Assembly: GCF_030605225.1 (NCBI RefSeq)
Contig: NZ_JAUWAV010000021.1
Location: 1 to 64,000 of the forward strand
From: Geoalkalibacter sp.
GTDB lineage: Bacteria > Desulfobacterota > Desulfuromonadia > Desulfuromonadales > Geoalkalibacteraceae
Length of the DNA stretch: 64,000 nt
Direction: 5' to 3'
A program made the position numbers and the translations under genes. Shown here piece after piece: positions 1 to 64,000 of the stretch; within the stretch, counting starts at the first letter, position 1, and each line of letters starts with the position of its first letter. A model generated the notes under the pieces. The model saw only the letters and a program-made list of their open reading frames with translations. It made no database searches and had not been told where the DNA came from.

Positions 1-36
1 CTATTCAGTTGTAAGGGCCTGCGCCCAATCAAACAG

Positions 37-112
37 TGGAGCTGGCGACAGGAATTGAACCCGCAACCTGCTGATTACAAGTCAGCTGCTCTACCTGTTG
101 AGCTACGCCAGC
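37..112 (-). tRNA. tRNA-Thr (anticodon TGT), CCA encoded
   Basis: Read on the minus strand this folds as a full cloverleaf. The acceptor arms are GCTGGCG/CGCCAGC. The D-arm is GCTC/GAGC. The anticodon stem is GCTGA/TCAGC around loop CTTGTAA, giving anticodon TGT (decodes ACA). The T-arm is GCGGG/CCTGT with loop TTCAATT. The 3' CCA is encoded in the DNA (positions 37-39) after discriminator U. The identity is read directly from the anticodon. No other tRNA was recognised nearby. Confidence 0.95.
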
Positions 113-221
113 ACGGGCAGGGTTATATACACCAGGGAATCCGCGAATGCAAGAAATAAATTCCGCGATCCGCCACCCACGCGGCATGAGTGTGGACATA
201 TAGTCTATTTCCCTGGATCTG

Positions 222-2468
222 TCAAGATTTTTTCAGTTGTTTTTTTCCGCTGCGAACGAGGATCCGCGCGGCTTCCTGGTGCCCCCCCCGCAACGATTCT
301 TGCGCGGCACGAATCAGCCAGCAGCGGTGAATCCCAGGGCGACGGCGAAAATCCCAGGGAATGGTGCGCGAAGTGATTTCTTCGAAGGAAAATTCCGCCG
401 ACAGCCCTTCGTCGAGGCGAAATCGGCGGAAATTGGTGCTGAAAATGAGGGTGCCACCGGGGGCCAGTCGTTTCATCGCCTGTCGAATGAGGGCGGGATG
501 ATCGCGCTGCACGTCAAGGATGGCGTCCCGATCCTTGGAGTTGGAAAAAGTCGGCGGATCAAGAAAGATGAGATCGAAGGTTTCGCGCGACGTCGCCAAC
601 CAGCTCAGGACATCCGCGCGCAGCTGCCGATGGGCGGGACCGGCCAGTCCGTTGAGGACCAAATTTCGCTGGGCCCAATCCAGATAGGCGCGGGAGGCAT
701 CGACGGTGAGGCTCGCCGCCGCGCCGCCGCGCGCGGCAAAAACCGTCGCCGCTCCGGTATAGCCGAACAGGTTGAGAAAACGCTTTCCAGCCGCCAGGCT
801 AAGGATCTCTCGACGGATTGGACGATGATCCAGAAACAGCCCCGTATCGAGATAATCGCCGAGATTCACCCAAAAACGGCAGGGCCCCTCGACCACTTCA
901 AAAAACGAACCGGCCTGGGCGAGACGCGCGTATTGCCCAGCCCCTCGCTGACGGCGCCGCTGCTTGAGAAAAATGGCATCGACCGGCACCTCCAGCACCT
1001 CGGCGATGACGCGCAAGGCATCCTGCAAACGACGCCGAGCCTTGCCGGCATCGATGCTCGGCGGCGCCTGATATTCCTGCACATGCACACGGCTGCCGTA
1101 GAGGTCGATCGCCACCGCGTACTCGGGGAGATCCGCGTCATATACACGGTAGCATTCGGTCGCCTCGGCCCGGGCTTGGCGCCGGGCGGTTTTGAGGTTC
1201 TTGCGCAAGCGATTGGCGAGCATTTCCGCCGCCGCGTCGCGCGGCTCCGCGCGGATGGACTCTTCCGCGCTCGGCCTTTGATCGGCGGCCGACGGAGTGT
1301 CTGAAGCGCGCAGTTCATAATGAAACAAGCGGGCGCGAATCGGACCGTTGCGAAGGGAATGCGCCTTGGTCGCGCGCAGCCCCAGGTGTCCAGCCAGCTC
1401 CGGATTGCCCGTGAGCACCGAAAGTTGCCAGCCGCTGTAATGACGACGGCACAGATCGCCGAGGGCCGCGTACAGCACCCGCAGACGCGCCTCATCTCCA
1501 AGCCGCTCGCCATAAGGCGGATTGGTGACCAGCAGACCGCCCTCCCCGGCCTGGGTACGCACCTCGGAAAGCCAGGCGGCAAAGTCCGCCGTATCGACGT
1601 GTACCCGCTCGCCCAGACCGGCCTTTTTCAGATTGTGCATGGCGACAGCGACGATGTTCGCGTCTCGGTCGCAGCCAAGAATCACGGGCAGGCCGACCAA
1701 ACCCGCGGCGCGGCGCTCCTCGGCTTCGCGCAGCAACTCACGCCAGACCGCCGCATCATGGCCGGGCCAGGTCTCAAACCCGAACCGCGAACGAAAGAGC
1801 CCCGGCGCGATGTCGGCGGCCATCAGCGTCCCCTCGATGAGCAGGGTGCCCGAACCGCACAGCGGATCGAGCAGGGCGCCGCCCCGCGCGGCGATGGCCG
1901 GCCAGCCGGCGCGCAGCAGGATGGCCGCGGCAAGATTTTCCTTGAGGGGCGCCAGACCCCCGCTCTCTCGATAGCCACGGCGAAACAGGCTTTCACCCGA
2001 GAGATCGAGGCTCAGCGTCGCCATGTCGCCCTCGACCAGCACGGCAATACGCAGATCCGGATACTCCAACTGCACAGAGGGGCGGCGCCCGCAGCGCTCG
2101 CGGAAACGATCGACCACGGCATCCTTGACCTTGAGGGCCGCATGGCGCGAATGACCAAGGGCACTGCGGTGCAGGGAGCAATCCACGGCCAGGGTGGCGT
2201 CGGGGCGCAGGTGATCCTCCCAGGGAAAAGTCCGCGCCCCCGCGTAAAGCTCATCCACCGAGGCGGCGGGAACTTGGCCCAAGGGGAAGAACACCCGACT
2301 GGCGACTCGCGACCAGAGACATACACGATAGGCGGTGCTCAAGGATCCGCGAAAAGACGCCCCGGAGCGCACTGAGGCAATGCGCTCGGCGCCCAGGGCG
2401 GCAAGTTCCGTCATCAGCAAATCCTCGGTCCCGTGGGGCGAAGTGGCGAAAAAGTCGTGCAGAACCAT
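222..2468 (-). CDS. rlmL: Bifunctional 23S rRNA methyltransferase RlmKL
   Basis: Predicted cytosolic SAM-dependent enzyme of 748 aa (E. coli RlmKL is about 700) that makes m2G2445 and m7G2069 in 23S rRNA. An N-terminal THUMP region (about residues 45-155) is followed by the RlmL methyltransferase, with DPLCGSGTLL at 201-210 and the base-flipping motif NPPY at 316-319. The C-terminal half is the RlmK part, with a second SAM site (NLFGYTGAATVFAA) and LIFLDPPTFSNS. I chose the ATG at 2468 because the protein then starts MVLHDFFATSPHG as in relatives. An upstream in-frame TTG at 2513 would add 15 residues and reach toward the terminator of the neighbouring cytochrome gene. The family call is firm and the start is slightly uncertain. 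Confidence 0.93.
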   Translation of the reverse strand: MVLHDFFATSPHGTEDLLMTELAALGAERIASVRSGASFRGSLSTAYRVCLWSRVASRVFFPLGQVPAASVDELYAGARTFPWEDHLRPDATLAVDCSLHRSALGHSRHAALKVKDAVVDRFRERCGRRPSVQLEYPDLRIAVLVEGDMATLSLDLSGESLFRRGYRESGGLAPLKENLAAAILLRAGWPAIAARGGALLDPLCGSGTLLIEGTLMAADIAPGLFRSRFGFETWPGHDAAVWRELLREAEERRAAGLVGLPVILGCDRDANIVAVAMHNLKKAGLGERVHVDTADFAAWLSEVRTQAGEGGLLVTNPPYGERLGDEARLRVLYAALGDLCRRHYSGWQLSVLTGNPELAGHLGLRATKAHSLRNGPIRARLFHYELRASDTPSAADQRPSAEESIRAEPRDAAAEMLANRLRKNLKTARRQARAEATECYRVYDADLPEYAVAIDLYGSRVHVQEYQAPPSIDAGKARRRLQDALRVIAEVLEVPVDAIFLKQRRRQRGAGQYARLAQAGSFFEVVEGPCRFWVNLGDYLDTGLFLDHRPIRREILSLAAGKRFLNLFGYTGAATVFAARGGAAASLTVDASRAYLDWAQRNLVLNGLAGPAHRQLRADVLSWLATSRETFDLIFLDPPTFSNSKDRDAILDVQRDHPALIRQAMKRLAPGGTLIFSTNFRRFRLDEGLSAEFSFEEITSRTIPWDFRRRPGIHRCWLIRAAQESLRGGHQEAARILVRSGKKQLKKS

Positions 2469-2520
2469 TGAATAAATCCAGTCAGAAAAAAACTTGCAGC
2501 AAGAGTGCGCCAATTACAGC

Positions 2521-2555
2521 AAAAAAGGGGAGCCCGTGTAAAGGCTCCCCTTTTT
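2521..2555 (-). terminator. Rho-independent terminator of the multiheme cytochrome gene
   Basis: On the minus strand an 8-bp stem GGGGAGCC/GGCTCCCC with an 8-nt loop is followed by TTTTTT. It lies 27 bp past the cytochrome stop codon and just before the rlmKL start, so it separates the two transcription units. Confidence 0.85.
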
Positions 2556-2581
2556 GCTGCTACGCAAAAGGCCTAAGCAAC

Positions 2582-5104
2582 TTACTGTGCGTACACTTCC
2601 AACTCGGTGATGGCATAGCCGTTGGAGTTGTTGGACCGGGTGCAGGTAACCCGCACATAACGCACGTCGCGACTGGAGAAAGTAGCCTCGGCCTTGCCGC
2701 CGCCAAATCCGGTGAAAGATCTCACCGATGTCCAGCTGCTACCGTCGGTGGATACCTCGACCCGGAAATCGCGGGCGTAATCGCTGCTGTGCCACTGAAC
2801 CACCGCGCGAGCGGCCTTTTGGCGACTACCGAGATCGACCCGCAGCCACTGGGAGGAGGTCGATTTCGCCCACCAGCGGGTACTGGTGCTGCCGTCGACC
2901 GCCAGGGCCGGTCCGTAGCCGCTTTCGCTGCGCGAGGCGCTGGCGGATTTCTTCAGGGCCAGGTTGGCACCGCCGCCGACGCTCGGCGGATCGAAGTGCG
3001 GCACGGTGTAGGTCTTGCCGTTGCTGACGATCTGCTTGGTGTAGTAAGGAATCTGCTGGGCCTTGATTTTTGCGCCACCCTTGTCCTTCATGTCGTCGCC
3101 GTTGGGACGCAGCTTCTCGCCCGGCCCTTCCTTGATGGCGAACTTGGACCAGAAGATGTTGAAAATCCGCTTGCCGGCGCCCTGGCCCGTATAGCCAGGA
3201 ATGGACTTGGGCGCGGCATGGAAGGGCGTGGTGTTGTGGCAGGCCGCGCAGGCGCCGTAGTTCTGAATCGGCCCGCCCTTGCCGTGCATGTGCGTGCCGT
3301 GGCACTGGCGGCAGGCGGCCTGCTCGGGGCGATCCTTCGCCCATTCGGGCACGGTATGGCAGTATGCGCAGTTGCCCGACTGAGACTGCATGGTGTTGTG
3401 GTGCGGATTGCTGCTGTGGCAGCTGGCGCAGGAACTCGGCGAGCTGACGCTCGTGTGGCACACGCCGCAGTTGCCGCCGACGCTGGCCAGGGGCTCGCCG
3501 TGGTGAATCTCGGGGATGGGCGCCGTATGACAAGCCTGGCAGCTGTCCCCCGAGGTCTGGATGGTGCTGTGGCAGGCCACGCAATTGCCGCTGATGGCGG
3601 CGGGCTTGCCGTGATGGTTGGGTTTGGCGTGGCACAGGGAGCAGCTGATCTTGCTCGGTTCCGAGTTGACATGACAGGTGGCGCACTGCCCCGCGGCATA
3701 GAGGTCCGTGGCATGGTGGCGCTGCCCGGCCTGCGACGAGCCCGGGGCGAAGTGGCAGGAGGAGCAGTTCAGACCGCTGGTGGCGGCGCCCGCATGGCAA
3801 CCGGTGCAATTGTTCATCTGCGCCGGTGCCGTCATGTGATGCTGCACGGCGATGCTGGGCTGTCCACCCGAGGTGTGGCAACCCTGGCAATTGAGCAGGC
3901 TGCGATCGGCGCCCTGGTGACAGGTGGTGCACTGGCCTTGCAGGGCCAGATCCAAGGCGTGGTGGCGCTGCGTCACGGTGCCGCCGCTCGCATTGTGGCA
4001 GCTGGCGCAGGAATTGGTGTCGAGATTGGCGCCGGTGTGGCAGGCCGCGCAGTTGTCGGCGGCGTAGGCGGGCGTGCCGTGGTGCGCCTGCACGATGGAA
4101 CCGGTGCCGACCCGGGTCGTATGACAGGTCACGCAATCCTGCGGGGTGGGCATGATCCAGCGGAATACAGAACCGACCCTGCCGAACACGTGGCAATCCG
4201 TGCAACCCATGCCGTACTGCGCTCCGATTTCCGGCAGGTGATGGCGGTTGGTGGCGGGATCGAAACTGTGGCAACTGGCGCAACTGGTGGCCAGGGTCAT
4301 GGACGAATGACAGCTGGTGCAGCTCTGTCCGGTGGTGGCGGCCAACTGATGGTGCTGATCGCGCGCCGAGCCGCCGCTGTGGCAGCTCTGGCAGCCCGCC
4401 TGGGGCTGCAAGGTGGTGTGGCAGCTGGTGCAATTGGCGTTGGGCGTGTGATGGGCGTTGCGCGTCGTGCCCGCCTGATGGCAGCTTTGGCAGTTGCTGA
4501 TGGGCTGAATGCCCGTGTGGCAGGCGGCGCAGCTCATGCCGGCCGCGGCCAAATCATGATGACGCTCGCGCACCGAACCGGCATGACAGCTCTGACAGCT
4601 GGTGTCGGCGGACATGCTGGTGTGGCAGGCGACGCAGGAGACACCGCCCGCGGCAATCTGATGGTGGCGGGTCTGGGTGGTGCCCTGATGACAGGATGCG
4701 CAGTTGCCGAGATCACCCACGCCGGTATGGCAGGCCGCGCAGTTGCCGGCGAGGGCAGCGGGGCTTTGGTGATGGGTGTTCTGCAAACCGAAGGCATGGC
4801 AGCTCGAGCAATCCCCCTCGGTGGTCACGCCCTCATGGCAACGGAAACACTCGCCGGCGAAATACCACTCGGTCTGGTGATGGCGCGCTGCGACGTTGCC
4901 GCCATGGCACTCCGAGCAGTTGAGCACCGGAGTGGTACCACCAGAACCAGTGCTCCCCGTACCGCCGCTCGTGGAACCGCCGCTCCAGGAACCGCCGAAT
5001 TGAGCCCAAGCGCCGGACGCGAGGAACAACACCAACGCCAGGCCGATCAACCAGCCGGCAGCCCGGCCGACGACAGGCCTCCTAAATCGACTTCCTTCCC
5101 CCAT
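2582..5104 (-). CDS. Exported 30-heme c-type cytochrome with C-terminal discoidin (F5/8 type C) domain
   Basis: An 840-aa protein with a signal peptide (hydrophobic core about residues 15-34, ending GAWA) and a Ser/Gly-rich linker. I count 30 CxxCH heme motifs between residues 63 and 623. Fourteen HH dyads are interspersed, roughly one per two hemes, so the heme region looks like a tandem repeat of HH / CxxCH / CxxCH modules and the dyads are candidate distal ligands. Residues about 712-840 form a discoidin/F5/8 type C (CBM32-like) domain, from NLALKKSASASR to TELEVYAQ. The ATG at 5104 is chosen for its GAGGGAGAG Shine-Dalgarno. The likely role is extracellular or outer-surface electron transfer, with the discoidin domain binding a surface or polysaccharide; both roles are inferences. 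The gene is monocistronic, with its own terminator. I do not recognise a named orthologue. Confidence 0.9.
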   Translation of the reverse strand: MGEGSRFRRPVVGRAAGWLIGLALVLFLASGAWAQFGGSWSGGSTSGGTGSTGSGGTTPVLNCSECHGGNVAARHHQTEWYFAGECFRCHEGVTTEGDCSSCHAFGLQNTHHQSPAALAGNCAACHTGVGDLGNCASCHQGTTQTRHHQIAAGGVSCVACHTSMSADTSCQSCHAGSVRERHHDLAAAGMSCAACHTGIQPISNCQSCHQAGTTRNAHHTPNANCTSCHTTLQPQAGCQSCHSGGSARDQHHQLAATTGQSCTSCHSSMTLATSCASCHSFDPATNRHHLPEIGAQYGMGCTDCHVFGRVGSVFRWIMPTPQDCVTCHTTRVGTGSIVQAHHGTPAYAADNCAACHTGANLDTNSCASCHNASGGTVTQRHHALDLALQGQCTTCHQGADRSLLNCQGCHTSGGQPSIAVQHHMTAPAQMNNCTGCHAGAATSGLNCSSCHFAPGSSQAGQRHHATDLYAAGQCATCHVNSEPSKISCSLCHAKPNHHGKPAAISGNCVACHSTIQTSGDSCQACHTAPIPEIHHGEPLASVGGNCGVCHTSVSSPSSCASCHSSNPHHNTMQSQSGNCAYCHTVPEWAKDRPEQAACRQCHGTHMHGKGGPIQNYGACAACHNTTPFHAAPKSIPGYTGQGAGKRIFNIFWSKFAIKEGPGEKLRPNGDDMKDKGGAKIKAQQIPYYTKQIVSNGKTYTVPHFDPPSVGGGANLALKKSASASRSESGYGPALAVDGSTSTRWWAKSTSSQWLRVDLGSRQKAARAVVQWHSSDYARDFRVEVSTDGSSWTSVRSFTGFGGGKAEATFSSRDVRYVRVTCTRSNNSNGYAITELEVYAQ

Positions 5105-5734
5105 GACTCTCTCCCTCATCCTGATTGTGCTGTTGAGTTTTTCCCGAAAACCGACTGGCCGAAAAAGCAATGAAAAAAACGAATAGGAGTCCCCGTCTTA
5201 CCGCTGTGATCTGGGCAGGATGCAAACAAGACGAGAAAAACATGTTTGTCGCTTAGATACTGCACCGGCCAAATCCCTGTCAAGTGCGCCAAGATGCCGC
5301 GACGACCCTCCAGATCCGCCTTATTTGCAAGTTTCAATAAATTGAAAAAAATCTTTCCGGAACCAACCAGGCGCGATGCATCCGCCAAGCACACCGGCCA
5401 TCGCTGTGGATAAACACAATAGATCCTGCGAACAACCGCTTTCTTAGCAATTATCAGACCTAAATTCATCAGGCCTCGCGTCGAGGATGACAAGTTTTCG
5501 TCTTTTCCCGCATGATTTCACCAGCACCCCCCGAAACATTGGGCGGGCGCCAAAAAATTATTTTTCTCCAAGCATTTATTTCCCTCCCCGGAGACCTGTC
5601 AGGGTTCCGTCGAGGAACGAATCGGCCCTTCGCGATTCGGCGATTTGACCGAAGAGGTCGTGAAAAAACAGAAGGCCCGCCGGGAGGGGGCGGGCCTTCT
5701 GTTTATGAGCTGCCGACCTAGGGGTGCCTGACGA
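5105..5734. other. 630-bp intergenic region upstream of the cytochrome gene
   Basis: I see no convincing gene here. A 125-codon minus-strand frame inside it has no recognisable domain. The region must hold the cytochrome promoter. It contains a perfect palindrome TTTCAAT-AA-ATTGAAA at 5332-5347, about 230 bp upstream of the cytochrome start, which could be an operator. The far end holds the terminator of the cheX-like gene at 5662-5700. Confidence 0.5.
5662..5700 (-). terminator. Terminator of the cheY/cheX-like operon
   Basis: A 12-bp stem AGAAGGCCCGCC (5670-5681) / GGCGGGCCTTCT (5689-5700) encloses a 7-nt loop. On the minus strand it continues into TGTTTTTTC, the better U-tract of the two orientations, and it lies about 35 bp past the stop of the cheX-like gene. 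Confidence 0.8.
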
Positions 5735-6601
5735 CTAGCGCGCAATCCACAGGGAGAGTTCGGCTTCCTCGCCATCGGCGAAATACAGCGGAAAACTCAG
5801 GGCGACATATTGCGGGGGCACGGAGATCTGCTGATGGTTTTCGGCAAAGATCACCGGCGGATCGATGTCAAGGGTGTGGCCCAGTTGCGCGCCCTTGGCG
5901 GCGACGTTGCCGCAGACGATGTTGATGAATTCCATCACCGTGTCGTCGAGCACCTCCTTGGGCTCGCCAGCCACATCGCCTTCCTTGAGAATGGCGCGGG
6001 CGATGGCCTGCTGCACCCCGCGGCTGACCGAAAGCAGGTAGCGGCCGCTCAGGCTTCCCGAAAAACCCATGGCCGCGGCCAGATGCTTGGCATCGAGCGT
6101 CTGGGTGAGGACGCAGGGGCCGGGCCGAAAAGAGAGATTGGCCACGCGCGTGAGCATCTTGAAGGTCAGATCCGCTGCCATTTCCCACACCTGAGGATTG
6201 CTCACACCGACGGGCATCACCACTTGGCCGGCCAGATAAGGGGCCTGGTCGGCCTTGAACTCCTCGAGCAAAACGCTCACCCGCGCCTGTTCCAGGGCAC
6301 CGACCTTGACCAGTGCCTCGCCGATGTAGAGATGGTTGTTTTTCTGCCAGGTGAAGATCTGCTGCATCTGTTCGGCGGTGAGAAGCCCGAGCTTTACCGC
6401 CATATCTCCGAAACGCAGATCCTCGGTGCGTTGAGCATCATGGATGCGCTCTACGTCGGCCTCGCGAAGAAAGCCCAGGGTCATGGCCACTTCGCCGAAC
6501 TTGAGATTGGTACGATCCTGCAGGTCGATGGCTTCCAGCAGTTTTTCGGGACTGACCGCGCCCTTTTCCACCAGAAACTGCCCAAAGAATTTCACCGCCA
6601 T
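5735..6601 (-). CDS. CheX/CheC-like chemotaxis phosphatase-type protein with N-terminal GspE-N-like repeats
   Basis: A 288-aa soluble protein. About residues 1-125 hold three similar helical units (FGQFLVEKGAVSPEKLLEA, FGEVAMTLGFLREADVE, FGDMAVKLGLLTAEQM), then a fourth partial one (IGEALVKVGALEQA). They resemble the N-terminal domain of type II secretion/pilus ATPases, which in relatives can bind c-di-GMP. About residues 130-288 look like CheX/CheC: a repeated alpha/beta fold with EFINIVCGNVAAKGA, the E-x2-N type element used for CheY-P dephosphorylation. It is downstream of a cheY gene by 54 bp and probably co-transcribed, so a role in tuning that receiver is inferred. The start at 6601 has an AGAGGTGG ribosome site. 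Confidence 0.75.
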   Translation of the reverse strand: MAVKFFGQFLVEKGAVSPEKLLEAIDLQDRTNLKFGEVAMTLGFLREADVERIHDAQRTEDLRFGDMAVKLGLLTAEQMQQIFTWQKNNHLYIGEALVKVGALEQARVSVLLEEFKADQAPYLAGQVVMPVGVSNPQVWEMAADLTFKMLTRVANLSFRPGPCVLTQTLDAKHLAAAMGFSGSLSGRYLLSVSRGVQQAIARAILKEGDVAGEPKEVLDDTVMEFINIVCGNVAAKGAQLGHTLDIDPPVIFAENHQQISVPPQYVALSFPLYFADGEEAELSLWIAR

Positions 6602-6655
6602 ATAAGTCCACCTCTGAAATAAGGATCGGTTTGAATACCCGCCGACGCGGAAAAC

Positions 6656-7021
6656 TCAGACGCAGGCCTCGCGCAGAATCTGCAACACATTGCTCTCTTC
6701 AAAGGGTTTGGAGATGACGTTGCGCGCACCCAGGCGCAGCGCCTCGGTGAACTTGTCGCCGACCCCGCCCAGGGAGGTCACCATCACCACCTTGGCGGCG
6801 CGATTCATGGTCATCAGGGTACGCAGGGCCGTCAACCCGTCCATGATGGGCATATTCATGTCCATGCACACCAGGTCGGGTTTATGAACCTGATACAGCT
6901 TGAGGGCCTCGGCGCCATTTTTAGCATGACCAACCACCTCATACTCGCCGCTGCCGGTGACGATTTTTTCCAGCTGGCGGGCGACGGAAATACTGTCGTC
7001 CACGATCAGCACTCGTTTCAT
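6656..7021 (-). CDS. CheY-like single-domain response regulator
   Basis: A 121-aa receiver domain and nothing else. The acidic pair is in VLIVDDS, the phosphoacceptor Asp lies in LVCMDMNMPIMDG, the switch Thr in VMVTSLGG and the invariant Lys in NVISKPFEE. There is no output domain, so it probably acts by protein-protein contact. It is the first gene of a two-gene unit with the CheX-like protein, and a good sigma-70 promoter lies 100 bp upstream. Whether it serves a flagellar motor, pili or another pathway cannot be told here; no other chemotaxis core genes (cheA, cheW) are adjacent. Confidence 0.9.
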   Translation of the reverse strand: MKRVLIVDDSISVARQLEKIVTGSGEYEVVGHAKNGAEALKLYQVHKPDLVCMDMNMPIMDGLTALRTLMTMNRAAKVVMVTSLGGVGDKFTEALRLGARNVISKPFEESNVLQILREACV

Positions 7022-7121
7022 TGCGCGCCTCCCCAGAAATCTGCGTCGAAAAATTTCTTGCGCTCCTTCCCGCCCGAGGAAGAAACATGAGATTTTTCAA
7101 CATAAAGCTAATTACGTTTCT

Positions 7122-7150
7122 TTAATATCTTAACGCGCACGACTTGTCAA
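7122..7150 (-). promoter_or_regulatory. Predicted sigma-70 promoter for cheY/cheX-like
   Basis: On the minus strand: -35 TTGACA (7145-7150), 17-bp spacer, -10 TATTAA (7122-7127). This gives a leader of about 95 nt before the cheY start at 7021. The -35 is perfect and the -10 matches four of six positions. Confidence 0.6.
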
Positions 7151-7190
7151 TAGATTTTCTTAATGACACAGACCCGTGACGGAGAGAAAT

Positions 7191-7931
7191 TCAAGAAGAG
7201 AGGCGACGCTGGCGGAGAACTTCAAAAAGAGCAATGCCGGTGGCGACGGAGACATTGAGGGACCCCACCCCGCCGGCCATGGGAATCGAGAGCAGCAGAT
7301 CGCAATGACGGCGCACATTGGGCCGCAAACCGCTTCCCTCGCTGCCGGCGACCAGAACCACCGGCCCGCGCAGATCGCTGCGGAACAGATCCTGGGCGCC
7401 TTCCCCGGCAAGGCCGTAAATCCAGAAGCCTGCGTCCTTGAGCTCATCGAGGGCCCGGGCGAGATTGACCACCTGGCACAGGGGAATATGGTCGAGAGCG
7501 CCGGCGGCGGCGCGATCGACGACACCGGTCACGGGGCAACTGTTGTCCTTGGGCAGAATCACCCCCTGACAACTGGCGGCGGCGGCCGAGCGAACAAGGG
7601 CGCCGAGATTGTGAGGATCGGTGACCCCGTCAAGAGCCAGCAGGAATCCCGGTGCGGGACTTGCGCGACAGGCGGCAAGAAGATCCGGCAGATCGAGGTA
7701 GGCGAAGGGCTCCAGGCGCAGCGCGGCGCCCTGGTGGCGCGGATTGCCGGTGAGTTTTTCGAGATCGGCGGCGCTGCGCACCCGTACCGGCACCCCGGCC
7801 GCCACGGCGGCATCGTGCAGTTCGCGCAAGCGCCCGCCGCCATCCCGCGCCAGAAACAGTTCCAAAGGCCGGCGGCGCCGGCCGCCGAGGGATTCACGCA
7901 CCGGGTTGATGCCGAACACCCAGTCGGCCAT
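7191..7931 (-). CDS. rlmB: 23S rRNA (guanosine-2'-O-)-methyltransferase RlmB, SpoU/TrmH family
   Basis: A 246-aa enzyme. An N-terminal substrate-binding domain (L30e-like, starting WVFGINPVRESL) precedes a SPOUT methyltransferase. Motif 1 is LDGVTDPHNLGALVRSA, motif 2 is VVLVAGSEGSGLRP and motif 3 is IPMAGGVGSLNVSVATGIALFE, which forms the trefoil-knot SAM site. The member that fits by length and motifs is RlmB (Gm2251 of 23S rRNA), but a related TrmH-type enzyme with another substrate cannot be excluded. It starts 2 bp after the pyrF stop, so it is the last gene of the proS-DUF4388-pyrF-rlmB operon. Confidence 0.88.
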   Translation of the reverse strand: MADWVFGINPVRESLGGRRRRPLELFLARDGGGRLRELHDAAVAAGVPVRVRSAADLEKLTGNPRHQGAALRLEPFAYLDLPDLLAACRASPAPGFLLALDGVTDPHNLGALVRSAAAASCQGVILPKDNSCPVTGVVDRAAAGALDHIPLCQVVNLARALDELKDAGFWIYGLAGEGAQDLFRSDLRGPVVLVAGSEGSGLRPNVRRHCDLLLSIPMAGGVGSLNVSVATGIALFEVLRQRRLSS

Positions 7932-7933
7932 GC

Positions 7934-8668
7934 TCAGCGGGACGCGAGGGCGCCAGCCATCTCGGCGACGATCGCCTCGGCTGCGGCGACGGGATCGGCG
8001 GCTCGTGCTATGGGGCGACCGATGACCAGATAATCCGCTCCCGCGGCGATGGCGGCGCCGGGCGTCATGATGCGTTTCTGATCGTCGACGGAGGCCTCGG
8101 CCGGTCGCACGCCGGGGGTGACGATGGCAAAATCGGGCCCGCAGGCGGCGCGGATCAGAGCGATTTCCTGCGGCGAGGCCACCACCCCGCCCATGCCGGC
8201 ATCCCGCGCCAATTTGGCCAGGCGCGGCACCATCTCGCTGATCGGCCGGTCGATGCCGATCTCGCGCAGGGTGACATCCGTCGACGAGGTGAGAATGGTC
8301 ACGGCCAGCAGCAGGGGCGGCGTGGCACCCGTCGCGGCGACTTCCGTCCGCACCTGGGCGACCGCCGCCTCCATCATTTCGCGACCGCCCAGGGCGTGCA
8401 CGTTGCAGATGCGCGCCCCGAGCCGCATGGCTTCGACGGAGGCCATGGCGACGGTGTTGGGGATGTCATGATATTTGAGATCGAGAAACACCTCGCCGCC
8501 CTCGCCGCGAATCATGTGGACCACCTCGGGACCACAGCGGGTAAAGAGCTGCTTGCCGACCTTGAACAGGCCGACCTTGGCGTGCAGGAGCTTGACCCAG
8601 TGTTCAGCCTCCGCAAAAGAGTCGACATCCAGGGCAAAAATCAGTTTCTGCCGTGCGGCCTCCGTCAT
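7934..8668 (-). CDS. pyrF: Orotidine 5'-phosphate decarboxylase
   Basis: A 244-aa TIM-barrel enzyme that converts OMP to UMP in pyrimidine synthesis. Diagnostic segments are LIFALDVDSFAEAE, the catalytic DLKYHDIPNTV (Lys/Asp charge network), and the phosphate-binding LVIGRPIARAADP near the C terminus. The ATG at 8668 has the strong site GGGAGGACAAC and overlaps the stop of the upstream DUF4388 gene as ATGA, indicating translational coupling. The longer in-frame start inside the upstream gene is rejected. Confidence 0.96.
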   Translation of the reverse strand: MTEAARQKLIFALDVDSFAEAEHWVKLLHAKVGLFKVGKQLFTRCGPEVVHMIRGEGGEVFLDLKYHDIPNTVAMASVEAMRLGARICNVHALGGREMMEAAVAQVRTEVAATGATPPLLLAVTILTSSTDVTLREIGIDRPISEMVPRLAKLARDAGMGGVVASPQEIALIRAACGPDFAIVTPGVRPAEASVDDQKRIMTPGAAIAAGADYLVIGRPIARAADPVAAAEAIVAEMAGALASR

Positions 8669-9894
8669 GTTGTCCTCCCGAGAATATCCTTGACCTTGCC
8701 GGTCGCCTGCTTGACCTCGGCAATGAGCGCCGCGGCCTGGTCCTTGCCCAACAACTGGCGGGCGAGGTGGCATTGCATGTAGAGCAGTTCGCCCAGGGCA
8801 TCGGCCAGCAGGCGTTTCTTGTCCCCTTCCTCCAGACCCGCCAGGTTGGCCAGGATGCGCTGAGCTTCGAGGGTCCCATCGTCACGCAGCCGGGCATCGC
8901 GCAGGATGTAGGAATAGGGTTGGGGCAACTCGCGCAACATGGCCTGCGCATCCTGGTGAAAGTCGGTCTTGGCGCGACGCAGGCGGTCATGAAGAAGGGC
9001 AAGTCCCTGATTGAGGGCATCGAGAATTTCGCCCAAAATACCCTGCGATTCGACGCCGTTGGCCGCCTCCAGGGCCACCAGGCCGCGCTCCACCAGATGG
9101 TAGAGCACGCGCAAGCCGTCGAATTCGCCGAATCCGCTCAAACGAATCAGTTCGCGCACCGAGCCGACGCCTTTGCCGATCCGCGCCAGCACCCGGCTCT
9201 CGCTCTGTCCCAGTGCGTCCTCGGCGACGCCGGTGAGGCGCGGCACCAGATCGAGGGAGGGAATCAGGCGCTCGAAGAGACGTCGCTCGTCCAGGCGGCG
9301 CAGTCCTTCCATCAGCAGATTCTGGGTGCTCATGGAGAGCTGAAAGGGATCCTTGCGCGGCAGGGTTTTGCCCTGAAAACAAAAGGTGCCCTGCTGATGA
9401 CTGAGCAGATCATAAACGATGAGCTCGGCCTGATGACGCACGGCCTGCCAGATATCCGTGGCGGCCACCAGTTCCTTTTCCAGCAGATAGCGCACCAGGG
9501 CGTTCTGGTTCGCGGCTCGCCGCCCGAGACGCTCGAGCAGATCACGCTCGATGCGGCCCAGCCCGAAGAGAATTTCACCGAGGTTTTCCTCGGGAAAGGA
9601 ACTCAGGGCCGCGACAATCTCGCCCTCCTGAAGATAGAGGTCCTTGCGCCCACCCTCGAGATCGAAGCGCAGCACCCCGGTCTTGCGAAACATATTGAAG
9701 AAAGAGAGCAGATCGACGACGGACAGCTCCCCGAGCACCCCGGTCATCAACGTGGGGTGAGGAGCTTCCTCGACGGTGAGCAGCAGATGGGCGGCGGACA
9801 CGGAGGTGATTTCCAGCCCGCGGGCGCCGAAGCGCCGCGCCACGGCGGCAGGCAGGAACAGGCGCCCCTGCTGGTCGAGGGTGGCCGCCGGCAT
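8665..9894 (-). CDS. DUF4388 (PATAN-like) protein with AbrB-like N terminus
   Basis: A 409-aa cytosolic protein. Residues about 1-40 (from MPAATLDQQGRLFLPAAVARRFG) read like a SpoVT/AbrB swapped-hairpin segment. A DUF4388 domain follows (LSVVDLLSFFNMFRKTGVLRF ... LGEILFGLGRI), known from Myxococcus/Geobacter signalling proteins and often near receiver domains. The C-terminal half is helical with no motif I know. The start at 9894 lies 7 bp after the proS stop, and the stop overlaps the pyrF start. The housekeeping neighbours give no functional clue beyond operon membership. A regulatory adaptor role is inference only. Confidence 0.7.
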   Translation of the reverse strand: MPAATLDQQGRLFLPAAVARRFGARGLEITSVSAAHLLLTVEEAPHPTLMTGVLGELSVVDLLSFFNMFRKTGVLRFDLEGGRKDLYLQEGEIVAALSSFPEENLGEILFGLGRIERDLLERLGRRAANQNALVRYLLEKELVAATDIWQAVRHQAELIVYDLLSHQQGTFCFQGKTLPRKDPFQLSMSTQNLLMEGLRRLDERRLFERLIPSLDLVPRLTGVAEDALGQSESRVLARIGKGVGSVRELIRLSGFGEFDGLRVLYHLVERGLVALEAANGVESQGILGEILDALNQGLALLHDRLRRAKTDFHQDAQAMLRELPQPYSYILRDARLRDDGTLEAQRILANLAGLEEGDKKRLLADALGELLYMQCHLARQLLGKDQAAALIAEVKQATGKVKDILGRTT

Positions 9895-9901
9895 AGCCCG
9901 A

Positions 9902-11617
9902 CTAACGTCCCCGCGCGGCGCGCACTCGCCGCGCGAGTTCGGCCGCTGCCGCGGACGTCGCCAGCATCTCGACCGCGCCACCCGCGCGCACCTTGAGTTC
10001 CACCTGCCCGTCCTTGAGTCCACGCGCGCCCACCGTGAGACGCAAGGGAATGCCTAGCAGGTCGGCATCCTTGAATTTGGCGCCGGGCCGCTCGTCGCGA
10101 TCGTCGAGAAGCACGTCGACTCCCTCGGCGAGCAGCTCGGCATAGAGCTGTTCGGCGGCGGCATTGACCTCGGCGTCGTTGGGGTTGAGCATCACCACCA
10201 GCACCTCGAAGGGCGCGATGGGCAGGGGCCAGATGATGCCGTCGGCATCGTGATTCTGCTCGATGGCAGAAGCCAGGGTGCGGCCGATGCCGATGCCGTA
10301 GCAGCCCATGACCAGCACCCGCTCGCGGCCCTGATCGTCGAGCACCACGGCACCCAGGGCCTGGGAATATTTGGTGCCGAGCTTAAAGACGTGGCCGACC
10401 TCGATGCCGCGCCAGACTTCGAGCTTGCCGTCGCAGCGCGGACAGGCATCGCCGGCCACGGCCTTGCGCAGATCGGCGAAGGCGGCCACCTGGAAATCGC
10501 GCCCGAGGTTGACACCGGTGTAGTGGGCGTCCTTTTCGTTGGCGCCGGTGATGAAATCGGCCATGGCCCGGACTTCGCGATCGGCGAGAATCCTCAGCTT
10601 GAGTCCCACCGGGCCGGCGAAGCCGCTCGGCGCGCCGGTGGCCTTGAGCACGACATCTTCTGCGGCCATTTCAACCCAGGCGCAATCGAGCAGACGGCAG
10701 AGCTTGATGTCGTTCAGCTCGCGGTCGCCGCGCAGCAGCACGGCGAGGGTTTCGCCCTTGTCGGTCCGCACGATGAGGGTTTTGACCAGATTGCGCGGCT
10801 CGGTCTTGAGAAAGGCGGCCACCTCCTCGACCGTCTTGCGCGCCGGGGTCAACACCTTTTTAAGCTCCTCGGACGGAGCGCGAGCTTGATCCTGGGGCGC
10901 GCGCAGCTCGGCTTTCTCGACATTGGCGGCATATTCACAGCCACCGCAGGACACGATGGCGTCCTCGCCCGACTCGGCGAGCACCATGAACTCGTGGGAG
11001 CTCGAACCGCCGATGTTGCCGGTGTCGGCCTCCACGGCGCGGAAATTAAGCCCGCAGCGCTGGAAAATGCGCCGGTAGGCCTGGTACATGCGCTCGTAGG
11101 CCGCATCGGCGCCGGCATCGTCGAGATCGAAGGAATAGGCATCCTTCATAATGAATTCGCGCCCGCGCATCAGCCCGAAACGCGGGCGGATCTCGTCGCG
11201 GAACTTGGTTTGGATCTGGTAGAGGTTGAGGGGCACCTGGCGGTAGGAGCGCACCTCGTGACGCACGATGTCGGTGATGACTTCCTCGTGGGTGGGTCCG
11301 AGGCAGAAATCGGCTTCCTTGCGGTCCTTGAAGCGCAAGAGCTCGCGGCCATACTGCTGCCAGCGGCCCGATTCCTGCCAGAGTTCGGCGGGCACCACCA
11401 TGGGCATGAGCACCTCATGCGCCCCGGCGCGGTTCATTTCCTCGCGCACGATCTGCTCGACCTTGCGCAGGGAGCGCAGCCCGAGGGGCAGGTAGTTGTA
11501 GATGCCGGCGGCGACCTTGCGGATCATGCCGGCGCGCAGCATCAGCCGATGACTGACGACCTCGGCATCGGCCGGCGTTTCCTTGAGGGTCGGCAACAGA
11601 TAGTCGGTATAGCGCAT
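9902..11617 (-). CDS. proS: Prolyl-tRNA synthetase (bacterial ProS type with editing domain)
   Basis: A 571-aa class II aminoacyl-tRNA synthetase that charges tRNA-Pro. Class II motifs are visible (motif 2 region [23 protein letters not shown] and motif 3 near [18 protein letters not shown]). The YbaK-like editing insertion lies in the middle (about 220-390), and the anticodon-binding domain is C-terminal ([11 protein letters not shown] onwards). The length matches the bacterial form. The start at 11617 has an AGGTGGG ribosome site. It is the first gene of a compact minus-strand operon and diverges from the AAA+ ATPase gene. Confidence 0.97.
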
Positions 11618-11779
11618 TCACCCACCTCGCGAACTCGAAAATAAAAGTGAAGAGAAACTAGCCTATTTGACAGGCGATTGCAAGGCGCTCGTGGCCCGCC
11701 GCGGGCGGAAATCCTTGTCGCCGCGGCGCCCCTTGCCTATGATGATCGCCAGTCGACCACCTACCCTCGGGGAGCCGCC

Positions 11780-13273
11780 ATGGACGAAAATCTCAACCTC
11801 GCCCTGTTCTGCCAGCTCATCGCCGCCAAGACGCCGCTGATCTTCATCACCACGGACAACGAAAGCCGCACCGAGGCGCTGGTGACACGCGCCGCCCTGC
11901 AGGGCATCAAGGGCATGCCGGTGCCCCTGGAGTGGGACTGCAACGAGGGCTTCGCCGGTCATCCGGAAACCCGCGATCCGCTGACCGCCCTGCGCTGGGC
12001 GGTGGCGCGCGAGGGCCACGGCATCTATCTGTTCAAGGACATGAGCTGGTTCTGGAACGAGAATCCCTACCTGCAGCGCATTCTCAAGGACTTTGCCGCC
12101 CTGCGTCGTCCCGAAGTCAAAAGCCTGGTGTTTCTCGGACCCCGTCCCGATATTCCCGACAGCCTGCGCGAGCATTTCCTGATCCTCGACCACGCCCTGC
12201 CCGACCGCGAGGAGATCCTCGCCTACCTCGAGGCGCAACGCGACAAGGATCCCTTTCTTTCCCAACTGCTGCGCGGCGATGAGGCCCTTGCCGCCCTGAC
12301 CCTGGCAGGGCAGGGGCTGGATCTTGCCGACCTCGATCGCGCCTTGCGCCTGGCACGGGTCACGCGCGGCAACGACGTCGGCCGCGTGGTGGCCGCCCTG
12401 CATCAGGCGAAGAAGCAGATCTTGAAGAAAAGCGGCATCATGGAATTTGTCGAAAACGACGTGCGCCCCGAGCAGGTCGGCGGCATGGGCACGCTGAAGA
12501 GTTGGATGGAAAAACGCGAACGGGCCTATGGCTTCGAGGGGCTGAAAAGCGGGCGCAACCTGCCCAGGGGGGTGCTGATGATGGGCATCAGCGGCTGCGG
12601 CAAGAGCCTGTTCGTCAAAGCCATCGCCGCGCGATGGCAACTGCCCCTGGTGCGCCTGGACATGGCCACGGTCTACTCCCAGGCCTACGGTTCGCCGGAA
12701 ACCAGCTTGCGCCGCGCCTGCAAGACCGCCGAGGCCCTGGCCCCCTGCGTGCTGTGGATCGATGAGATCGAGGCGGGCATCACCACCCAGGGCTTCAAGG
12801 CCGAAGGGGGCGCCAGTTCGCGGGTACTCGGCTATTTTCTCACCTGGATGCAGGAGAAACGGCATCCGGTGTTCGTCGCCGCCACCGCCAACGCCATCGA
12901 GATGCTGCCCGCGGAAATTTTGCGCAAGGGCCGCTTTGATGAAATCTTTTACGTCGCGCTGCCGAGCCTGGCGGAGCGCGAGGAAATTTTCCGCATTCAC
13001 CTCGGCAAGCGCGCCCTTGATCCGGCAGGCTTCGACTGCCGCATGCTCGCCCATTCGACCAAGGGCTTTTCCGGCGCCGAGATCGAGCAGGCGGTGGAGA
13101 GCGCCTCCTTTGAAGCCCTGGCCCAGGAGCGACCCCTGAGTCAGCGCGACCTCACCGAGGCGGTCAGCCGCACCGTGCCCCTCTCGGTCACCATGGCCGA
13201 GCAGATCAAGAAAATCGAGGCCTGGGCCTTCAAGCGCGCCGTGCCCGCGAGCGGCGCGCCGGAGCGCGAATAG
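11780..13273 (+). CDS. Ycf46-like AAA+ ATPase
   Basis: A 497-aa protein. The N-terminal about 220 residues resemble the degenerate ATPase-like domain of Ycf46 proteins ([18 protein letters not shown]), and the C-terminal half is an intact AAA+ module. Walker A is GISGCGKS (269-276), Walker B is LWIDEIEAG (about 325-333), sensor/arginine-finger elements are in [23 protein letters not shown], and a C-terminal lid carries [17 protein letters not shown], as in FtsH/Cdc48-type ATPases. There is no membrane segment and no protease motif. Ycf46 in cyanobacteria affects photosynthetic carbon use; its role in non-phototrophs is unknown to me. The start at 11780 is preferred over an upstream frame because of the GGGGAG site. 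Confidence 0.85.
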
Positions 13274-13293
13274 ACTCCACGCGCGGCCGCCCG

Positions 13294-13806
13294 TTAGTGC
13301 TCGACGTAGATCAGGCGATCCACGGCAAAGCCCCAACCCCTGGCCTTATCGACCAGTTCGGCGAGCCGCCGCGGATCGAGAACCGGTTCGCGGGCGAGAA
13401 TCCACAGATAATTGCGCGTGGGTCCGCTGATCAGGGCGTATCCGTAGTCACGATGATCCAGGGCCAGAATATTGTAGGCGCCATAAAAGGGACCGAAAAA
13501 TGACACCTTGAGGCGCCCCTCGCCGGGACGACCCGCAAGGCGGGCGCGTCCCTCGACTTCCTTCCAGCGCCCCGCGGCCTGGTCAAAGCCGCGATTGACG
13601 ACGCGAATGGAGCCGTCGTCGCGCAGGCTGTAATCGGCGGTGACCCGCGTCAGGCCGCGCTCGAAGGAATGATCGAGGCGCGCGATTTCATACCAGCGCC
13701 CCAGGTAGGGTTCCACCTCGAATTCCTCGACCACCTCCAGCCCGGCGGGCACGCGCACGCAACCCAGCAAGCTGAGCAACAAAGCAACAAGCAGCCCGTT
13801 TCGCAT
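13294..13806 (-). CDS. blc: Outer-membrane lipocalin (Blc-type lipoprotein)
   Basis: A 170-aa lipoprotein (E. coli Blc is 177). A short signal peptide ends in a lipobox (LLSLLGC, Cys at residue 16), so the mature protein would be acylated. The lipocalin signature is clear: YLGRWYEIARLDHSFERGL, then VTADYSLRDDGSIRVVNRGF and YLWILAREPVL. The ATG at 13806 has a GGAGG site 6 nt away. The family binds lysophospholipids or fatty acids and is linked to envelope stress. It stands alone, convergent with the AAA+ gene and divergent from the ilv leader. Confidence 0.92.
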   Translation of the reverse strand: MRNGLLVALLLSLLGCVRVPAGLEVVEEFEVEPYLGRWYEIARLDHSFERGLTRVTADYSLRDDGSIRVVNRGFDQAAGRWKEVEGRARLAGRPGEGRLKVSFFGPFYGAYNILALDHRDYGYALISGPTRNYLWILAREPVLDPRRLAELVDKARGWGFAVDRLIYVEH

Positions 13807-13892
13807 CCAGACCTCCATCCATGAACCGTTCTTCCAAGTATAGAGCCAAACCGTGCAATTGCCGCGCCCGACGCGGCCACGCAAATCCCATC

Positions 13893-13921
13893 TTGACAGC
13901 GTTTTTACCCTCGGCTATAGT
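13893..13921 (+). promoter_or_regulatory. Sigma-70 promoter of the ilvB leader
   Basis: -35 TTGACA (13893-13898), exactly 17 bp, -10 TATAGT (13916-13921), one of the best promoter matches in the window. Transcription would begin near 13928, just before the ribosome site of the leader peptide. Confidence 0.85.
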
Positions 13922-13944
13922 CCCAGGCCAAAGGAGCTAAAACA

Positions 13945-13998
13945 TTGTTTCAACGCATTTCCCGACAGCTTCCGGTAGTGGTATTCGTCGTCGTTTGA
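13945..13998 (+). CDS. Valine-rich leader peptide of the ilvB attenuator
   Basis: A 17-codon frame starting at TTG (13945) with an AAGGAG site 8 nt upstream and ending at TGA (13996). The translation is MFQRISRQLPVVVFVVV: six of the last seven codons are Val, and Ile and Leu are also present. It lies directly after a strong promoter and 45 nt before an intrinsic terminator that precedes ilvB. This is the arrangement of branched-chain amino acid leader peptides (ilvL, ivbL), where stalling at Val codons lets transcription continue. It is far too short for ordinary gene finders. The start codon choice is an inference from the ribosome-site spacing. Confidence 0.82.
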   Translation: MFQRISRQLPVVVFVVV

Positions 13999-14000
13999 CG

Positions 14001-14073
14001 GCCCGCCGCTACCTCGATTCTCAGCAGCGAGACATCCAGGCGGCGCGGGCGTTTTGTCCCGCGCTCCTTTTTT
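14001..14073 (+). promoter_or_regulatory. ilvB attenuator: antiterminator segment plus intrinsic terminator
   Basis: The terminator is GCGCGGG (14043-14049) / CCCGCGC (14058-14064) with an 8-nt loop, followed by TCCTTTTTT (14065-14073). The competing segment GCCCGC (14001-14006) can pair with GCGGGC (14045-14050), which would break the 5' arm of the terminator. The GCCCGC segment begins three bases after the leader stop codon. A ribosome that completes the peptide would cover it (termination), whereas one stalled on the first Val codons would leave it free (readthrough). The pairing is seen in the sequence; the mechanism is inferred. Confidence 0.75.
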
Positions 14074-14085
14074 GCACCAGTTGAA

Positions 14086-14115
14086 AAGGCCGCGGGGCAA
14101 ATGTCCCGCGGCCTT
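14086..14115 (+). promoter_or_regulatory. Second strong hairpin in the ilvB leader
   Basis: A perfect 11-bp stem AAGGCCGCGGG/CCCGCGGCCTT with an 8-nt loop lies 48 bp before the ilvB start. No U-tract follows, so it is not an ordinary terminator. It may protect the processed 5' end or take part in leader folding. Confidence 0.5.
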
Positions 14116-14163
14116 GACCATTTAAAAGCGGCCCGCACAACTTTCCAGGAGGATTGACATCCC

Positions 14164-15846
14164 ATGAAAAACGGAGCGCGGATTCTCGTCGAATGCCTCA
14201 AAAAAGAAGGGGTGGACATCATCTTCGGCTACCCCGGCGCGCGCACCCTGCTGCTGCACGACGCTCTCATGGACGATCCCGACATCAGCCATATCCTGGT
14301 GCGCCACGAACAGGGCGCGGCCCACGCCGCCGACGGCTACGCGCGCACCACGGGCAAGGTCGGGGTGTGCCTGACCACCTCGGGGCCGGGCGCCACCAAC
14401 CTGGTGACGGGCATCGCCACCGCCTACATGGATTCGGTGCCCCTGGTGGCCCTTACCTGCCAGGTCACCACCGCCGACATCGGCAACGACGCCTTTCAGG
14501 AAGCCGACATGACCGGCATCACTCGGCCCATCACCAAGCACAACTACGTGGTGACCGACGTCAAGGATCTGGCGCGCATCGTGCGCGAGGCCTTCTACGT
14601 GGCGCGCACCCGGCGTCCCGGCCCGGTACTCATCGATCTGCCGAGCGACGTGCTCGCCGCGCGCTGCGCGGGCGAGATCCCCGAGACCGTGAGTCGCCGC
14701 GGCTACCAGGAGATGCCGACCCTCAACCTCAAGCAGCTCAAGGCGGCCGCCGAGCTCATCAACAAGGCCAAGCGCCCCCTGATCTACGCCGGCGGCGGCA
14801 TCGTGCTGTCCAACTCCCACGAACAGCTGCGTGCTCTCGCCGACAAGGGCCAGCTGCCCGTCACCCACACCCTCATGGGCCTGGGCGTCATGGACGCCGT
14901 CTCGCCTTTGTCGGTGGGGATGCTCGGCATGTACGGCGCCTGGTACGCCAACAAGGCGGTGCACGAGTGCGACTGCCTGATCGCCATCGGCGCGCGCTTC
15001 GATGATCGCGTCACCGGCCGCATCGACGGCTTTGCCCCCAACGCGCGCATCATCCAGATCGACATCGACCCGGCGAGCATCCGCAAGACCGTGCAGGTGC
15101 ACCTGCCCATCGTCGGCGACGCCGCCGAAGCCATGGGCAAGCTCACCGAACTCATCGAGCCCAGGGACCGCTCGGCCTGGCTGGGACAGATCGCCGCATG
15201 GAAGAAGGAGGCGCCCCTGCCCCGCCCGAGGAGCGAGCAGCTCATGCCTCATGAGATCATGGAGGCGCTGCGCCAGGTGGCGGGCGACGCGCCGGTGGTG
15301 GCCTCGGATGTGGGCTTGTCGCAGATGTGGACGGCCAACTTCTTCCAATTCCACGGCCCGCGCCACTACATCACCAGCGGCGGGCTGGGCACCATGGGTT
15401 ACGCCCTGCCCGCGGCCATGGGCGCGGCGGTGGGCAACCCCGGCCGCCCGGTGCTCGCCATCAACGGCGACGGCGCCTTTCAGATGAACGTGCAGGAGCT
15501 GGCGACCTGCTCCCAGTACAACATCCCCGTCAAGGTCATCATCCTCAACAACGGCAAACTGGGCATGGTGCGTCAGTTCCAGCGCGTGTTCCTGAAAAAA
15601 CGCTACGCCGCCACCGATCTCGGCGGCCATGTGGATTTCTGCATGGTGGCGCGCGGTTTTCAGGTGGCGGCGCTCAAGGTGTCGCGCAAGGAGGAATTGA
15701 TGCATGCCCTGAACAAGGCCATGGAAATCGAGGGGCCGGTGGTGGTCGATATCGATATCGATCCCGACTGCTACAGCTTCCCCATGGTGCCGCCGGGCAA
15801 AAAAACGGTGGAGGCGCTGTTCCATCCCGACGAGTGGCAGGGGTGA
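14164..15846 (+). CDS. ilvB: Acetolactate synthase catalytic (large) subunit
   Basis: A 560-aa ThDP-dependent enzyme that forms 2-acetolactate from pyruvate (and 2-aceto-2-hydroxybutyrate) at the start of Val/Leu/Ile synthesis. N-terminal PYR domain with the catalytic Glu in HEQGAAHAADGYAR and the conserved GYPGA (usually GYPGG); central FAD/DHAP-like domain (ARFDDRVTGRIDGF); C-terminal PP domain with the ThDP motif from GDGAFQMN to ILNNGKLGMV. It is controlled by the leader immediately upstream. No regulatory subunit gene (ilvN) or other ilv gene follows: the next gene is ispG on the other strand. AGGAGG lies 11 nt before the ATG. Confidence 0.93.
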   Translation: MKNGARILVECLKKEGVDIIFGYPGARTLLLHDALMDDPDISHILVRHEQGAAHAADGYARTTGKVGVCLTTSGPGATNLVTGIATAYMDSVPLVALTCQVTTADIGNDAFQEADMTGITRPITKHNYVVTDVKDLARIVREAFYVARTRRPGPVLIDLPSDVLAARCAGEIPETVSRRGYQEMPTLNLKQLKAAAELINKAKRPLIYAGGGIVLSNSHEQLRALADKGQLPVTHTLMGLGVMDAVSPLSVGMLGMYGAWYANKAVHECDCLIAIGARFDDRVTGRIDGFAPNARIIQIDIDPASIRKTVQVHLPIVGDAAEAMGKLTELIEPRDRSAWLGQIAAWKKEAPLPRPRSEQLMPHEIMEALRQVAGDAPVVASDVGLSQMWTANFFQFHGPRHYITSGGLGTMGYALPAAMGAAVGNPGRPVLAINGDGAFQMNVQELATCSQYNIPVKVIILNNGKLGMVRQFQRVFLKKRYAATDLGGHVDFCMVARGFQVAALKVSRKEELMHALNKAMEIEGPVVVDIDIDPDCYSFPMVPPGKKTVEALFHPDEWQG

Positions 15847-15898
15847 CAGGCGGCGGCGCCGATTGATGACCCTGCCGACAACCGACAACCGACCAGCG

Positions 15899-15931
15899 AG
15901 GGCCGGCGGGATCAGGGATCCTGCCGGCCTT
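15899..15931. terminator. Stem-loop between convergent ilvB and ispG
   Basis: A 14-bp stem AGGGCCGGCGGGATC/GATCCTGCCGGCCTT with a 3-nt loop, allowing two G-U pairs. It overlaps the last codons of ispG. U-tracts are poor in both directions, so it is only a plausible bidirectional termination or mRNA-end hairpin. Confidence 0.45.
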
Positions 15932-17012
15932 GTTCGTTGAGCAGGGTGTGAACTTCGTTGATCAGGGCCTCGACCATCTGGTGCTCGGGCACCTTGCGCA
16001 CGATCTGCCCCTTGCGAAACAGCAGGGCCTCGCCCTTGCCGCCGGCCAGCCCCACATCGGCCTCACGCGCTTCGCCGGGGCCGTTGACCACGCAGCCCAT
16101 GACCGCCACGGTCAGCGTCTGGGGCAGATCGTGCAGGCGCCGCTCGACTTCCTCGGCCACCCGGATCAGATCGACCTGGCAGCGCCCGCAGGTGGGGCAG
16201 CTGACGAACAGCGGGCCGCGCTCGCGCAGACCGAGGCTTTTCAGGATTTCCCAGCCGACCCGCACCTCCTCCACCGGGTCGCCGGTGAGGGATACGCGCA
16301 GGGTGTCGCCGATGCCCTCGTGGAGCAGCACGCCGAGTCCCACGGCGCTTTTGATGGTGCCGCTCCAGGTGGTGCCGGCCTCGGTGATGCCGATGTGCAG
16401 GGGATAGTCCACCTGTGCGGCGAGCAGGCGATAGGCCGCGACGGTGCGGCGGATGTCCGAGGCCTTGAGACTCACCTTGATGGCGTCGAATCCCAAGTCC
16501 TCCAGCAGGCGGATGTGGCCGAGGGCGCTTTCCACCATGGCCTCGGGCGTGGCGTGGCCATGGCGTTCGAGCAGATGCTTTTCCAGGGAGCCGCCGTTGA
16601 CGCCGATGCGGATCGGCACCCCCCGTTCACGGCAGACACTCACCACCTCTTCCACCTTCCAGCGCGCGCCGATGTTGCCGGGGTTCAGGCGCAGGCCGTC
16701 GACCCCCGCGGCCAGAGCGCCAAGGGCCAGGCGATGATCGAAATGGATGTCGGCGATCAAGGGCAGCGAACTGCCCGCGCGAATCGCCGCGAGGGCGGCG
16801 ACGGCGTCCTCATCGGGCACCGCGCAGCGCACGATCTCGCAGCCCGCCGCCGCGAGCGCCTCGATCTGGGCGAGGGTCGCGGCGACATCGCGGGTGTCGG
16901 TGTTGGTCATGGACTGCACCGACACGGGCGCGCCGCCACCGACGGCGATGCCGCCGACCTGGATGCGGCGCGGCGCGCGCCGCGCCGTTTGCAAGGGGGA
17001 AACACCGGCCAT
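15912..17012 (-). CDS. ispG: 4-hydroxy-3-methylbut-2-en-1-yl diphosphate synthase
   Basis: A 366-aa enzyme of the MEP isoprenoid pathway that reduces MEcPP to HMBPP. The N-terminal TIM barrel (VQSMTNTDTRDVAATLAQI, PLIADIHFDHRLAL, GLRLNPGNIG) is followed by the [4Fe-4S] domain, with ligands in CPTCGRCQ and CVVNGPGEA. The length fits the bacterial two-domain form. It starts 7 bp after the stop of the hydrolase gene upstream, so both are probably in one transcript. The call is firm. Confidence 0.97.
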   Translation of the reverse strand: MAGVSPLQTARRAPRRIQVGGIAVGGGAPVSVQSMTNTDTRDVAATLAQIEALAAAGCEIVRCAVPDEDAVAALAAIRAGSSLPLIADIHFDHRLALGALAAGVDGLRLNPGNIGARWKVEEVVSVCRERGVPIRIGVNGGSLEKHLLERHGHATPEAMVESALGHIRLLEDLGFDAIKVSLKASDIRRTVAAYRLLAAQVDYPLHIGITEAGTTWSGTIKSAVGLGVLLHEGIGDTLRVSLTGDPVEEVRVGWEILKSLGLRERGPLFVSCPTCGRCQVDLIRVAEEVERRLHDLPQTLTVAVMGCVVNGPGEAREADVGLAGGKGEALLFRKGQIVRKVPEHQMVEALINEVHTLLNEQGRQDP

Positions 17013-17019
17013 GGGCGGC

Positions 17020-17607
17020 TCAGGCCTCCTCGGCCGAGCGCGCCTTGACCAGGGCGGAGATCGCCTTGAACTCCGGAGCGGTGGACTCCTTGAGCAGCTG
17101 AAACACCACCGTTTCCGCCGTGGTCACCACCGCGCCCGCGTCGCGCGCCAACTCCAGCGCATTGAGGAAATCCACCTTGCCCCGCGACATGATGGCATCG
17201 CGCACCAGATGCACCTCGAAGCCCTCCTTGAGCAGGCCGAGCACCGTCTGGTAGACGCACACATGGGCCTCCATGCCGGTGACGATCACCTGGCGCCGCC
17301 CCAGGGACTTCAGGTGCTCGACAAAAGACGGTTCGCCGCAGCAGCCGAAGCTGACTTTCTCGATGCGCGCGTCGCGGCAGGCGTCGGCCAGCTCCTGTAC
17401 CATGTGGCCGATGCCGCGCGGGTACTGCTCGGTGCCGACCACGGGCAGTTGCAACAAGCGCGCGCTCCGCAGGAGAAATTCATTGGTCCTGAGCACCTTG
17501 CGATAGATCTTCGCCGGCATGGCGGTCACCAGCCGCTCCTGCACATCGATGACGACCAGCGCGGTCTGGGCGCGATCGAGGATGAACCTGTCGACGCAAT
17601 TGTTCAT
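17020..17607 (-). CDS. Isochorismatase-family cysteine hydrolase
   Basis: A 195-aa cytosolic hydrolase. The catalytic triad of the family is visible: Asp in VVIDVQERL, Lys in RIEKVSFGCC, and the nucleophilic Cys in VTGMEAHVCVYQTVLGL, with a preceding Gly-Met and a cis-peptide type arrangement. The family includes nicotinamidases, isochorismatases and YcaC-like enzymes. The usual metal-binding DxHxxxH of nicotinamidase is absent, so it is closer to the YcaC/ribonuclease-named subgroup and its substrate is unknown. It precedes ispG by 7 bp. Confidence 0.82.
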   Translation of the reverse strand: MNNCVDRFILDRAQTALVVIDVQERLVTAMPAKIYRKVLRTNEFLLRSARLLQLPVVGTEQYPRGIGHMVQELADACRDARIEKVSFGCCGEPSFVEHLKSLGRRQVIVTGMEAHVCVYQTVLGLLKEGFEVHLVRDAIMSRGKVDFLNALELARDAGAVVTTAETVVFQLLKESTAPEFKAISALVKARSAEEA

Positions 17608-17707
17608 GAAGTTTCTCCTTTGGCTGGCAGCTGATTTTTCTGGGTTGCAAGGACTTTGCGGCGTGTTCCGACGGACGAAAAATGAATGGCGACACGAAAG
17701 GCAAGAG

Positions 17708-17744
17708 TAGCAGAAAGCCGGGGCACGGACAACCGCGCCCCGGC
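17708..17744 (-). terminator. Terminator of the binding-protein / GGDEF-EAL operon
   Basis: On the minus strand GCCGGGGC (17737-17744) pairs with GCCCCGGC (17717-17724) around a 12-nt loop and runs into TTTCTGCT. It is 11 bp past the stop of the PhnD-like gene. The U-tract is short. Confidence 0.6.
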
Positions 17745-17755
17745 CGAATCCTACA

Positions 17756-18655
17756 TCACTCGTTCACGTACTGGTAGTTCTTGAGATCGATACCCGCCCG
17801 CTCGGCCCAGCCGAACACCGGCTGATAATCCTCGACCCGGGTTTCGATGAAGCGCAGGGCATGAAACTGCTCGAGCACCCGCCGGCCCTCGGGCACCTTG
17901 TCCAGGCGCAACAGCGCCTGCTTGAGCTTGTCCTGAAGCGCCACATCCAGATCGGGGCGCACGCACAGACCGTTGGAGGGCACCTTGCCGGAGACCGCCA
18001 GGATCTGCAATTCCCGCTCGATGCGCGGATCGTCGGCCCGCGTGATGTCAAAGACCGAATTCTTCGAGGCGCCGACGTCGGCCCTGCCGTCGAGGACCGC
18101 ATAAATAGTGGCGTCATGACTGCCGGCGAAGAACGTCTCGCCCAGGTAGGCGTCGATATCCGTCACGCCGGCCTCGCGCAGATAGGCCAGGGGATAGATG
18201 TAGCCCGCGGTGGTGGCCTTCTCCACGAAGGCGAAGCGCTTGCCGCGCATGCCCGCCGCATCGTTGATGCCGCTGTCCTTGCGGGTGTAGATGACGCCGT
18301 GATAGGTCGACTCGCCATCCAGATTGACCGGCCGCGCCAAGGGCACCACGCCGAGCTTCTCGATGGCCAGCGCCCCGGTGAAGGATCCGAAGAAGGCACC
18401 ATCCATCTGGTCGCGCGTGAAGGACTCAATCAGATTGCCGTAGCGGCTGAGAATGGTGAAGCGCACCGGGATCCCGACTTCCTTGCTCAGATAGGCGCCC
18501 AGGGGCCGAAAGCGCTCGGTCTGCTTGAAGACGTTGAGCTCGGGAATCAGGCCGATGACCAGCTCTTGGGGACGGGCTTCACCAGAGGCCAGACCCTGTG
18601 AAACCGGCAGCAGAAGCAGAGCGATGAGAAGCATTCCAGGCAAAGATCGAAGCAT
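17756..18655 (-). CDS. PhnD-like periplasmic phosphate/phosphonate-type binding protein
   Basis: A 299-aa protein with a Sec signal peptide (MLRSLPGMLLIALLLLP to about residue 25). It has the PhnD/SsuA-like type II binding-protein fold: LVIGLIPELNVFKQTERFRPLGAYL, the ligand-loop region FFGSFTGALAIEKLGVVPLARP, and GKRFAFVEKATTAGYIYPLAYL. No ABC permease or ATPase gene is nearby. Instead it is 16 bp downstream of a membrane GGDEF-EAL sensor, so it more likely delivers a ligand signal to that sensor than feeds a transporter (inference from context). Phosphonate, phosphite or an unrelated small anion are all possible ligands. Confidence 0.82.
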   Translation of the reverse strand: MLRSLPGMLLIALLLLPVSQGLASGEARPQELVIGLIPELNVFKQTERFRPLGAYLSKEVGIPVRFTILSRYGNLIESFTRDQMDGAFFGSFTGALAIEKLGVVPLARPVNLDGESTYHGVIYTRKDSGINDAAGMRGKRFAFVEKATTAGYIYPLAYLREAGVTDIDAYLGETFFAGSHDATIYAVLDGRADVGASKNSVFDITRADDPRIERELQILAVSGKVPSNGLCVRPDLDVALQDKLKQALLRLDKVPEGRRVLEQFHALRFIETRVEDYQPVFGWAERAGIDLKNYQYVNE

Positions 18656-18671
18656 TCGCGGCTCCTTGTAT

Positions 18672-21158
18672 TTAAGGGGCCTGGGACAGGCGGCGGATCA
18701 ACTGCTCGGCCGCCGCGACGTCCAGGGCCGGATGAAACAGGTTGCCCTGCACGAACCCACAGCCCAGCTCTCGAAGCTTTTCGAGTTCCGCCGGCGTTTC
18801 CACGCCCTCGCCGACGGCCTTGAGGTTGAGGTTCTGGGCGAGAGCCAGAATGGTGCGCACGATTTCGAGATTGTCCCGGTTGTGATCGATGCCGGCGATG
18901 AAGGACCGATCGATCTTGAGAGTGTCGATGGGAAAATGCGGCAGATAGCTCAAGGACGAATAGCCGGTGCCGAAATCATCGATCTGCAACCCGACGCCGA
19001 GGCCCTTGAGCTCGGCGAGCAGCGCGGCGGAATTTTGCGGGGCGTCCATGAGGGTGCGCTCGGTGATTTCCAGGCGCAGGCGGTCCGGCGGCAGCTCGTG
19101 CTCGCGCAACATCTTGCGGATGGTCTCGACCAACGCCGGGGTGAATTCGCGGCCGGACAGATTGACGCTGACCGCCAGGAACAAGGCTTCGCCCCCCAGG
19201 CGCCGCCATTGCCCGAGGCGCCGGCAGGCCTCCCCCAAAACCCACTGGCCGATGGCGGGCAACAGCCCGGTGTCCTCGGCCAGGGGAATGAAGTCCGTGG
19301 GCAGGATCAAGCCGCGGGTCGGATGCCGCCAGCGAATCAGGGCCTCGAAGCCGCTTAGCTTGCCCGTGGCCAACTCGATCACCGGCTGGTAGCACAGATG
19401 AAACTCCTGGCGCTCGATGGCGCGACGCAGATCGTTTTCCAGTTGCAGATGGGCCAGGGAATGATCATGCATGGACTTGTCGAAAATTTCGTAGCGCGCC
19501 TTGCCCCGAGCCTTGGCGTGATACATGGCCAGATCGGCGTCGCGCAGTAATTGCCCGGGCTGCTCGTAGCCCTTGGAACTCAGGGCGATGCCGATGCTGG
19601 CGCTGGTGAACACCTCATGGCCATCGATCATGAAGGGTCGCGGCAGATCCTTCTGGATGCGCCGAGCGATGGCCACCGCCTCGTCGAGGCCATGGATATC
19701 CTCGAGCAGAATGGCAAATTCATCGCCGCCGAGGCGCGCCACGGTGTCGCTCGGCCGCACGAATTCCGCCAGGCGATGCCCGACCGCGAGCAGCAACTGG
19801 TCACCGGCGAAATGGCCGAGACTGTCGTTGATGAACTTGAAGCGGTCCAGGTCCAGGAACAGCACGGCAAACAGATAGCCCGAGCGGCGTTGGGCCGTGA
19901 GCAGCGCATGCTCGACGCGGTTGGTGAACAGGGCGCGGTTGGGCAAACCCGTCAGGGAATCGTGAAAGGCATCATGGATCAATTGATCCTCGGTCTTCTT
20001 GCGCTCTGTGATATCGGTCTGCGAACCGGCCAGCCTATAGGGGCGGTCGTTCTCGTCGCGCACCGCCACGCCGCGGATCAGGGTCCAGCGCCAGGTGCCG
20101 TCGCGATGCCGCAGGCGCTGCTCGCTCTCGATGTGCGGAACGGTTCCCTCCAGATGAAAGGCAATCTTGGCTTCAAGCCCCTGGCGATCATCGGGATGCA
20201 CCAGCCGGAACCAGTCGTTCGGATCGGTGCCGATGTCAGACTCGCCATAGCCGAGCATGGATTTCCAGCGCGGCGAAAAATAAATGCTATTGCCCGGCAG
20301 ATCCCAGTCCCAGAGTCCATCGTTGGCGCCGCGCGCCGCCAGGGCGTAGCGCTCCTCGCTCGCACGTAGCGCCCGCTCCGCCTGGCGGCGTTCCTCGATT
20401 TCACCTTCAAGCCGCGCGTAACTGTTCTTCAGGGACAGGCTCATGGCATTGAAATGCCGCGCCAACTCGCCGAACTCCTCGCGATAGGCGGGCTCCAGGG
20501 CAAAGCCGTATTCCCCGGCGGCGATGCGCCGGGTCGCCGCCACCAGGTCGCGCGTCGGTCGGGTGATGGAGCGCGCCAGATACACGGCGATCAGCAAGCC
20601 GAACAAACCCGCCGCGGCCACCAGAATCAACAGGGCGTTCTTGGAATGCTGAATTTCGGCGAAGGCCTGGGCCGACATGCGCTCCACGCCCAGGGATGCC
20701 TCGCGCGCCATGTGCTCGACCTGCTGCAGCAGCGTTTCGCCCACCAGCGAGGCGTCGTACTTGAGCCGTTCGAGGCGCCGACTGTCGGCGGAGGTGGTGA
20801 TGTAGAAGCTCAACGCCCTTTTGAAGTCCTCGACCAGCGCGCTGACCTGCTCCAGATCCTGCACGGTCTCGGGGCGGTGATGACAGCCGGCGCAGGCATT
20901 GGCCAGGTCGCTGAGGGCTTCCACGTTGTCCACGATTCGGTCCAGACTCTGGGAATAGGGCGTGTGCACGGTGAAGAGGTCGGAATTGACGCGCATCACG
21001 CGATGCACCAGGCTGGCGCGCAATTCACTGACCTTATGCAGGTTGAGCAGGCGGTTGAGGGTCGCGGTGGTCTGATTGACGTTGTTGATGGAGAGAAAAA
21101 TGCCGAAAAGATAGATGAGAAAAAGCAGCAAAAGGGAGATGACGATCCTGTATTTCAT
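18672..21158 (-). CDS. Membrane GGDEF-EAL c-di-GMP enzyme with a periplasmic heme-binding sensor region
   Basis: An 828-aa inner-membrane protein. Order: TM1 (about 5-23), periplasmic helical region with one c-type heme motif CAGCH (89-93), TM2 (about 175-194), HAMP (196-248), PAS/PAC (about 272-388), GGDEF (active site GGDEF 477-481, with inhibitory-site RPSD at 468-471), EAL (motif EAL 605-607, and DDFGTGYSSL further on). Both catalytic motifs look intact, so it may make or degrade c-di-GMP. The heme motif suggests redox, O2, NO or CO sensing in the periplasm. It is the first gene of a two-gene operon with a PhnD-like binding protein. Which of the two enzymatic activities dominates cannot be told from sequence. 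Confidence 0.9.
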   Translation of the reverse strand: MKYRIVISLLLLFLIYLFGIFLSINNVNQTTATLNRLLNLHKVSELRASLVHRVMRVNSDLFTVHTPYSQSLDRIVDNVEALSDLANACAGCHHRPETVQDLEQVSALVEDFKRALSFYITTSADSRRLERLKYDASLVGETLLQQVEHMAREASLGVERMSAQAFAEIQHSKNALLILVAAAGLFGLLIAVYLARSITRPTRDLVAATRRIAAGEYGFALEPAYREEFGELARHFNAMSLSLKNSYARLEGEIEERRQAERALRASEERYALAARGANDGLWDWDLPGNSIYFSPRWKSMLGYGESDIGTDPNDWFRLVHPDDRQGLEAKIAFHLEGTVPHIESEQRLRHRDGTWRWTLIRGVAVRDENDRPYRLAGSQTDITERKKTEDQLIHDAFHDSLTGLPNRALFTNRVEHALLTAQRRSGYLFAVLFLDLDRFKFINDSLGHFAGDQLLLAVGHRLAEFVRPSDTVARLGGDEFAILLEDIHGLDEAVAIARRIQKDLPRPFMIDGHEVFTSASIGIALSSKGYEQPGQLLRDADLAMYHAKARGKARYEIFDKSMHDHSLAHLQLENDLRRAIERQEFHLCYQPVIELATGKLSGFEALIRWRHPTRGLILPTDFIPLAEDTGLLPAIGQWVLGEACRRLGQWRRLGGEALFLAVSVNLSGREFTPALVETIRKMLREHELPPDRLRLEITERTLMDAPQNSAALLAELKGLGVGLQIDDFGTGYSSLSYLPHFPIDTLKIDRSFIAGIDHNRDNLEIVRTILALAQNLNLKAVGEGVETPAELEKLRELGCGFVQGNLFHPALDVAAAEQLIRRLSQAP

Positions 21159-21327
21159 GGGATGCTCTTCGCCTGAAACGAACCCAACCGCCCCGATCTG
21201 GCGTCGATCGCCGAAAACAGGATCGCCGGCCTCATGGATAAATGAGGCGCGGAATATCTTTTTAGCGCGTTGATCCGCCTTTGGTCAAGAAAAATTTGAC
21301 ATTCCTAATGGTTTGTCGTGCTCGACT

Positions 21328-21804
21328 TCAGGGATACAGATGAAAGATCTGCTCGGCGATGCAGGCCGGCTTCTCCGCGCCTTCGATCTCGACGGTAAAT
21401 CGGTAGGTGAGCTCCACGCCCTCGCCGACAGGTTGCGCCTGCAACACGGCCGTGCGGGCGCGGATGCGGGCGCCGGCGGGAACCGGCGCGGGAAAGCGTA
21501 CCCGGTTGAGGCCGTAGTTCAGGCGGCGCGTCATGCCCGGATAGTGGGCGGCGAAGTAGTCGGGGCGGTTGCTGCCGGTGAGCAGGGGCAGCAGGGACAG
21601 GGTCAGAAAACCGTGGGCGATGGTCGTGCCCAGCGGCGATTGCTGCGCCGCGCGTTGGGGGTCGACATGAATCCACTGCTCATCGCCGGTCACGGCGGCG
21701 AAGCGGTCGATGCGCTCCTGGTCGATGCGCAGCCAGGACCCCACGGCGATTTCTTCCCCGAGGCGGGCGCGATAGAGTTGCAAAAGATGCTCCGCGGCGG
21801 TCAT
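21328..21804 (-). CDS. MaoC-like (R)-specific enoyl-CoA hydratase / NodN-like protein
   Basis: A 158-aa single hot-dog domain. The MaoC signature is clear: IDQERIDRFAAVTGDEQWIHVDPQRA (catalytic Asp/His region) and TTIAHGFLTLSLLPLL. It resembles the NodN/MaoC group that hydrates enoyl-CoA or acts in polyhydroxyalkanoate or fatty-acid metabolism; the substrate is not assignable. The ATG at 21804 has AAAGGAG 6 nt upstream; an upstream in-frame start 37 codons earlier lacks this. No related metabolic gene is adjacent. Confidence 0.86.
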   Translation of the reverse strand: MTAAEHLLQLYRARLGEEIAVGSWLRIDQERIDRFAAVTGDEQWIHVDPQRAAQQSPLGTTIAHGFLTLSLLPLLTGSNRPDYFAAHYPGMTRRLNYGLNRVRFPAPVPAGARIRARTAVLQAQPVGEGVELTYRFTVEIEGAEKPACIAEQIFHLYP

Positions 21805-22096
21805 GCGCGCTCCTTTTTCCGGTGTCGACAGGTCGGCGTCGTTGCGACGGCCCGGCCGTCGCGCGAAGGAGTTTCTTTTACACCTTTTGGGCGCATAAAG
21901 CCAGGGGTTCGCCAAAATGCCCGAAACAAGGAGGTTTGCGGCGGAAGGAAAGGCCCGATCCGGTCCCGGGGGCTTACGCTGTCCCGCCGCGCCGCCGAGA
22001 CGGCGCTCATCGGGTCGTCGTTAAGCCTCCAGGGCCGGATCAGGGAAGGGGGCGGATCATCTTCGGGCGCGCCCTCGCCCTTGGCCGACGGAGTCA

Positions 22097-22279
22097 TCAT
22101 TCGGAACCGGCCACCTCGTCAACCCGCGTGAAGGCATCTCGCCGGGGGAGGTGCGGCGCGATCAGGCCGTAAAAGTTCCCGAAATATTCGCTGCGCCCCG
22201 CCGTGGCCTGATTGCCGACGACTTCCATGTAGTCTTCCTTGACCTGATTGAGCTTCTCCCACATACGCACCTTGCTCAT
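22097..22279 (-). CDS. Small 60-aa protein of unknown function
   Basis: Starts MSKVRMWEKLNQVKEDYMEV with a good GGGAGGAC ribosome site. The product is charged, without a signal peptide or membrane segment: a helical N-terminal half, then GRSEYFGNFYGLIAPHLP and an acidic tail. I do not recognise a family. It is divergent from the hybrid kinase gene across an AT-rich region that carries an FNR-type palindrome 125 bp upstream of this start. The ribosome site and composition support a real gene, moderately. Confidence 0.55.
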   Translation of the reverse strand: MSKVRMWEKLNQVKEDYMEVVGNQATAGRSEYFGNFYGLIAPHLPRRDAFTRVDEVAGSE

Positions 22280-22738
22280 GTCGTCCTCCCGTGCTTGAGT
22301 GGGGGCATGTTTGCGCCCCAGTTTCCTTGGTCGGGACATCGGCCACCCGCCGCTTGCCCGCCATGTGATGCGCAATTTTTAAAACAACTTTCTATGAAAA
22401 AAATTGACCTAAGTCAAAGCCTCCCGCCCCGGACTTTCCGGCTTATATTTAGCAAAAACAAAATGTTGCAACTTAATTTAAGCATTGATAAATACTTCTC
22501 TCATTTATTTTTTTTAGTTGTTAATTCAACATATTGCCATTTCTATAACATTGTTATTTTTTTATTGGGCGCCGCTTTAATCCGGCGCGCAGAAACCCCT
22601 TGCGCTTTTCTGCATATTTAAAGTAAATTAATTTTTAATTTTTTCACATTTTGCGCTTTGCCAGGCGGGCGACCCAGGTCGGCCGAACCTCGCGCTGCAT
22701 CAAGCCTTCAACCCAGATTCCCGACAGGCGCGCCAATC
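22280..22738. other. AT-rich divergent intergenic region
   Basis: 458 bp between the small protein and the hybrid kinase. From about 22375 to 22655 the base composition turns strikingly AT-rich, with runs such as TTTATTTTTTTTAG and TTTTTAATTTTTTCAC, unlike the surrounding GC-rich DNA. It contains a CRP/FNR-type palindrome at 22404-22417. No gene or good -35/-10 pair could be fixed with confidence. Frames reading through it have no recognisable domain. Confidence 0.6.
22404..22417. promoter_or_regulatory. CRP/FNR-family palindrome TTGAC-N4-GTCAA
   Basis: Perfect 5-bp arms TTGAC/GTCAA around CTAA (TTGACCTAAGTCAA). This matches the half-site form used by FNR-like, DNR/NNR and HcpR-type regulators (consensus TTGAY-N4-RTCAA). 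It lies between two divergent genes in AT-rich DNA. Which regulator uses it, and for which gene, is not known. Confidence 0.5.
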
Positions 22739-25501
22739 ATGCAGGAGCAACGACCTGCCATCCTGATCGTCGAAGATTCGCCCAGCGCCTCGCGCCTGGT
22801 TGCCGACTGCCTGACGCGCAACGGCTTCGAAGTCCACCAGGCGGCCACGGGGCAGCAGGCCCTGGACTGGTGCCAGGCCCATCGCCAGGGCTTGCTGCTC
22901 CTCGATTACAAACTCGGCGACATGCAGGCCGATACTCTGGTGGAAAACCTTCTGCTGCGCGGGTTGAAAATACCCTTCATCGTCATGACCGGCCATGGCG
23001 ATGAGCGCACCGCCGTCGCCATGATGAAGCTCGGCGCGCGTGACTACCTGGTCAAGGACGAACACTTCCTCGCCCGCCTGCCCCTCACGGTCACGCAGGT
23101 CAGTCGCCAGCTGGCCGTGGAGAATCGCCTGGCGGCGACCCAGCGGCAACTTCAGGAGAACAAAGATCGCCTGCGGACCATTCTGAGCACCCTGCCCGAT
23201 GCGGTCTGGGTGCTCGACGCAAAGGGCGCCTGCCTGGAGGTCATCTCGCCGGGGATCCACCCTTTCGCCATTCCGGAGCGCGGCGCCCATCTGCGGGAGA
23301 TCCTTCCCGCGGAAACCGCCGAGGCGATCCTCGCGACGATCCGGGCGAGCCTTGCCGCCGATTGCCTGCAAAGCCTCGAATACGTCCTGCATAACGACAC
23401 CCCCCTGTGGTTCGAAGGCCGCGCCATGCCCCTGCGGGACAAGGCCGCGGGCGAGGCCGCGGTCTGGGTGGTCCGCGAGATCTCCGGCCGCAAACGGACC
23501 GAGGAACTGCTGCGCCGCGCCAAGGAAGCGGCCGATGCCGCCTCTCTGGCCAAAAGCGCGTTTCTCGCCAACATGAGCCACGAAATCCGCACGCCCCTCA
23601 ATGCCGTCATCGGCATGAGCGGATTGCTGCTGGATACCGAACTCAACGAGGAACAGCGGGATTTCGCCGAGACCGTGCGCCTCTCCGGCCAGGCCCTGCT
23701 GGGCCTGGTCAACGACATTCTGGATTTTTCCAAGATCGAGGCCGGCAAGTTCGAACTCGAACTAAGCCGCTTCAACCTGCGCCATGCCGTGGAAGACGTC
23801 ATGGACATGCTCTGCGTGCCGGCCGCCGAAAAGGGCTTGAGCTTTTGCAGCGTCATTCACCACGACGTGCCTCAGTGGCTGCTCGGCGATGCCGGACGCC
23901 TGCGCCAGATCCTGCTCAATCTCGCCGGCAACGCCGTCAAATTCACGCCGAGGGGCGAAGTGGTGATTCGCGCCATTCCCCAAAGCGAATCCGATGAGGA
24001 GATCAAGGTCCTTTTCACCGTGACCGACTCAGGTCCCGGCATCGACGCGCAGGCGCAAAAACGACTATTTCAGGCCTTCAGCCAGTTGGACGCCTCGGCC
24101 ACCCGTCGGCACGGCGGCAGCGGCCTTGGCCTGGCCATCGCGCGCCAGCTGGTTGAACTCATGGGGGGAGAAATCGGCATCGACAGCACTCCGGGCCAGG
24201 GCGCGACCTTTTGGTTCACGGCGTCCTTTCGCCGCGCCGAGGGTGACAACGCGATCCTGCGCGACGCCGAGACGGGCAGCCCCCCAAAGCGCATCCTCGT
24301 CCTGGATCGCCACGGCCCAAGCCGCCAGGCCCTGCGCGAACTCGTCCGCCAGTGCGGTTACCGCTGCGGGGAGCAGGACCATCTGGAAACGGCCCTGGAG
24401 ACGATGCGCAACGCCGCCGAGGCGGGCGATCCCTTTGACGTGCTGATCGCCGACCTGGACTCCATCGGCGGTCGCGCTCAAAGCCTGATCGAAAGCATCA
24501 ACCGCCATCCCGCCCTGGCCGGCACCACGGTGGGACTTGTGGCGCGCATCAACCCCGGCGAGGAAAGCCTTCGCCCCAAGGAGCGGGGCATCGATTTCTG
24601 CCTGCGCAAACCCGTGCGCGGGCAGAAACTGCTCGAGGCCCTGGAGACTGTCCAAGGGGCCGCTTCCTTGCCCGGGGCGAAAAACGGCATGGACGCGTTT
24701 GTCGCCTTTTTCCGGGAGAGAGCTCCGCGTCTTCTGGTCGTGGAGGATAATCCCGTCAACCAGAAGGTCGCCTTGAAAATTCTATGGAATCTGGGAATGC
24801 GGGCGGACGCCGTCGCCAACGGCCGCGAGGCTCTCGAGGCCTGGAAGACGATTCCCTACGATCTCATTCTCATGGACATCCAGATGCCCGAACTTGACGG
24901 GTTGCAGACAACGGCCGCCATTCGCCGCGAGGAGCGGGGCGCGCGCCGCACGCCCATCATCGCCATGACCGCCCACGCCCTGCCCGAGGACCGCCTGCGC
25001 TGCCTGCGGGCCGGCATGGACGCCTACCTGACCAAGCCCATCGACCCAAGCGCCCTGGCCCGCGCCATCCATGCGCAGTTGGGCGCGCAGAGCTCCGGCG
25101 CGAGCCTCGGGACGCAGCGGGACACACCTCCATCGCCCCCATACGCCGCGGCGTTCTCCGGCGGCGAACTGCTGCGGCGCCTGGGCGGCGATGCGGCGCT
25201 GTGCAAGGATCTGATCGAATCTTTTCTCGGCGATTTTCCGTCCTTGGCAAGCCGGTTGCATTGTTTGGCCGAGGAAGGCAATATGGAGCCGCTGCGCCTA
25301 GTCCTTCATACCCTCAAGGGCGCGGCGGCCAATGTCGAAGCCCGGCAAATCCATGGCTTGGCCGGACGTCTCGAGGAGGCCGCGCTTCGAAACGACCGGG
25401 AAAAACTGGCACGGCTGCTTGAAGCCCTAGGCCCCGATTCCCAGGAATTCGCGCTGCAGGCCCAGGCCTTTCTCGCAGGACTGGGGCCGGGCAAAAATTG
25501 A
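22739..25501 (+). CDS. Hybrid histidine kinase: REC-PAS-HisKA-HATPase-REC-REC-HPt
   Basis: A 920-aa cytosolic phosphorelay protein. An N-terminal receiver (Asp56 in LLDYKLGD) is followed by a PAS-like sensor (about 145-260), a dimerisation domain with His281 ([14 protein letters not shown]), and an ATPase with N and G boxes ([22 protein letters not shown]). A second receiver follows (about 517-640, [11 protein letters not shown], weakly conserved), then a third (Asp713 in [13 protein letters not shown]) and a C-terminal HPt domain with His857 ([12 protein letters not shown]). It has all steps of a multi-step relay in one chain and no membrane segment, so input is cytoplasmic or via the first receiver. 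A PilZ protein gene follows 34 bp later. The ribosome site of the ATG at 22739 is weak. Confidence 0.9.
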
Positions 25502-25535
25502 CGACCGACGAATTTCTCTTTCAGGAGACTGGTGC

Positions 25536-25889
25536 ATGACGGAAAAAAGACGCTTCGGACGCATTCCCTTCGGTAGTGCCGTCAACCTCTTGGTCGACGA
25601 ACAGAGCCTCACCGCGCAACTGATCGACCTGTCGCTCAAAGGCGCCAAGATCCATCTCACCCAGGGGCCGAGCCTGGCGGACGAAACGCGCTGTCGCTTC
25701 ATCCTGGCCCTTGACTGCGGCGTGGTCCTGAACTTCGGCGCCCAGATCGTCCACCGTACCGGCGAACAACTGGGGCTGAAATTCGTCGAGTCCGACCCGG
25801 AAAGTTTTTCACACCTGCTGCGCCTGATGGAGCTCAACACCGGCGACGGCGAGCAGATCGAGCGGGAACTTCACAGCCTGGGCCCCTAG
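25536..25889 (+). CDS. PilZ-domain c-di-GMP binding protein
   Basis: A 117-aa single-domain protein. The PilZ c-di-GMP motif is complete: the arginine-rich RRFGRIPF near the N terminus and DLSLKGAKIHL (D/NxSxxG). It follows the hybrid kinase by 34 bp and has TTCAGGAG upstream, so it is probably co-transcribed. Together with the GGDEF-EAL enzyme nearby this points to c-di-GMP control, but the PilZ target is unknown. A terminator follows at 25930. Confidence 0.88.
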   Translation: MTEKRRFGRIPFGSAVNLLVDEQSLTAQLIDLSLKGAKIHLTQGPSLADETRCRFILALDCGVVLNFGAQIVHRTGEQLGLKFVESDPESFSHLLRLMELNTGDGEQIERELHSLGP

Positions 25890-25929
25890 TACGAGCTCTA
25901 TTTTGGTGTTAAACTTGCATTATGTGGGT

Positions 25930-25954
25930 AAGCCGCTTTGCCGGCGGCTTTTTT
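25930..25954 (+). terminator. Terminator after the kinase/PilZ operon
   Basis: AAGCCGC (25930-25936) pairs with GCGGCTT (25944-25950) around TTTGCCG, followed by TTTT. It lies 40 bp after the PilZ stop codon. Confidence 0.75.
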
Positions 25955-25983
25955 GACCCGCACATGCAAGGAGCCCGATCGCC

Positions 25984-26178
25984 ATGCGCCTCAATTTTGC
26001 CTTGGAGCAGATTCTCGGACGCAATCCCCGCGAAGTCAGCCGCCTGTTTCGTTCCGTCGGCCTTGATCCCGAACGTCCCTACCTTGCCCAGATCACGCTC
26101 AACAGCGTCATCATCGAACAGGAGCGGGGCGACGCCGCCAAACGGCGGCAAGGGGCGGTGAACGCACCGGACATCTGA
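25984..26178 (+). CDS. Small 64-aa protein of unknown function
   Basis: A short charged protein (MRLNFALEQILGRNPREVSR ...), with no signal peptide, membrane span or cysteine. It is preceded by CAAGGAGCCC, a good ribosome site, and sits between a terminator and the moeA promoter, so it must be expressed from the short gap or by readthrough. I do not recognise a family. Confidence 0.55.
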   Translation: MRLNFALEQILGRNPREVSRLFRSVGLDPERPYLAQITLNSVIIEQERGDAAKRRQGAVNAPDI

Positions 26179-26233
26179 GCTCCCGCGGCTTTCACGCCCC
26201 GCCAATTTTTCTTCTCCCCTCGGCCGATTTCGG

Positions 26234-26239
26234 TATAAT
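26234..26239 (+). promoter_or_regulatory. Consensus -10 box upstream of moeA
   Basis: A perfect TATAAT 37 bp before the moeA start at 26277. The region 17 bp upstream (CTTCTC) is a poor -35, so activity may be weak or activator-dependent. Confidence 0.45.
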
Positions 26240-26276
26240 GCCTGTCCCACCCGCGCCGAATCGCCGGAGATGCTTT

Positions 26277-27515
26277 ATGAATCGTCCCTTTCTTCACACC
26301 TTGAGTCGATCTGATTTTTGCGCGCTGTTGCGACGCTTCGCACCCACCGCCCCGGAACTCTTGCCCTTCACCACCACCCTTGAGCGGATCCTGGCCGCCC
26401 CGCTCCTTTCCCCCGAGGATCTGCCCCTGGGCGATCGTTCCTGCATGGACGGCTATGCCCTCGGCGCCGCCGATACCTTCGGCGCGAGCGAAGGCAATCC
26501 GGCCTATCTCGAATGTCGCCGAAGCATTGAAATCAACGAATGGCCGTGCTTCACCCTGGCGCCGGGCGAGTGCGCCTGGATTCCCACGGGCGGCTTTCTG
26601 CCGCCGGGCGCCGACAGCGTGGTCATGGTGGAACACACCCAGGACATCGGCGCCGGCACCATCGAGATCCGGCAAAGCGTGGCGCCGGGCGAAAATGTCA
26701 TGTTTCGCGGCGAGGACGCCCGGCGCGACGAGGCCCTGCTGAGCGCCGGCACACGCCTGCGGGTGCCGGAAATCGGCCTGCTGGCGGCCTTGGGCATCAC
26801 CGAAGTCCTGGTCCATCGGCGCCCGCGCGTCGGGATTCTGTCCACCGGCGACGAAATTGTGCCGGTCGACGCGCAACCGCGTCCGGGCGAGATGCGCGAC
26901 GTCAATTCCCACGCGATTTGCGCCCTCGTCGCCCAGGCCGGCGGCGAGGCGCGGCGGCTCGGCATCGCGCCCGATGACCCGCGGGCCCTGCATGAGGCAC
27001 TGGCGCGGGGGCTGGTCGACCACGACGCCCTGTTTCTCTCGGGCGGCAGTTCGAAGGGAACGCGCGACCATACCCTCGATGCCGTCGCCGCCCTGCCCGG
27101 CGCGCAAATCCTTGCCCACGGCGTGGCCATGGCGCCGGGCAAGCCGACGATTCTCGCCCGGGTCGGCGACAAGCCGATTCTCGGCCTACCCGGTCAGGTC
27201 GGCTCGGCGCAGGTCGTGATGCTGGTTCTGGGCCAGCCCCTGGTGCGCCATCTGGGCGGCGATGCTCGGGCCTTCGACGAAAGCCGACGCCCCGTGCGCC
27301 GCGCACGCCTGGCGCGCAACCTCGCCTCCCGGCCGGGCCGCGAGGACTATGTACGGGTGCGCCTCGAGGACACCGCCGCGGGGCTGCTCGCCCATCCGCT
27401 CCTGGGCAAATCGGGGCTGCTGCGCACCTTGCTGCAAAGCCACGGCCTGCTGCGCGTCGCGGCCGAGACCGAGGGGCTGGTGGAGGGGCAAGAGGTGGAG
27501 GTGTGGCTGGTTTAA
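26277..27515 (+). CDS. moeA: Molybdopterin molybdenumtransferase (MoeA)
   Basis: A 412-aa cytosolic protein that inserts molybdate (or tungstate) into adenylylated molybdopterin. It has the expected order: N-terminal domains with SCMDGYALGAADT and GAWIPTGG-like loops, the MogA-like catalytic domain with ILSTGDEIV, RDVNSH and the phosphate loop SGGSSKGTRDHT, and the C-terminal beta domain. The ATG at 26277 has CCGGAG upstream. A second MoeA-type gene follows after a palindromic spacer. The products are needed by the formate dehydrogenases 12-25 kb downstream. Confidence 0.93.
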   Translation: MNRPFLHTLSRSDFCALLRRFAPTAPELLPFTTTLERILAAPLLSPEDLPLGDRSCMDGYALGAADTFGASEGNPAYLECRRSIEINEWPCFTLAPGECAWIPTGGFLPPGADSVVMVEHTQDIGAGTIEIRQSVAPGENVMFRGEDARRDEALLSAGTRLRVPEIGLLAALGITEVLVHRRPRVGILSTGDEIVPVDAQPRPGEMRDVNSHAICALVAQAGGEARRLGIAPDDPRALHEALARGLVDHDALFLSGGSSKGTRDHTLDAVAALPGAQILAHGVAMAPGKPTILARVGDKPILGLPGQVGSAQVVMLVLGQPLVRHLGGDARAFDESRRPVRRARLARNLASRPGREDYVRVRLEDTAAGLLAHPLLGKSGLLRTLLQSHGLLRVAAETEGLVEGQEVEVWLV

Positions 27516-27537
27516 AAGGTTTGCAACCCCGAATGCG

Positions 27538-27636
27538 CACGAATCGGCACGAATGAAACCTGCAAGGGAACCGTCACAAACAAACTTGGTTATCCTATTT
27601 GTTTGATTTTATTGGCATTCATTCGTGCCATTCGTG
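27538..27636. repeat. Nested inverted repeat between the two moeA genes
   Basis: Outer arms CACGAATCGGCACGAATGAA (27538-27557) and TTCATTCGTGCCATTCGTG (27618-27636) are complementary except for one extra base. Inside them CAAACAAA (27577-27584) pairs with TTTGTTTG (27598-27605). The whole spacer could form one long hairpin. Each outer arm also contains a direct repeat of CACGAAT. It may be a dispersed repeat element or an RNA structure separating the genes. Confidence 0.7.
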
Positions 27637-27652
27637 GATATAGAGGTTTCTC

Positions 27653-29599
27653 ATGTCCCGACGTAACATCTACCTGCAAACCCTGAGCGTCGCCGAGGCG
27701 CTGGAGCGCGCCCGCAAGGTTCTCGACCGCGACGCCCTGGTTGCCGCGGAAACCATTTCCACCGAGGAGGCCGCCGGTCGGGTGACGGCGACGGCGGTTC
27801 ACGCGCGCTTTTCCGCGCCGCCGTTTCACAGCGCCGCCATGGACGGCTACGCGGTGCGCGCCGAGGAGACCTTCGGCGCCCGCGAGGACGCGCCGCTGCG
27901 CCTGGTGCCCGGCAGCGGCTGCCATCCCGTCAACACCGGCCAACCGCTGCCCGAGGGCACCAACGCCGTGATCAAGATCGAGGACGTGGTGCCCCAGGCC
28001 GACGGCGGCCTGCTCATCGAGGCGGCGGCCTTTCCCTGGATGCACGTGCGGCGCATCGGCGAGGATATCGTCGCCACCGAACTGCTGCTGCCGCGCAATC
28101 ACCAACTCTCGCCCTACGACATCGGCGCCCTGCTCACCGCCGGGGTCTGGGAGGTGCGGGTCTGGGAGCCGATTCGGCTGGTGTTCATTCCCACGGGTGA
28201 CGAAGTGCTTGATTTCACCACCCGCCCCACCCCCGCGCCGGGTCAGGTGATCGAGAGCAACTCGCAGATTTTTTGCGCCCTGGCGCGCACCTGGGGCGCC
28301 GTGCCGCGCCGCCTGTCGCCGGTGCCCGACGATCGCGCGCGATTGCGCGCCGCTCTTGGCGAAGCCCTGCACGGCGATGCGCACGTCGTGGTGGTCGGCG
28401 CGGGCTCATCCGCCGGCAGCAAGGACTTCACCCGCGCCGTCTTTGAGGAGTTCGGCGAAATCCTCGCCCATGGACTGGCCGTGAGCCCCGGCAAGCCGAG
28501 CCTGCTCGGCGTGTCACGCGAGGGCAAGCTGCTGGTCGGCGCGCCCGGCTATCCGGGCAGCGCCATCGTCTGCTTCGAGGAGATATTGGCGCCCCTGGTC
28601 GCCTGGCTCGGCCGGCGCCCCGCGCCCGAGCGCCCCAGGATCCGCGCGCGCCTGGCCCGCAAAACCCCCTCGCGCCTGGGCAGCGAGGAAATCCTGCGGC
28701 TGGCCGTGGGCCGCCTCGACGACGGCCATATCGCGGTCCCCCTGGGGCGCGGCGCCGGCATGCTCACCAGCCTCACCCGGGCCCAGGCCCTGACGCGCAT
28801 TCCCGCGGACAGCGAAGGGCTCGCGGAAGGGGCCGAGATCACGGCCGAACTGCTGGTGCCCGCAAGCACTCTGGCGCGGACGCTGGTGCATGTCGGCAGC
28901 CACGACAACATCCTGGATCTGCTCGCCGATGAACTGATGGGGCTCGCCGAGCCCCTGCGCCTGGCGTCCGCCAACGTCGGCAGCCTCGGCGGCTTCAGCG
29001 CCCTGAAAAGCGGCGCCGCCATGGTCGGCGGCTGTCATCTGTTCGACCCGCAAACGCAGGACTTCAACTTTCCCTTTCTGCGCCGCTACCTGCCCGATCT
29101 GCCGGTCAGCGTCGTCAATCTCGCCATCCGCGACCAGGGCCTGATCGTCGCGCCCGGCAATCCCAAGAACATCCGCACCCTACAGGATCTCGCCCGCGAG
29201 GATGTGCGCTTCGTCAATCGCCAGCGCGGCTCGGGCACCCGTATCCTGCTCGACCACCACCTGCGCGAGGCCGGTCTCGACCCGCGCCTCATCCAGGGCT
29301 ATGGGCGCGAGGAGCACACCCACATGGCGGTGGCCGTCAACGTGCGCGGCGGCGCGGCCGATTGCGGTCTCGGCATCCTTTCGGCGGCGCGCGCCCTGGA
29401 TCTGGATTTCGTGCCCCTGGCCGCCGAGCGCTACGATTTGGTGGTTCCCGAGCGCCTGCTGGAGGATCCGCGCATCCAAACACTGCTCGATCTGCTGCGC
29501 AGTCCCGTCCTCCACCGCAAGATCGCGGCCCTGGGGGGCTACGACACCCGACTGAGCGGCCGGATGATGCGGGAGGGCATGGGGCTGGGCGCAGCCTGA
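27653..29599 (+). CDS. MoeA-type molybdopterin biosynthesis protein fused to a periplasmic-binding-like domain
   Basis: A 648-aa protein. Residues about 1-400 are a full MoeA (FHSAAMDGYAVRAEE, FIPTGDEVLDF, GAGSSAGSKDFTRA). Residues about 420-640 are the PBP-like domain (SuperFamily of PF12727): LRLASANVGSLGGFSALKSG, GSGTRILLDHHLREAGLD, HTHMAVAVNVRGGAADCGLG. There is no signal peptide, so the PBP domain is cytosolic; in this family it is thought to bind molybdate/tungstate or act as a sensor (inference). It is the second MoeA of the window; two paralogues often reflect separate use for Mo and W. The start is unambiguous. Confidence 0.9.
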   Translation: MSRRNIYLQTLSVAEALERARKVLDRDALVAAETISTEEAAGRVTATAVHARFSAPPFHSAAMDGYAVRAEETFGAREDAPLRLVPGSGCHPVNTGQPLPEGTNAVIKIEDVVPQADGGLLIEAAAFPWMHVRRIGEDIVATELLLPRNHQLSPYDIGALLTAGVWEVRVWEPIRLVFIPTGDEVLDFTTRPTPAPGQVIESNSQIFCALARTWGAVPRRLSPVPDDRARLRAALGEALHGDAHVVVVGAGSSAGSKDFTRAVFEEFGEILAHGLAVSPGKPSLLGVSREGKLLVGAPGYPGSAIVCFEEILAPLVAWLGRRPAPERPRIRARLARKTPSRLGSEEILRLAVGRLDDGHIAVPLGRGAGMLTSLTRAQALTRIPADSEGLAEGAEITAELLVPASTLARTLVHVGSHDNILDLLADELMGLAEPLRLASANVGSLGGFSALKSGAAMVGGCHLFDPQTQDFNFPFLRRYLPDLPVSVVNLAIRDQGLIVAPGNPKNIRTLQDLAREDVRFVNRQRGSGTRILLDHHLREAGLDPRLIQGYGREEHTHMAVAVNVRGGAADCGLGILSAARALDLDFVPLAAERYDLVVPERLLEDPRIQTLLDLLRSPVLHRKIAALGGYDTRLSGRMMREGMGLGAA

Positions 29600-29630
29600 A
29601 AAAAAAATCAGGCGGACGTTTTATTTGACA

Positions 29631-29659
29631 TTGCCGAACCCTTGTTAAGTTGCTATAAG
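29631..29659 (+). promoter_or_regulatory. Possible promoter of the CheB-CheR-kinase gene
   Basis: TTGCCG (29631-29636), 17 bp, TATAAG (29654-29659), in a locally AT-rich gap 80 bp before the start. An overlapping TTGACA at 29625-29630 would need a 23-bp spacer. A small palindrome ATCGCC-N5-GGCGAT follows at 29672-29688. Confidence 0.35.
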
Positions 29660-29738
29660 AAAGAAGCGTTAATCGCCTCTTAGGCGATCCTTCGCGCATT
29701 TCGACGCTCCGGCAACCGGCTTTTTGCAAGGACGAGGC

Positions 29739-34274
<4,536 letters not shown>

Positions 34275-34396
34275 CCGTCATCCCGGCGCGGGACGCGACG
34301 TCTTGTCCCCCCGGGCGCTTTGTGGTATTGCTGAGCACCTGCCGCTCCGGCTCCGGTTGCAGGCCATCCCTTGTTTTTTGCCGAGGTTCGTTGCGC

Positions 34397-35815
34397 ATGT
34401 CCGAAAACCACCGCCAACTGCGCGAACTGCCCTCCGTCGACCGCCTGCTGCACCACCCGCTGCTGGTCGGGCTGGCCGAGAGGTGCCCGCCCGTCCTGGT
34501 CAAGGAGGCGGTTCAGCAAGCCGTGGCCGCGCGCCGCAGCCGCATTCTCGCGGCCCAAGCGCCTCTGTCCGCCGAGGAACTGGCCGAGGACGCGCTCGCC
34601 GCAGAGGCCGCGCGGCTTGCCCTCGCGCGCCTGGCGCCCAACCTGCGGCCGGTGATCAACGCCACCGGCACCCTGCTGCACACCAATCTGGGCCGCGCGC
34701 CCCTCGCCGAGACGGCCCTGGAGGCGATCAGCGCCACGGCGCGCGGCTATTCCAACCTCGAACTCAACCTGGAGAGCGGCCAGCGCGGGCACCGCCACGA
34801 CCACGTGGAAGAGCTGCTGTGCCGCCTGAGCGGCGCCGAGGCGGCCGCCGTGGTCAACAACAACGCCGGCGCCGTCTATCTGGCGCTCGCGGCCCTGGCC
34901 CAGGGCAAGGAAGGCATCGTCTCGCGCGGCGAGCTGGTGGAGATCGGCGGCGCCTTTCGCGTGCCCGAGGTGATGGCGGCCAGCGGCGTGCGCCTGGTGG
35001 AGGTCGGCGCGACCAACAAAACGCACCTGCGCGACTATGAAAACGCCATCGGCGAGCACACCGGCCTGCTCATGAAGGTGCACACCAGCAATTATCGCAT
35101 CCTCGGCTTCACCGCCCAGGTGTCCGGGGCCGAGCTGGCCGATCTGGGGCGCAGGCGCGGCATCCCGGTCATGGAGGATCTGGGCAGCGGCATGCTCTTT
35201 GACCTCTCGGACTATGGTCTGCCGCGCGAACCGACGGTGGCCGAAGCCGTGGCGGCGGGTCTCGATGTGGTGACCTTCAGCGGCGACAAACTGCTCGGCG
35301 GCCCCCAGGCGGGCATCATCCTCGGGCGGCGGGCGCTGATGGAAAAAATCCGCAAGCATCCCATGGCGCGCGCCCTGCGCATGGACAAGCTGACCCTGGC
35401 GGCGCTCGAAGCCACCCTGCGCCTGTATCTCGACCCGGCCAAAGCCCTGCGCGAGGTGCCGGTGCTGGCCATGCTCGCCGTATCCGCCCAGGAACTGCGC
35501 GCCCGCGGCGACAGCCTGAAGGAGCGCGCCGTCTCGCTGCTCGGCGATGCGGTTGACATCACCGTCATCGAGGCGCCGGCCACCGTGGGCGGCGGCGCCC
35601 TGCCTCTCACCCAGCTGGCCGGATCGGCCCTGGCTCTCAGGCCGCGCAACTGCTCCCTGGACGAACTGGCCGCGCGCCTACGCCGCCACACGCCGCCCGT
35701 AATGGCCCGCATCCACGACGAGCAGCTGCTGCTCAACCTGCGCACGGTGCGCCCCGACGAGGAGGAACCCTTGCTGCGCGCCCTGCGCCACGCCTTGACC
35801 GTCGCCGATGAATAA
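34397..35815 (+). CDS. selA: L-seryl-tRNA(Sec) selenium transferase
   Basis: A 472-aa PLP enzyme that converts Ser-tRNA(Sec) to Sec-tRNA(Sec) using selenophosphate. The N-terminal tRNA-binding region (LPSVDRLLHHPLL) is followed by the aminotransferase-like fold with the PLP-binding Lys298 in SGDKLLGGPQAG and the conserved INATGTLLHTNLGRAPL. The gene overlaps selB by 8 bp. The ATG at 34397 has GAGG upstream; a start 25 codons earlier is less likely. It heads the selenium island that contains four in-frame-UGA genes. Confidence 0.97.
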   Translation: MSENHRQLRELPSVDRLLHHPLLVGLAERCPPVLVKEAVQQAVAARRSRILAAQAPLSAEELAEDALAAEAARLALARLAPNLRPVINATGTLLHTNLGRAPLAETALEAISATARGYSNLELNLESGQRGHRHDHVEELLCRLSGAEAAAVVNNNAGAVYLALAALAQGKEGIVSRGELVEIGGAFRVPEVMAASGVRLVEVGATNKTHLRDYENAIGEHTGLLMKVHTSNYRILGFTAQVSGAELADLGRRRGIPVMEDLGSGMLFDLSDYGLPREPTVAEAVAAGLDVVTFSGDKLLGGPQAGIILGRRALMEKIRKHPMARALRMDKLTLAALEATLRLYLDPAKALREVPVLAMLAVSAQELRARGDSLKERAVSLLGDAVDITVIEAPATVGGGALPLTQLAGSALALRPRNCSLDELAARLRRHTPPVMARIHDEQLLLNLRTVRPDEEEPLLRALRHALTVADE

Positions 35816-37733
35816 GCCCGCCTCTGCCTCCGAACGCCATGTGATCATCGGCACCGCCGGGCACGTCGATCACGGCAAGACCGCCCTGATCCGCGCCCTG
35901 ACCGGTGTGGAGACCGATCGCCTCAAGGAAGAAAAAACGCGCGGCATCTCCATCGACCTGGGTTTTGCGCCCTTTCGCCTGCCGAGCGGCCTGGTGGCCG
36001 GAGTGGTGGACGTGCCCGGCCACGAGCGCTTCATCAGCAACATGCTCTCGGGCATCGGCGGCATCGACCTGGTGCTGCTGGTGGTGGACGTCAACGAAGG
36101 GGTCATGCCCCAGACCCGCGAGCACGTGCAGATTCTCGACCTGCTGCAGATCCCCCGGGGCATCATCGTGCTCACCAAGTGCGATCTGGCCGAGGAGGAG
36201 TGGATCGACATCGTCGCGGAGGAAGTGCGCGAGGAGGTGGCCGGCACCTTTCTCGAAAAAGCGCCCGTGGCGCGCGTTTCCGCCCTGACGGGCGCGGGCC
36301 TCAAGGAACTGGGAGCGCTCATCGAGAAAACGGCGCAGACCCTGCCCGCCAAGGATAGCGACGGCCCCATGCGCCTGCCCATCGACCGGCACTTCACCCT
36401 CGCCGGCTTCGGCACCGTGATCACCGGCACCCTGCTCTCGGGTCGGGTGCGCCCCGGCGATCAGGTCGAGATGCTGCCGCCGGGCCTTAGCGTGCGGGTG
36501 CGCGAGGTGCAGGTCCACGGCAAGCAGGTGGCGGAAGCCTGCGCCGGACAGCGCGTGGCCCTCAATCTGGCCGGGCTCGACCGCGAGTTGATCCGGCGCG
36601 GCGCGGTCATCGCCACTCCCGGCGTGTTCGAGCAGACCACCTGCGTCGACGCCCGCCTCAGCCTGCTGGCCGAGGCGCCGCGCCCCTTGCGCTTTCGCGA
36701 TCCGGTGCATCTCTACCTGGGCACGGCGCGGGTGGTGGGCCTGGTGGCCCTGCTCGATCGCGACCTCATGCAGCCGGGCGAGAGCGTCATCGCCCAGATC
36801 CATCTCGATCGCCCTTTGGTGGCGCACCGCGAGGATCGCTTCATCATCCGCTCCTACAGCCCCATGACCACCATCGGCGGCGGCCGGGTGCTCGATCCCC
36901 GGCCCGCCAAGCACCGCCGCTTCCGCGCCGACATCCTGGCGGGACTCAAGGAACTGGAAAGCGGCGAGAAATCCTTTCTGCTGCAAAAACTCGGCGAACA
37001 GCAGGCGACCACGGCGAAAAACCTCGAACTGCTCTCGGGTCTGGGCAAGGAGCGGGTCGAGACCCATCTGCGCCAGTTGGAAGAGGAAGGTCTGGCCTGG
37101 CAACTGGTGGACCAGTGGGCCACCAGCGACGCCCTGGCCTCCTGGCGCCATCGCCTGATCGAAGCCGTCGCGCGCTTTCACGACGCCAATCCCCTGCTGC
37201 CCGGCATTCCCCACGCCACCCTCAAAGGGGCGCTGCCCGACAAGCTCTCCGCCAAGGCCTTCCAGAAACTTCTGCAGATGCTTCTCGATGACGGCCAGCT
37301 GGCGCAAAAGAGCGAATGGCTGCAATCGCCCGGTTGGCAGCCGCGACCCGCGCCGCGCCAGGCCGAGCTGCTGAGCAGGATCGAAGAGGCCTATCGCGAG
37401 GAGGGGATGCTCGCGAAAAACCGCAAGGAAATGCTCGACCGGCTTGGCGTGGCCGACGAGGACGCCGAGGTGCTGCTCGCCTACCTCTTCGCCGAGGGGC
37501 GGCTGGTCAAGCTCAACGAAGAGAGTTTTCTGCACGCCGAGGCCTATGCGCGGGCGCTGGAACTGCTCAGAAAGCATTTCGCCGCGCAGCAGACCCTGAC
37601 CCTGGCGCAGTTTCGCGACCTGCTCGGCAGCGCGCGCAAGCAGGTGCAGGCGCTGCTCGAGCATTACGACGGGCTCAAGTACACGCGGCGCGTGGGCGAT
37701 GAGCGAGTGGCGTGGAAGCTGCCGCCGGGGTAG
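35808..37733 (+). CDS. selB: Selenocysteine-specific elongation factor SelB
   Basis: A 641-aa GTPase that brings Sec-tRNA(Sec) to UGA codons marked by a SECIS hairpin. G1 is GTAGHVDHGKTALI, G3 is DVPGHERF, and G4 is TKCD. EF-Tu-like domains cover about the first 340 residues. The C-terminal about 290 residues hold the winged-helix repeats that bind SECIS RNA. It overlaps selA by 8 bp, so the two are translated together, and selD follows 37 bp later. Confidence 0.97.
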   Translation: MNKPASASERHVIIGTAGHVDHGKTALIRALTGVETDRLKEEKTRGISIDLGFAPFRLPSGLVAGVVDVPGHERFISNMLSGIGGIDLVLLVVDVNEGVMPQTREHVQILDLLQIPRGIIVLTKCDLAEEEWIDIVAEEVREEVAGTFLEKAPVARVSALTGAGLKELGALIEKTAQTLPAKDSDGPMRLPIDRHFTLAGFGTVITGTLLSGRVRPGDQVEMLPPGLSVRVREVQVHGKQVAEACAGQRVALNLAGLDRELIRRGAVIATPGVFEQTTCVDARLSLLAEAPRPLRFRDPVHLYLGTARVVGLVALLDRDLMQPGESVIAQIHLDRPLVAHREDRFIIRSYSPMTTIGGGRVLDPRPAKHRRFRADILAGLKELESGEKSFLLQKLGEQQATTAKNLELLSGLGKERVETHLRQLEEEGLAWQLVDQWATSDALASWRHRLIEAVARFHDANPLLPGIPHATLKGALPDKLSAKAFQKLLQMLLDDGQLAQKSEWLQSPGWQPRPAPRQAELLSRIEEAYREEGMLAKNRKEMLDRLGVADEDAEVLLAYLFAEGRLVKLNEESFLHAEAYARALELLRKHFAAQQTLTLAQFRDLLGSARKQVQALLEHYDGLKYTRRVGDERVAWKLPPG

Positions 37734-37770
37734 ACTGGATCAGGTGGACGTCTAGGACAAGGAGATGAGA

Positions 37771-38805
37771 ATGAGTGAGAAAGTTCGGTTGACCAGTCTG
37801 TCGCGCTCGGCGGGTTGAGCGGCCAAGATCGGGCCCGAGACCCTGGCGCAGGTGCTGCGTCAACTGCCAGCTTCCGCCGACCCCAACCTGCTGTCGGCGT
37901 CCATTCCCTTCGCCGATGCCGGCGTCTACCGGCTCTCCGACGAACTCGCCTTGGTGCAGTCAGTGGACTTCTTCACGCCGGTGGTGGACGATCCCTTTGT
38001 GTACGGGCAGATCGCCGCCGCCAACGCCCTCTCCGACATCTACGCCATGGGCGGGCGACCCCTGACCGCCCTCAACCTCATCGGCTTTCCCCAGTGCCTG
38101 GGCGTCGATTCCCTCACCGCGGTGCTGCGGGGCGGCGCCCTCAAGGTGGCCGAGGCGGGGGCGGTGATCGTCGGCGGGCATTCGGTGGAGGACGACGAAC
38201 CCAAATACGGCCTGGCCGTCACCGGACTGGTCGATCCGCGCAAACTGGTCACGACCGTCGGCGCGCGACCGGGCGACCGGCTGATCCTCACCAAGCCCCT
38301 GGGCACGGGGCTGCTCACCACCGCCCTCAAGGGTGAAATCCTCGACGAGAGCGATCTCGCGCCGGCCATCGCCGGCATGCGCCGTCTCAATCGCCGCGCA
38401 AGTGAAATCATGTGCGAGGTCGGCGTCCACGCCTGCACCGACATTACCGGCTTTGGTCTGCTCGGCCACGCCCTGGAGCTGGCGGCGGCCAGCGGGGTGT
38501 GCGTGGAACTCGACGAGCCCCTGCCCGCCTACCCGCGCGCCCTGGAGATGGCCGCCATGGGCCTGGTGCCGGAGGGCAGCCACCGCAACCGCAAGCACTA
38601 TCTGCCCTCCGTGCTCGATGCCGCCGCCATCCCCGTCCCCACCCTCGATCTGCTCGCCGATCCCCAGACCTCGGGCGGCCTACTCCTCGCCGTCTCCGCC
38701 GACAAATGCGCCGCGTTGCGCGAGCGCCTGCTCGCCGCCGGCGAGGATGGCTTTCTTATCGGCCGCGTCGCCGCCGGTCCCGCCGGACGATTGCGCATGC
38801 GCTGA
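37771..38805 (+). CDS. selD: Selenophosphate synthetase, itself a selenoprotein (Sec16)
   Basis: 344 aa counting selenocysteine. The start ATG at 37771 has AAGGAG 6 nt upstream. Codon 16 (37816-37818) is TGA and falls exactly at the catalytic position: the protein reads RSAGUAAKIGPE, where homologues have Cys or Sec followed by the essential Lys. Reading continues in frame through the ATP-binding fold (VDFFTPVVDDPFVYG, GGHSVEDDEPKYGLAVTG). SelD makes selenophosphate from selenide and ATP and supplies SelA. An annotation stopping at the TGA would wrongly start the gene at 37852. A canonical SECIS loop like that of the other Sec genes is not evident. Confidence 0.95.
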
Positions 38806-38812
38806 TTTTCAG

Positions 38813-38847
38813 TGGGTCGTTCCGACCCAGTGGATAAAAACGACCCA
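38813..38847. promoter_or_regulatory. Candidate activator-binding sites upstream of formate dehydrogenase operon 1
   Basis: A 17-bp palindrome TGGGTCG-TTC-CGACCCA (38813-38829) followed by an extra half site CGACCCA (38841-38847). It lies about 120-135 bp upstream of the -24 element, the usual distance for sites of NtrC-type activators. An NtrC-type regulator gene is next to the island, so it is the obvious candidate (inference). Confidence 0.55.
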
Positions 38848-38947
38848 GCCTCCGCCCCGTCACCGCCCGTTCCAGACCTTGTCGCGCCCATCCCTAAGAT
38901 CTCGTAAGTAAACGATTAAATTCCTCCGTCGCGATCCCGTAGACACC

Positions 38948-38963
38948 TGGCACGACTGTTGCG
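38948..38963 (+). promoter_or_regulatory. Sigma-54 promoter of formate dehydrogenase operon 1
   Basis: TGGCACGACTGTTGCG matches the -24/-12 consensus TGGCACG-N4-TTGCW at essentially every position with the correct spacing. Transcription would start near 38974, about 50 nt before the fdnG start. Confidence 0.88.
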
Positions 38964-39024
38964 CAAAGCGACAGCGTTCACACTGCCACAGGCTTGGCCT
39001 GTTTCATGATGAAAGGAGAGAGGA

Positions 39025-42000
39025 ATGGGAATCACACGCAGGAATTTTCTCAAGGGCAGCGGGGTCGCCGCCGGCACCGTCGCCCTGGCCGGCACCCCGG
39101 CCCAGGCCGGGGTCGACTCGCCGGATCTGCGCACCAAGGGCTTGCAGAGCACCACCACCATCTGCCCCTACTGCGCGGTCGGCTGCGGCATGATCGTGCA
39201 CGTCAAGAACGGGCGCATCGTCAACATCGAGGGCGACCCCGAGCATCCCATCAACCGCGGCTCCCTGTGCTCCAAGGGCAGCGCCATGTTCCAGGTGGCC
39301 AACAACGAGCGGCGCCTGAGCAAGGTACAGTACCGCGCCCCGGGCAGCGACCGCTGGGAGGAAAAATCCTGGGATTGGGCCATGGAGCGCATCGCGCGCC
39401 TGATGAAGGACAGCCGCGACAAGAACTTTGTCGCCACGGAAACCATCGACGGCAAGGAGTATCTGGTCAACCGCAACGAGGGCATGACCTTTCTCGGCGG
39501 CGCGGCCCTGGACAACGAGGAATGCTACCTGTGGAGCAAGTTCTCGCGCGCCATGGGCGTGGGCTATCTCGAACATCAGGCGCGAATATGACACAGCGCC
39601 ACTGTCGCCGGTCTGGCGGCATCCTTTGGTCGTGGGGCCATGACCAACCACTGGAACGACATCCAGTTCGCCGACGTGATTCTCTGCATCGGTTCCAATC
39701 CCGCCGAGAACCACCCAATTTCGTTCAAATACGTGGAAAAGGCGATGGACAACGGCGCCAAGCTGATCTCCGTCGACCCGCGCTACACCCGCACCTCGTC
39801 GAAAGCCGACATCTACGCCCAGTTGCGCCCCGGCACCGACATCGCCTTCATGGGCGGGCTGATCAACTACACCCTGAACAATGAGCTGTTCCACAAGGAT
39901 TACGTCGTTCACTACACCAACGCCGCCTTCCTCGTCGATGAGCGCTTCGCCTTCGACGAAGGCGTGTTCAGCGGTTACAACGCCTCGAGCTTCAGCTACG
40001 ACAAGAGCAGTTGGAACTACCAGAGCGACACCGAGGGCAACCCCCTGCGCGACGAAAGCCTCCAGCATCCGCGCTGCGTGTTCCAACTGCTGAAAAAGCA
40101 CTACAGCCGCTACACCCCCGAAGCGGTGTGCGAGATCACCGGCACCAGCATTCAGGACTACATGGCCGTAGCGCGCACCTTCTGCGCCACCGGCGCCACC
40201 GACAAGGTGGCGACCATCATGTACGCCATGGGCACCACCCAGCACACCTACGGCACGCAGAACGTGCGCTCCTACGCCGTGCTTCAGCTGCTGCTCGGCA
40301 ACGTCGGACGCGCCGGCGGCGGCATCAACGCCCTGCGCGGCGAGTGCAACGTGCAGGGGTCCACCGACTATGCGCTGCTCTACCACATCCTGCCCGGCTA
40401 CCTCAAGGCACCGGAATACAGCGATGTGGACCTCACCACCTACCTCGACAAGGCCACGCCGCGCACCAAGGATACGCAGAGCGCCAACTGGTGGAGCAAT
40501 TATCCCAAGTACCTGGTGAGCCTGCTCAAGGCTTTCTACGGCGAGCACGCCACGGCCCAGAACGACTTCTGCTACGACTATCTGCCCAAGCGCAGCGGCA
40601 ACTACTCCTACATCCGCGTCATGGAGCGCCTGCAGGAGGGCGGCTTCGACGGCATGTTCTGCATGGGCACCAACCCCATCGTCGGCGGCCCCGACGCCAA
40701 CGGCATCGCCCGCGGCCTGGACCGGCTCAAATGGCTGGTGGCCGCGGATCTCTGGGAGACGGAAACCTCCATCTTCTGGAAGCGTCCCGGCGTTGACCCG
40801 AAAAGCATTGCGACGGAAGTCTTCCTGCTGCCCGCGGCTTCGAGCGTGGAAAAGCAGGGCAGCGTCTCCAACTCGGGGCGCTGGGCGCAGTGGCGCTACA
40901 AGGCGGCCGATCCGCCGGGCCACGCCGAAAGCGACGCCTTCATCACCGATCAGCTGTTCCGGCGCATCCGCGCCCTTTACCAGAAAGAGGGCGGGGCCTT
41001 CCCCGCGCCCCTGGTCAACCTCGCCTGGAATTACGGCGAGGGCCATGAGCCCGACATCGACCTGGTGGCGCGCGAGTGCAACGGCACCTTCACCCGCGAC
41101 GTTGAGATCAATGGCACCCTCTACCGCAAGGGCCAGCAGGTGCCGGCCTTCGCCCTGCTGCAGGCCGACGGCGCCACCGCCAGCGGCAACTGGCTGTACT
41201 GCGGCTCCTACCCGGAAGCGGGCAACCAGATGCAGCGCCGCGGCCAGGAAGACCCCACGGGCATGGAGATGTACCACAATTGGGCCTGGTGCTGGCCGGT
41301 CAACCGCCGCGTGCTCTACAACCGCGCCTCCGTCGATCCCGACGGCCGTCCCTGGGATGCCAAGCGCGCCGTCATCGCCTGGAACGAGGTCAGCGGCAAA
41401 TGGGAGGGCGACGTGCCCGACGGCCCCTGGCCGCCCATGAACAAGCCCGGCGGGCGCAAGCCCTTCATCATGGTCGCCGAGGGTCTGGGCCGTCTGTTCT
41501 CCGCGGGTCTGGCCGACGGTCCCTTCGCCGAGCACTACGAGCCCATGGAAAGCCCGGTGGACAACCTCATGAGCCGCCAGCAGTGCAATCCGGCGGTGGC
41601 GCCGCCCGCCAATCTCAGCGACCGCGATAAGTTCCCCTACATCGGCACCAGCTACCGGGTGTCCGAGCACTGGCAGGCCGGTGCCATGACGCGCAACCTC
41701 TCATGGCTGGTGGAACTGGTTCCCGATATGTTCGTCGAGATGAGCGAACAACTCGCCGCCTGGAAGGGCATCAAGAACGGCGACTGGGTGACGGTGTCCT
41801 CGGAGCGCGGCGCCATCAACGCGCGCGCCTTGGTGACCTCGCGCATCAAGCCGCTGCGCATCGGCGGCAAGCTGGTCGAGCAGGTCGGCCTGCCCTGGCA
41901 CTTCGGCTTCGCCGGACTGGCCAAGGGCGATATCGCCAATGTGCTGACCTCGGCGGTGGGTTGCGCCAACACCACCATTCCCGAGTACAAGGCGTTTCTG

Positions 42001-42033
42001 TGCAACATCGAGAAGGGGGGTAAGAGCGCATGA
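39025..42033 (+). CDS. fdnG: Tat-exported selenocysteine formate dehydrogenase, catalytic subunit (operon 1)
   Basis: 1002 aa, read through one in-frame TGA. Twin-arginine signal TRRNFLKG at residues 4-11. The proximal [4Fe-4S] ligands are Cys47, 50, 54 and 82 (CPYCAVGC ... LCSKG). Codon 189 (39589-39591) is the Sec that ligates Mo/W, in EHQARIUHSATVAG, followed by a SECIS hairpin. The remaining molybdopterin-binding domains continue to the end (for example MTNHWNDIQFAD, GIKNGDWVTVSSERGAI). It oxidises formate in the periplasm and passes electrons to the Fe-S subunit encoded next, with which it shares an ATGA overlap. The two halves are one gene: frame is preserved and a paralogue has the same UGA. 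Confidence 0.96.
39589..39620 (+). promoter_or_regulatory. SECIS element of fdnG (operon 1)
   Basis: UGA at 39589-39591. Exactly 18 nt later the loop GGTCT (39610-39614) is closed by a 6-bp stem GTCGCC/GGCGGC (one G-U). Loop sequence and spacing equal those of E. coli fdhF. Confidence 0.85.
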
Positions 42034-42899
42034 GTGCCCGCAGGGATTCATCCAAGGATCAGGCGTTTCTCATCGACATGACCAAATGCACCGGCTGCCG
42101 CGGCTGCCAGGTGTCGTGCAAGCAGTGGAATCAACTGCAGGCCGAGGAGACGGAGTTTTTCAGCGGCGAGGGTTACCAGAATCCCCCGGCCATGTCCGAG
42201 CATACCTTCACCCGCATCAAGTTCCGCGATTACCAGAAAAACGGGCAGAACGAATTCGCCTTCTACAAAGAGATGTGCATGCACTGCAACGATCCGGCCT
42301 GCGCCTCGGTGTGCCCGGTCGGGGCCTTTCACAAAACCGAGGAAGGGCCGGTGATCTACAAGGCCGAGCGCTGCATCGGCTGCCGCTTCTGCATGATCGC
42401 CTGCCCCTTCGGCGTGCCCAAGTACGAATGGAGCAAGGTGTTCCCCCTGGTGCGCAAGTGCACCGGCTGCTACAGCCGGGTGCGCGAGGGGCTCAAGCCG
42501 GCCTGCGTCACCGCCTGCCCCACGGCCATCAGCTACGGGCCGCGCGCGCGGATGATCAAGGAGGCCGAAAGACGCCTGACCCAGCATCCCGATCGCTACA
42601 TCCACAAGGTCTACGGCAAGGACGAGGCGGGCGGCACCAACGTCATCTACCTGACCAACCTGCCCTTTGATGAGCTGGGCTTCAAGCCCGTGACCCTGCG
42701 GCCCCTGCCCGAATACACCTGGCAGGCCCTGCGCCTGGTGCCGGGCATCTTCATCGGCGTCGGCGCCACCCTCTCGGCCATCACCTGGCTGCGGCACCGC
42801 AAGGATCGGGTGAAGAAGGATCAGCACGGCGCGGGCACGGATTTCCCCCCCGCCCCCAGCGAGACGACGGAGAAGCACAAGGAGGATCAGCACTCATGA
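42030..42899 (+). CDS. fdnH: Formate dehydrogenase iron-sulfur (beta) subunit, operon 1
   Basis: A 289-aa ferredoxin-like subunit with four [4Fe-4S] cysteine clusters: CTGCRGCQVSC, CMHCNDPACASVC, CIGCRFCMIAC and CTGCY ... CVTAC. A single C-terminal membrane span (about 240-260, LRLVPGIFIGVGATLSAITW) anchors it to the inner membrane, as in E. coli FdnH. It carries electrons from the catalytic subunit to the NrfD-type membrane protein. Its start overlaps the fdnG stop (ATGA), and its stop overlaps the next start (ATGA). Confidence 0.94.
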   Translation: MSARRDSSKDQAFLIDMTKCTGCRGCQVSCKQWNQLQAEETEFFSGEGYQNPPAMSEHTFTRIKFRDYQKNGQNEFAFYKEMCMHCNDPACASVCPVGAFHKTEEGPVIYKAERCIGCRFCMIACPFGVPKYEWSKVFPLVRKCTGCYSRVREGLKPACVTACPTAISYGPRARMIKEAERRLTQHPDRYIHKVYGKDEAGGTNVIYLTNLPFDELGFKPVTLRPLPEYTWQALRLVPGIFIGVGATLSAITWLRHRKDRVKKDQHGAGTDFPPAPSETTEKHKEDQHS

Positions 42900-44155
42900 C
42901 CGCCAAGAACATCATCAACGAAATCCAGGGCTACCACCGCTTCATCAAGTTTCTCATCCTGCTCGTCGCCTTGGCGGCGCTGGGCTCGGCGGTGCGCTTC
43001 ATCTTCGGCCTGGGCGCCACCACCAACCTCAACGACACCTATCCCTGGGGTCTGTGGATCTCCTTCGACGTGGTCACCGCCGTGCCCCTGGCGGCGGGCG
43101 CCTTCACCATCGGCGTGGTGGCTCACGTGTTTCGCATCGAGAAGCTCGAACCCCTGGTGCGCCCGGCCATCGTCACCGGCTTTCTCGGCTATTCGCTGGT
43201 GTGCGTCGGGCTGATGCTCGACCTCGGCCAGCCGCACCGCGGCGTCTACGTGCTCTTTCCCTGGAACTGGAACGTGCATTCGCCCATGTTCGAGGTTTCC
43301 ATGTGCGTCATGGCCTACACCACGGTGTTGTTTCTCGAATTTTTGCATCCGGTCTCGGAGCGCTTCGGCTGGCACATTCCCCTGCGTCTGCTGCGCAACC
43401 TGCAGATCCCCTTCGCCATTCTCGCGGCGATGATCTCGACCCTGCACCAATCGACCCTGGGCACCTTCTTCCTCATCGCCGTGGACAAGTTGCACGCCCT
43501 CTGGTACACGCCGCTGCTGCCCCTGCAATTCTGGCTCTCGGCGATTTTTACCGGCCTGTGCATCGTCATGCTCGAAGCGAGCCTGGTGCATCGCTACATG
43601 GGCCAGCCCGATGAATCGACCCTGCTCGCCACCCTGACCAAGATCATCCCCTGGGTGATGGGCGCCTACATGCTGGTCAAGTTCATTCCCCTGCTGGCCA
43701 TGCCCCAGGGACCGCTCTTCGACCGGCCGATCCTCACCGCCCTCTTCGCTGTCGAAATCAGCATCGGGCTGCTGCTGCCCTTCTGGATGTTTCTGCAAAG
43801 CCGCATCCGCACCGACAAGTCCATGCAGCTGCGCGCGGCGAGCCTGGCCATCTTCGGCCTGGTGATCAACCGCTTCAACGTCTCCATGTTCGGCATGATC
43901 CAGCCGGGCCAGGAAATCTACGTGCCCAACTTTCTCGAATCCATGGTGACCGTCGGCATCATCGCCGCCCACATCCTGTTCTTCGTGCTCATCGCCAAGT
44001 ATTTCCCGATCTTCGAGCACCATCCGGAAACCGTCGACTACTCCATCCCCGATCGCTTCCACAAAATCGATACGGGCCATGGCCCCGGGCGCCCCGAAGA
44101 GGTCGCGGGGGCGGCACCGGTGGTGGCGCGCGCGGCGGTCAAGCCGCACCATTGA
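42896..44155 (+). CDS. NrfD/HybB-type membrane subunit of formate dehydrogenase 1
   Basis: A 419-aa polytopic protein with about ten hydrophobic spans, of the NrfD/PsrC/HybB (polysulfide reductase membrane subunit) family. These subunits bind quinone but no heme. Typical features are YPWGLWISFDVVTAVPLAAGAF and the conserved charged residue pattern around MLDLGQPHR. It replaces the cytochrome b subunit used by the second dehydrogenase, so electrons probably enter the menaquinone pool by a heme-free route. The start overlaps the beta-subunit stop. A terminator follows. Confidence 0.9.
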   Translation: MTAKNIINEIQGYHRFIKFLILLVALAALGSAVRFIFGLGATTNLNDTYPWGLWISFDVVTAVPLAAGAFTIGVVAHVFRIEKLEPLVRPAIVTGFLGYSLVCVGLMLDLGQPHRGVYVLFPWNWNVHSPMFEVSMCVMAYTTVLFLEFLHPVSERFGWHIPLRLLRNLQIPFAILAAMISTLHQSTLGTFFLIAVDKLHALWYTPLLPLQFWLSAIFTGLCIVMLEASLVHRYMGQPDESTLLATLTKIIPWVMGAYMLVKFIPLLAMPQGPLFDRPILTALFAVEISIGLLLPFWMFLQSRIRTDKSMQLRAASLAIFGLVINRFNVSMFGMIQPGQEIYVPNFLESMVTVGIIAAHILFFVLIAKYFPIFEHHPETVDYSIPDRFHKIDTGHGPGRPEEVAGAAPVVARAAVKPHH

Positions 44156-44206
44156 GGAAACACCTCCAGGGCGGATGCCCCGATCCGCTCTCCTGAAAAT
44201 GCAATC

Positions 44207-44239
44207 GGCCCGCGGCGTCCGACGTCGCGGGCCATTTTT
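44207..44239 (+). terminator. Terminator of formate dehydrogenase operon 1
   Basis: GGCCCGCG (44207-44214) pairs with CGCGGGCC (44226-44233), followed by ATTTTTG. It is 50 bp past the NrfD-type gene and lies just before the convergent kinase gene. Confidence 0.85.
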
Positions 44240-44250
44240 GTCGGGAAAGC

Positions 44251-46572
44251 TCAGGCGCAGGGCAGATGGACGCTGAAGACGGCCCCCTCGCCGGGCGCGC
44301 CGACCAACTCGATGCGCCCGCCCAGGGCCTGCACGATGCCGTAGGACACGGCCAGTCCCAGGCCGGTTCCGTCTTTTTTGGTGGTGAAGAAGGGATTGAA
44401 GATCAGGGCCTGGGCTTCGGCGGGAATGCCCGGGCCGCTGTCGGCCACCTGGATTTCCAGGGCCGCCCCGGCGCGGCGAATGCTCAGGCGCAGCCGACCC
44501 CTGCCCGCCATGGCTTGTGCCGCGTTGAGGATCAGATTGGTGAACACCTGGCGCAGCTTTTCCCGATCGGCGCGCACCACCGGCGGATCCGGTTGATAAT
44601 CGCGCACGATCTCGACGCCGGCGAGATCGACCTGGTGGGACACCTGGGCGAGAATGTCGTCGAGCAGTTCCTGGATGGCCACGTCTTCCGGCGGAGCGGG
44701 CGGCTGAGCCTGCTCGCGGGCGAAGAGCAGCAGGCTCTGGGTGATGCGCGAGATGCGCTCGGTGTGCTTGAGGATCTCGCGCACCTCCTCGTCCTCGCGC
44801 TCCTCGCGCGCCAGGCGCCGACGCAGGATTTCGCCGTTGCCGCGAATGATGGCGGCGGGATTGTTGATCTCGTGGGCGACGCCGGCGGCCAGCAGTCCGA
44901 TGGCGGCGAGTTTTTCCTTGCGCACCAGCTCTTCCTGGGTGCGCACCAGTTCGAGGTTCTTGGCTTCAAGGTCGCGGGTGCGCTCGGCGACCTTGGCTTC
45001 CAGGTCGCGATTGAGTTCATCCAGGGCGGCGTAGCTGCGCTCCAGGGCGGCCGCCGCCTGCTTGCGCTCGGTGACATCGAGAAAAGTGATCACCGCCCCC
45101 TCGATCTCGCCCTTCTCGTTGCGCATGGGCGTGGCCGTGTACTCGCCGGGAAAAGGGGTGCCGTCGGCCCTCAGAAACCGATCCTCGGCATGCACGGCGC
45201 GCCCCTCGGCGAGCACCGGCGCCAGGGGCGCCGCGCCCGGCGCGTCAAACAGCAGCGGCGCGGCGTCCCTGCCGATGAGATCCTCGGCCGCGCGCCCGAG
45301 CAGGCGCGCTCCCACGGGGTTGATGAAGGAGGCGCGCCCCTGCGCGTCCAGCCCGAGGATGCCCTCGCCCGCCGAATTGAGCAGCAGTTCCTTGTCGCGG
45401 CGCAACCGGGCCATGGTGCGTACCTGCGTTTCCACCCCCCGCGAAATCAGCCAGCCCAGGCCGAGAAAGCCGGCCATGACCAGCACGCTGAGGGCCAGCA
45501 GGTTGAGCAGGCCGTTGCGCAGCCGCACCTCGGCCTGGCGGCTGATGGCGGCGCCGCGTTCGGCGGCGAGATCGGCCATCAGAGGATGAATGGTTTCCAC
45601 CTGCGTGAACAGCTCCTGCGCTTGCCCCTGCAGCCCCTCCCGCTCCTGGCGCAGCAGCAGGGCGTCGCCGCTCAGGCGAAACAGCCCGCCTTCGCCGAGA
45701 CGGATGGTCTGATACTCCTGAACGATGGCGTGCCCGCGCCCGAAGAGCAGATCCCGCAGTTCGGCCACGCGCCGGGAATCAAGGCCAGGGACGCGCTCAT
45801 CCTCCTCGGCGAGCCACAGCAGCTGGCGCTCGAGACGCTCCAGGGAAGGCTTGAGCTGGTTGTCGCGGAGATCGGCGAGGTGATCGATCTGATCCTCCCC
45901 GGCCAGGGTCTCCACCAGGCGCGAGAGTTCGCCGAGTTCGCCGCGGATCTCTTTCAGCACCCGCGGCCAGCGCTGGGAATGCTCCCGCAGAAAAGCCTCG
46001 GCGAGGGCCGCGGACCGAGCTGGAGGAGCCTGCCGCCAGCGGCGCAGAGCGATGGCTTCATCGAGGCGCTGGCGTCCTTCGAGGGTTTCGGCGGCGGCGC
46101 GCATCTCTTCCAGCACCAGGCGCACCTCGCCGAGGGTGCGTTTTTCCTGCTGGTCGGCGGCGACGGGTTGGTAGCGCGCCAGCCAACCGGCGGCGCGGTC
46201 GCGCAATGCGGCAAGATCGCGGGAGGCCGCCTGAAGCTCGGCCAGGGCCGCCGTCTCGGGAGAATCGCCGAGCGCCCCATGCAGGGCACCGACCGCCTCG
46301 ACGAAGGCCTCGGCGGAGGACGGCCCGCCGCCGGGGTCATTGCCCTGCAGAAGCTGGCCGATCTCGCCGCGCGCCTCCTGCCCCAGGCGTTGCAGGCGCG
46401 CGGCCAGCTGGCCGAGCTGGCGGTCCTGCTCGAGCATCTGGATGCGCTCGCGGTTGAGGCTGAGCAGCGTCCAGCCCACCAGGCTGTTGGTTAGGGCGCC
46501 CGACAACAGCCCGATGGACGCCAGGATCCAGACCAGGGTCATGATGGTGCGGCGATGATCGCGGCGGTTCAT
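44251..46572 (-). CDS. Membrane sensor histidine kinase (PAS-HisKA-HATPase), NtrB-like
   Basis: A 773-aa protein. TM1 (about 13-36), a long helical periplasmic domain (about 37-362, probably a four-helix-bundle pair), TM2 (about 363-384), PAS (about 395-515), coiled coil, a His-kinase core with the phosphorylated His in AAGVAHEINNPAAII, and an ATPase with the DGTGLGLAVSYGIV glycine box. No receiver. It overlaps the binding-protein gene upstream by 4 bp and is in one minus-strand unit with an NtrC-type regulator. The likely route is: periplasmic binding protein senses a ligand, this kinase relays it to the sigma-54 activator. The ligand is unknown. Confidence 0.9.
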   Translation of the reverse strand: MNRRDHRRTIMTLVWILASIGLLSGALTNSLVGWTLLSLNRERIQMLEQDRQLGQLAARLQRLGQEARGEIGQLLQGNDPGGGPSSAEAFVEAVGALHGALGDSPETAALAELQAASRDLAALRDRAAGWLARYQPVAADQQEKRTLGEVRLVLEEMRAAAETLEGRQRLDEAIALRRWRQAPPARSAALAEAFLREHSQRWPRVLKEIRGELGELSRLVETLAGEDQIDHLADLRDNQLKPSLERLERQLLWLAEEDERVPGLDSRRVAELRDLLFGRGHAIVQEYQTIRLGEGGLFRLSGDALLLRQEREGLQGQAQELFTQVETIHPLMADLAAERGAAISRQAEVRLRNGLLNLLALSVLVMAGFLGLGWLISRGVETQVRTMARLRRDKELLLNSAGEGILGLDAQGRASFINPVGARLLGRAAEDLIGRDAAPLLFDAPGAAPLAPVLAEGRAVHAEDRFLRADGTPFPGEYTATPMRNEKGEIEGAVITFLDVTERKQAAAALERSYAALDELNRDLEAKVAERTRDLEAKNLELVRTQEELVRKEKLAAIGLLAAGVAHEINNPAAIIRGNGEILRRRLAREEREDEEVREILKHTERISRITQSLLLFAREQAQPPAPPEDVAIQELLDDILAQVSHQVDLAGVEIVRDYQPDPPVVRADREKLRQVFTNLILNAAQAMAGRGRLRLSIRRAGAALEIQVADSGPGIPAEAQALIFNPFFTTKKDGTGLGLAVSYGIVQALGGRIELVGAPGEGAVFSVHLPCA

Positions 46573-47759
46573 GGCGCCTCCGGAACCAGCGCGGCAATCC
46601 GCGTCCAGTCAAACGGAATCAAACGGCCGCGCCGCAACAGGGTCGGCCAGACCTCGCGGCTGGCCTGGTGGCGCTCCGGGCTGAGTTCCAGGGGGCGGCC
46701 GAGCCCCAGATCAAAGCGCCCCAGCCCTTCCAGGGCGTCGATCAGCGCCTCGCGATCAGGCTCGCCGCTCATGCGCTCCAGGGCCAACCCGAGAAGGCGG
46801 GCCGCGATATATCCTTCCAGGCCGACGAAATTGGGGGAGAGGTCCTTCGCGAACTCCTCCAGATCACGTCGGTAGGCATCGACCAGAGGCAGGTGGCGAT
46901 CCTCGGGATGCGGGACCACCTGGGTCACGATCACCCCGTCCATATCCTCCCCCAGGGCTTCGGCGAGAAAATCCCCGCCGACGAAGGACACGCTGAGAAA
47001 CAGGGAGCGCAACCCGGCCGCGCGGGCCAGGCGCACGAATTTGGCGCAGGGGGCGTAGGCCCCGACCATGATGATGGCGCGCGGCGGCTTTTCCGCGAGC
47101 AGCACGTCGGCCAGGGCGTTTTCCACCGCCAGGGTGTTGCGCGGATAGCGCACGTGCAGCACCTGGCGCTCGTCGTCCAGCCCGTAGCGCTGCAGGGCGG
47201 CGAAGCCTCCCACGTAGCCCGCGTCGCCATAGCCGTCGCGCTGGGTGAAAAAGCCGATTTCGGACGGTTTGAGACCCGCCTGGCGCACCAGGGCGTCGAT
47301 CATGGCGCCGATTTCCTCGCCGTAACTGGCCCGATAGTTGATCACGTAACGATCGGGGGGCTCCTGGCGCAGCACCCCCGCGCCGGTGAAGGGCGCGTAA
47401 AACAGCACCCGCCGCTCGCGGATCAGGGGCAGGGAAGCAATGGCGGTGGGCGTGCCGACGTTGCCGATGACGGCCAGCACCTGTTCCTCGGCGATGAGGC
47501 GGCGCATGTTGGGCGCGGTGCGCGCCGGTTCATAGCCGTCGTCGAGGGCCACCAGGCGCAAGCGCCGCCCGTGAATGCCGCCTTCTCGATTGAAATGTTC
47601 GAGGCCCAGGCGCACCCCGTCGCGCATGGCGCCGCCCAGCTCGGCGGTGGGCCCGGAGAGGGCGGTGGACATGCCGAGCACCAGTTCGGCGGCGGGGGCG
47701 AGGGAAGGAACCGACAGGCACCAAAGGATCAACAGAAGGCATTGTACAAGGAATTTCAT
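46569..47759 (-). CDS. Periplasmic ligand-binding protein (LivJ/amide-binding type), sensory partner
   Basis: A 396-aa protein with a Sec signal peptide (core LVQCLLLILWCLSVPSL). It has the type I periplasmic-binding fold of the branched-chain amino acid family: LVLGMSTALSGPTAELGGAMRDGVRLGLEHFNREGG, VIGNVGTPTAIASLPLI, IGFFTQRDGYGDAGYVGGFAAL. No permease or ATPase genes are present. The gene is locked to a sensor kinase by a 4-bp overlap, as in TorT/TorS-like systems, so it is read as a receptor rather than a transporter component. The start at 47759 has AGGTG upstream; a GTG three codons earlier is possible. Confidence 0.85.
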   Translation of the reverse strand: MKFLVQCLLLILWCLSVPSLAPAAELVLGMSTALSGPTAELGGAMRDGVRLGLEHFNREGGIHGRRLRLVALDDGYEPARTAPNMRRLIAEEQVLAVIGNVGTPTAIASLPLIRERRVLFYAPFTGAGVLRQEPPDRYVINYRASYGEEIGAMIDALVRQAGLKPSEIGFFTQRDGYGDAGYVGGFAALQRYGLDDERQVLHVRYPRNTLAVENALADVLLAEKPPRAIIMVGAYAPCAKFVRLARAAGLRSLFLSVSFVGGDFLAEALGEDMDGVIVTQVVPHPEDRHLPLVDAYRRDLEEFAKDLSPNFVGLEGYIAARLLGLALERMSGEPDREALIDALEGLGRFDLGLGRPLELSPERHQASREVWPTLLRRGRLIPFDWTRIAALVPEAP

Positions 47760-47773
47760 CGGGAGCACCTGCA

Positions 47774-47842
47774 GGGGCGAGGCGGTGCCTCGCCCGGTTT
47801 TTGGGCGCGCAAGGGTGGCCTGGGCGACCCGGCGGGTCGCCC
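47774..47842. repeat. Two GC-rich palindromes in the gap between regulator and binding-protein genes
   Basis: First: GGGCGAGGC (47775-47783) / GCCTCGCCC (47787-47795) with a 3-nt loop, then GGTTTTT on the plus strand. Second: GGGCGACCC (47822-47830) / GGGTCGCCC (47834-47842), also with a 3-nt loop, ending against the regulator stop codon. It looks like a mobile intergenic repeat cassette rather than an operon-specific signal. On the minus strand no U-tract follows. Confidence 0.65.
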
Positions 47843-49213
47843 CTACCCCTCGTCGGGGGTTAAATGATAATCCTGAATTTTGCGGTCGAGGGTGCGGCGG
47901 GTGATGTCGAGCAGGCGCGCCGCGCGGCTTTTGTTCCAGCCGGTGCGGCGCAGGATGCGCTGGATCTGCACGCGCTCGGCGTCGGCCAGGGTGACCGGTC
48001 CCTGCCCGTCGTCCTCGGCGACCATGGCCGGCGCCTGGGGGCGGCTGAGTTGCAGGGGCAGATCGGCGCAGCTGAGCGCATCGCCCTGGGCGAGGATCAC
48101 GCCGCGTTCGATGACGTTCTGCAATTCGCGCACGTTGCCCGGCCAGGCGTAATCGCGCAGGGCCGCCAGGGCCTCGGGGGCGATGCCGCGCAGAGGGCGC
48201 CCGAGGCGCATGGCGGCGCGGCGCAGAAAGTGCTCGGCGAGCACCTCCACGTCCTCGGGGCGCTCGCGCAGGGGCGGCAGGCGCAGGGCAAAGACGTTGA
48301 GCCGATAGAAGAGATCCTCGCGAAAGGCGCCGCGCGCCACCATGTCCTCGAGATTTTTGTTGGTCGCGGCGACAAAGCGCACATCGACGCGCTTGGCGCG
48401 GGTCGCCCCCACGGGGATGAATTCGCCTTCCTGCAAGACCCGCAGCAGCTTGGCCTGCAAGGCGGGGCTCAGCTCGCCCACCTCATCGAGAAACAGGGTG
48501 CCGCCGTGGGCCTCCTCAAGCAGCCCCTTTTGATTCTGCGCCGCGCCGGTGAAGGCGCCGCGCACATGGCCGAAGAGCTGACTTTCGAGCAGGGTTTCGG
48601 TGAGAGCCGCGCAGTTGAGGGCGAGAAAGCGCCGCTCGGCGCGGGGACTGGCGTAGTGGATGGCCGCGGCGACCAGTTCCTTGCCGGTGCCGCTTTCGCC
48701 GAGCAGCAGAACGCTCACATCGCCGGCCGCGGCGCGCCGCGCCAGGTCATGCACCTCGCGAAAGCGGCGGCTGCGGTAGATGATCTCGCCGGGCAGCAGA
48801 TGGCCGTGCAGATCTTTTTTTAGGGCGCGGTTCTCGGCGAGCAGGCGCTGACGCTCCAGGCAATGGGCGATGGCGGTTTCCAGGCGCTCCTCGGGAAAGG
48901 GCTTGGTCAGGTAGTCGAAGGCGCCCTGCTTGATGGCTTCCACCGCCGAATCGATGGTGCCGTAGCCGGTCATCATGATGACGCCGAGGTCGGGGCGCTT
49001 CTCCCGCACCCGGGCCAGCACCTCCAGGCCATCCATCTCGGGCATGCGGATGTCGAGGAGCAGCACGCCCCCCTCGTCCTCCTTCTCCAGGGCGGAGAGC
49101 AGCGCCGTGGGCGAGTTGTGCGACCGAGCCTCGAAGCCCCATTCGGCGACGGTCTTGCGCAGGTAACGCAGCATGCCTTCTTCATCGTCACAGAGATAAA
49201 TCACGTGGCTCAT
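47843..49213 (-). CDS. NtrC-family sigma-54-dependent response regulator
   Basis: 456 aa from the ATG at 49213; a TTG at 49237 (with AAAGG upstream) would add 8 residues. Receiver with phosphoacceptor Asp54 (LLLDIRMPEMDG) and TKPFPEE. Central AAA+ with Walker A GESGTGKE, the sigma-54 contact loop GAFTGA and Walker B TLFLDEVGEL. C-terminal Fis-type helix-turn-helix (WNKSRAARLLDITRRTLDRKI). All parts are intact. It heads the operon with the binding protein and kinase, divergent from formate dehydrogenase operon 2 and 3.7 kb from operon 1. Both operons have sigma-54 promoters, so it is their probable activator (inference). Confidence 0.93.
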   Translation of the reverse strand: MSHVIYLCDDEEGMLRYLRKTVAEWGFEARSHNSPTALLSALEKEDEGGVLLLDIRMPEMDGLEVLARVREKRPDLGVIMMTGYGTIDSAVEAIKQGAFDYLTKPFPEERLETAIAHCLERQRLLAENRALKKDLHGHLLPGEIIYRSRRFREVHDLARRAAAGDVSVLLLGESGTGKELVAAAIHYASPRAERRFLALNCAALTETLLESQLFGHVRGAFTGAAQNQKGLLEEAHGGTLFLDEVGELSPALQAKLLRVLQEGEFIPVGATRAKRVDVRFVAATNKNLEDMVARGAFREDLFYRLNVFALRLPPLRERPEDVEVLAEHFLRRAAMRLGRPLRGIAPEALAALRDYAWPGNVRELQNVIERGVILAQGDALSCADLPLQLSRPQAPAMVAEDDGQGPVTLADAERVQIQRILRRTGWNKSRAARLLDITRRTLDRKIQDYHLTPDEG

Positions 49214-49307
49214 CGGCGGGGTGTCGACCTTCGGCAAAAAAGAAACCTTTTTCTCATGAAACAGACTGCATCACCCAAAAACGCCGACCGTTCCCGGGTG
49301 GATAAAA

Positions 49308-49336
49308 TGTATACACTGTATGAAAAAAATATACAA
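49308..49336 (-). promoter_or_regulatory. Candidate sigma-70 promoter of the regulator operon
   Basis: On the minus strand TTGTAT (49331-49336), 17 bp, TATACA (49308-49313). Each box matches four of six consensus positions. This gives a leader of about 90 nt. Confidence 0.45.
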
Positions 49337-49446
49337 CCTCCCGCCCACCCGAGGATTTTCAACCCTTGGCGCGCGACCCTTCTAACATAGTGTAAACAAT
49401 AAGAAGTTTGGAAAAATAGAACGTTGGTATGAGCCTTGCTCTCATG

Positions 49447-49462
49447 AGGCATCCAACTTGCG
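49447..49462 (+). promoter_or_regulatory. Sigma-54 promoter of formate dehydrogenase operon 2
   Basis: AGGCATCCAACTTGCG: GG at -24 and TTGC at -12 with the exact 10-bp gap, though the -24 block is less perfect than in operon 1. Predicted start near 49473, about 70 nt before fdnG. Confidence 0.75.
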
Positions 49463-49545
49463 GATTCTTGTCGGCCGCGCATCGGCTGCATACCTGTTCG
49501 ACCCGGATGCGCGCCGACTTATTTTTCAATGAAAAGGAGTCGAGG

Positions 49546-52500
49546 ATGAACCTGAACAGACGCGGTTTCCTCAAGGTTTCCGGCGGCGCGGTGGGCGCCT
49601 CGGTGCTGGGCATCGGCCTCAAGCCGGCCGAAGCCTACGCCCAGCCCCTGGCCATCCAGTATGCCCGGGAAACCACCACCATCTGCCCCTACTGCTCGGT
49701 GGGGTGCGGGATCATCGTCCACAGTCGCGGCAACCAGGTGATCAACACCGAGGGCGACCCCGACCACCCCATCAATCGCGGCACCCTGTGCCCCAAGGGC
49801 GCCTCGGTCTATCAGCTGCGCGACAACCCGGCGCGGGTCACCGAGCCCCTGTATCGCGGCAAGGGCGAGCGCGAGTGGCGCAAGGTCAGCTGGGACTGGG
49901 CCCTCGACCAGATCGCGCGGCGCGTCAAGGACACCCGCGACGCGAGCTTCATGCAGGTCAACGCCAAGGGCCAGACGGTCAACCGCACCGACGCCATCGC
50001 CTCGGTGGGCAGCGCCGCCCTGGACAACGAGGAATGCTACCTCTACCAGAAGTTTCTGCGCGGCCTCGGCGTGGTGTACCTCGAGCACCAGGCGCGAATA
50101 TGACACTCCGCCACGGTTGCCAGTCTGGCAGCCACCTTCGGTCGCGGCGCCATGACCAATCACTGGATCGACATCCGCAACGCGGACGTGATCCTGATGA
50201 TGGGCGCCAACCCTGCTGAAAACCATCCCGTTTCCTTCAAATACGTGCTGGAGGCCAAGGACCGCGGCGCCACCCTGCTCAGCGTCGATCCGCGCTTCAC
50301 CCGCACCTCGGCAAAATCCGACATCTACGCGCCCCTGCGCTCGGGCACCGACATCCCCTTTCTCGGCGGGATGATCCGCTACATTCTCGAAAACAACCTG
50401 TATTTCGACGAATACGTCCGGCTCTACACCAATGCGTCCTTTTTGGTGAGCGAGGACTTCAAGATGCCCGACGAGCTCGACGGGCTGTTCTCGGGCTATA
50501 ACGAGGAAAAACGCAGCTACGACAAAGCGAGCTGGAGTTTCCAGCGCAACGAGGACGGCACGCCCAAGACCGACCCGAGCCTGCAGGATCCGCGCTGCGT
50601 GTTCCAGTTGATGAAACGGCACTTCAGCCGCTACACCCTGGATGTGGTCTCCGACATCACCGGCACGCCCAAGGACAAGCTGCTCGCGGTCTACGAAGCC
50701 TATGCCTCGACGGGCAAGCCCGACCGGGTGGCGACCATCCTCTACGCCATGGGCTGGACGCAGCACACCGTGGGCACCCAGAACATCCGCGCCATGGCCA
50801 TCATCCAGCTGCTGCTCGGCAACATCGGCATGGCCGGGGGCGGCGTCAACGCCCTGCGCGGCGAATCCAACGTGCAGGGCTCGACGGACTACGGCCTGCT
50901 GTTTCACATCCTGCCCGGCTACCTGCCCACGCCCAACGCCGGGCAGCCCGATCTGGCGAGCTACATCGAGGCGCACACGCCCAAGACCAACGATCCGCAA
51001 AGCGTCAACTGGTGGAGCAACCGCGGCAAGTACATCACCTCGCTGCTGCGCGCCACCTACGATCAGAACCTCACCGCCGAGCAGGGCTTCGGCTACGATT
51101 TGCTGCCCAAGCTCGACGTCGGGCAGAACGGCTCCTGGTTGATGCTCTTCGACCGCATGTATCAGGGCGGCATCAAGGGCTTTTTCGCCTGGGGGCAGAA
51201 CCCGGCCTGCTCGGGAAGCAACGCCGGCAAGGTGCGCCAGGCGCTGGCCAAGCTCGACTGGATGGTGACCGTCAACCTCTTCGACAACGAGACCGCTTCC
51301 TTCTGGAAGGGGCCGGGCGTTGATCCGAGCAAGATCGACACGGAAGTGTTCTTCCTGCCCGCCGCGGTGTCCTTCGAGAAGGAGGGCAGCGTCACCAACT
51401 CGGGGCGCTGGGCGCAGTGGCGCTACCAGGCGGCCAAGCCCCTGGGCAACTCGCGGCCCGACCTCGAGATGATCAACGATCTGCAGTTCCGCGTGCGCCG
51501 TCTCTATCAGAGCGAAGGCGGGGCCTTCCCCGATCCGATCCTCAAGCTCTCGTGGAACTACGGCTTCAAGATGCCCGACGGCTCCATCCCGCACATCGAC
51601 GTGCACGCCGTGGCCAAGGAGATCAACGGCTACTTCCTCGAAGACAAGGAAATCGCCGGCAAGCTCTACAAGAAGGGCGATCCCGTGCCAGGCTTCGCCA
51701 TGCTGCAGGCCGACGGCTCGACCAGCTCGGGCAACTGGCTGTACTGCAACAGCTACGCCGACAAGGGCAACCTCATGGCGCGCCGCGGCAAGAATGACCC
51801 GAGCGGCGTCGGTCTCTACCCCGAATGGGCCTGGTGCTGGCCGGTCAACCGCCGCATCATCTACAACCGCGCCGCCGTGGACGTGAACGGCAAGCCCTGG
51901 GATGCCAAGCGCCCGGTGGTCTGGTGGACCGGCAGCGGCTGGGCGGGCGACGTGCCCGACGGTCCCTGGAAGCCCATGAGCGACCCCGAGGGCAAGAAAC
52001 CCTTCATCATGACCGCCGACGGCGTGGCCGGGCTGTTCGCTCCGGGTCTCAACGAAGGCCCCTTCCCCGAGCACTACGAGGCCCTGGAGTGCCCCCTCGA
52101 CAAAAACCCGCTGCACGGCCAGCGCATCAACCCCACCATCCGTCTGTTCCCGGCCGGGGCCGCGGGCGAGGAGGTCGATGCCTATTACAGCTGCGACCAG
52201 CGCTATCCCTACGTGGCCACCACCTACCGGGTCACCGAGCACTGGCAGACCGGCGTCATGACGCGCAACACCCCCTGGTTGCTCGAGCTTCAGCCGTCGA
52301 ATTTCGTCGAGCTGAGCGTCGAGCTGGCCCAGGAAAAGGGCATCAAGAACGGCGACTGGTGCGTTGTTGCCTCGGGTCGCGGTCAGGTCGATGCGGTGGC
52401 GGTGGTCACCAAGCGCTTCCGCCCCTTCAAGGTGCAGGGCATGACCATCCATCAGGTCGGCTTGCCCTACCATTACGGCTGGCATACGCCCAAGGCGGGA

Positions 52501-52599
52501 GACAGCGCCAACCTGCTCACCCCCACCGTCGGCGATGCCAACACCATGATCCCGGAAACCAAGGCCTTCATGGTCAATATCGAAAAGAAAAGGGGGTGA
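49546..52599 (+). CDS. fdnG: Tat-exported selenocysteine formate dehydrogenase, catalytic subunit (operon 2)
   Basis: 1017 aa, read through a TGA at codon 186 (50101-50103). Twin-arginine signal NRRGFLK (residues 4-10). [4Fe-4S] ligands Cys47, 50, 54 and 82 are at exactly the positions of the operon 1 paralogue. The Sec context EHQARIUHSATVAS is nearly identical, and a SECIS hairpin follows. The rest of the molybdopterin enzyme is complete (MTNHWIDIRNADVILMMGAN ... GIKNGDWCVVASGRGQV). The two catalytic subunits are clear paralogues but sit with different membrane subunits. The start has AAGGAG 6 nt upstream. The beta subunit gene follows 6 bp later. Confidence 0.96.
50101..50133 (+). promoter_or_regulatory. 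SECIS element of fdnG (operon 2)
   Basis: UGA at 50101-50103. After 18 nt comes the loop AGTCT (50122-50126), closed by a 7-bp stem GGTTGCC/GGCAGCC (one G-U). Compared with operon 1 the first loop base is A instead of G; the key G-U dinucleotide of the loop is kept. Confidence 0.82.
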
Positions 52600-52605
52600 T
52601 GAGCG

Positions 52606-53394
52606 ATGGCACGCAAAGCATTTCTGATCGACATGAGCCGCTGCATCGCCTGCCGCAGCTGCCAGGTGGCCTGCAAGCAGTGGAACAAGCTGGAGCCAGA
52701 GGCGACGGTGAATCGCGGCACTTACGAAAACCCGCCGCAGCTCACCCCCCAGCTCTACAACCAGATCCAGTTCATCGAACAGGATAAGGACAATGAGGTA
52801 CGCTGGCTGTTCATGAACCAGCGCTGCATGCACTGCGGCGATGCCGGCTGCATCAAGGTCTGCCCATCGGCGGGCGCGCTCTATCACACCCCCGAGGGCA
52901 TGGTCGCCTTCAACCAGGACAAGTGCATCGAGTGCCACTACTGCGTCAACGGCTGCCCCTTCGACGTGCCGCGCTACGACCAGAAGAAAAAGGTCACCAA
53001 GTGCCATGCCTGCATGGACCGCATCGCCAACGGCCTGGCGCCGGCCTGCGTCAAGGCCTGTCCGACCCAGACCCTGCGTTTCGGCGATCGCGACGCGCTC
53101 ATCGCCGAAGCAAAGGCGTCGGGCAAGAAGATCTACGGCGAGGAGGATCTCAAGGGCCTGGGCGCCGTCTACATCCTGGAGGATGCGCCGGAGACCTATC
53201 AGCTGCCGGCCAAGCCGGCCATTCCCGCCTCCATCTTCCTGTGGAAGGACGTCATCAAGCCCCTGGGCATCCTGGGCTTCTGGGGCGCCATGGGCGCGGC
53301 GCTGCTGCACTATGTGACCTTCGGGCCGAAAAAGCTCGACGAGTTCGGCAGGCGGCATGACGATGACCTGAACCATCCGGAGAAAGGGGCCTGA
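52606..53394 (+). CDS. fdnH: Formate dehydrogenase iron-sulfur (beta) subunit, operon 2
   Basis: A 262-aa subunit with four [4Fe-4S] clusters: CIACRSCQVAC, CMHCGDAGCIKVC, CIECHYCVNGC and CHACMD ... CVKAC. A C-terminal membrane span (about 213-235, DVIKPLGILGFWGAMGAALL) anchors it. It is shorter than the operon 1 paralogue by 27 residues. The start has AAGGGGGTG upstream. It passes electrons to the b-type cytochrome encoded 4 bp later. Confidence 0.94.
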   Translation: MARKAFLIDMSRCIACRSCQVACKQWNKLEPEATVNRGTYENPPQLTPQLYNQIQFIEQDKDNEVRWLFMNQRCMHCGDAGCIKVCPSAGALYHTPEGMVAFNQDKCIECHYCVNGCPFDVPRYDQKKKVTKCHACMDRIANGLAPACVKACPTQTLRFGDRDALIAEAKASGKKIYGEEDLKGLGAVYILEDAPETYQLPAKPAIPASIFLWKDVIKPLGILGFWGAMGAALLHYVTFGPKKLDEFGRRHDDDLNHPEKGA

Positions 53395-53398
53395 CGCC

Positions 53399-54022
53399 AT
53401 GAACACATCCATGAGCAGATATGTAGAGCGTTTCAATGTCGTGGAGCGGGTGCTGCACTGGACCCTGGTGGTGGCCTTCTTCATCCTGGTGCTCACCGGC
53501 CTGGGCCTCTACGCCCGCACCTTCTTCGGCTATTTCGACTTCTTCGGCGGTCCCCGGCAGGGCATTCTGTTTCACAAATGGGCGGGGGTGGTGTTCTTCA
53601 CCTCCTCGCTGCTGCTGGCCCTGAGCCACCTGAAGGAGCTCTTCACCTTCGACCAGGACGATGTGCTCTGGCTGAAAAAGCTCGGCGGCTACCTGTCCAA
53701 GGAGCATGAGGACATTCCCCAGGGCAAGTTCAATTGCGGCCAGAAGCTCTTCGGCATCTTTTCCCTGGTGGGCACGCTGGTCATGGGCATCACCGGCATC
53801 ATCATCTGGGATCCGGCCGCCTTCGGCCGCGGCCTGACCCAGTTCTCCCTGATGCTGCACGCCCTGTTCTTCACCCTGTTCATGGTGGGCGCGGTGGTGC
53901 ACATCTACCTCACCACCCTGGGCAACCCGGGCACCCTCTCCAGCATGCTCTATGGCCATGTCACCAAGACCTGGGCCAAGGCGCACGCCGTCAAGTGGTA
54001 CCGCAAGGTGCAGAAGGGCTAG
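53399..54022 (+). CDS. fdnI: Formate dehydrogenase cytochrome b (gamma) subunit, operon 2
   Basis: A 207-aa membrane protein with four predicted spans and histidines in the usual heme b positions (RVLHWTLVV, FHKWAGVVFF, LHALFFTLF, VVHIYLTTLG). It belongs to the FdnI/FdoI family that takes electrons from the Fe-S subunit across the membrane and reduces menaquinone. Its presence makes operon 2 an E. coli Fdh-N-like enzyme, in contrast to the NrfD-type operon 1. Confidence 0.93.
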   Translation: MNTSMSRYVERFNVVERVLHWTLVVAFFILVLTGLGLYARTFFGYFDFFGGPRQGILFHKWAGVVFFTSSLLLALSHLKELFTFDQDDVLWLKKLGGYLSKEHEDIPQGKFNCGQKLFGIFSLVGTLVMGITGIIIWDPAAFGRGLTQFSLMLHALFFTLFMVGAVVHIYLTTLGNPGTLSSMLYGHVTKTWAKAHAVKWYRKVQKG

Positions 54023-54030
54023 ACGTCCGG

Positions 54031-54069
54031 TGGACTGAATTGGACAAGGATGGACGAGGTGGACGGGGT
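54031..54069. repeat. Short 9-10 bp tandem TGGAC repeat
   Basis: Four copies of TGGAC at 54031, 54041, 54051 and 54060, in units TGGACtgaat, TGGACaagga, TGGACgagg and TGGACgggg. It lies in the 119-bp gap between fdnI and the Sec-DsbA gene. The function is unknown; it may be just a slippage product. Confidence 0.6.
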
Positions 54070-54141
54070 GAATCGGAGGCAATTGCTGCTATGCTTGAGC
54101 CGGTTCATGCCCGTCCACTCTTTCGTGCCGGAGGTTCATTG

Positions 54142-54732
54142 ATGCGCGTGCGAACATTCACCTTGCTGATTCTGCTGCTGTGGTCGGCGACCCTCGCCGG
54201 GGCCGTCGACATCCCCCTCGACCAGGCGCCGGTGCGCGGTCCCGCCGACGCGCCGGTCACCATCATCGAATTCATGGATTTTCAGTGACCCTTCTGCCAG
54301 GCGGTCGGTCCGACCGTCGAGAAGGTGCTGGAAGTCTACGGCGATCAGGTACGGCTGGCGATCATCCACTTTCCCTACCGCTACCGAGATTACGCCGCCC
54401 TGGCCGCCCAGGCCTCCGAGGCGGCGCGCGCCCAGGGCAAGTTCTGGGAGATGCATGATCTGATGCTGACGCGCAAAAAGCTCGACCGTGACAGCCTCAT
54501 CGGCTATGCCCGGGAGCTTGATCTGGATGTGGCGCGCTTCACGCGTGAGCTGGACGGCGAGAAATACCTGGCGCGCGTCAACCAGGATGTGGAACTGGCG
54601 CGACGCCTCGACATCTACCAGACGCCGACCTTCTTCATCAACGGCCGCAAGCTGGTGGGAGAGCGGCCCTTCGAGGCGTTTCAGGCGATCATCGACGAGG
54701 AACTGGCCAAGGCCGGGAGAAAGGGGCCGTAA
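54142..54732 (+). CDS. Selenocysteine-containing DsbA-like thiol oxidoreductase (UPFC active site)
   Basis: 196 aa counting Sec. A signal peptide (MRVRTFTLLILLLWSATLAGA) sends it to the periplasm. Codon 49 (54286-54288) is TGA and sits where the thioredoxin-fold proteins have the first active-site Cys: the protein reads EFMDFQUPFCQAVGP. The rest of a DsbA/thioredoxin_4 fold follows, with the helical insertion and the cis-proline loop YQTPTFFINGRKL. A SECIS hairpin with the same geometry as in fdnG follows the UGA. Its stop is adjacent to the peroxidase ATG (TAAATG), so the two are coupled. It may reduce or oxidise thiols of exported cytochromes or the peroxidase (inference). A conventional annotation would split this gene in two. 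Confidence 0.93.
54286..54316 (+). promoter_or_regulatory. SECIS element of the Sec-DsbA-like gene
   Basis: UGA at 54286-54288. After 18 nt comes the loop GGTCC (54307-54311), closed by CGGTC (54302-54306) / GACCG (54312-54316), a perfect 5-bp stem. Same spacing as both fdnG elements. Confidence 0.82.
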
Positions 54733-55779
54733 ATGCGCGCGCTCGTTTATGCCCTGATGCTGATTTTGACCCTGGTCGCCCAGGTTCCGGCCGAGGAGCG
54801 CCTGCCGTTGCCAAAGCCCCTGCCGGAACTGCTGCCGCCGCCCGCCGAGCGGGTGGAGCTGGGGCGCCTGCTGTTTTTCGACCGGCGGCTCTCGGGCGAC
54901 GGCACGATCAGCTGCGCGGTGTGCCACGATCCCGAGCAGGCCTATGCCGACGGCCGGCCTTTGTCCGGCGCCTACCCGACCAACAAGCACTGGCGCAACA
55001 CCCAGAGCCTGATCAACGTCGCCTACCTGAACCGTTTCCTGTGGGACGGGCGCAGCTACACCCTGGAGCAGCAGGCCGAGGGGCCGATTCATTCCTCCTT
55101 CGAGATGAATCTGCAACTCGACTATCTGGTGGAGAAGCTGCGCGAGACGCCGGACTATCCCGAGCGGTTCCAGCAGGCCTACGGCAGCGAAATCAACCGC
55201 GCGGTCATCACCACGGCCCTGGCTGATTTTCAGCGCACCCTGATCGTGCGCGACACGCCCTTCGACCGCTACCTGGAGGGCGACGAAGAGGCCCTGAGCG
55301 AAGAGGCCCGCCAGGGCATGGCACTGTTCTACGGCAAGGCCGCCTGTCAGCGCTGCCACAGCGGGCCGCTGCTTTCGGATCAGAAATTTCACAACCTGGG
55401 CGTCACCGAAACGCCCGAGTTGCTCAACGACCCTCAGCGGCGTGTCACCCGTCATTTCTTCCAGGTGCAGATGGGCCTGGAGCGCGGCGAGCGCGACCCG
55501 GGGCGTTATGCGGTGACGCGCAACCCGGCCGAACGGGGCGCCTTTCGCACCCCGCCCCTGCGCCAGGTGGCGCAGACCGCGCCCTACATGCACAACGGCA
55601 GTCTCGCCACGCTGGAGGAGGTCATCGCCTTTTACATGCGCGGCGGCGGCGCGGATCCCGACAAATCACCGCTGATGCAACCGCTGGCGCTCTCCGCCGA
55701 GGAGCAGGCCGCGCTGCTCGCCTTTCTGCACAGCCTCTCGGGCACGGTACCGGTGGCGCGACCGCCGCAACTGCCCTGA
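54733..55779 (+). CDS. Diheme cytochrome c peroxidase / MauG family
   Basis: A 348-aa periplasmic protein with a signal peptide (to about residue 20, AQVPAEE). Two c-type heme motifs: CAVCH in the N-terminal domain and CQRCH in the C-terminal one, with the surroundings typical of the family (LGRLLFFDRRLSGDGTISC, NTQSLINVAYL, FWDGR-type FLWDGRSYTLEQQAEGPI, FRTPPLRQVAQTAPYMHNGSL). It reduces H2O2 using periplasmic electrons, or belongs to the MauG-like modifiers. It is translated directly after the Sec-containing DsbA-like protein, which suggests a shared anti-peroxide or cytochrome-assembly role (inference). Confidence 0.92.
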   Translation: MRALVYALMLILTLVAQVPAEERLPLPKPLPELLPPPAERVELGRLLFFDRRLSGDGTISCAVCHDPEQAYADGRPLSGAYPTNKHWRNTQSLINVAYLNRFLWDGRSYTLEQQAEGPIHSSFEMNLQLDYLVEKLRETPDYPERFQQAYGSEINRAVITTALADFQRTLIVRDTPFDRYLEGDEEALSEEARQGMALFYGKAACQRCHSGPLLSDQKFHNLGVTETPELLNDPQRRVTRHFFQVQMGLERGERDPGRYAVTRNPAERGAFRTPPLRQVAQTAPYMHNGSLATLEEVIAFYMRGGGADPDKSPLMQPLALSAEEQAALLAFLHSLSGTVPVARPPQLP

Positions 55780-55808
55780 ACCCTGATCAGACCAGGAGAT
55801 GATCCCTC

Positions 55809-56693
55809 GTGAAATTTGTCGAGCAACGCCGTCAACGCCTGACCCAGCTGCGCCGCCTGCGGCCGCAGTTCAATGAAATTTTCGATTTTTACGAACACCT
55901 CTACGCCTTTTTGGCGAAACAGCCCAACGCCTTTGTGTCCATCGCGGCGCCGACGCCGGCCGATCGCGTACCGCACGAGGCCGGTTTTCCGCTGCTGCAA
56001 AGCACGAGCTTTCAGGTCGACGGCCCCTCCTTCGGCGCCTTCCTGCGTGCCCTGATCGCCGTGCTGCAACGCCATGGCCGCCAAGGCCAGGAGGATCTGG
56101 CGCGCATCGATCAGGCCCTTGCGGACGCAACACTTGATCCCGCGCCCCTCTTCGGCGCCTATGTGGGCCGCGAGCGCGAGCGCTTTGCCGCGGATGCCGC
56201 GCATCTCGGCATCGAACCCGCGATTCTCGAATATCTACTGGGCCTGGCGTGCGGGTTCGCCCTGCATGGAGCTCGCGAACAGGGCCTGAAGGCGGCCGAG
56301 GGCGAATGGCGCCAGGGTTACTGCCCGCTGTGCGGCGGCGTGCCGGTGATGGGCGAACTGGTGGGCGACGAAGGCCGTCTGCTGCTGCACTGCGGCACCT
56401 GCGGCCAGTCATGGCCGGGGGCGCGGCGCACCTGCACCGTATGCGGCAATCAGGACGAAAAGACCCTGGAATACTTCACCGCCGGGGAGGACCAGGGCTA
56501 TCGGGTCAACGTGTGCCGCAAATGCGACAGCTACCTCAAAGTGGTGGACAGCCGCGAGACCGGAACCGATCTGCCCATGGATCTGGAGGATGTCGCCACC
56601 CTGCACCTCGACCTGCTCGCCCAACGCGAGGGCTTTACCCGGGTGAAACGCGACTACGCGCCGGCGGATACCGGCAAGGCGGGGTTGAATTGA
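55809..56693 (+). CDS. fdhE: Formate dehydrogenase accessory protein FdhE
   Basis: A 294-aa cytosolic rubredoxin-like maturation factor. Four CxxC pairs are visible in the C-terminal part: CPLC, CGTC, CTVC and CRKC, which in E. coli bind iron and interact with the FdnG/FdoG catalytic subunits before export. The length is close to E. coli FdhE (309). It follows the peroxidase gene by 29 bp and supports maturation of one or both dehydrogenases in this window. Confidence 0.93.
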   Translation: MKFVEQRRQRLTQLRRLRPQFNEIFDFYEHLYAFLAKQPNAFVSIAAPTPADRVPHEAGFPLLQSTSFQVDGPSFGAFLRALIAVLQRHGRQGQEDLARIDQALADATLDPAPLFGAYVGRERERFAADAAHLGIEPAILEYLLGLACGFALHGAREQGLKAAEGEWRQGYCPLCGGVPVMGELVGDEGRLLLHCGTCGQSWPGARRTCTVCGNQDEKTLEYFTAGEDQGYRVNVCRKCDSYLKVVDSRETGTDLPMDLEDVATLHLDLLAQREGFTRVKRDYAPADTGKAGLN

Positions 56694-56849
56694 CCCAGGG
56701 GCCTGGATACTTTTGACCCGACCGGGCCCTGCGGATTCAGGATAAGATTCGGCAAGCCACGAAAAAGACAATAGATTTTCGCAAGGCATGGATTCTGCTT
56801 TGCCGTTTACGGCAGGCACTCAGGATTTGCTCAAGGCAGGAGGCGCGAC

Positions 56850-58268
56850 ATGGAGCACGGCAAGCGGCGGGGCATTCTGCGGTTCGAACGCGGGCAGTTC
56901 CGGCATCAGGAACGGCCCCTGGTGCAGGAATATCCCCTGGAACTCATCGTCAATGACCGCCCCCTGGCGACCCTGGTCAGCTCTCCCCACCAGCTCAACT
57001 TCCTGGTATCGGGCTTTCTGCGTTTACAGGGTTTCATCGACACCCTCGACGACATCGAGACCCTGGGCGTCTGCGCCGACTTCGGCAGCGCGCGCGTGCG
57101 GGTGCGCGGCGCCCTCCCCGAGCGTCTCAAGCCGACCCTGACTTCGGGCTGCGGCACGGGCATCTCCTTCAACCTGCCCGAACAACTCACCGCCTCCCCC
57201 GCGCTGGACACGGGCGCCGCGACCTTTGCCCCCGCCGCCATTTTCCAGCTGATGAAGGACCTGGCGCGCCACGCCGAGAACTACGCCAGCCATGGCGGCA
57301 TCCACTCGGCCGCGGTGGGCGACGGCGAGCGCTTGCTGCTCTTCGCCGAGGACTTGGGCCGCCACAACACCCTGGATCGCATCGCCGGCGAAGCGCTGTT
57401 CCGCCGCATCGACCTCGCCGGCCGGATGCTCGTGACTTCGGGGCGGGTGTCGACGGAAATGCTGGCCAAGGCCGCGCGCCTCGGCATCAGCCTCATCGCC
57501 TCGCGCACCTCGCCCACGGACAAGGCGGTGGAATTGGCCGAACAGGCCGGCATCACCCTGGTCGGCTACGTGCGCGGCGAAAGCTTTGAAGTCTACGCCC
57601 ACCCCGAGCGCATCGCCCTGGCCGTTCCGGAACGAAAAATCGCCGGCATCACCGGCGTCATTCTGGCCGGCGGCGAAAGCCGGCGCATGGGCTGCGACAA
57701 GTCTCTGCTGCCCGTGGAGGGGGCGCGCTTCATCGATCACATCCATCGACGCCTGAGCGCCCTGTTCGACGAGGTGATCATCGTCACCAACTCACCGAGC
57801 CTCTATCAAGACATCCCCTGCCGCAAGGTGCCCGACATCTACTACGCCAAGGGATCCCTGGCAGGCATCCATTCGGGGCTGTGCCACGCGCGCCATGAAC
57901 GCGTGTTCGTCGTGGCCTGCGACATGCCCTTTCTCAACGCCGAGGTCATCCGCGACCTCTGCGCCCATGCCGAGCAGGGCGAGGTCGTCATTCCCCAGAG
58001 CCCGCGCGGGCCGGAACCCCTGCACGCCCTCTATCACAAAAGCTGCCTGCCCGCCATCGAGGAGGCGCTCGACCAGGGCCGAAGACGCATCGTCGCCTTC
58101 TTCCCCGCCGTGCAGGTGCATGAAGTGGCCCTCGCCGAGTTGACCGAGCACGACGCCGAGGGTCACAGCTTCCGCAACATCAACACGCCCGAGGAATATT
58201 TCCAGTGCCGCACCGCCCAGCCCACGGCCCTGGAGGGCGTCGCACCCCTGCGCCGTCAGCAGTCCTGA
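56850..58268 (+). CDS. fdhD: FdhD-MobA fusion: formate dehydrogenase sulfurtransferase plus Mo-cofactor guanylyltransferase
   Basis: 472 aa. Residues about 1-260 are FdhD, which transfers sulfur from IscS to the Mo-cofactor of formate dehydrogenases; the conserved loop reads TSGCGTGIS with a single Cys101, where E. coli has CxxC. Other FdhD blocks (HAENYASHGGIHSAAV, FAEDLGRHNTLDRIAG, TSGRVSTEMLAKAA) are clear. Residues about 268-450 are MobA, with the nucleotide motif GVILAGGESRRMGCDKSLL. MobA attaches GMP to give the bis-MGD cofactor. Fusion puts the last two cofactor steps in one chain. AGGAGG precedes the start. The stop abuts the stop of the convergent radical SAM gene with no gap. Confidence 0.93.
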   Translation: MEHGKRRGILRFERGQFRHQERPLVQEYPLELIVNDRPLATLVSSPHQLNFLVSGFLRLQGFIDTLDDIETLGVCADFGSARVRVRGALPERLKPTLTSGCGTGISFNLPEQLTASPALDTGAATFAPAAIFQLMKDLARHAENYASHGGIHSAAVGDGERLLLFAEDLGRHNTLDRIAGEALFRRIDLAGRMLVTSGRVSTEMLAKAARLGISLIASRTSPTDKAVELAEQAGITLVGYVRGESFEVYAHPERIALAVPERKIAGITGVILAGGESRRMGCDKSLLPVEGARFIDHIHRRLSALFDEVIIVTNSPSLYQDIPCRKVPDIYYAKGSLAGIHSGLCHARHERVFVVACDMPFLNAEVIRDLCAHAEQGEVVIPQSPRGPEPLHALYHKSCLPAIEEALDQGRRRIVAFFPAVQVHEVALAELTEHDAEGHSFRNINTPEEYFQCRTAQPTALEGVAPLRRQQS

Positions 58269-59615
58269 TCAGCGCAGGCACTGAAACAGCCCCATGCACC
58301 ACAGGCAGCTGCCGCAGGGTTCGCTTTGGGCGTGGCAGTCGTGCTCGAAGTTGTCGGCCTGCACCAGGTCGCAGGGCGCCACGGCGCAGTTGGAGCAGAA
58401 GGGATAGTCGTAGCGGATGACCTTGGCGCGGAACTCGCGGAAGGCCGGAGAATTCCAGATGTCGAGGAGCGCGCTTTCGTTGAGGTCGCCGAACACCTTG
58501 GGTTGTACCTTCTGCTCCCAGCCCATGGCGTAGCAGTTGAAACGGTGCCAGAGAAAATAGCAGGGATAGATCTTGCCGTCCCAGGCGACAAAGGCCCCAC
58601 CCTCTTCCACAAATTCACAACTGCGCTGGTGCTTGGGCAAGATTTCCGGCAGGCGCAGATCGACCCCGCACTCCTGGGCCACGCGCCGACTTTCGTCAAA
58701 TACCGCCGTCACCTCGTCGAGCAACCCCTGGTCCACCGCCATCAGGCTGCGCAGATCGAGCACGATGCCTTGCGCCACGGCTTCGGCCTTCATCTGCTCC
58801 ACCAGCCGGTAGAGGCGCTGCTCCTCGTCGCTGCGCGTGGTGGCGTAGCGGATCAGGCTCTTGAAATAGCGCCGGATGTCGAGCCCCTGGTCGCGGGCGA
58901 TGTCGCGCCATTTGTGAAACATCCGCAGGGCCTCGGCGGTCACCGTGGGATAGGCGGCCTGCACCGCGTGCTCCTCGTCGTAGGGCAGCATGTGGGTGAT
59001 CAGCGCAAAGCTCGCGCCGCGCTCGGCCGCCCAGCGGATGGCACGCGGCAGTTCCCGCAGGTTGTCGCGCATGGCGACGAATTCCATGCCGATCTCCAGG
59101 CGGCTTGCGGGCTGCTCGGCCCGGGCCTGGGCCAGGGCGTTAAGGGCGCGTTCCACGGCGTGGATATCGCCGCCCTCGCGCACCTTGCGAAACAACTCGG
59201 GCGACGCCGCATCCACCGACAGGCAGATTTTGTCGAGACCCGCCGCCACCAGACTGCGCGCCCGCTGTTCGCTGATCAGCAGGCCGTTGCTCTGGAAACC
59301 CACCCAGGCGCCTGCGGGCATCTCGGTCTTGGCCGCCGCGATCATGTCCTCAAGCCGGGGATGCAGCAAAGGCTCGCCGATGCCATTGAGGATCAGGGCT
59401 TCGAGATGGGGAAATGCGGGTTTGAGGGCGGCAAAGGTTGCGTCGCCGAGGTCGCCCTCGCAGATGCCGCTGCCCGGATTCTGCTTCATGCACATGAAGC
59501 ATTCCATGTTGCAGCGGGTGGTCACCTCGACGAACAGCTTGGCGGGAAAGTTCGCCAGGGCGGGGTGGTTGTCTCCCGTGGGTCGGGTATGCGGACAGGC
59601 TTGGCCGGGATGCAT
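58269..59615 (-). CDS. Radical SAM/SPASM protein, possible metalloenzyme maturase
   Basis: A 448-aa cytosolic enzyme. The radical SAM motif is CNMECFMC (CxxxCxxC), and the following GIGEPLLHP, FQSNGLL and ICLSVDAAS match the SAM-binding barrel. The C-terminal region is SPASM-like and very Cys-rich (CSNCAVAPCDLVQ ... CGSCLWCMGLFQC), giving one or two more Fe-S clusters. It acts on an unknown peptide or protein. Its place directly beside fdhD-mobA, fdhE and two Sec-formate dehydrogenases suggests maturation of a metalloenzyme (inference). Start at 59615 chosen for AAGGAG 10 nt upstream. Confidence 0.82.
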   Translation of the reverse strand: MHPGQACPHTRPTGDNHPALANFPAKLFVEVTTRCNMECFMCMKQNPGSGICEGDLGDATFAALKPAFPHLEALILNGIGEPLLHPRLEDMIAAAKTEMPAGAWVGFQSNGLLISEQRARSLVAAGLDKICLSVDAASPELFRKVREGGDIHAVERALNALAQARAEQPASRLEIGMEFVAMRDNLRELPRAIRWAAERGASFALITHMLPYDEEHAVQAAYPTVTAEALRMFHKWRDIARDQGLDIRRYFKSLIRYATTRSDEEQRLYRLVEQMKAEAVAQGIVLDLRSLMAVDQGLLDEVTAVFDESRRVAQECGVDLRLPEILPKHQRSCEFVEEGGAFVAWDGKIYPCYFLWHRFNCYAMGWEQKVQPKVFGDLNESALLDIWNSPAFREFRAKVIRYDYPFCSNCAVAPCDLVQADNFEHDCHAQSEPCGSCLWCMGLFQCLR

Positions 59616-59744
59616 GATGATCTCTCTCCTTGGATGGGCTCCACACAATGATTGCAAGCACCTTGCACGATTTAACATCAAAAGCGGGCATGAGTCTTTG
59701 ATGGAGGTCAACTCCCGTCTTTTTTATCCGCCTATGCGCCCCCC

Positions 59745-59777
59745 CAAAAAAAAGAGGGGGAAGACGGATCTTCCCCC
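59745..59777 (-). terminator. Terminator of the porin/lipoprotein/DUF4242 operon
   Basis: On the minus strand a perfect 9-bp stem GGGGGAAGA/TCTTCCCCC with a 4-nt loop is followed by TCTTTTTTTT. It lies 52 bp past the DUF4242 stop, separating this operon from the radical SAM gene. Confidence 0.9.
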
Positions 59778-59829
59778 ATTGCAGCAGGTGGAGAGTGAGG
59801 AGGCACTCGCTCGCCGGGTGGTGCTTGAG

Positions 59830-60102
59830 TTATTCCGCGGGGGTCGGATCGATGACGGTCAGGACCTTGGCGACGCTGTCGGCCGGAAAGCCGCCCTGCC
59901 GGGCATGTTCCTGGACCAGCTCCGCATTGGGTGCGATATAGACGCAGTAGATCTTGTCGTCGGTCACAAAGCTTTGCACCCACTGGATTTTCGGCCCCAG
60001 TTGGTTGAGCACGCCGCAGGATTTCTGGGAGATCCCCTGAAGCTGATCGGCGGTGAGCTTACCCGCGCCGGGGATGCTGCGTTCGATGATGAATTTCGGC
60101 AT
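59830..60102 (-). CDS. DUF4242 (nickel-binding-like) small protein
   Basis: A 90-aa cytosolic protein with the DUF4242 pattern: MPKFIIERSIPGAGKLTADQL, then WVQSFVTDDKIYCVYIAPNAE and VIDPTPAE. The Streptomyces member SCO4226 binds nickel; metal binding here is untested. It lacks a signal peptide, unlike the two upstream genes of the operon, porin and lipoprotein. The start has AAGGAG. It is the last gene before a strong terminator. Confidence 0.8.
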   Translation of the reverse strand: MPKFIIERSIPGAGKLTADQLQGISQKSCGVLNQLGPKIQWVQSFVTDDKIYCVYIAPNAELVQEHARQGGFPADSVAKVLTVIDPTPAE

Positions 60103-60113
60103 GGCGGATCTCC

Positions 60114-60257
60114 TTAGGGCTGGTAGATGTAATCAAGCCCCTGATATCCGCAGGCCGGACACTTGATGGGCACCTTGGTCTGCTGGGGCTTGCCAGCGCA
60201 GGCGCCCAGGGACAAAGCCAGCATCGCCGTCACCATGAGCAGGATCAGCTTTTTCAT
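60114..60257 (-). CDS. Small 47-aa lipoprotein with a CxxC motif
   Basis: The sequence starts MKKLILLMVTAMLALSLGAC and has a lipobox at Cys20, so the mature chain is only 28 residues. It carries CPAC (residues about 33-36) in KVPIKCPACGYQG, able to bind a metal or form a disulfide. AAAGGA precedes the ATG. It lies 17 bp after the porin stop and 11 bp before the DUF4242 start, so the three genes are one operon. I know no family for it. It is easily missed because of its size. Confidence 0.75.
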   Translation of the reverse strand: MKKLILLMVTAMLALSLGACAGKPQQTKVPIKCPACGYQGLDYIYQP

Positions 60258-60274
60258 GGATTTTTTCCTTTCCC

Positions 60275-61441
60275 TTAGAAATTGAGGATGGCGCCCAGGG
60301 CGACGGTTTTGGTCTCTTCCTCGGCCGTACCGATGGAAATTTCGTTCACGTTGTACTCGGCCACCAGTTTGAAATAGTCGTTGACGTTATAGAAAACGGC
60401 GCCCGTCGCGGTCTGGTTCTCCCACTTGTCGGCGGCTTTCAGCTCGTTTTCGCCGTAGGAACCGACGAATCGCAGCGGGCCATAGGTGTAGGACGCCTGA
60501 AGGAGCCAGCCGTTGCTGTCGAGTTCGCCGCCCGGTCCCGCCACGGGAAGCCCCAGGGTCGTGTCCGCGCCGGGGCCGAGCAGAAATCCGAGACCTTCAG
60601 CATTAAAGCCCGAGGCATGAAGGCTGAAACCGGCATAGCGCGCGCGCACACCGTAGGACACGCCTTTGCTGGTGATGTCCATGCCATTCTGGGCATTGCT
60701 TTCCGATTTCTGATAGAGGAAACCACCCCAGGCGGTGACATCGCCGCTTTCAAACTTGTGGTTGAAAGTCAGCTCCCCTTCAAAACGCGGAGTTTTCTCC
60801 TGGCCCTCATCAGCCGTGCGGGACGGATCGATCACTCCGACCGCCAGCTTGAAGCCATGAAGCTGGGGCGTGCGGTACGTGATCTGCGCCGAGGGGAAGG
60901 GATAGGTATAGCCGGTGCCGATGTTGCCGAAGGACACGCCGTTGCCGTCAATCAGCCCCAGGGTATCGCTCACATTGCCGTAACCCAGCAGGATTTCATC
61001 AAGGAAGATATTGGAGCGGTTGAACAGGGTGAAGTCCTTGCCGAACAGCACCTGCCCCCAATCGGCATCCACCGTGCCGTAGAACTGGCGGACATCGATG
61101 CCGGTTTCGGTGAGATTATTGTCACTGTCGTTGATGGTCACCCAGAAGGAGGAACGGCCGCCCAGCTTGAGGTTATTGACCTGCTTGCTGAAGTTGAAGC
61201 CGATCCAATTGGGCAGGAAACCCATTTTCACGCGGGACTGCTCGCGATCCGGCCCTGAGATGGCTTCCATCTCAGCGTTCTTGTCGCTGCTGCTGTAGAC
61301 ATAAAAGGTGTTGAACGACCCGTCGACGCTGAAGGTGGTTTCATCGGCGTCATACAGGGTGATGGCCGACTGGGCGGCCGGCGGCAACGTCAGGCAGACA
61401 AAAAACGTGAACAGGATGAAACCGGAAATTCTACGCAACAT
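60275..61441 (-). CDS. Outer-membrane porin (beta-barrel)
   Basis: A 388-aa protein with a Sec signal peptide (to about residue 25, PPAAQSA). It has alternating amphipathic strands throughout, aromatic girdles, and a C-terminal Phe (GAILNF), the assembly signal for outer-membrane barrels. It resembles the general Gram-negative porins found in Desulfuromonadia. The substrate is unknown. It heads a three-gene operon with a CxxC lipoprotein and a DUF4242 protein, and a sigma-54 promoter lies about 195 bp upstream. Confidence 0.85.
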   Translation of the reverse strand: MLRRISGFILFTFFVCLTLPPAAQSAITLYDADETTFSVDGSFNTFYVYSSSDKNAEMEAISGPDREQSRVKMGFLPNWIGFNFSKQVNNLKLGGRSSFWVTINDSDNNLTETGIDVRQFYGTVDADWGQVLFGKDFTLFNRSNIFLDEILLGYGNVSDTLGLIDGNGVSFGNIGTGYTYPFPSAQITYRTPQLHGFKLAVGVIDPSRTADEGQEKTPRFEGELTFNHKFESGDVTAWGGFLYQKSESNAQNGMDITSKGVSYGVRARYAGFSLHASGFNAEGLGFLLGPGADTTLGLPVAGPGGELDSNGWLLQASYTYGPLRFVGSYGENELKAADKWENQTATGAVFYNVNDYFKLVAEYNVNEISIGTAEEETKTVALGAILNF

Positions 61442-61635
61442 TGAGACCTCCTGAGGGTGGAAAGTGGTGAAATTGCCTCTCCGCGAATCTTTGGCGGCCG
61501 GCCGAAACGGTATTCTCTTCAGGAAAAATCCGCTCCGATCTGTCGATCCCCCTTTGGCGCCTGTCTTGCCGCGACCGGATTCTTGAGAAAAGCGATTTCG
61601 GGATCTGCATACGCATTGAACTGGAGGCCTGCTGG

Positions 61636-61651
61636 TGCAACGGCGGTGCCA
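61636..61651 (-). promoter_or_regulatory. Sigma-54 promoter of the porin operon
   Basis: On the minus strand TGGCACCGCCGTTGCA matches TGGCACG-N4-TTGCW in all but one fixed position, with the right spacing. The leader would be about 185 nt. Confidence 0.75.
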
Positions 61652-61885
61652 ATCGGTAGAACAGTGGTTTTTTGTATAAAAAACAGCGAAATAGCCGACC
61701 AGGCAGAAGTCAGGGATGCGTTGCTCGGAAATTTATGAGATGATGTTCTGGAAAATCGAAACAGTTTTGCGGCAAATTCGGTGCGGAAAGACTCTACAGC
61801 GTGGAAATTCCTCCCAACGGAGTCCGGGTGCAAAAAATTCACAGAAAAATTATATACCACTAATGCCAAACGGCGTTTGAGAATT

Positions 61886-61901
61886 GGGTATACCTATTGC
61901 T
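61886..61901 (+). promoter_or_regulatory. Candidate sigma-54 promoter of the alcohol dehydrogenase gene
   Basis: GGGTATACCTATTGCT has GG at -24 and TTGCT at -12 with the exact 10-bp gap, but the -24 block otherwise departs from consensus. Start near 61912, about 60 nt before the gene. Confidence 0.45.
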
Positions 61902-61973
61902 TATGAATATTTTATTGATCTGCGCGCTCGGGTTCGCGGCACCAGGGACAAACTTACCGGCAAGGAATTGATG

Positions 61974-63146
61974 ATGGGGCACGACAAACGAAAAAATCCC
62001 GCCCTGCACCATTGCAAGTTTGAAGTTCCGGAGATCATTTTCGGGCGGGGTTTGCTCAATCAGATCGGCTCCTGCGCGCGGCGCCTCGGCGGCAACAAGG
62101 TGTTTCTGGTCAGTGACCAGGGACTGTTCAATGCCGGCTGGGTGGATCAGGCCATGCACAGCCTGCTCGAAGCCGGGCTGAATTTCGTCTATTTTGACCA
62201 AATTACCTCCAATCCCAAGGACCATGAAGTCGAAGCCGGAGCCAAGGAGTACATCCGCCAGGGGGCCGACGTCATCGTCGGCCTGGGCGGCGGCAGCGCC
62301 ATGGACGCCGCCAAGGGCATCGCCATTCTGGTGTCCAACGGCGGCAGCATCCGCGACTTCGAGGGCTCGGACAAGATCAGCCGCCCTCTGCCGCCCCTGG
62401 TGCTTTGCCCGACCACCTGCGGCACGGGCTCGGATGTGTCCCAATTTGCCGTGATCAATGACTCGCAGCGCCAGTGCAAAATGACCATCATGAGCCGCTG
62501 CGTGGCGCCCGATATCAGTCTCACCGATCCGGACACCCTGGCCACCCTGCCCGAGGAATACGTCTGCACCACCGCCACCGATGCCCTGAGTCACGCTCTG
62601 GAAGCCTTCTTTTCCGTGGCCTCCTCGACCCTCACCGACGTCAACGCCATCCGCGCCCTGAGCCTGCTCTCCAACGGCCTGGTGCGGGCGGTGCGCGAAC
62701 AGCGCCCGGACGATCTGGAGAGCATGGCCCGCGCCAGCCTGCACGCCGGCATGGCCTTTTCCAATTCGCTGCTCGGCATCGTGCATGCCCTGGCCCACCC
62801 CATCGGCGGCTATTACGACATCAATCACGGCAGCGTCAACGCGGTGCTGCTGCCCGAAGTGGTGCGCTTTGATCTGCCGGTGGTCACGGAAAAACTGCCG
62901 GAGCTGGCCTGGACGCTGGGCGTGCACCGGGAACTCACCCACCGCGAGGCCGCCGAGGTGGTCGAGGAGAAAATCGAGCGCATGCTCGATGCCGCCAGCG
63001 CGCCGCGCACCCTGAGCAGCCTGGGCGTCAAGCGCGAGGATCTGCCGCAACTGGCGCGCAAGGCCCTGAGCGATGTGTGCATCCTCACCTCGCCGCGCGA
63101 GGCCGACGAAGCCGATCTGCTGCGGATCCTGGAGAGGGCCTTTTGA
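61974..63146 (+). CDS. Iron-containing (group III) alcohol dehydrogenase
   Basis: A 390-aa cytosolic NAD(P)-dependent enzyme. Nucleotide site GLGGGSAMDAAKGIA; family block LCPTTCGTGSDVSQFAV; metal-ligand region ATDALSHALEAFFS and LGIVHALAHPIGGYYDINHGSVNA, which holds the conserved His residues. The substrate (ethanol, butanol, propanediol or similar) is not determined by these motifs. Two ATGs are adjacent; 61974 has the better distance (7 nt) from AAGGA, 61971 is the alternative. The stop overlaps the kinase start (TGATG), so the two are coupled, suggesting the kinase senses or controls alcohol use. Confidence 0.9.
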   Translation: MGHDKRKNPALHHCKFEVPEIIFGRGLLNQIGSCARRLGGNKVFLVSDQGLFNAGWVDQAMHSLLEAGLNFVYFDQITSNPKDHEVEAGAKEYIRQGADVIVGLGGGSAMDAAKGIAILVSNGGSIRDFEGSDKISRPLPPLVLCPTTCGTGSDVSQFAVINDSQRQCKMTIMSRCVAPDISLTDPDTLATLPEEYVCTTATDALSHALEAFFSVASSTLTDVNAIRALSLLSNGLVRAVREQRPDDLESMARASLHAGMAFSNSLLGIVHALAHPIGGYYDINHGSVNAVLLPEVVRFDLPVVTEKLPELAWTLGVHRELTHREAAEVVEEKIERMLDAASAPRTLSSLGVKREDLPQLARKALSDVCILTSPREADEADLLRILERAF

Positions 63147-64000
63147 TGGACGAGATCAAGCCCACCCGCATCGATGAGGCCAGCCTGGATCGGCTGCTCG
63201 GCATCGAGAGCTCGAAAATCGGCTATTATGCTGAAGTCAAACAGAAAATCCGCGAGCTGGAAATCGCCAACGCCAATCTGCGCGCCAAGAAAAGCGAACT
63301 CCAGGCGGTGTTCGATTCCATCAGCGACGGCGTGGTGATTTACAACAGCCTGGGCCGCATCCAGCACCGCAATCATATCTGCCCGCGCCTTTTTCCCGAG
63401 CAGACCATGCCGGGCCGATCCTGCCGCGAGCTCTTTCACCCCGAGCAGGATCTGGCCGCGGAGCAATGCCCGGTGGAGAAGGCGTTGCGCGGCGAAAGTA
63501 CGCAAATCTCCTTCACCAACAGCAGCTCGGGCGGCGAGAACCGCTACTTCGACGTGACCGCCTCGCCCATCGTCGATGCCCAGGGCCAAACCCGGGCGCT
63601 GGTGTTTCTGCGCGACGTCACCGAACGGCGTGTGCAGGAACTGCATCTGGTACAGGCGGAAAAGATGTCGAGCATCGGCATGCTGGCCGCGGGCGTCGCC
63701 CATGAGATCAACAATCCCCTGACCTCCGTCGCCGGCTACGCCGAAGCCCTCCTGCGGCGCTTTCGCGACGAGCCGCGCCTCGCCGAGAATCCATCCCTGG
63801 AGGTCTTTCCCGACTACCTTCAGGTCATCATGCGCGAAGCCTATCGCTGCAAGAGCATCATCGACAGCTTGCTGACCTTCAGTCGCCGCTCCGACGGCTC
63901 GGTGGGCCTGGTGTCCATCAACGACATCCTCAATGAGGTGCTCGATCTGGTGCGCAACAAGGCCCTTCAGGAGCAAGTCCTCATCGAGGAGGAACGGTGG
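63146..64000 (+). CDS. PAS-domain sensor histidine kinase, 3' end cut by the window
   Basis: 285 codons are visible and the frame is open at the edge. Order: N-terminal coiled coil (about 25-55), PAS (about 48-165, FDSISDGVVIYNSLGRIQHRN ... FLRDVTERR), then a HisKA core with the phosphorylatable His in AAGVAHEINNPLTSVAGYAEALL. The HATPase lies beyond the edge. No membrane span in the visible part, so it is cytosolic and NtrB-like. Since the upstream genes have sigma-54 promoters, an NtrC-type partner gene just outside the window is expected but not seen. Confidence 0.88.
   Translation, partial: MDEIKPTRIDEASLDRLLGIESSKIGYYAEVKQKIRELEIANANLRAKKSELQAVFDSISDGVVIYNSLGRIQHRNHICPRLFPEQTMPGRSCRELFHPEQDLAAEQCPVEKALRGESTQISFTNSSSGGENRYFDVTASPIVDAQGQTRALVFLRDVTERRVQELHLVQAEKMSSIGMLAAGVAHEINNPLTSVAGYAEALLRRFRDEPRLAENPSLEVFPDYLQVIMREAYRCKSIIDSLLTFSRRSDGSVGLVSINDILNEVLDLVRNKALQEQVLIEEERW

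Follow-up and report, generated by a model that had tools for sequence, protein, structure and literature searches.

Is the TGA that interrupts a DsbA-like gene of Geoalkalibacter sp. read as selenocysteine (Sec), and what would the resulting protein act upon? The gene, called sec-dsbA here, lies in a 64,000-nucleotide stretch of contig NZ_JAUWAV010000021.1; the whole of this stretch is referred to as the window. An initial annotation, made from the letters of the window, had proposed a DsbA-like selenoprotein with a diheme peroxidase as its partner. The features that bear on this proposal are collected in Table 1.

Table 1. Positions of the genes, codons and RNA element of the window considered in this work.
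Feature	Position	Strand	Remarks
selA	34322-35815	+	Sec machinery
selB	35808-37733	+	Sec machinery
selD	37765-38805	+	Sec machinery; own TGA at 37816-37818
fdnG, formate dehydrogenase-N alpha subunit	49546-52599	+	N-terminal RR motif; Sec codon 50101-50103; SECIS_3 match
FdnG Cys849	52090-52092	+	Redox switch; corresponds to C845 of D. vulgaris FdhA
FdnG Cys883	52192-52194	+	Redox switch; corresponds to C872 of D. vulgaris FdhA
fdnH, iron-sulfur subunit	52606-53394	+	TIGR01582 (FDH-beta) matches best, with 240.9 bits, under the cut-off of 334.7
fdnI, cytochrome b556 (gamma) subunit	53399-54022	+	TIGR01583, 158.8 bits, above the cut-off of 115.85
sec-dsbA	54142-54732	+	Signal peptide (by eye) and DsbA-like thioredoxin domain; active site U49-P-F-C52; invariant T161-P162
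Predicted selenocysteine codon TGA (U49)	54286-54288	+	TGA in 24/24 subfamily loci read; Cys in 18/18 of the next-best homologues read
Apical hairpin of putative SECIS	54300-54318	+	Loop GGTCC at 54307-54311, 18 nt past the TGA
Di-heme c-type protein, CCP/MauG superfamily	54733-55779	+	CAVCH, CQRCH; looks exported
fdhE, FDH assembly protein	55809-56693	+	FdhE_C, 35.1 bits, above the cut-off of 27
fdhD-mobA fusion	56850-58268	+	FdhD/NarQ and MobA-like domains

A TGA codon at the active site of a DsbA-like protein

The sec-dsbA frame has 196 codons followed by TAA, with a single TGA at codon 49. This TGA falls at the first active-site Cys position of a DsbA-like thioredoxin domain, as the initial annotation had stated, and the frame, the Pfam domains and the relatives of the protein all bear this out. 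Pfam Thioredoxin_4 is matched with 94.5 bits (1e-26; cut-off 23.2) and Pfam DSBA with 70.4 bits (2.3e-19; cut-off 25.6). An AlphaFold2 model (pLDDT 83.8; 11 sequences, with Cys replacing Sec) predicts a thioredoxin fold with a helical insertion; its top fold match is B. subtilis BdbD (Z 22.6 over 171 residues, 1.8 A), and further matches include C. diphtheriae TsdA/DsbA and ScsC (Z about 19-20) as well as DsbA. BdbD, TsdA/DsbA and ScsC have Cys where the window protein has Sec, are about 22-30% identical to it, and are encoded in genomic contexts unlike that of the window. The T161-P162 pair, a candidate cis-Pro loop, is invariant in 11/11 aligned rows. The product of sec-dsbA is predicted to be a DsbA-like oxidoreductase; the surroundings of the active site were considered as a cue to oxidase or reductase activity and judged not decisive.

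The TGA is conserved throughout a subfamily. Among 147 related genomes, the best 12 matches, the window's own included, all have TGA at the position of codon 49, the other 11 being 58-87% identical to the window's protein, and the next 18 matches read (L013-L030) all have Cys at this position. A profile search of 395 genomes sampled from the phylum gave 13 genomes above 200 bits, each with one TGA inside the match, while matches below the subfamily reached at most 186 bits and had Cys at the site in the three that were fetched. TGA is thus found in 24/24 distinct subfamily loci (23 compared together, plus L219). In eight pairwise comparisons dN/dS is 0.05-0.28 both before and after the TGA; the protein downstream of the TGA, like the part upstream, appears to be under purifying selection. 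Alignment of homologues and conservation of the frame across the TGA had been named as checks by the initial annotation, and both came out in its favour. Two members are irregular: the match in genome G056 (L012/L061) is limited to residues 40-140, where the frame then ends, and this gene may be broken or misassembled; L008 has an additional TGA close to the C-terminus. A plasmid search returned only matches of less than 60% identity.

Stop codons at the same site were also observed outside the subfamily. Six related genomes carry a second, distant group of DsbA-like genes (L062-L067; 33-39% identity) with TGA at the equivalent site; none has an adjoining di-heme match, and the only match to FdnH is a distant one, some 5 kb off, in L062. 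L148 and L155, on Chloroflexi- and Thermoflexus-titled contigs, are DsbA-like genes whose active-site position is taken by a stop codon, and no further protein of the formate dehydrogenase operon was matched within the stretch examined.

The hairpin with a GGTCC loop 18 nt after the TGA, noted from the outset, is present in the window sequence. The 1656 TGA triplets of the window, both strands taken together, were filtered for GGTC 17-19 nt downstream, carried by a stem of at least five pairs, and three passed: those at 54286 (7 pairs), 39589 (7 pairs) and 21668, whose hairpin (5-bp stem, GGTC 17 nt after the TGA) is probably a product of chance. The filter does not catch the Sec codons of fdnG and selD. 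Across the 23 sec-dsbA sequences, codon +5 is GCG in 22/22 cases of Ala, codon +7 is GGT in 23/23 (elsewhere in the compared stretch GGT makes up 1/30 Gly codons) and codon +8 is CCG in 23/23 (elsewhere 25/71 Pro codons). The 7-bp stem has 92.5% of its cells paired vs at most 49.1% in slid versions, and eight cells with double changes vs at most two; its covariation score of 0.166 barely exceeds that of one slid version (0.158), and its count of doubly changed pairs, two, is equalled by another slid version and by 397/500 shuffles. Single-sequence folding is ordinary, with a z of -1.29 and 21/200 shuffles folding equally well. In a cmscan of positions 49000-56500, the Rfam SECIS models gave no match to the sec-dsbA hairpin; the one SECIS match is SECIS_3 in fdnG, at 51.1 bits, under the gathering threshold of 63. 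A search of the organism's own genome with RF00031 found nothing and is uninformative because 14 control genomes were likewise blank. For this putative SECIS, the comparative evidence is stronger than that from single-sequence folding.

Nearly all sequence tests thus favour the Sec-DsbA proposed by the initial annotation, the exceptions being the missing Rfam SECIS match and the ordinary single-sequence fold. These exceptions would be expected if the TGA were a genuine stop, as in the standard code, or if the gene were decaying, and the early end of the frame in L012 points the same way; yet a TGA kept at the same codon throughout the subfamily, purifying selection on either side of it, frozen hairpin codons and the presence of the Sec machinery in the genome (with tRNA-Sec on another contig) all argue against such a stop, which we regard as highly improbable. 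The TGA is almost certainly the Sec codon of a DsbA-like protein with a UPFC active site. The in-frame TGA of selD, in the context SAGU, is an observation of the same kind, because of which SelD is probably a selenoprotein too.

Sec in DsbA-like proteins is already known and has been predicted since 2005. As far as the available text of the surveys goes, nine sequences were reported from the Sargasso Sea (PMC1088965), four in PMC1794560 and DsbA 1, 2 and 3 in PMC2398784, with further examples in PMC1914089, PMC9312934 and PMC13188914; the rarity that had been claimed for Sec-DsbA proteins is therefore relative, since they appear in several selenoproteome papers. In the accessible parts of these surveys, the DsbA-like selenoproteins (UxxC, PF01323) resemble that of the window in having a DsbA domain, Sec at the first active-site Cys and a SECIS directly downstream, with Deltaproteobacteria among the hosts, and no member of a formate dehydrogenase operon, di-heme partner or substrate is given for them, whereas in the window's subfamily every member found has TGA and all lie beside formate dehydrogenase genes. 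The best NCBIfam match of Sec-DsbA is NF041057 (Rcas_1661 thioredoxin-like selenolipoprotein), at 98.4 bits below the cut-off of 190; this family, called 'DsbG-like' in the part of PMC13188914 that is available, has UxxC in common with it.

A two-gene cassette of formate dehydrogenase clusters

The initial annotation had missed that sec-dsbA and the di-heme gene sit within a formate dehydrogenase (FDH) operon, beside a second Sec gene, fdnG. The gene order is fdnG (Sec), fdnH, fdnI, sec-dsbA, the di-heme gene, fdhE and fdhD-mobA; this is a new context for a DsbA-like selenoprotein. Twelve loci of the window's order (Desulfuromonadales) carry the pair; nine of them show the gene order in full, and the other three (L051, L058, L061), cut by contig ends, agree over their extent. 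Further afield, the pair is placed after fdhD in L084, L159 and L160; in L080, on a Nitrospirae-titled contig, it stands beside an FDH with a membrane subunit that is NrfD-like by eye and with no fdnI match; in L219 it adjoins fdhD-mobA and what looks by eye like a molybdenum-cofactor gene, with no fdnG in the stretch. Because the two genes stay together while their place changes, sec-dsbA and the di-heme gene can be described as a two-gene cassette that belongs to FDH clusters. The fdhD-mobA fusion itself has nearly full-length matches in L076 and L219.

The pairing first noticed in the window is general: 24/24 subfamily loci have the di-heme gene after sec-dsbA, with both on one strand. Here the ATG of the di-heme gene (54733) abuts the sec-dsbA stop codon; the spacing differs in relatives. 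Its product shares with MauG, MbnH and di-heme CCPs a CCP_MauG Pfam domain and two CxxCH motifs, which are kept in all relatives' rows that cover them, but it falls below the cut-offs for MauG (TIGR03791; 257.6 vs 443.85) and MbnH (TIGR04039; 246.1 vs 362.85) and lacks a conserved CCP Met column: the position of the Met that ligates heme in classical CCPs is occupied in its relatives by F, L, Y, Q or I, with no invariant residue. A MauG-type Tyr ligand, suggested by Tyr301 on the CCP Met column of the window protein alone, was dropped because the column is not conserved in relatives. Of the designation 'diheme peroxidase', then, the di-heme part holds and 'peroxidase' is too precise, given the scores below the MauG and MbnH cut-offs and the variable Met column. 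Di-heme matches (E 1e-40) occur in 29/147 genomes, with the cassette in only 12 of these; those without it are 34-41% identical, except for a remnant in genome G021 (59%).

A 2026 review (PMC13188914) describes, in its available text, the functions of DsbA-like and similar selenoproteins as largely uncharacterised, and the selenoprotein operons given there (grd, prd, frh/hdr, Prx-type pairs, SAO, Tso) do not include one of FDH and sec-dsbA. A literature search over the accessible text of sources mostly other than subscription journals returned no paper on an FDH-linked Sec-DsbA/di-heme operon; the FDH-linked sec-dsbA subfamily with its di-heme partner is new to the sources searched.

Switch cysteines and the cassette

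An FDH with a redox switch has been described in D. vulgaris: according to the available text of the reports, a surface disulfide of FdhAB, C845-C872, keeps the enzyme O2-protected and nearly inactive, its reduction activates the enzyme, and the switch is opened with DTT in vitro (PMC13397495, PMC11323313, PMC11134731). In the accessible parts of these three papers no enzyme is named as setting the switch in the cell, and 'thioredoxin' has no occurrence in those of PMC13397495 and PMC11323313. Both switch cysteines align with the window's FdnG (C849 with C845 and C883 with C872), as does Met405, equivalent to M402 of FdnG (YAMGWTQH; D. vulgaris numbering by hand count), which is also found in relatives without the Cys pair and does not discriminate here. 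FdnG is predicted to be an FDH with allosteric redox-switch cysteines; it differs from D. vulgaris FdhAB in its fdnI-type membrane subunit, and its operon carries the sec-dsbA/di-heme cassette.

Within the window's order, 20 genomes with a close FdnI (at least 58% identity) were compared, five with a distant FdnI (29-32%) being left out. Cys occupies both switch positions (C/C) in 12/12 genomes with the cassette vs 0/8 without it, where the residues are S/N, S/S, C/N, S/S, S/N, S/N, S/D and C/Y. In these eight, fdhE comes directly after fdnI, except in G021, where remnants lie between the two, and a genome-wide search of all eight found no sec-dsbA subfamily member beyond the G021 remnant. FdnG was also scanned, with kinship ignored, over 1015 testable columns (478 of them variable) for those in which at least 90% of the cassette group share one residue that at most two of the other group have: only C849 (12/12 vs 2/8) and C883 (12/12 vs 0/8) pass. 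If columns are instead required to have no residue in common between the groups, C883 is selected along with the variable columns 384 and 682. Within the window's order, presence of the cassette appears to track the FDH switch cysteines.

The window itself holds a second FDH alpha subunit (39025-42033), directly downstream of selA-selB-selD; after it come an iron-sulfur subunit, assigned by eye, and an NrfD protein. The Sec TGA of this alpha subunit (39589-39591) has a GGTC hairpin 18 nt after it. This FDH has no cassette and is without the switch cysteine pair.

In a tree of 53/88 FdnG rows (quick method, SH-aLRT only, both switch columns included; 30 cassette-free phylum rows and five that were duplicates or second rows did not enter the tree), the eight FdnG without the cassette fall in three separate places, with SH-aLRT values of 82-88 on some of the separating branches. 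Independent contrasts yield six pairs: on average, cassette and cysteines change in the same direction in 2.5 and in opposite directions in 0, and 3.5 show no difference, too few for significance (sign test p 0.125-0.5). The pattern reads as three joint losses of cassette and switch pair, given that most FDHs from outside the order are C/C and that G021 still has remnants; the method itself cannot tell gain from loss. In G021 (L076 6700-7800, minus strand; L077), decaying remnants of both cassette genes persist between fdnI and fdhE, a sec-dsbA fragment with a destroyed active site and a di-heme gene with stops, and FdnG, on a neighbouring contig, is C/Y; this genome appears to have been caught in the course of losing the cassette.

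Across the phylum, 60 FDH loci were considered, drawn non-randomly from the upper part of a match list and in many cases cut by contig ends. Nine have the cassette (eight C/C; L160 is C/N) and 51 do not; 48 of the latter, which lack it in the stretch examined, are C/C, the exceptions being L161, L211 and L217, and the phylum profile search gave no subfamily match in the genomes of the 51. The idea that the switch pair needs the cassette is ruled out by these 48 loci, and the FDH switch can therefore, to judge from the alignments, work with other partners. Taken from the side of the cassette, C/C is found in 21/23 loci that have both cassette and fdnG (the 24th, L219, is without fdnG); the full pair is missing in L084 (T/-) and L160 (first Cys only). 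L161 (C/S) ends short of the place of the cassette, and its genome (90% complete) has no subfamily match. L199, an FDH locus with a 38% identical DsbA-like homologue that has Cys at the site, was counted as cassette-free; L079, L081, L082 and L083 duplicate L051, L054, L058 and L059 and were counted once.

A candidate operator of the FDH switch

The dedicated redox function that the initial annotation had suggested for the pair can be kept and narrowed to a specific candidate substrate, the switch of FdnG. We consider it fairly likely that Sec-DsbA controls whether the FDH switch is oxidised or reduced, as a periplasmic oxidoreductase dedicated to the FDH of its own operon. Signal peptides and an RR motif, judged by eye, mark Sec-DsbA, the di-heme protein and FdnG as probably exported, and the three should therefore meet in the periplasm. 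SelB would read the UGA at 54286 as Sec via the hairpin, producing the U49-P-F-C52 active site, a step well supported by sequence; the substrate of Sec-DsbA would be the FdnG disulfide C849-C883, as the co-occurrence of cassette and cysteines suggests. After exposure to O2, the U49 selenolate would attack this disulfide and C52 would resolve the selenosulfide, leaving FDH active, and oxidised Sec-DsbA would be re-reduced through a CcdA/DsbD-type membrane protein. The part of the di-heme protein is the weakest step: it might remove peroxide formed by leakage of electrons from FDH to O2, which is a guess, or else pass oxidising equivalents to the Sec-DsbA/FdnG pair. FDH can indeed pass electrons to O2, according to the available text of PMC11323313.

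As to direction, reduction, i.e., re-activation after oxygen, is favoured because searches of the genome with one Pfam model each found neither DsbB nor VKOR and there is one DsbD_TM protein, which may serve cytochrome c maturation instead. More tentatively, the cassette as a whole might make FDH respond to oxygen or peroxide, with the di-heme protein sensing or consuming H2O2 and the selenol/thiol exchanger setting C849-C883, and be lost along with the switch.

The strict di-heme partner would fit, instead of reduction, a relay in which H2O2, through the di-heme protein, oxidises Sec-DsbA, which then closes the FdnG disulfide and locks FDH in its O2-protected state. We know of no thiol-oxidising di-heme protein of the CCP/MauG superfamily, which counts against such a relay, as do the variable CCP Met-ligand column of the di-heme protein and the fact that most pair-bearing FDHs in the phylum sample are without the cassette. 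It would nevertheless account for the pairing with a CCP/MauG-type protein in 24/24 loci; it agrees with the DsbA/BdbD-like fold of the model and, since neither DsbB nor VKOR was found to re-oxidise Sec-DsbA, oxidation would need another oxidant. FDH can use O2 as acceptor, in the available text of PMC11323313, which also suits this relay; on the whole we hold it to be somewhat unlikely. A general oxygen-protection package appears quite unlikely: Sec-DsbA would repair oxidised thiols, the Sec of FdnG or the heme-site cysteines of the di-heme protein, and stricter anoxia would explain the loss of the switch. Such a package would give the same joint presence and absence, the cassette persists in L084 and L160, which do not have the full pair, and the di-heme partner, being c-type, needs reduced CxxCH thiols; however, by the 90% criterion only the two switch columns among 1015 FdnG columns follow the cassette, and di-heme proteins of the superfamily also occur without it (29/147 genomes, 12 with the cassette). 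Our preferred reading remains that Sec-DsbA acts on the FdnG switch, with a lean towards reduction.

The co-occurrence described here gives the Sec-DsbA family a candidate substrate, the FDH switch disulfide, and gives the switch a candidate operator in vivo, so that the function of the selenoprotein and the identity of the operator both become testable. It may also be of relevance to oxygen-tolerant FDHs in CO2 reduction. Should the more tentative reading of the whole cassette given above hold, sec-dsbA and the di-heme gene would belong to a system in which an enzyme turns formate metabolism on and off in response to oxygen or peroxide.
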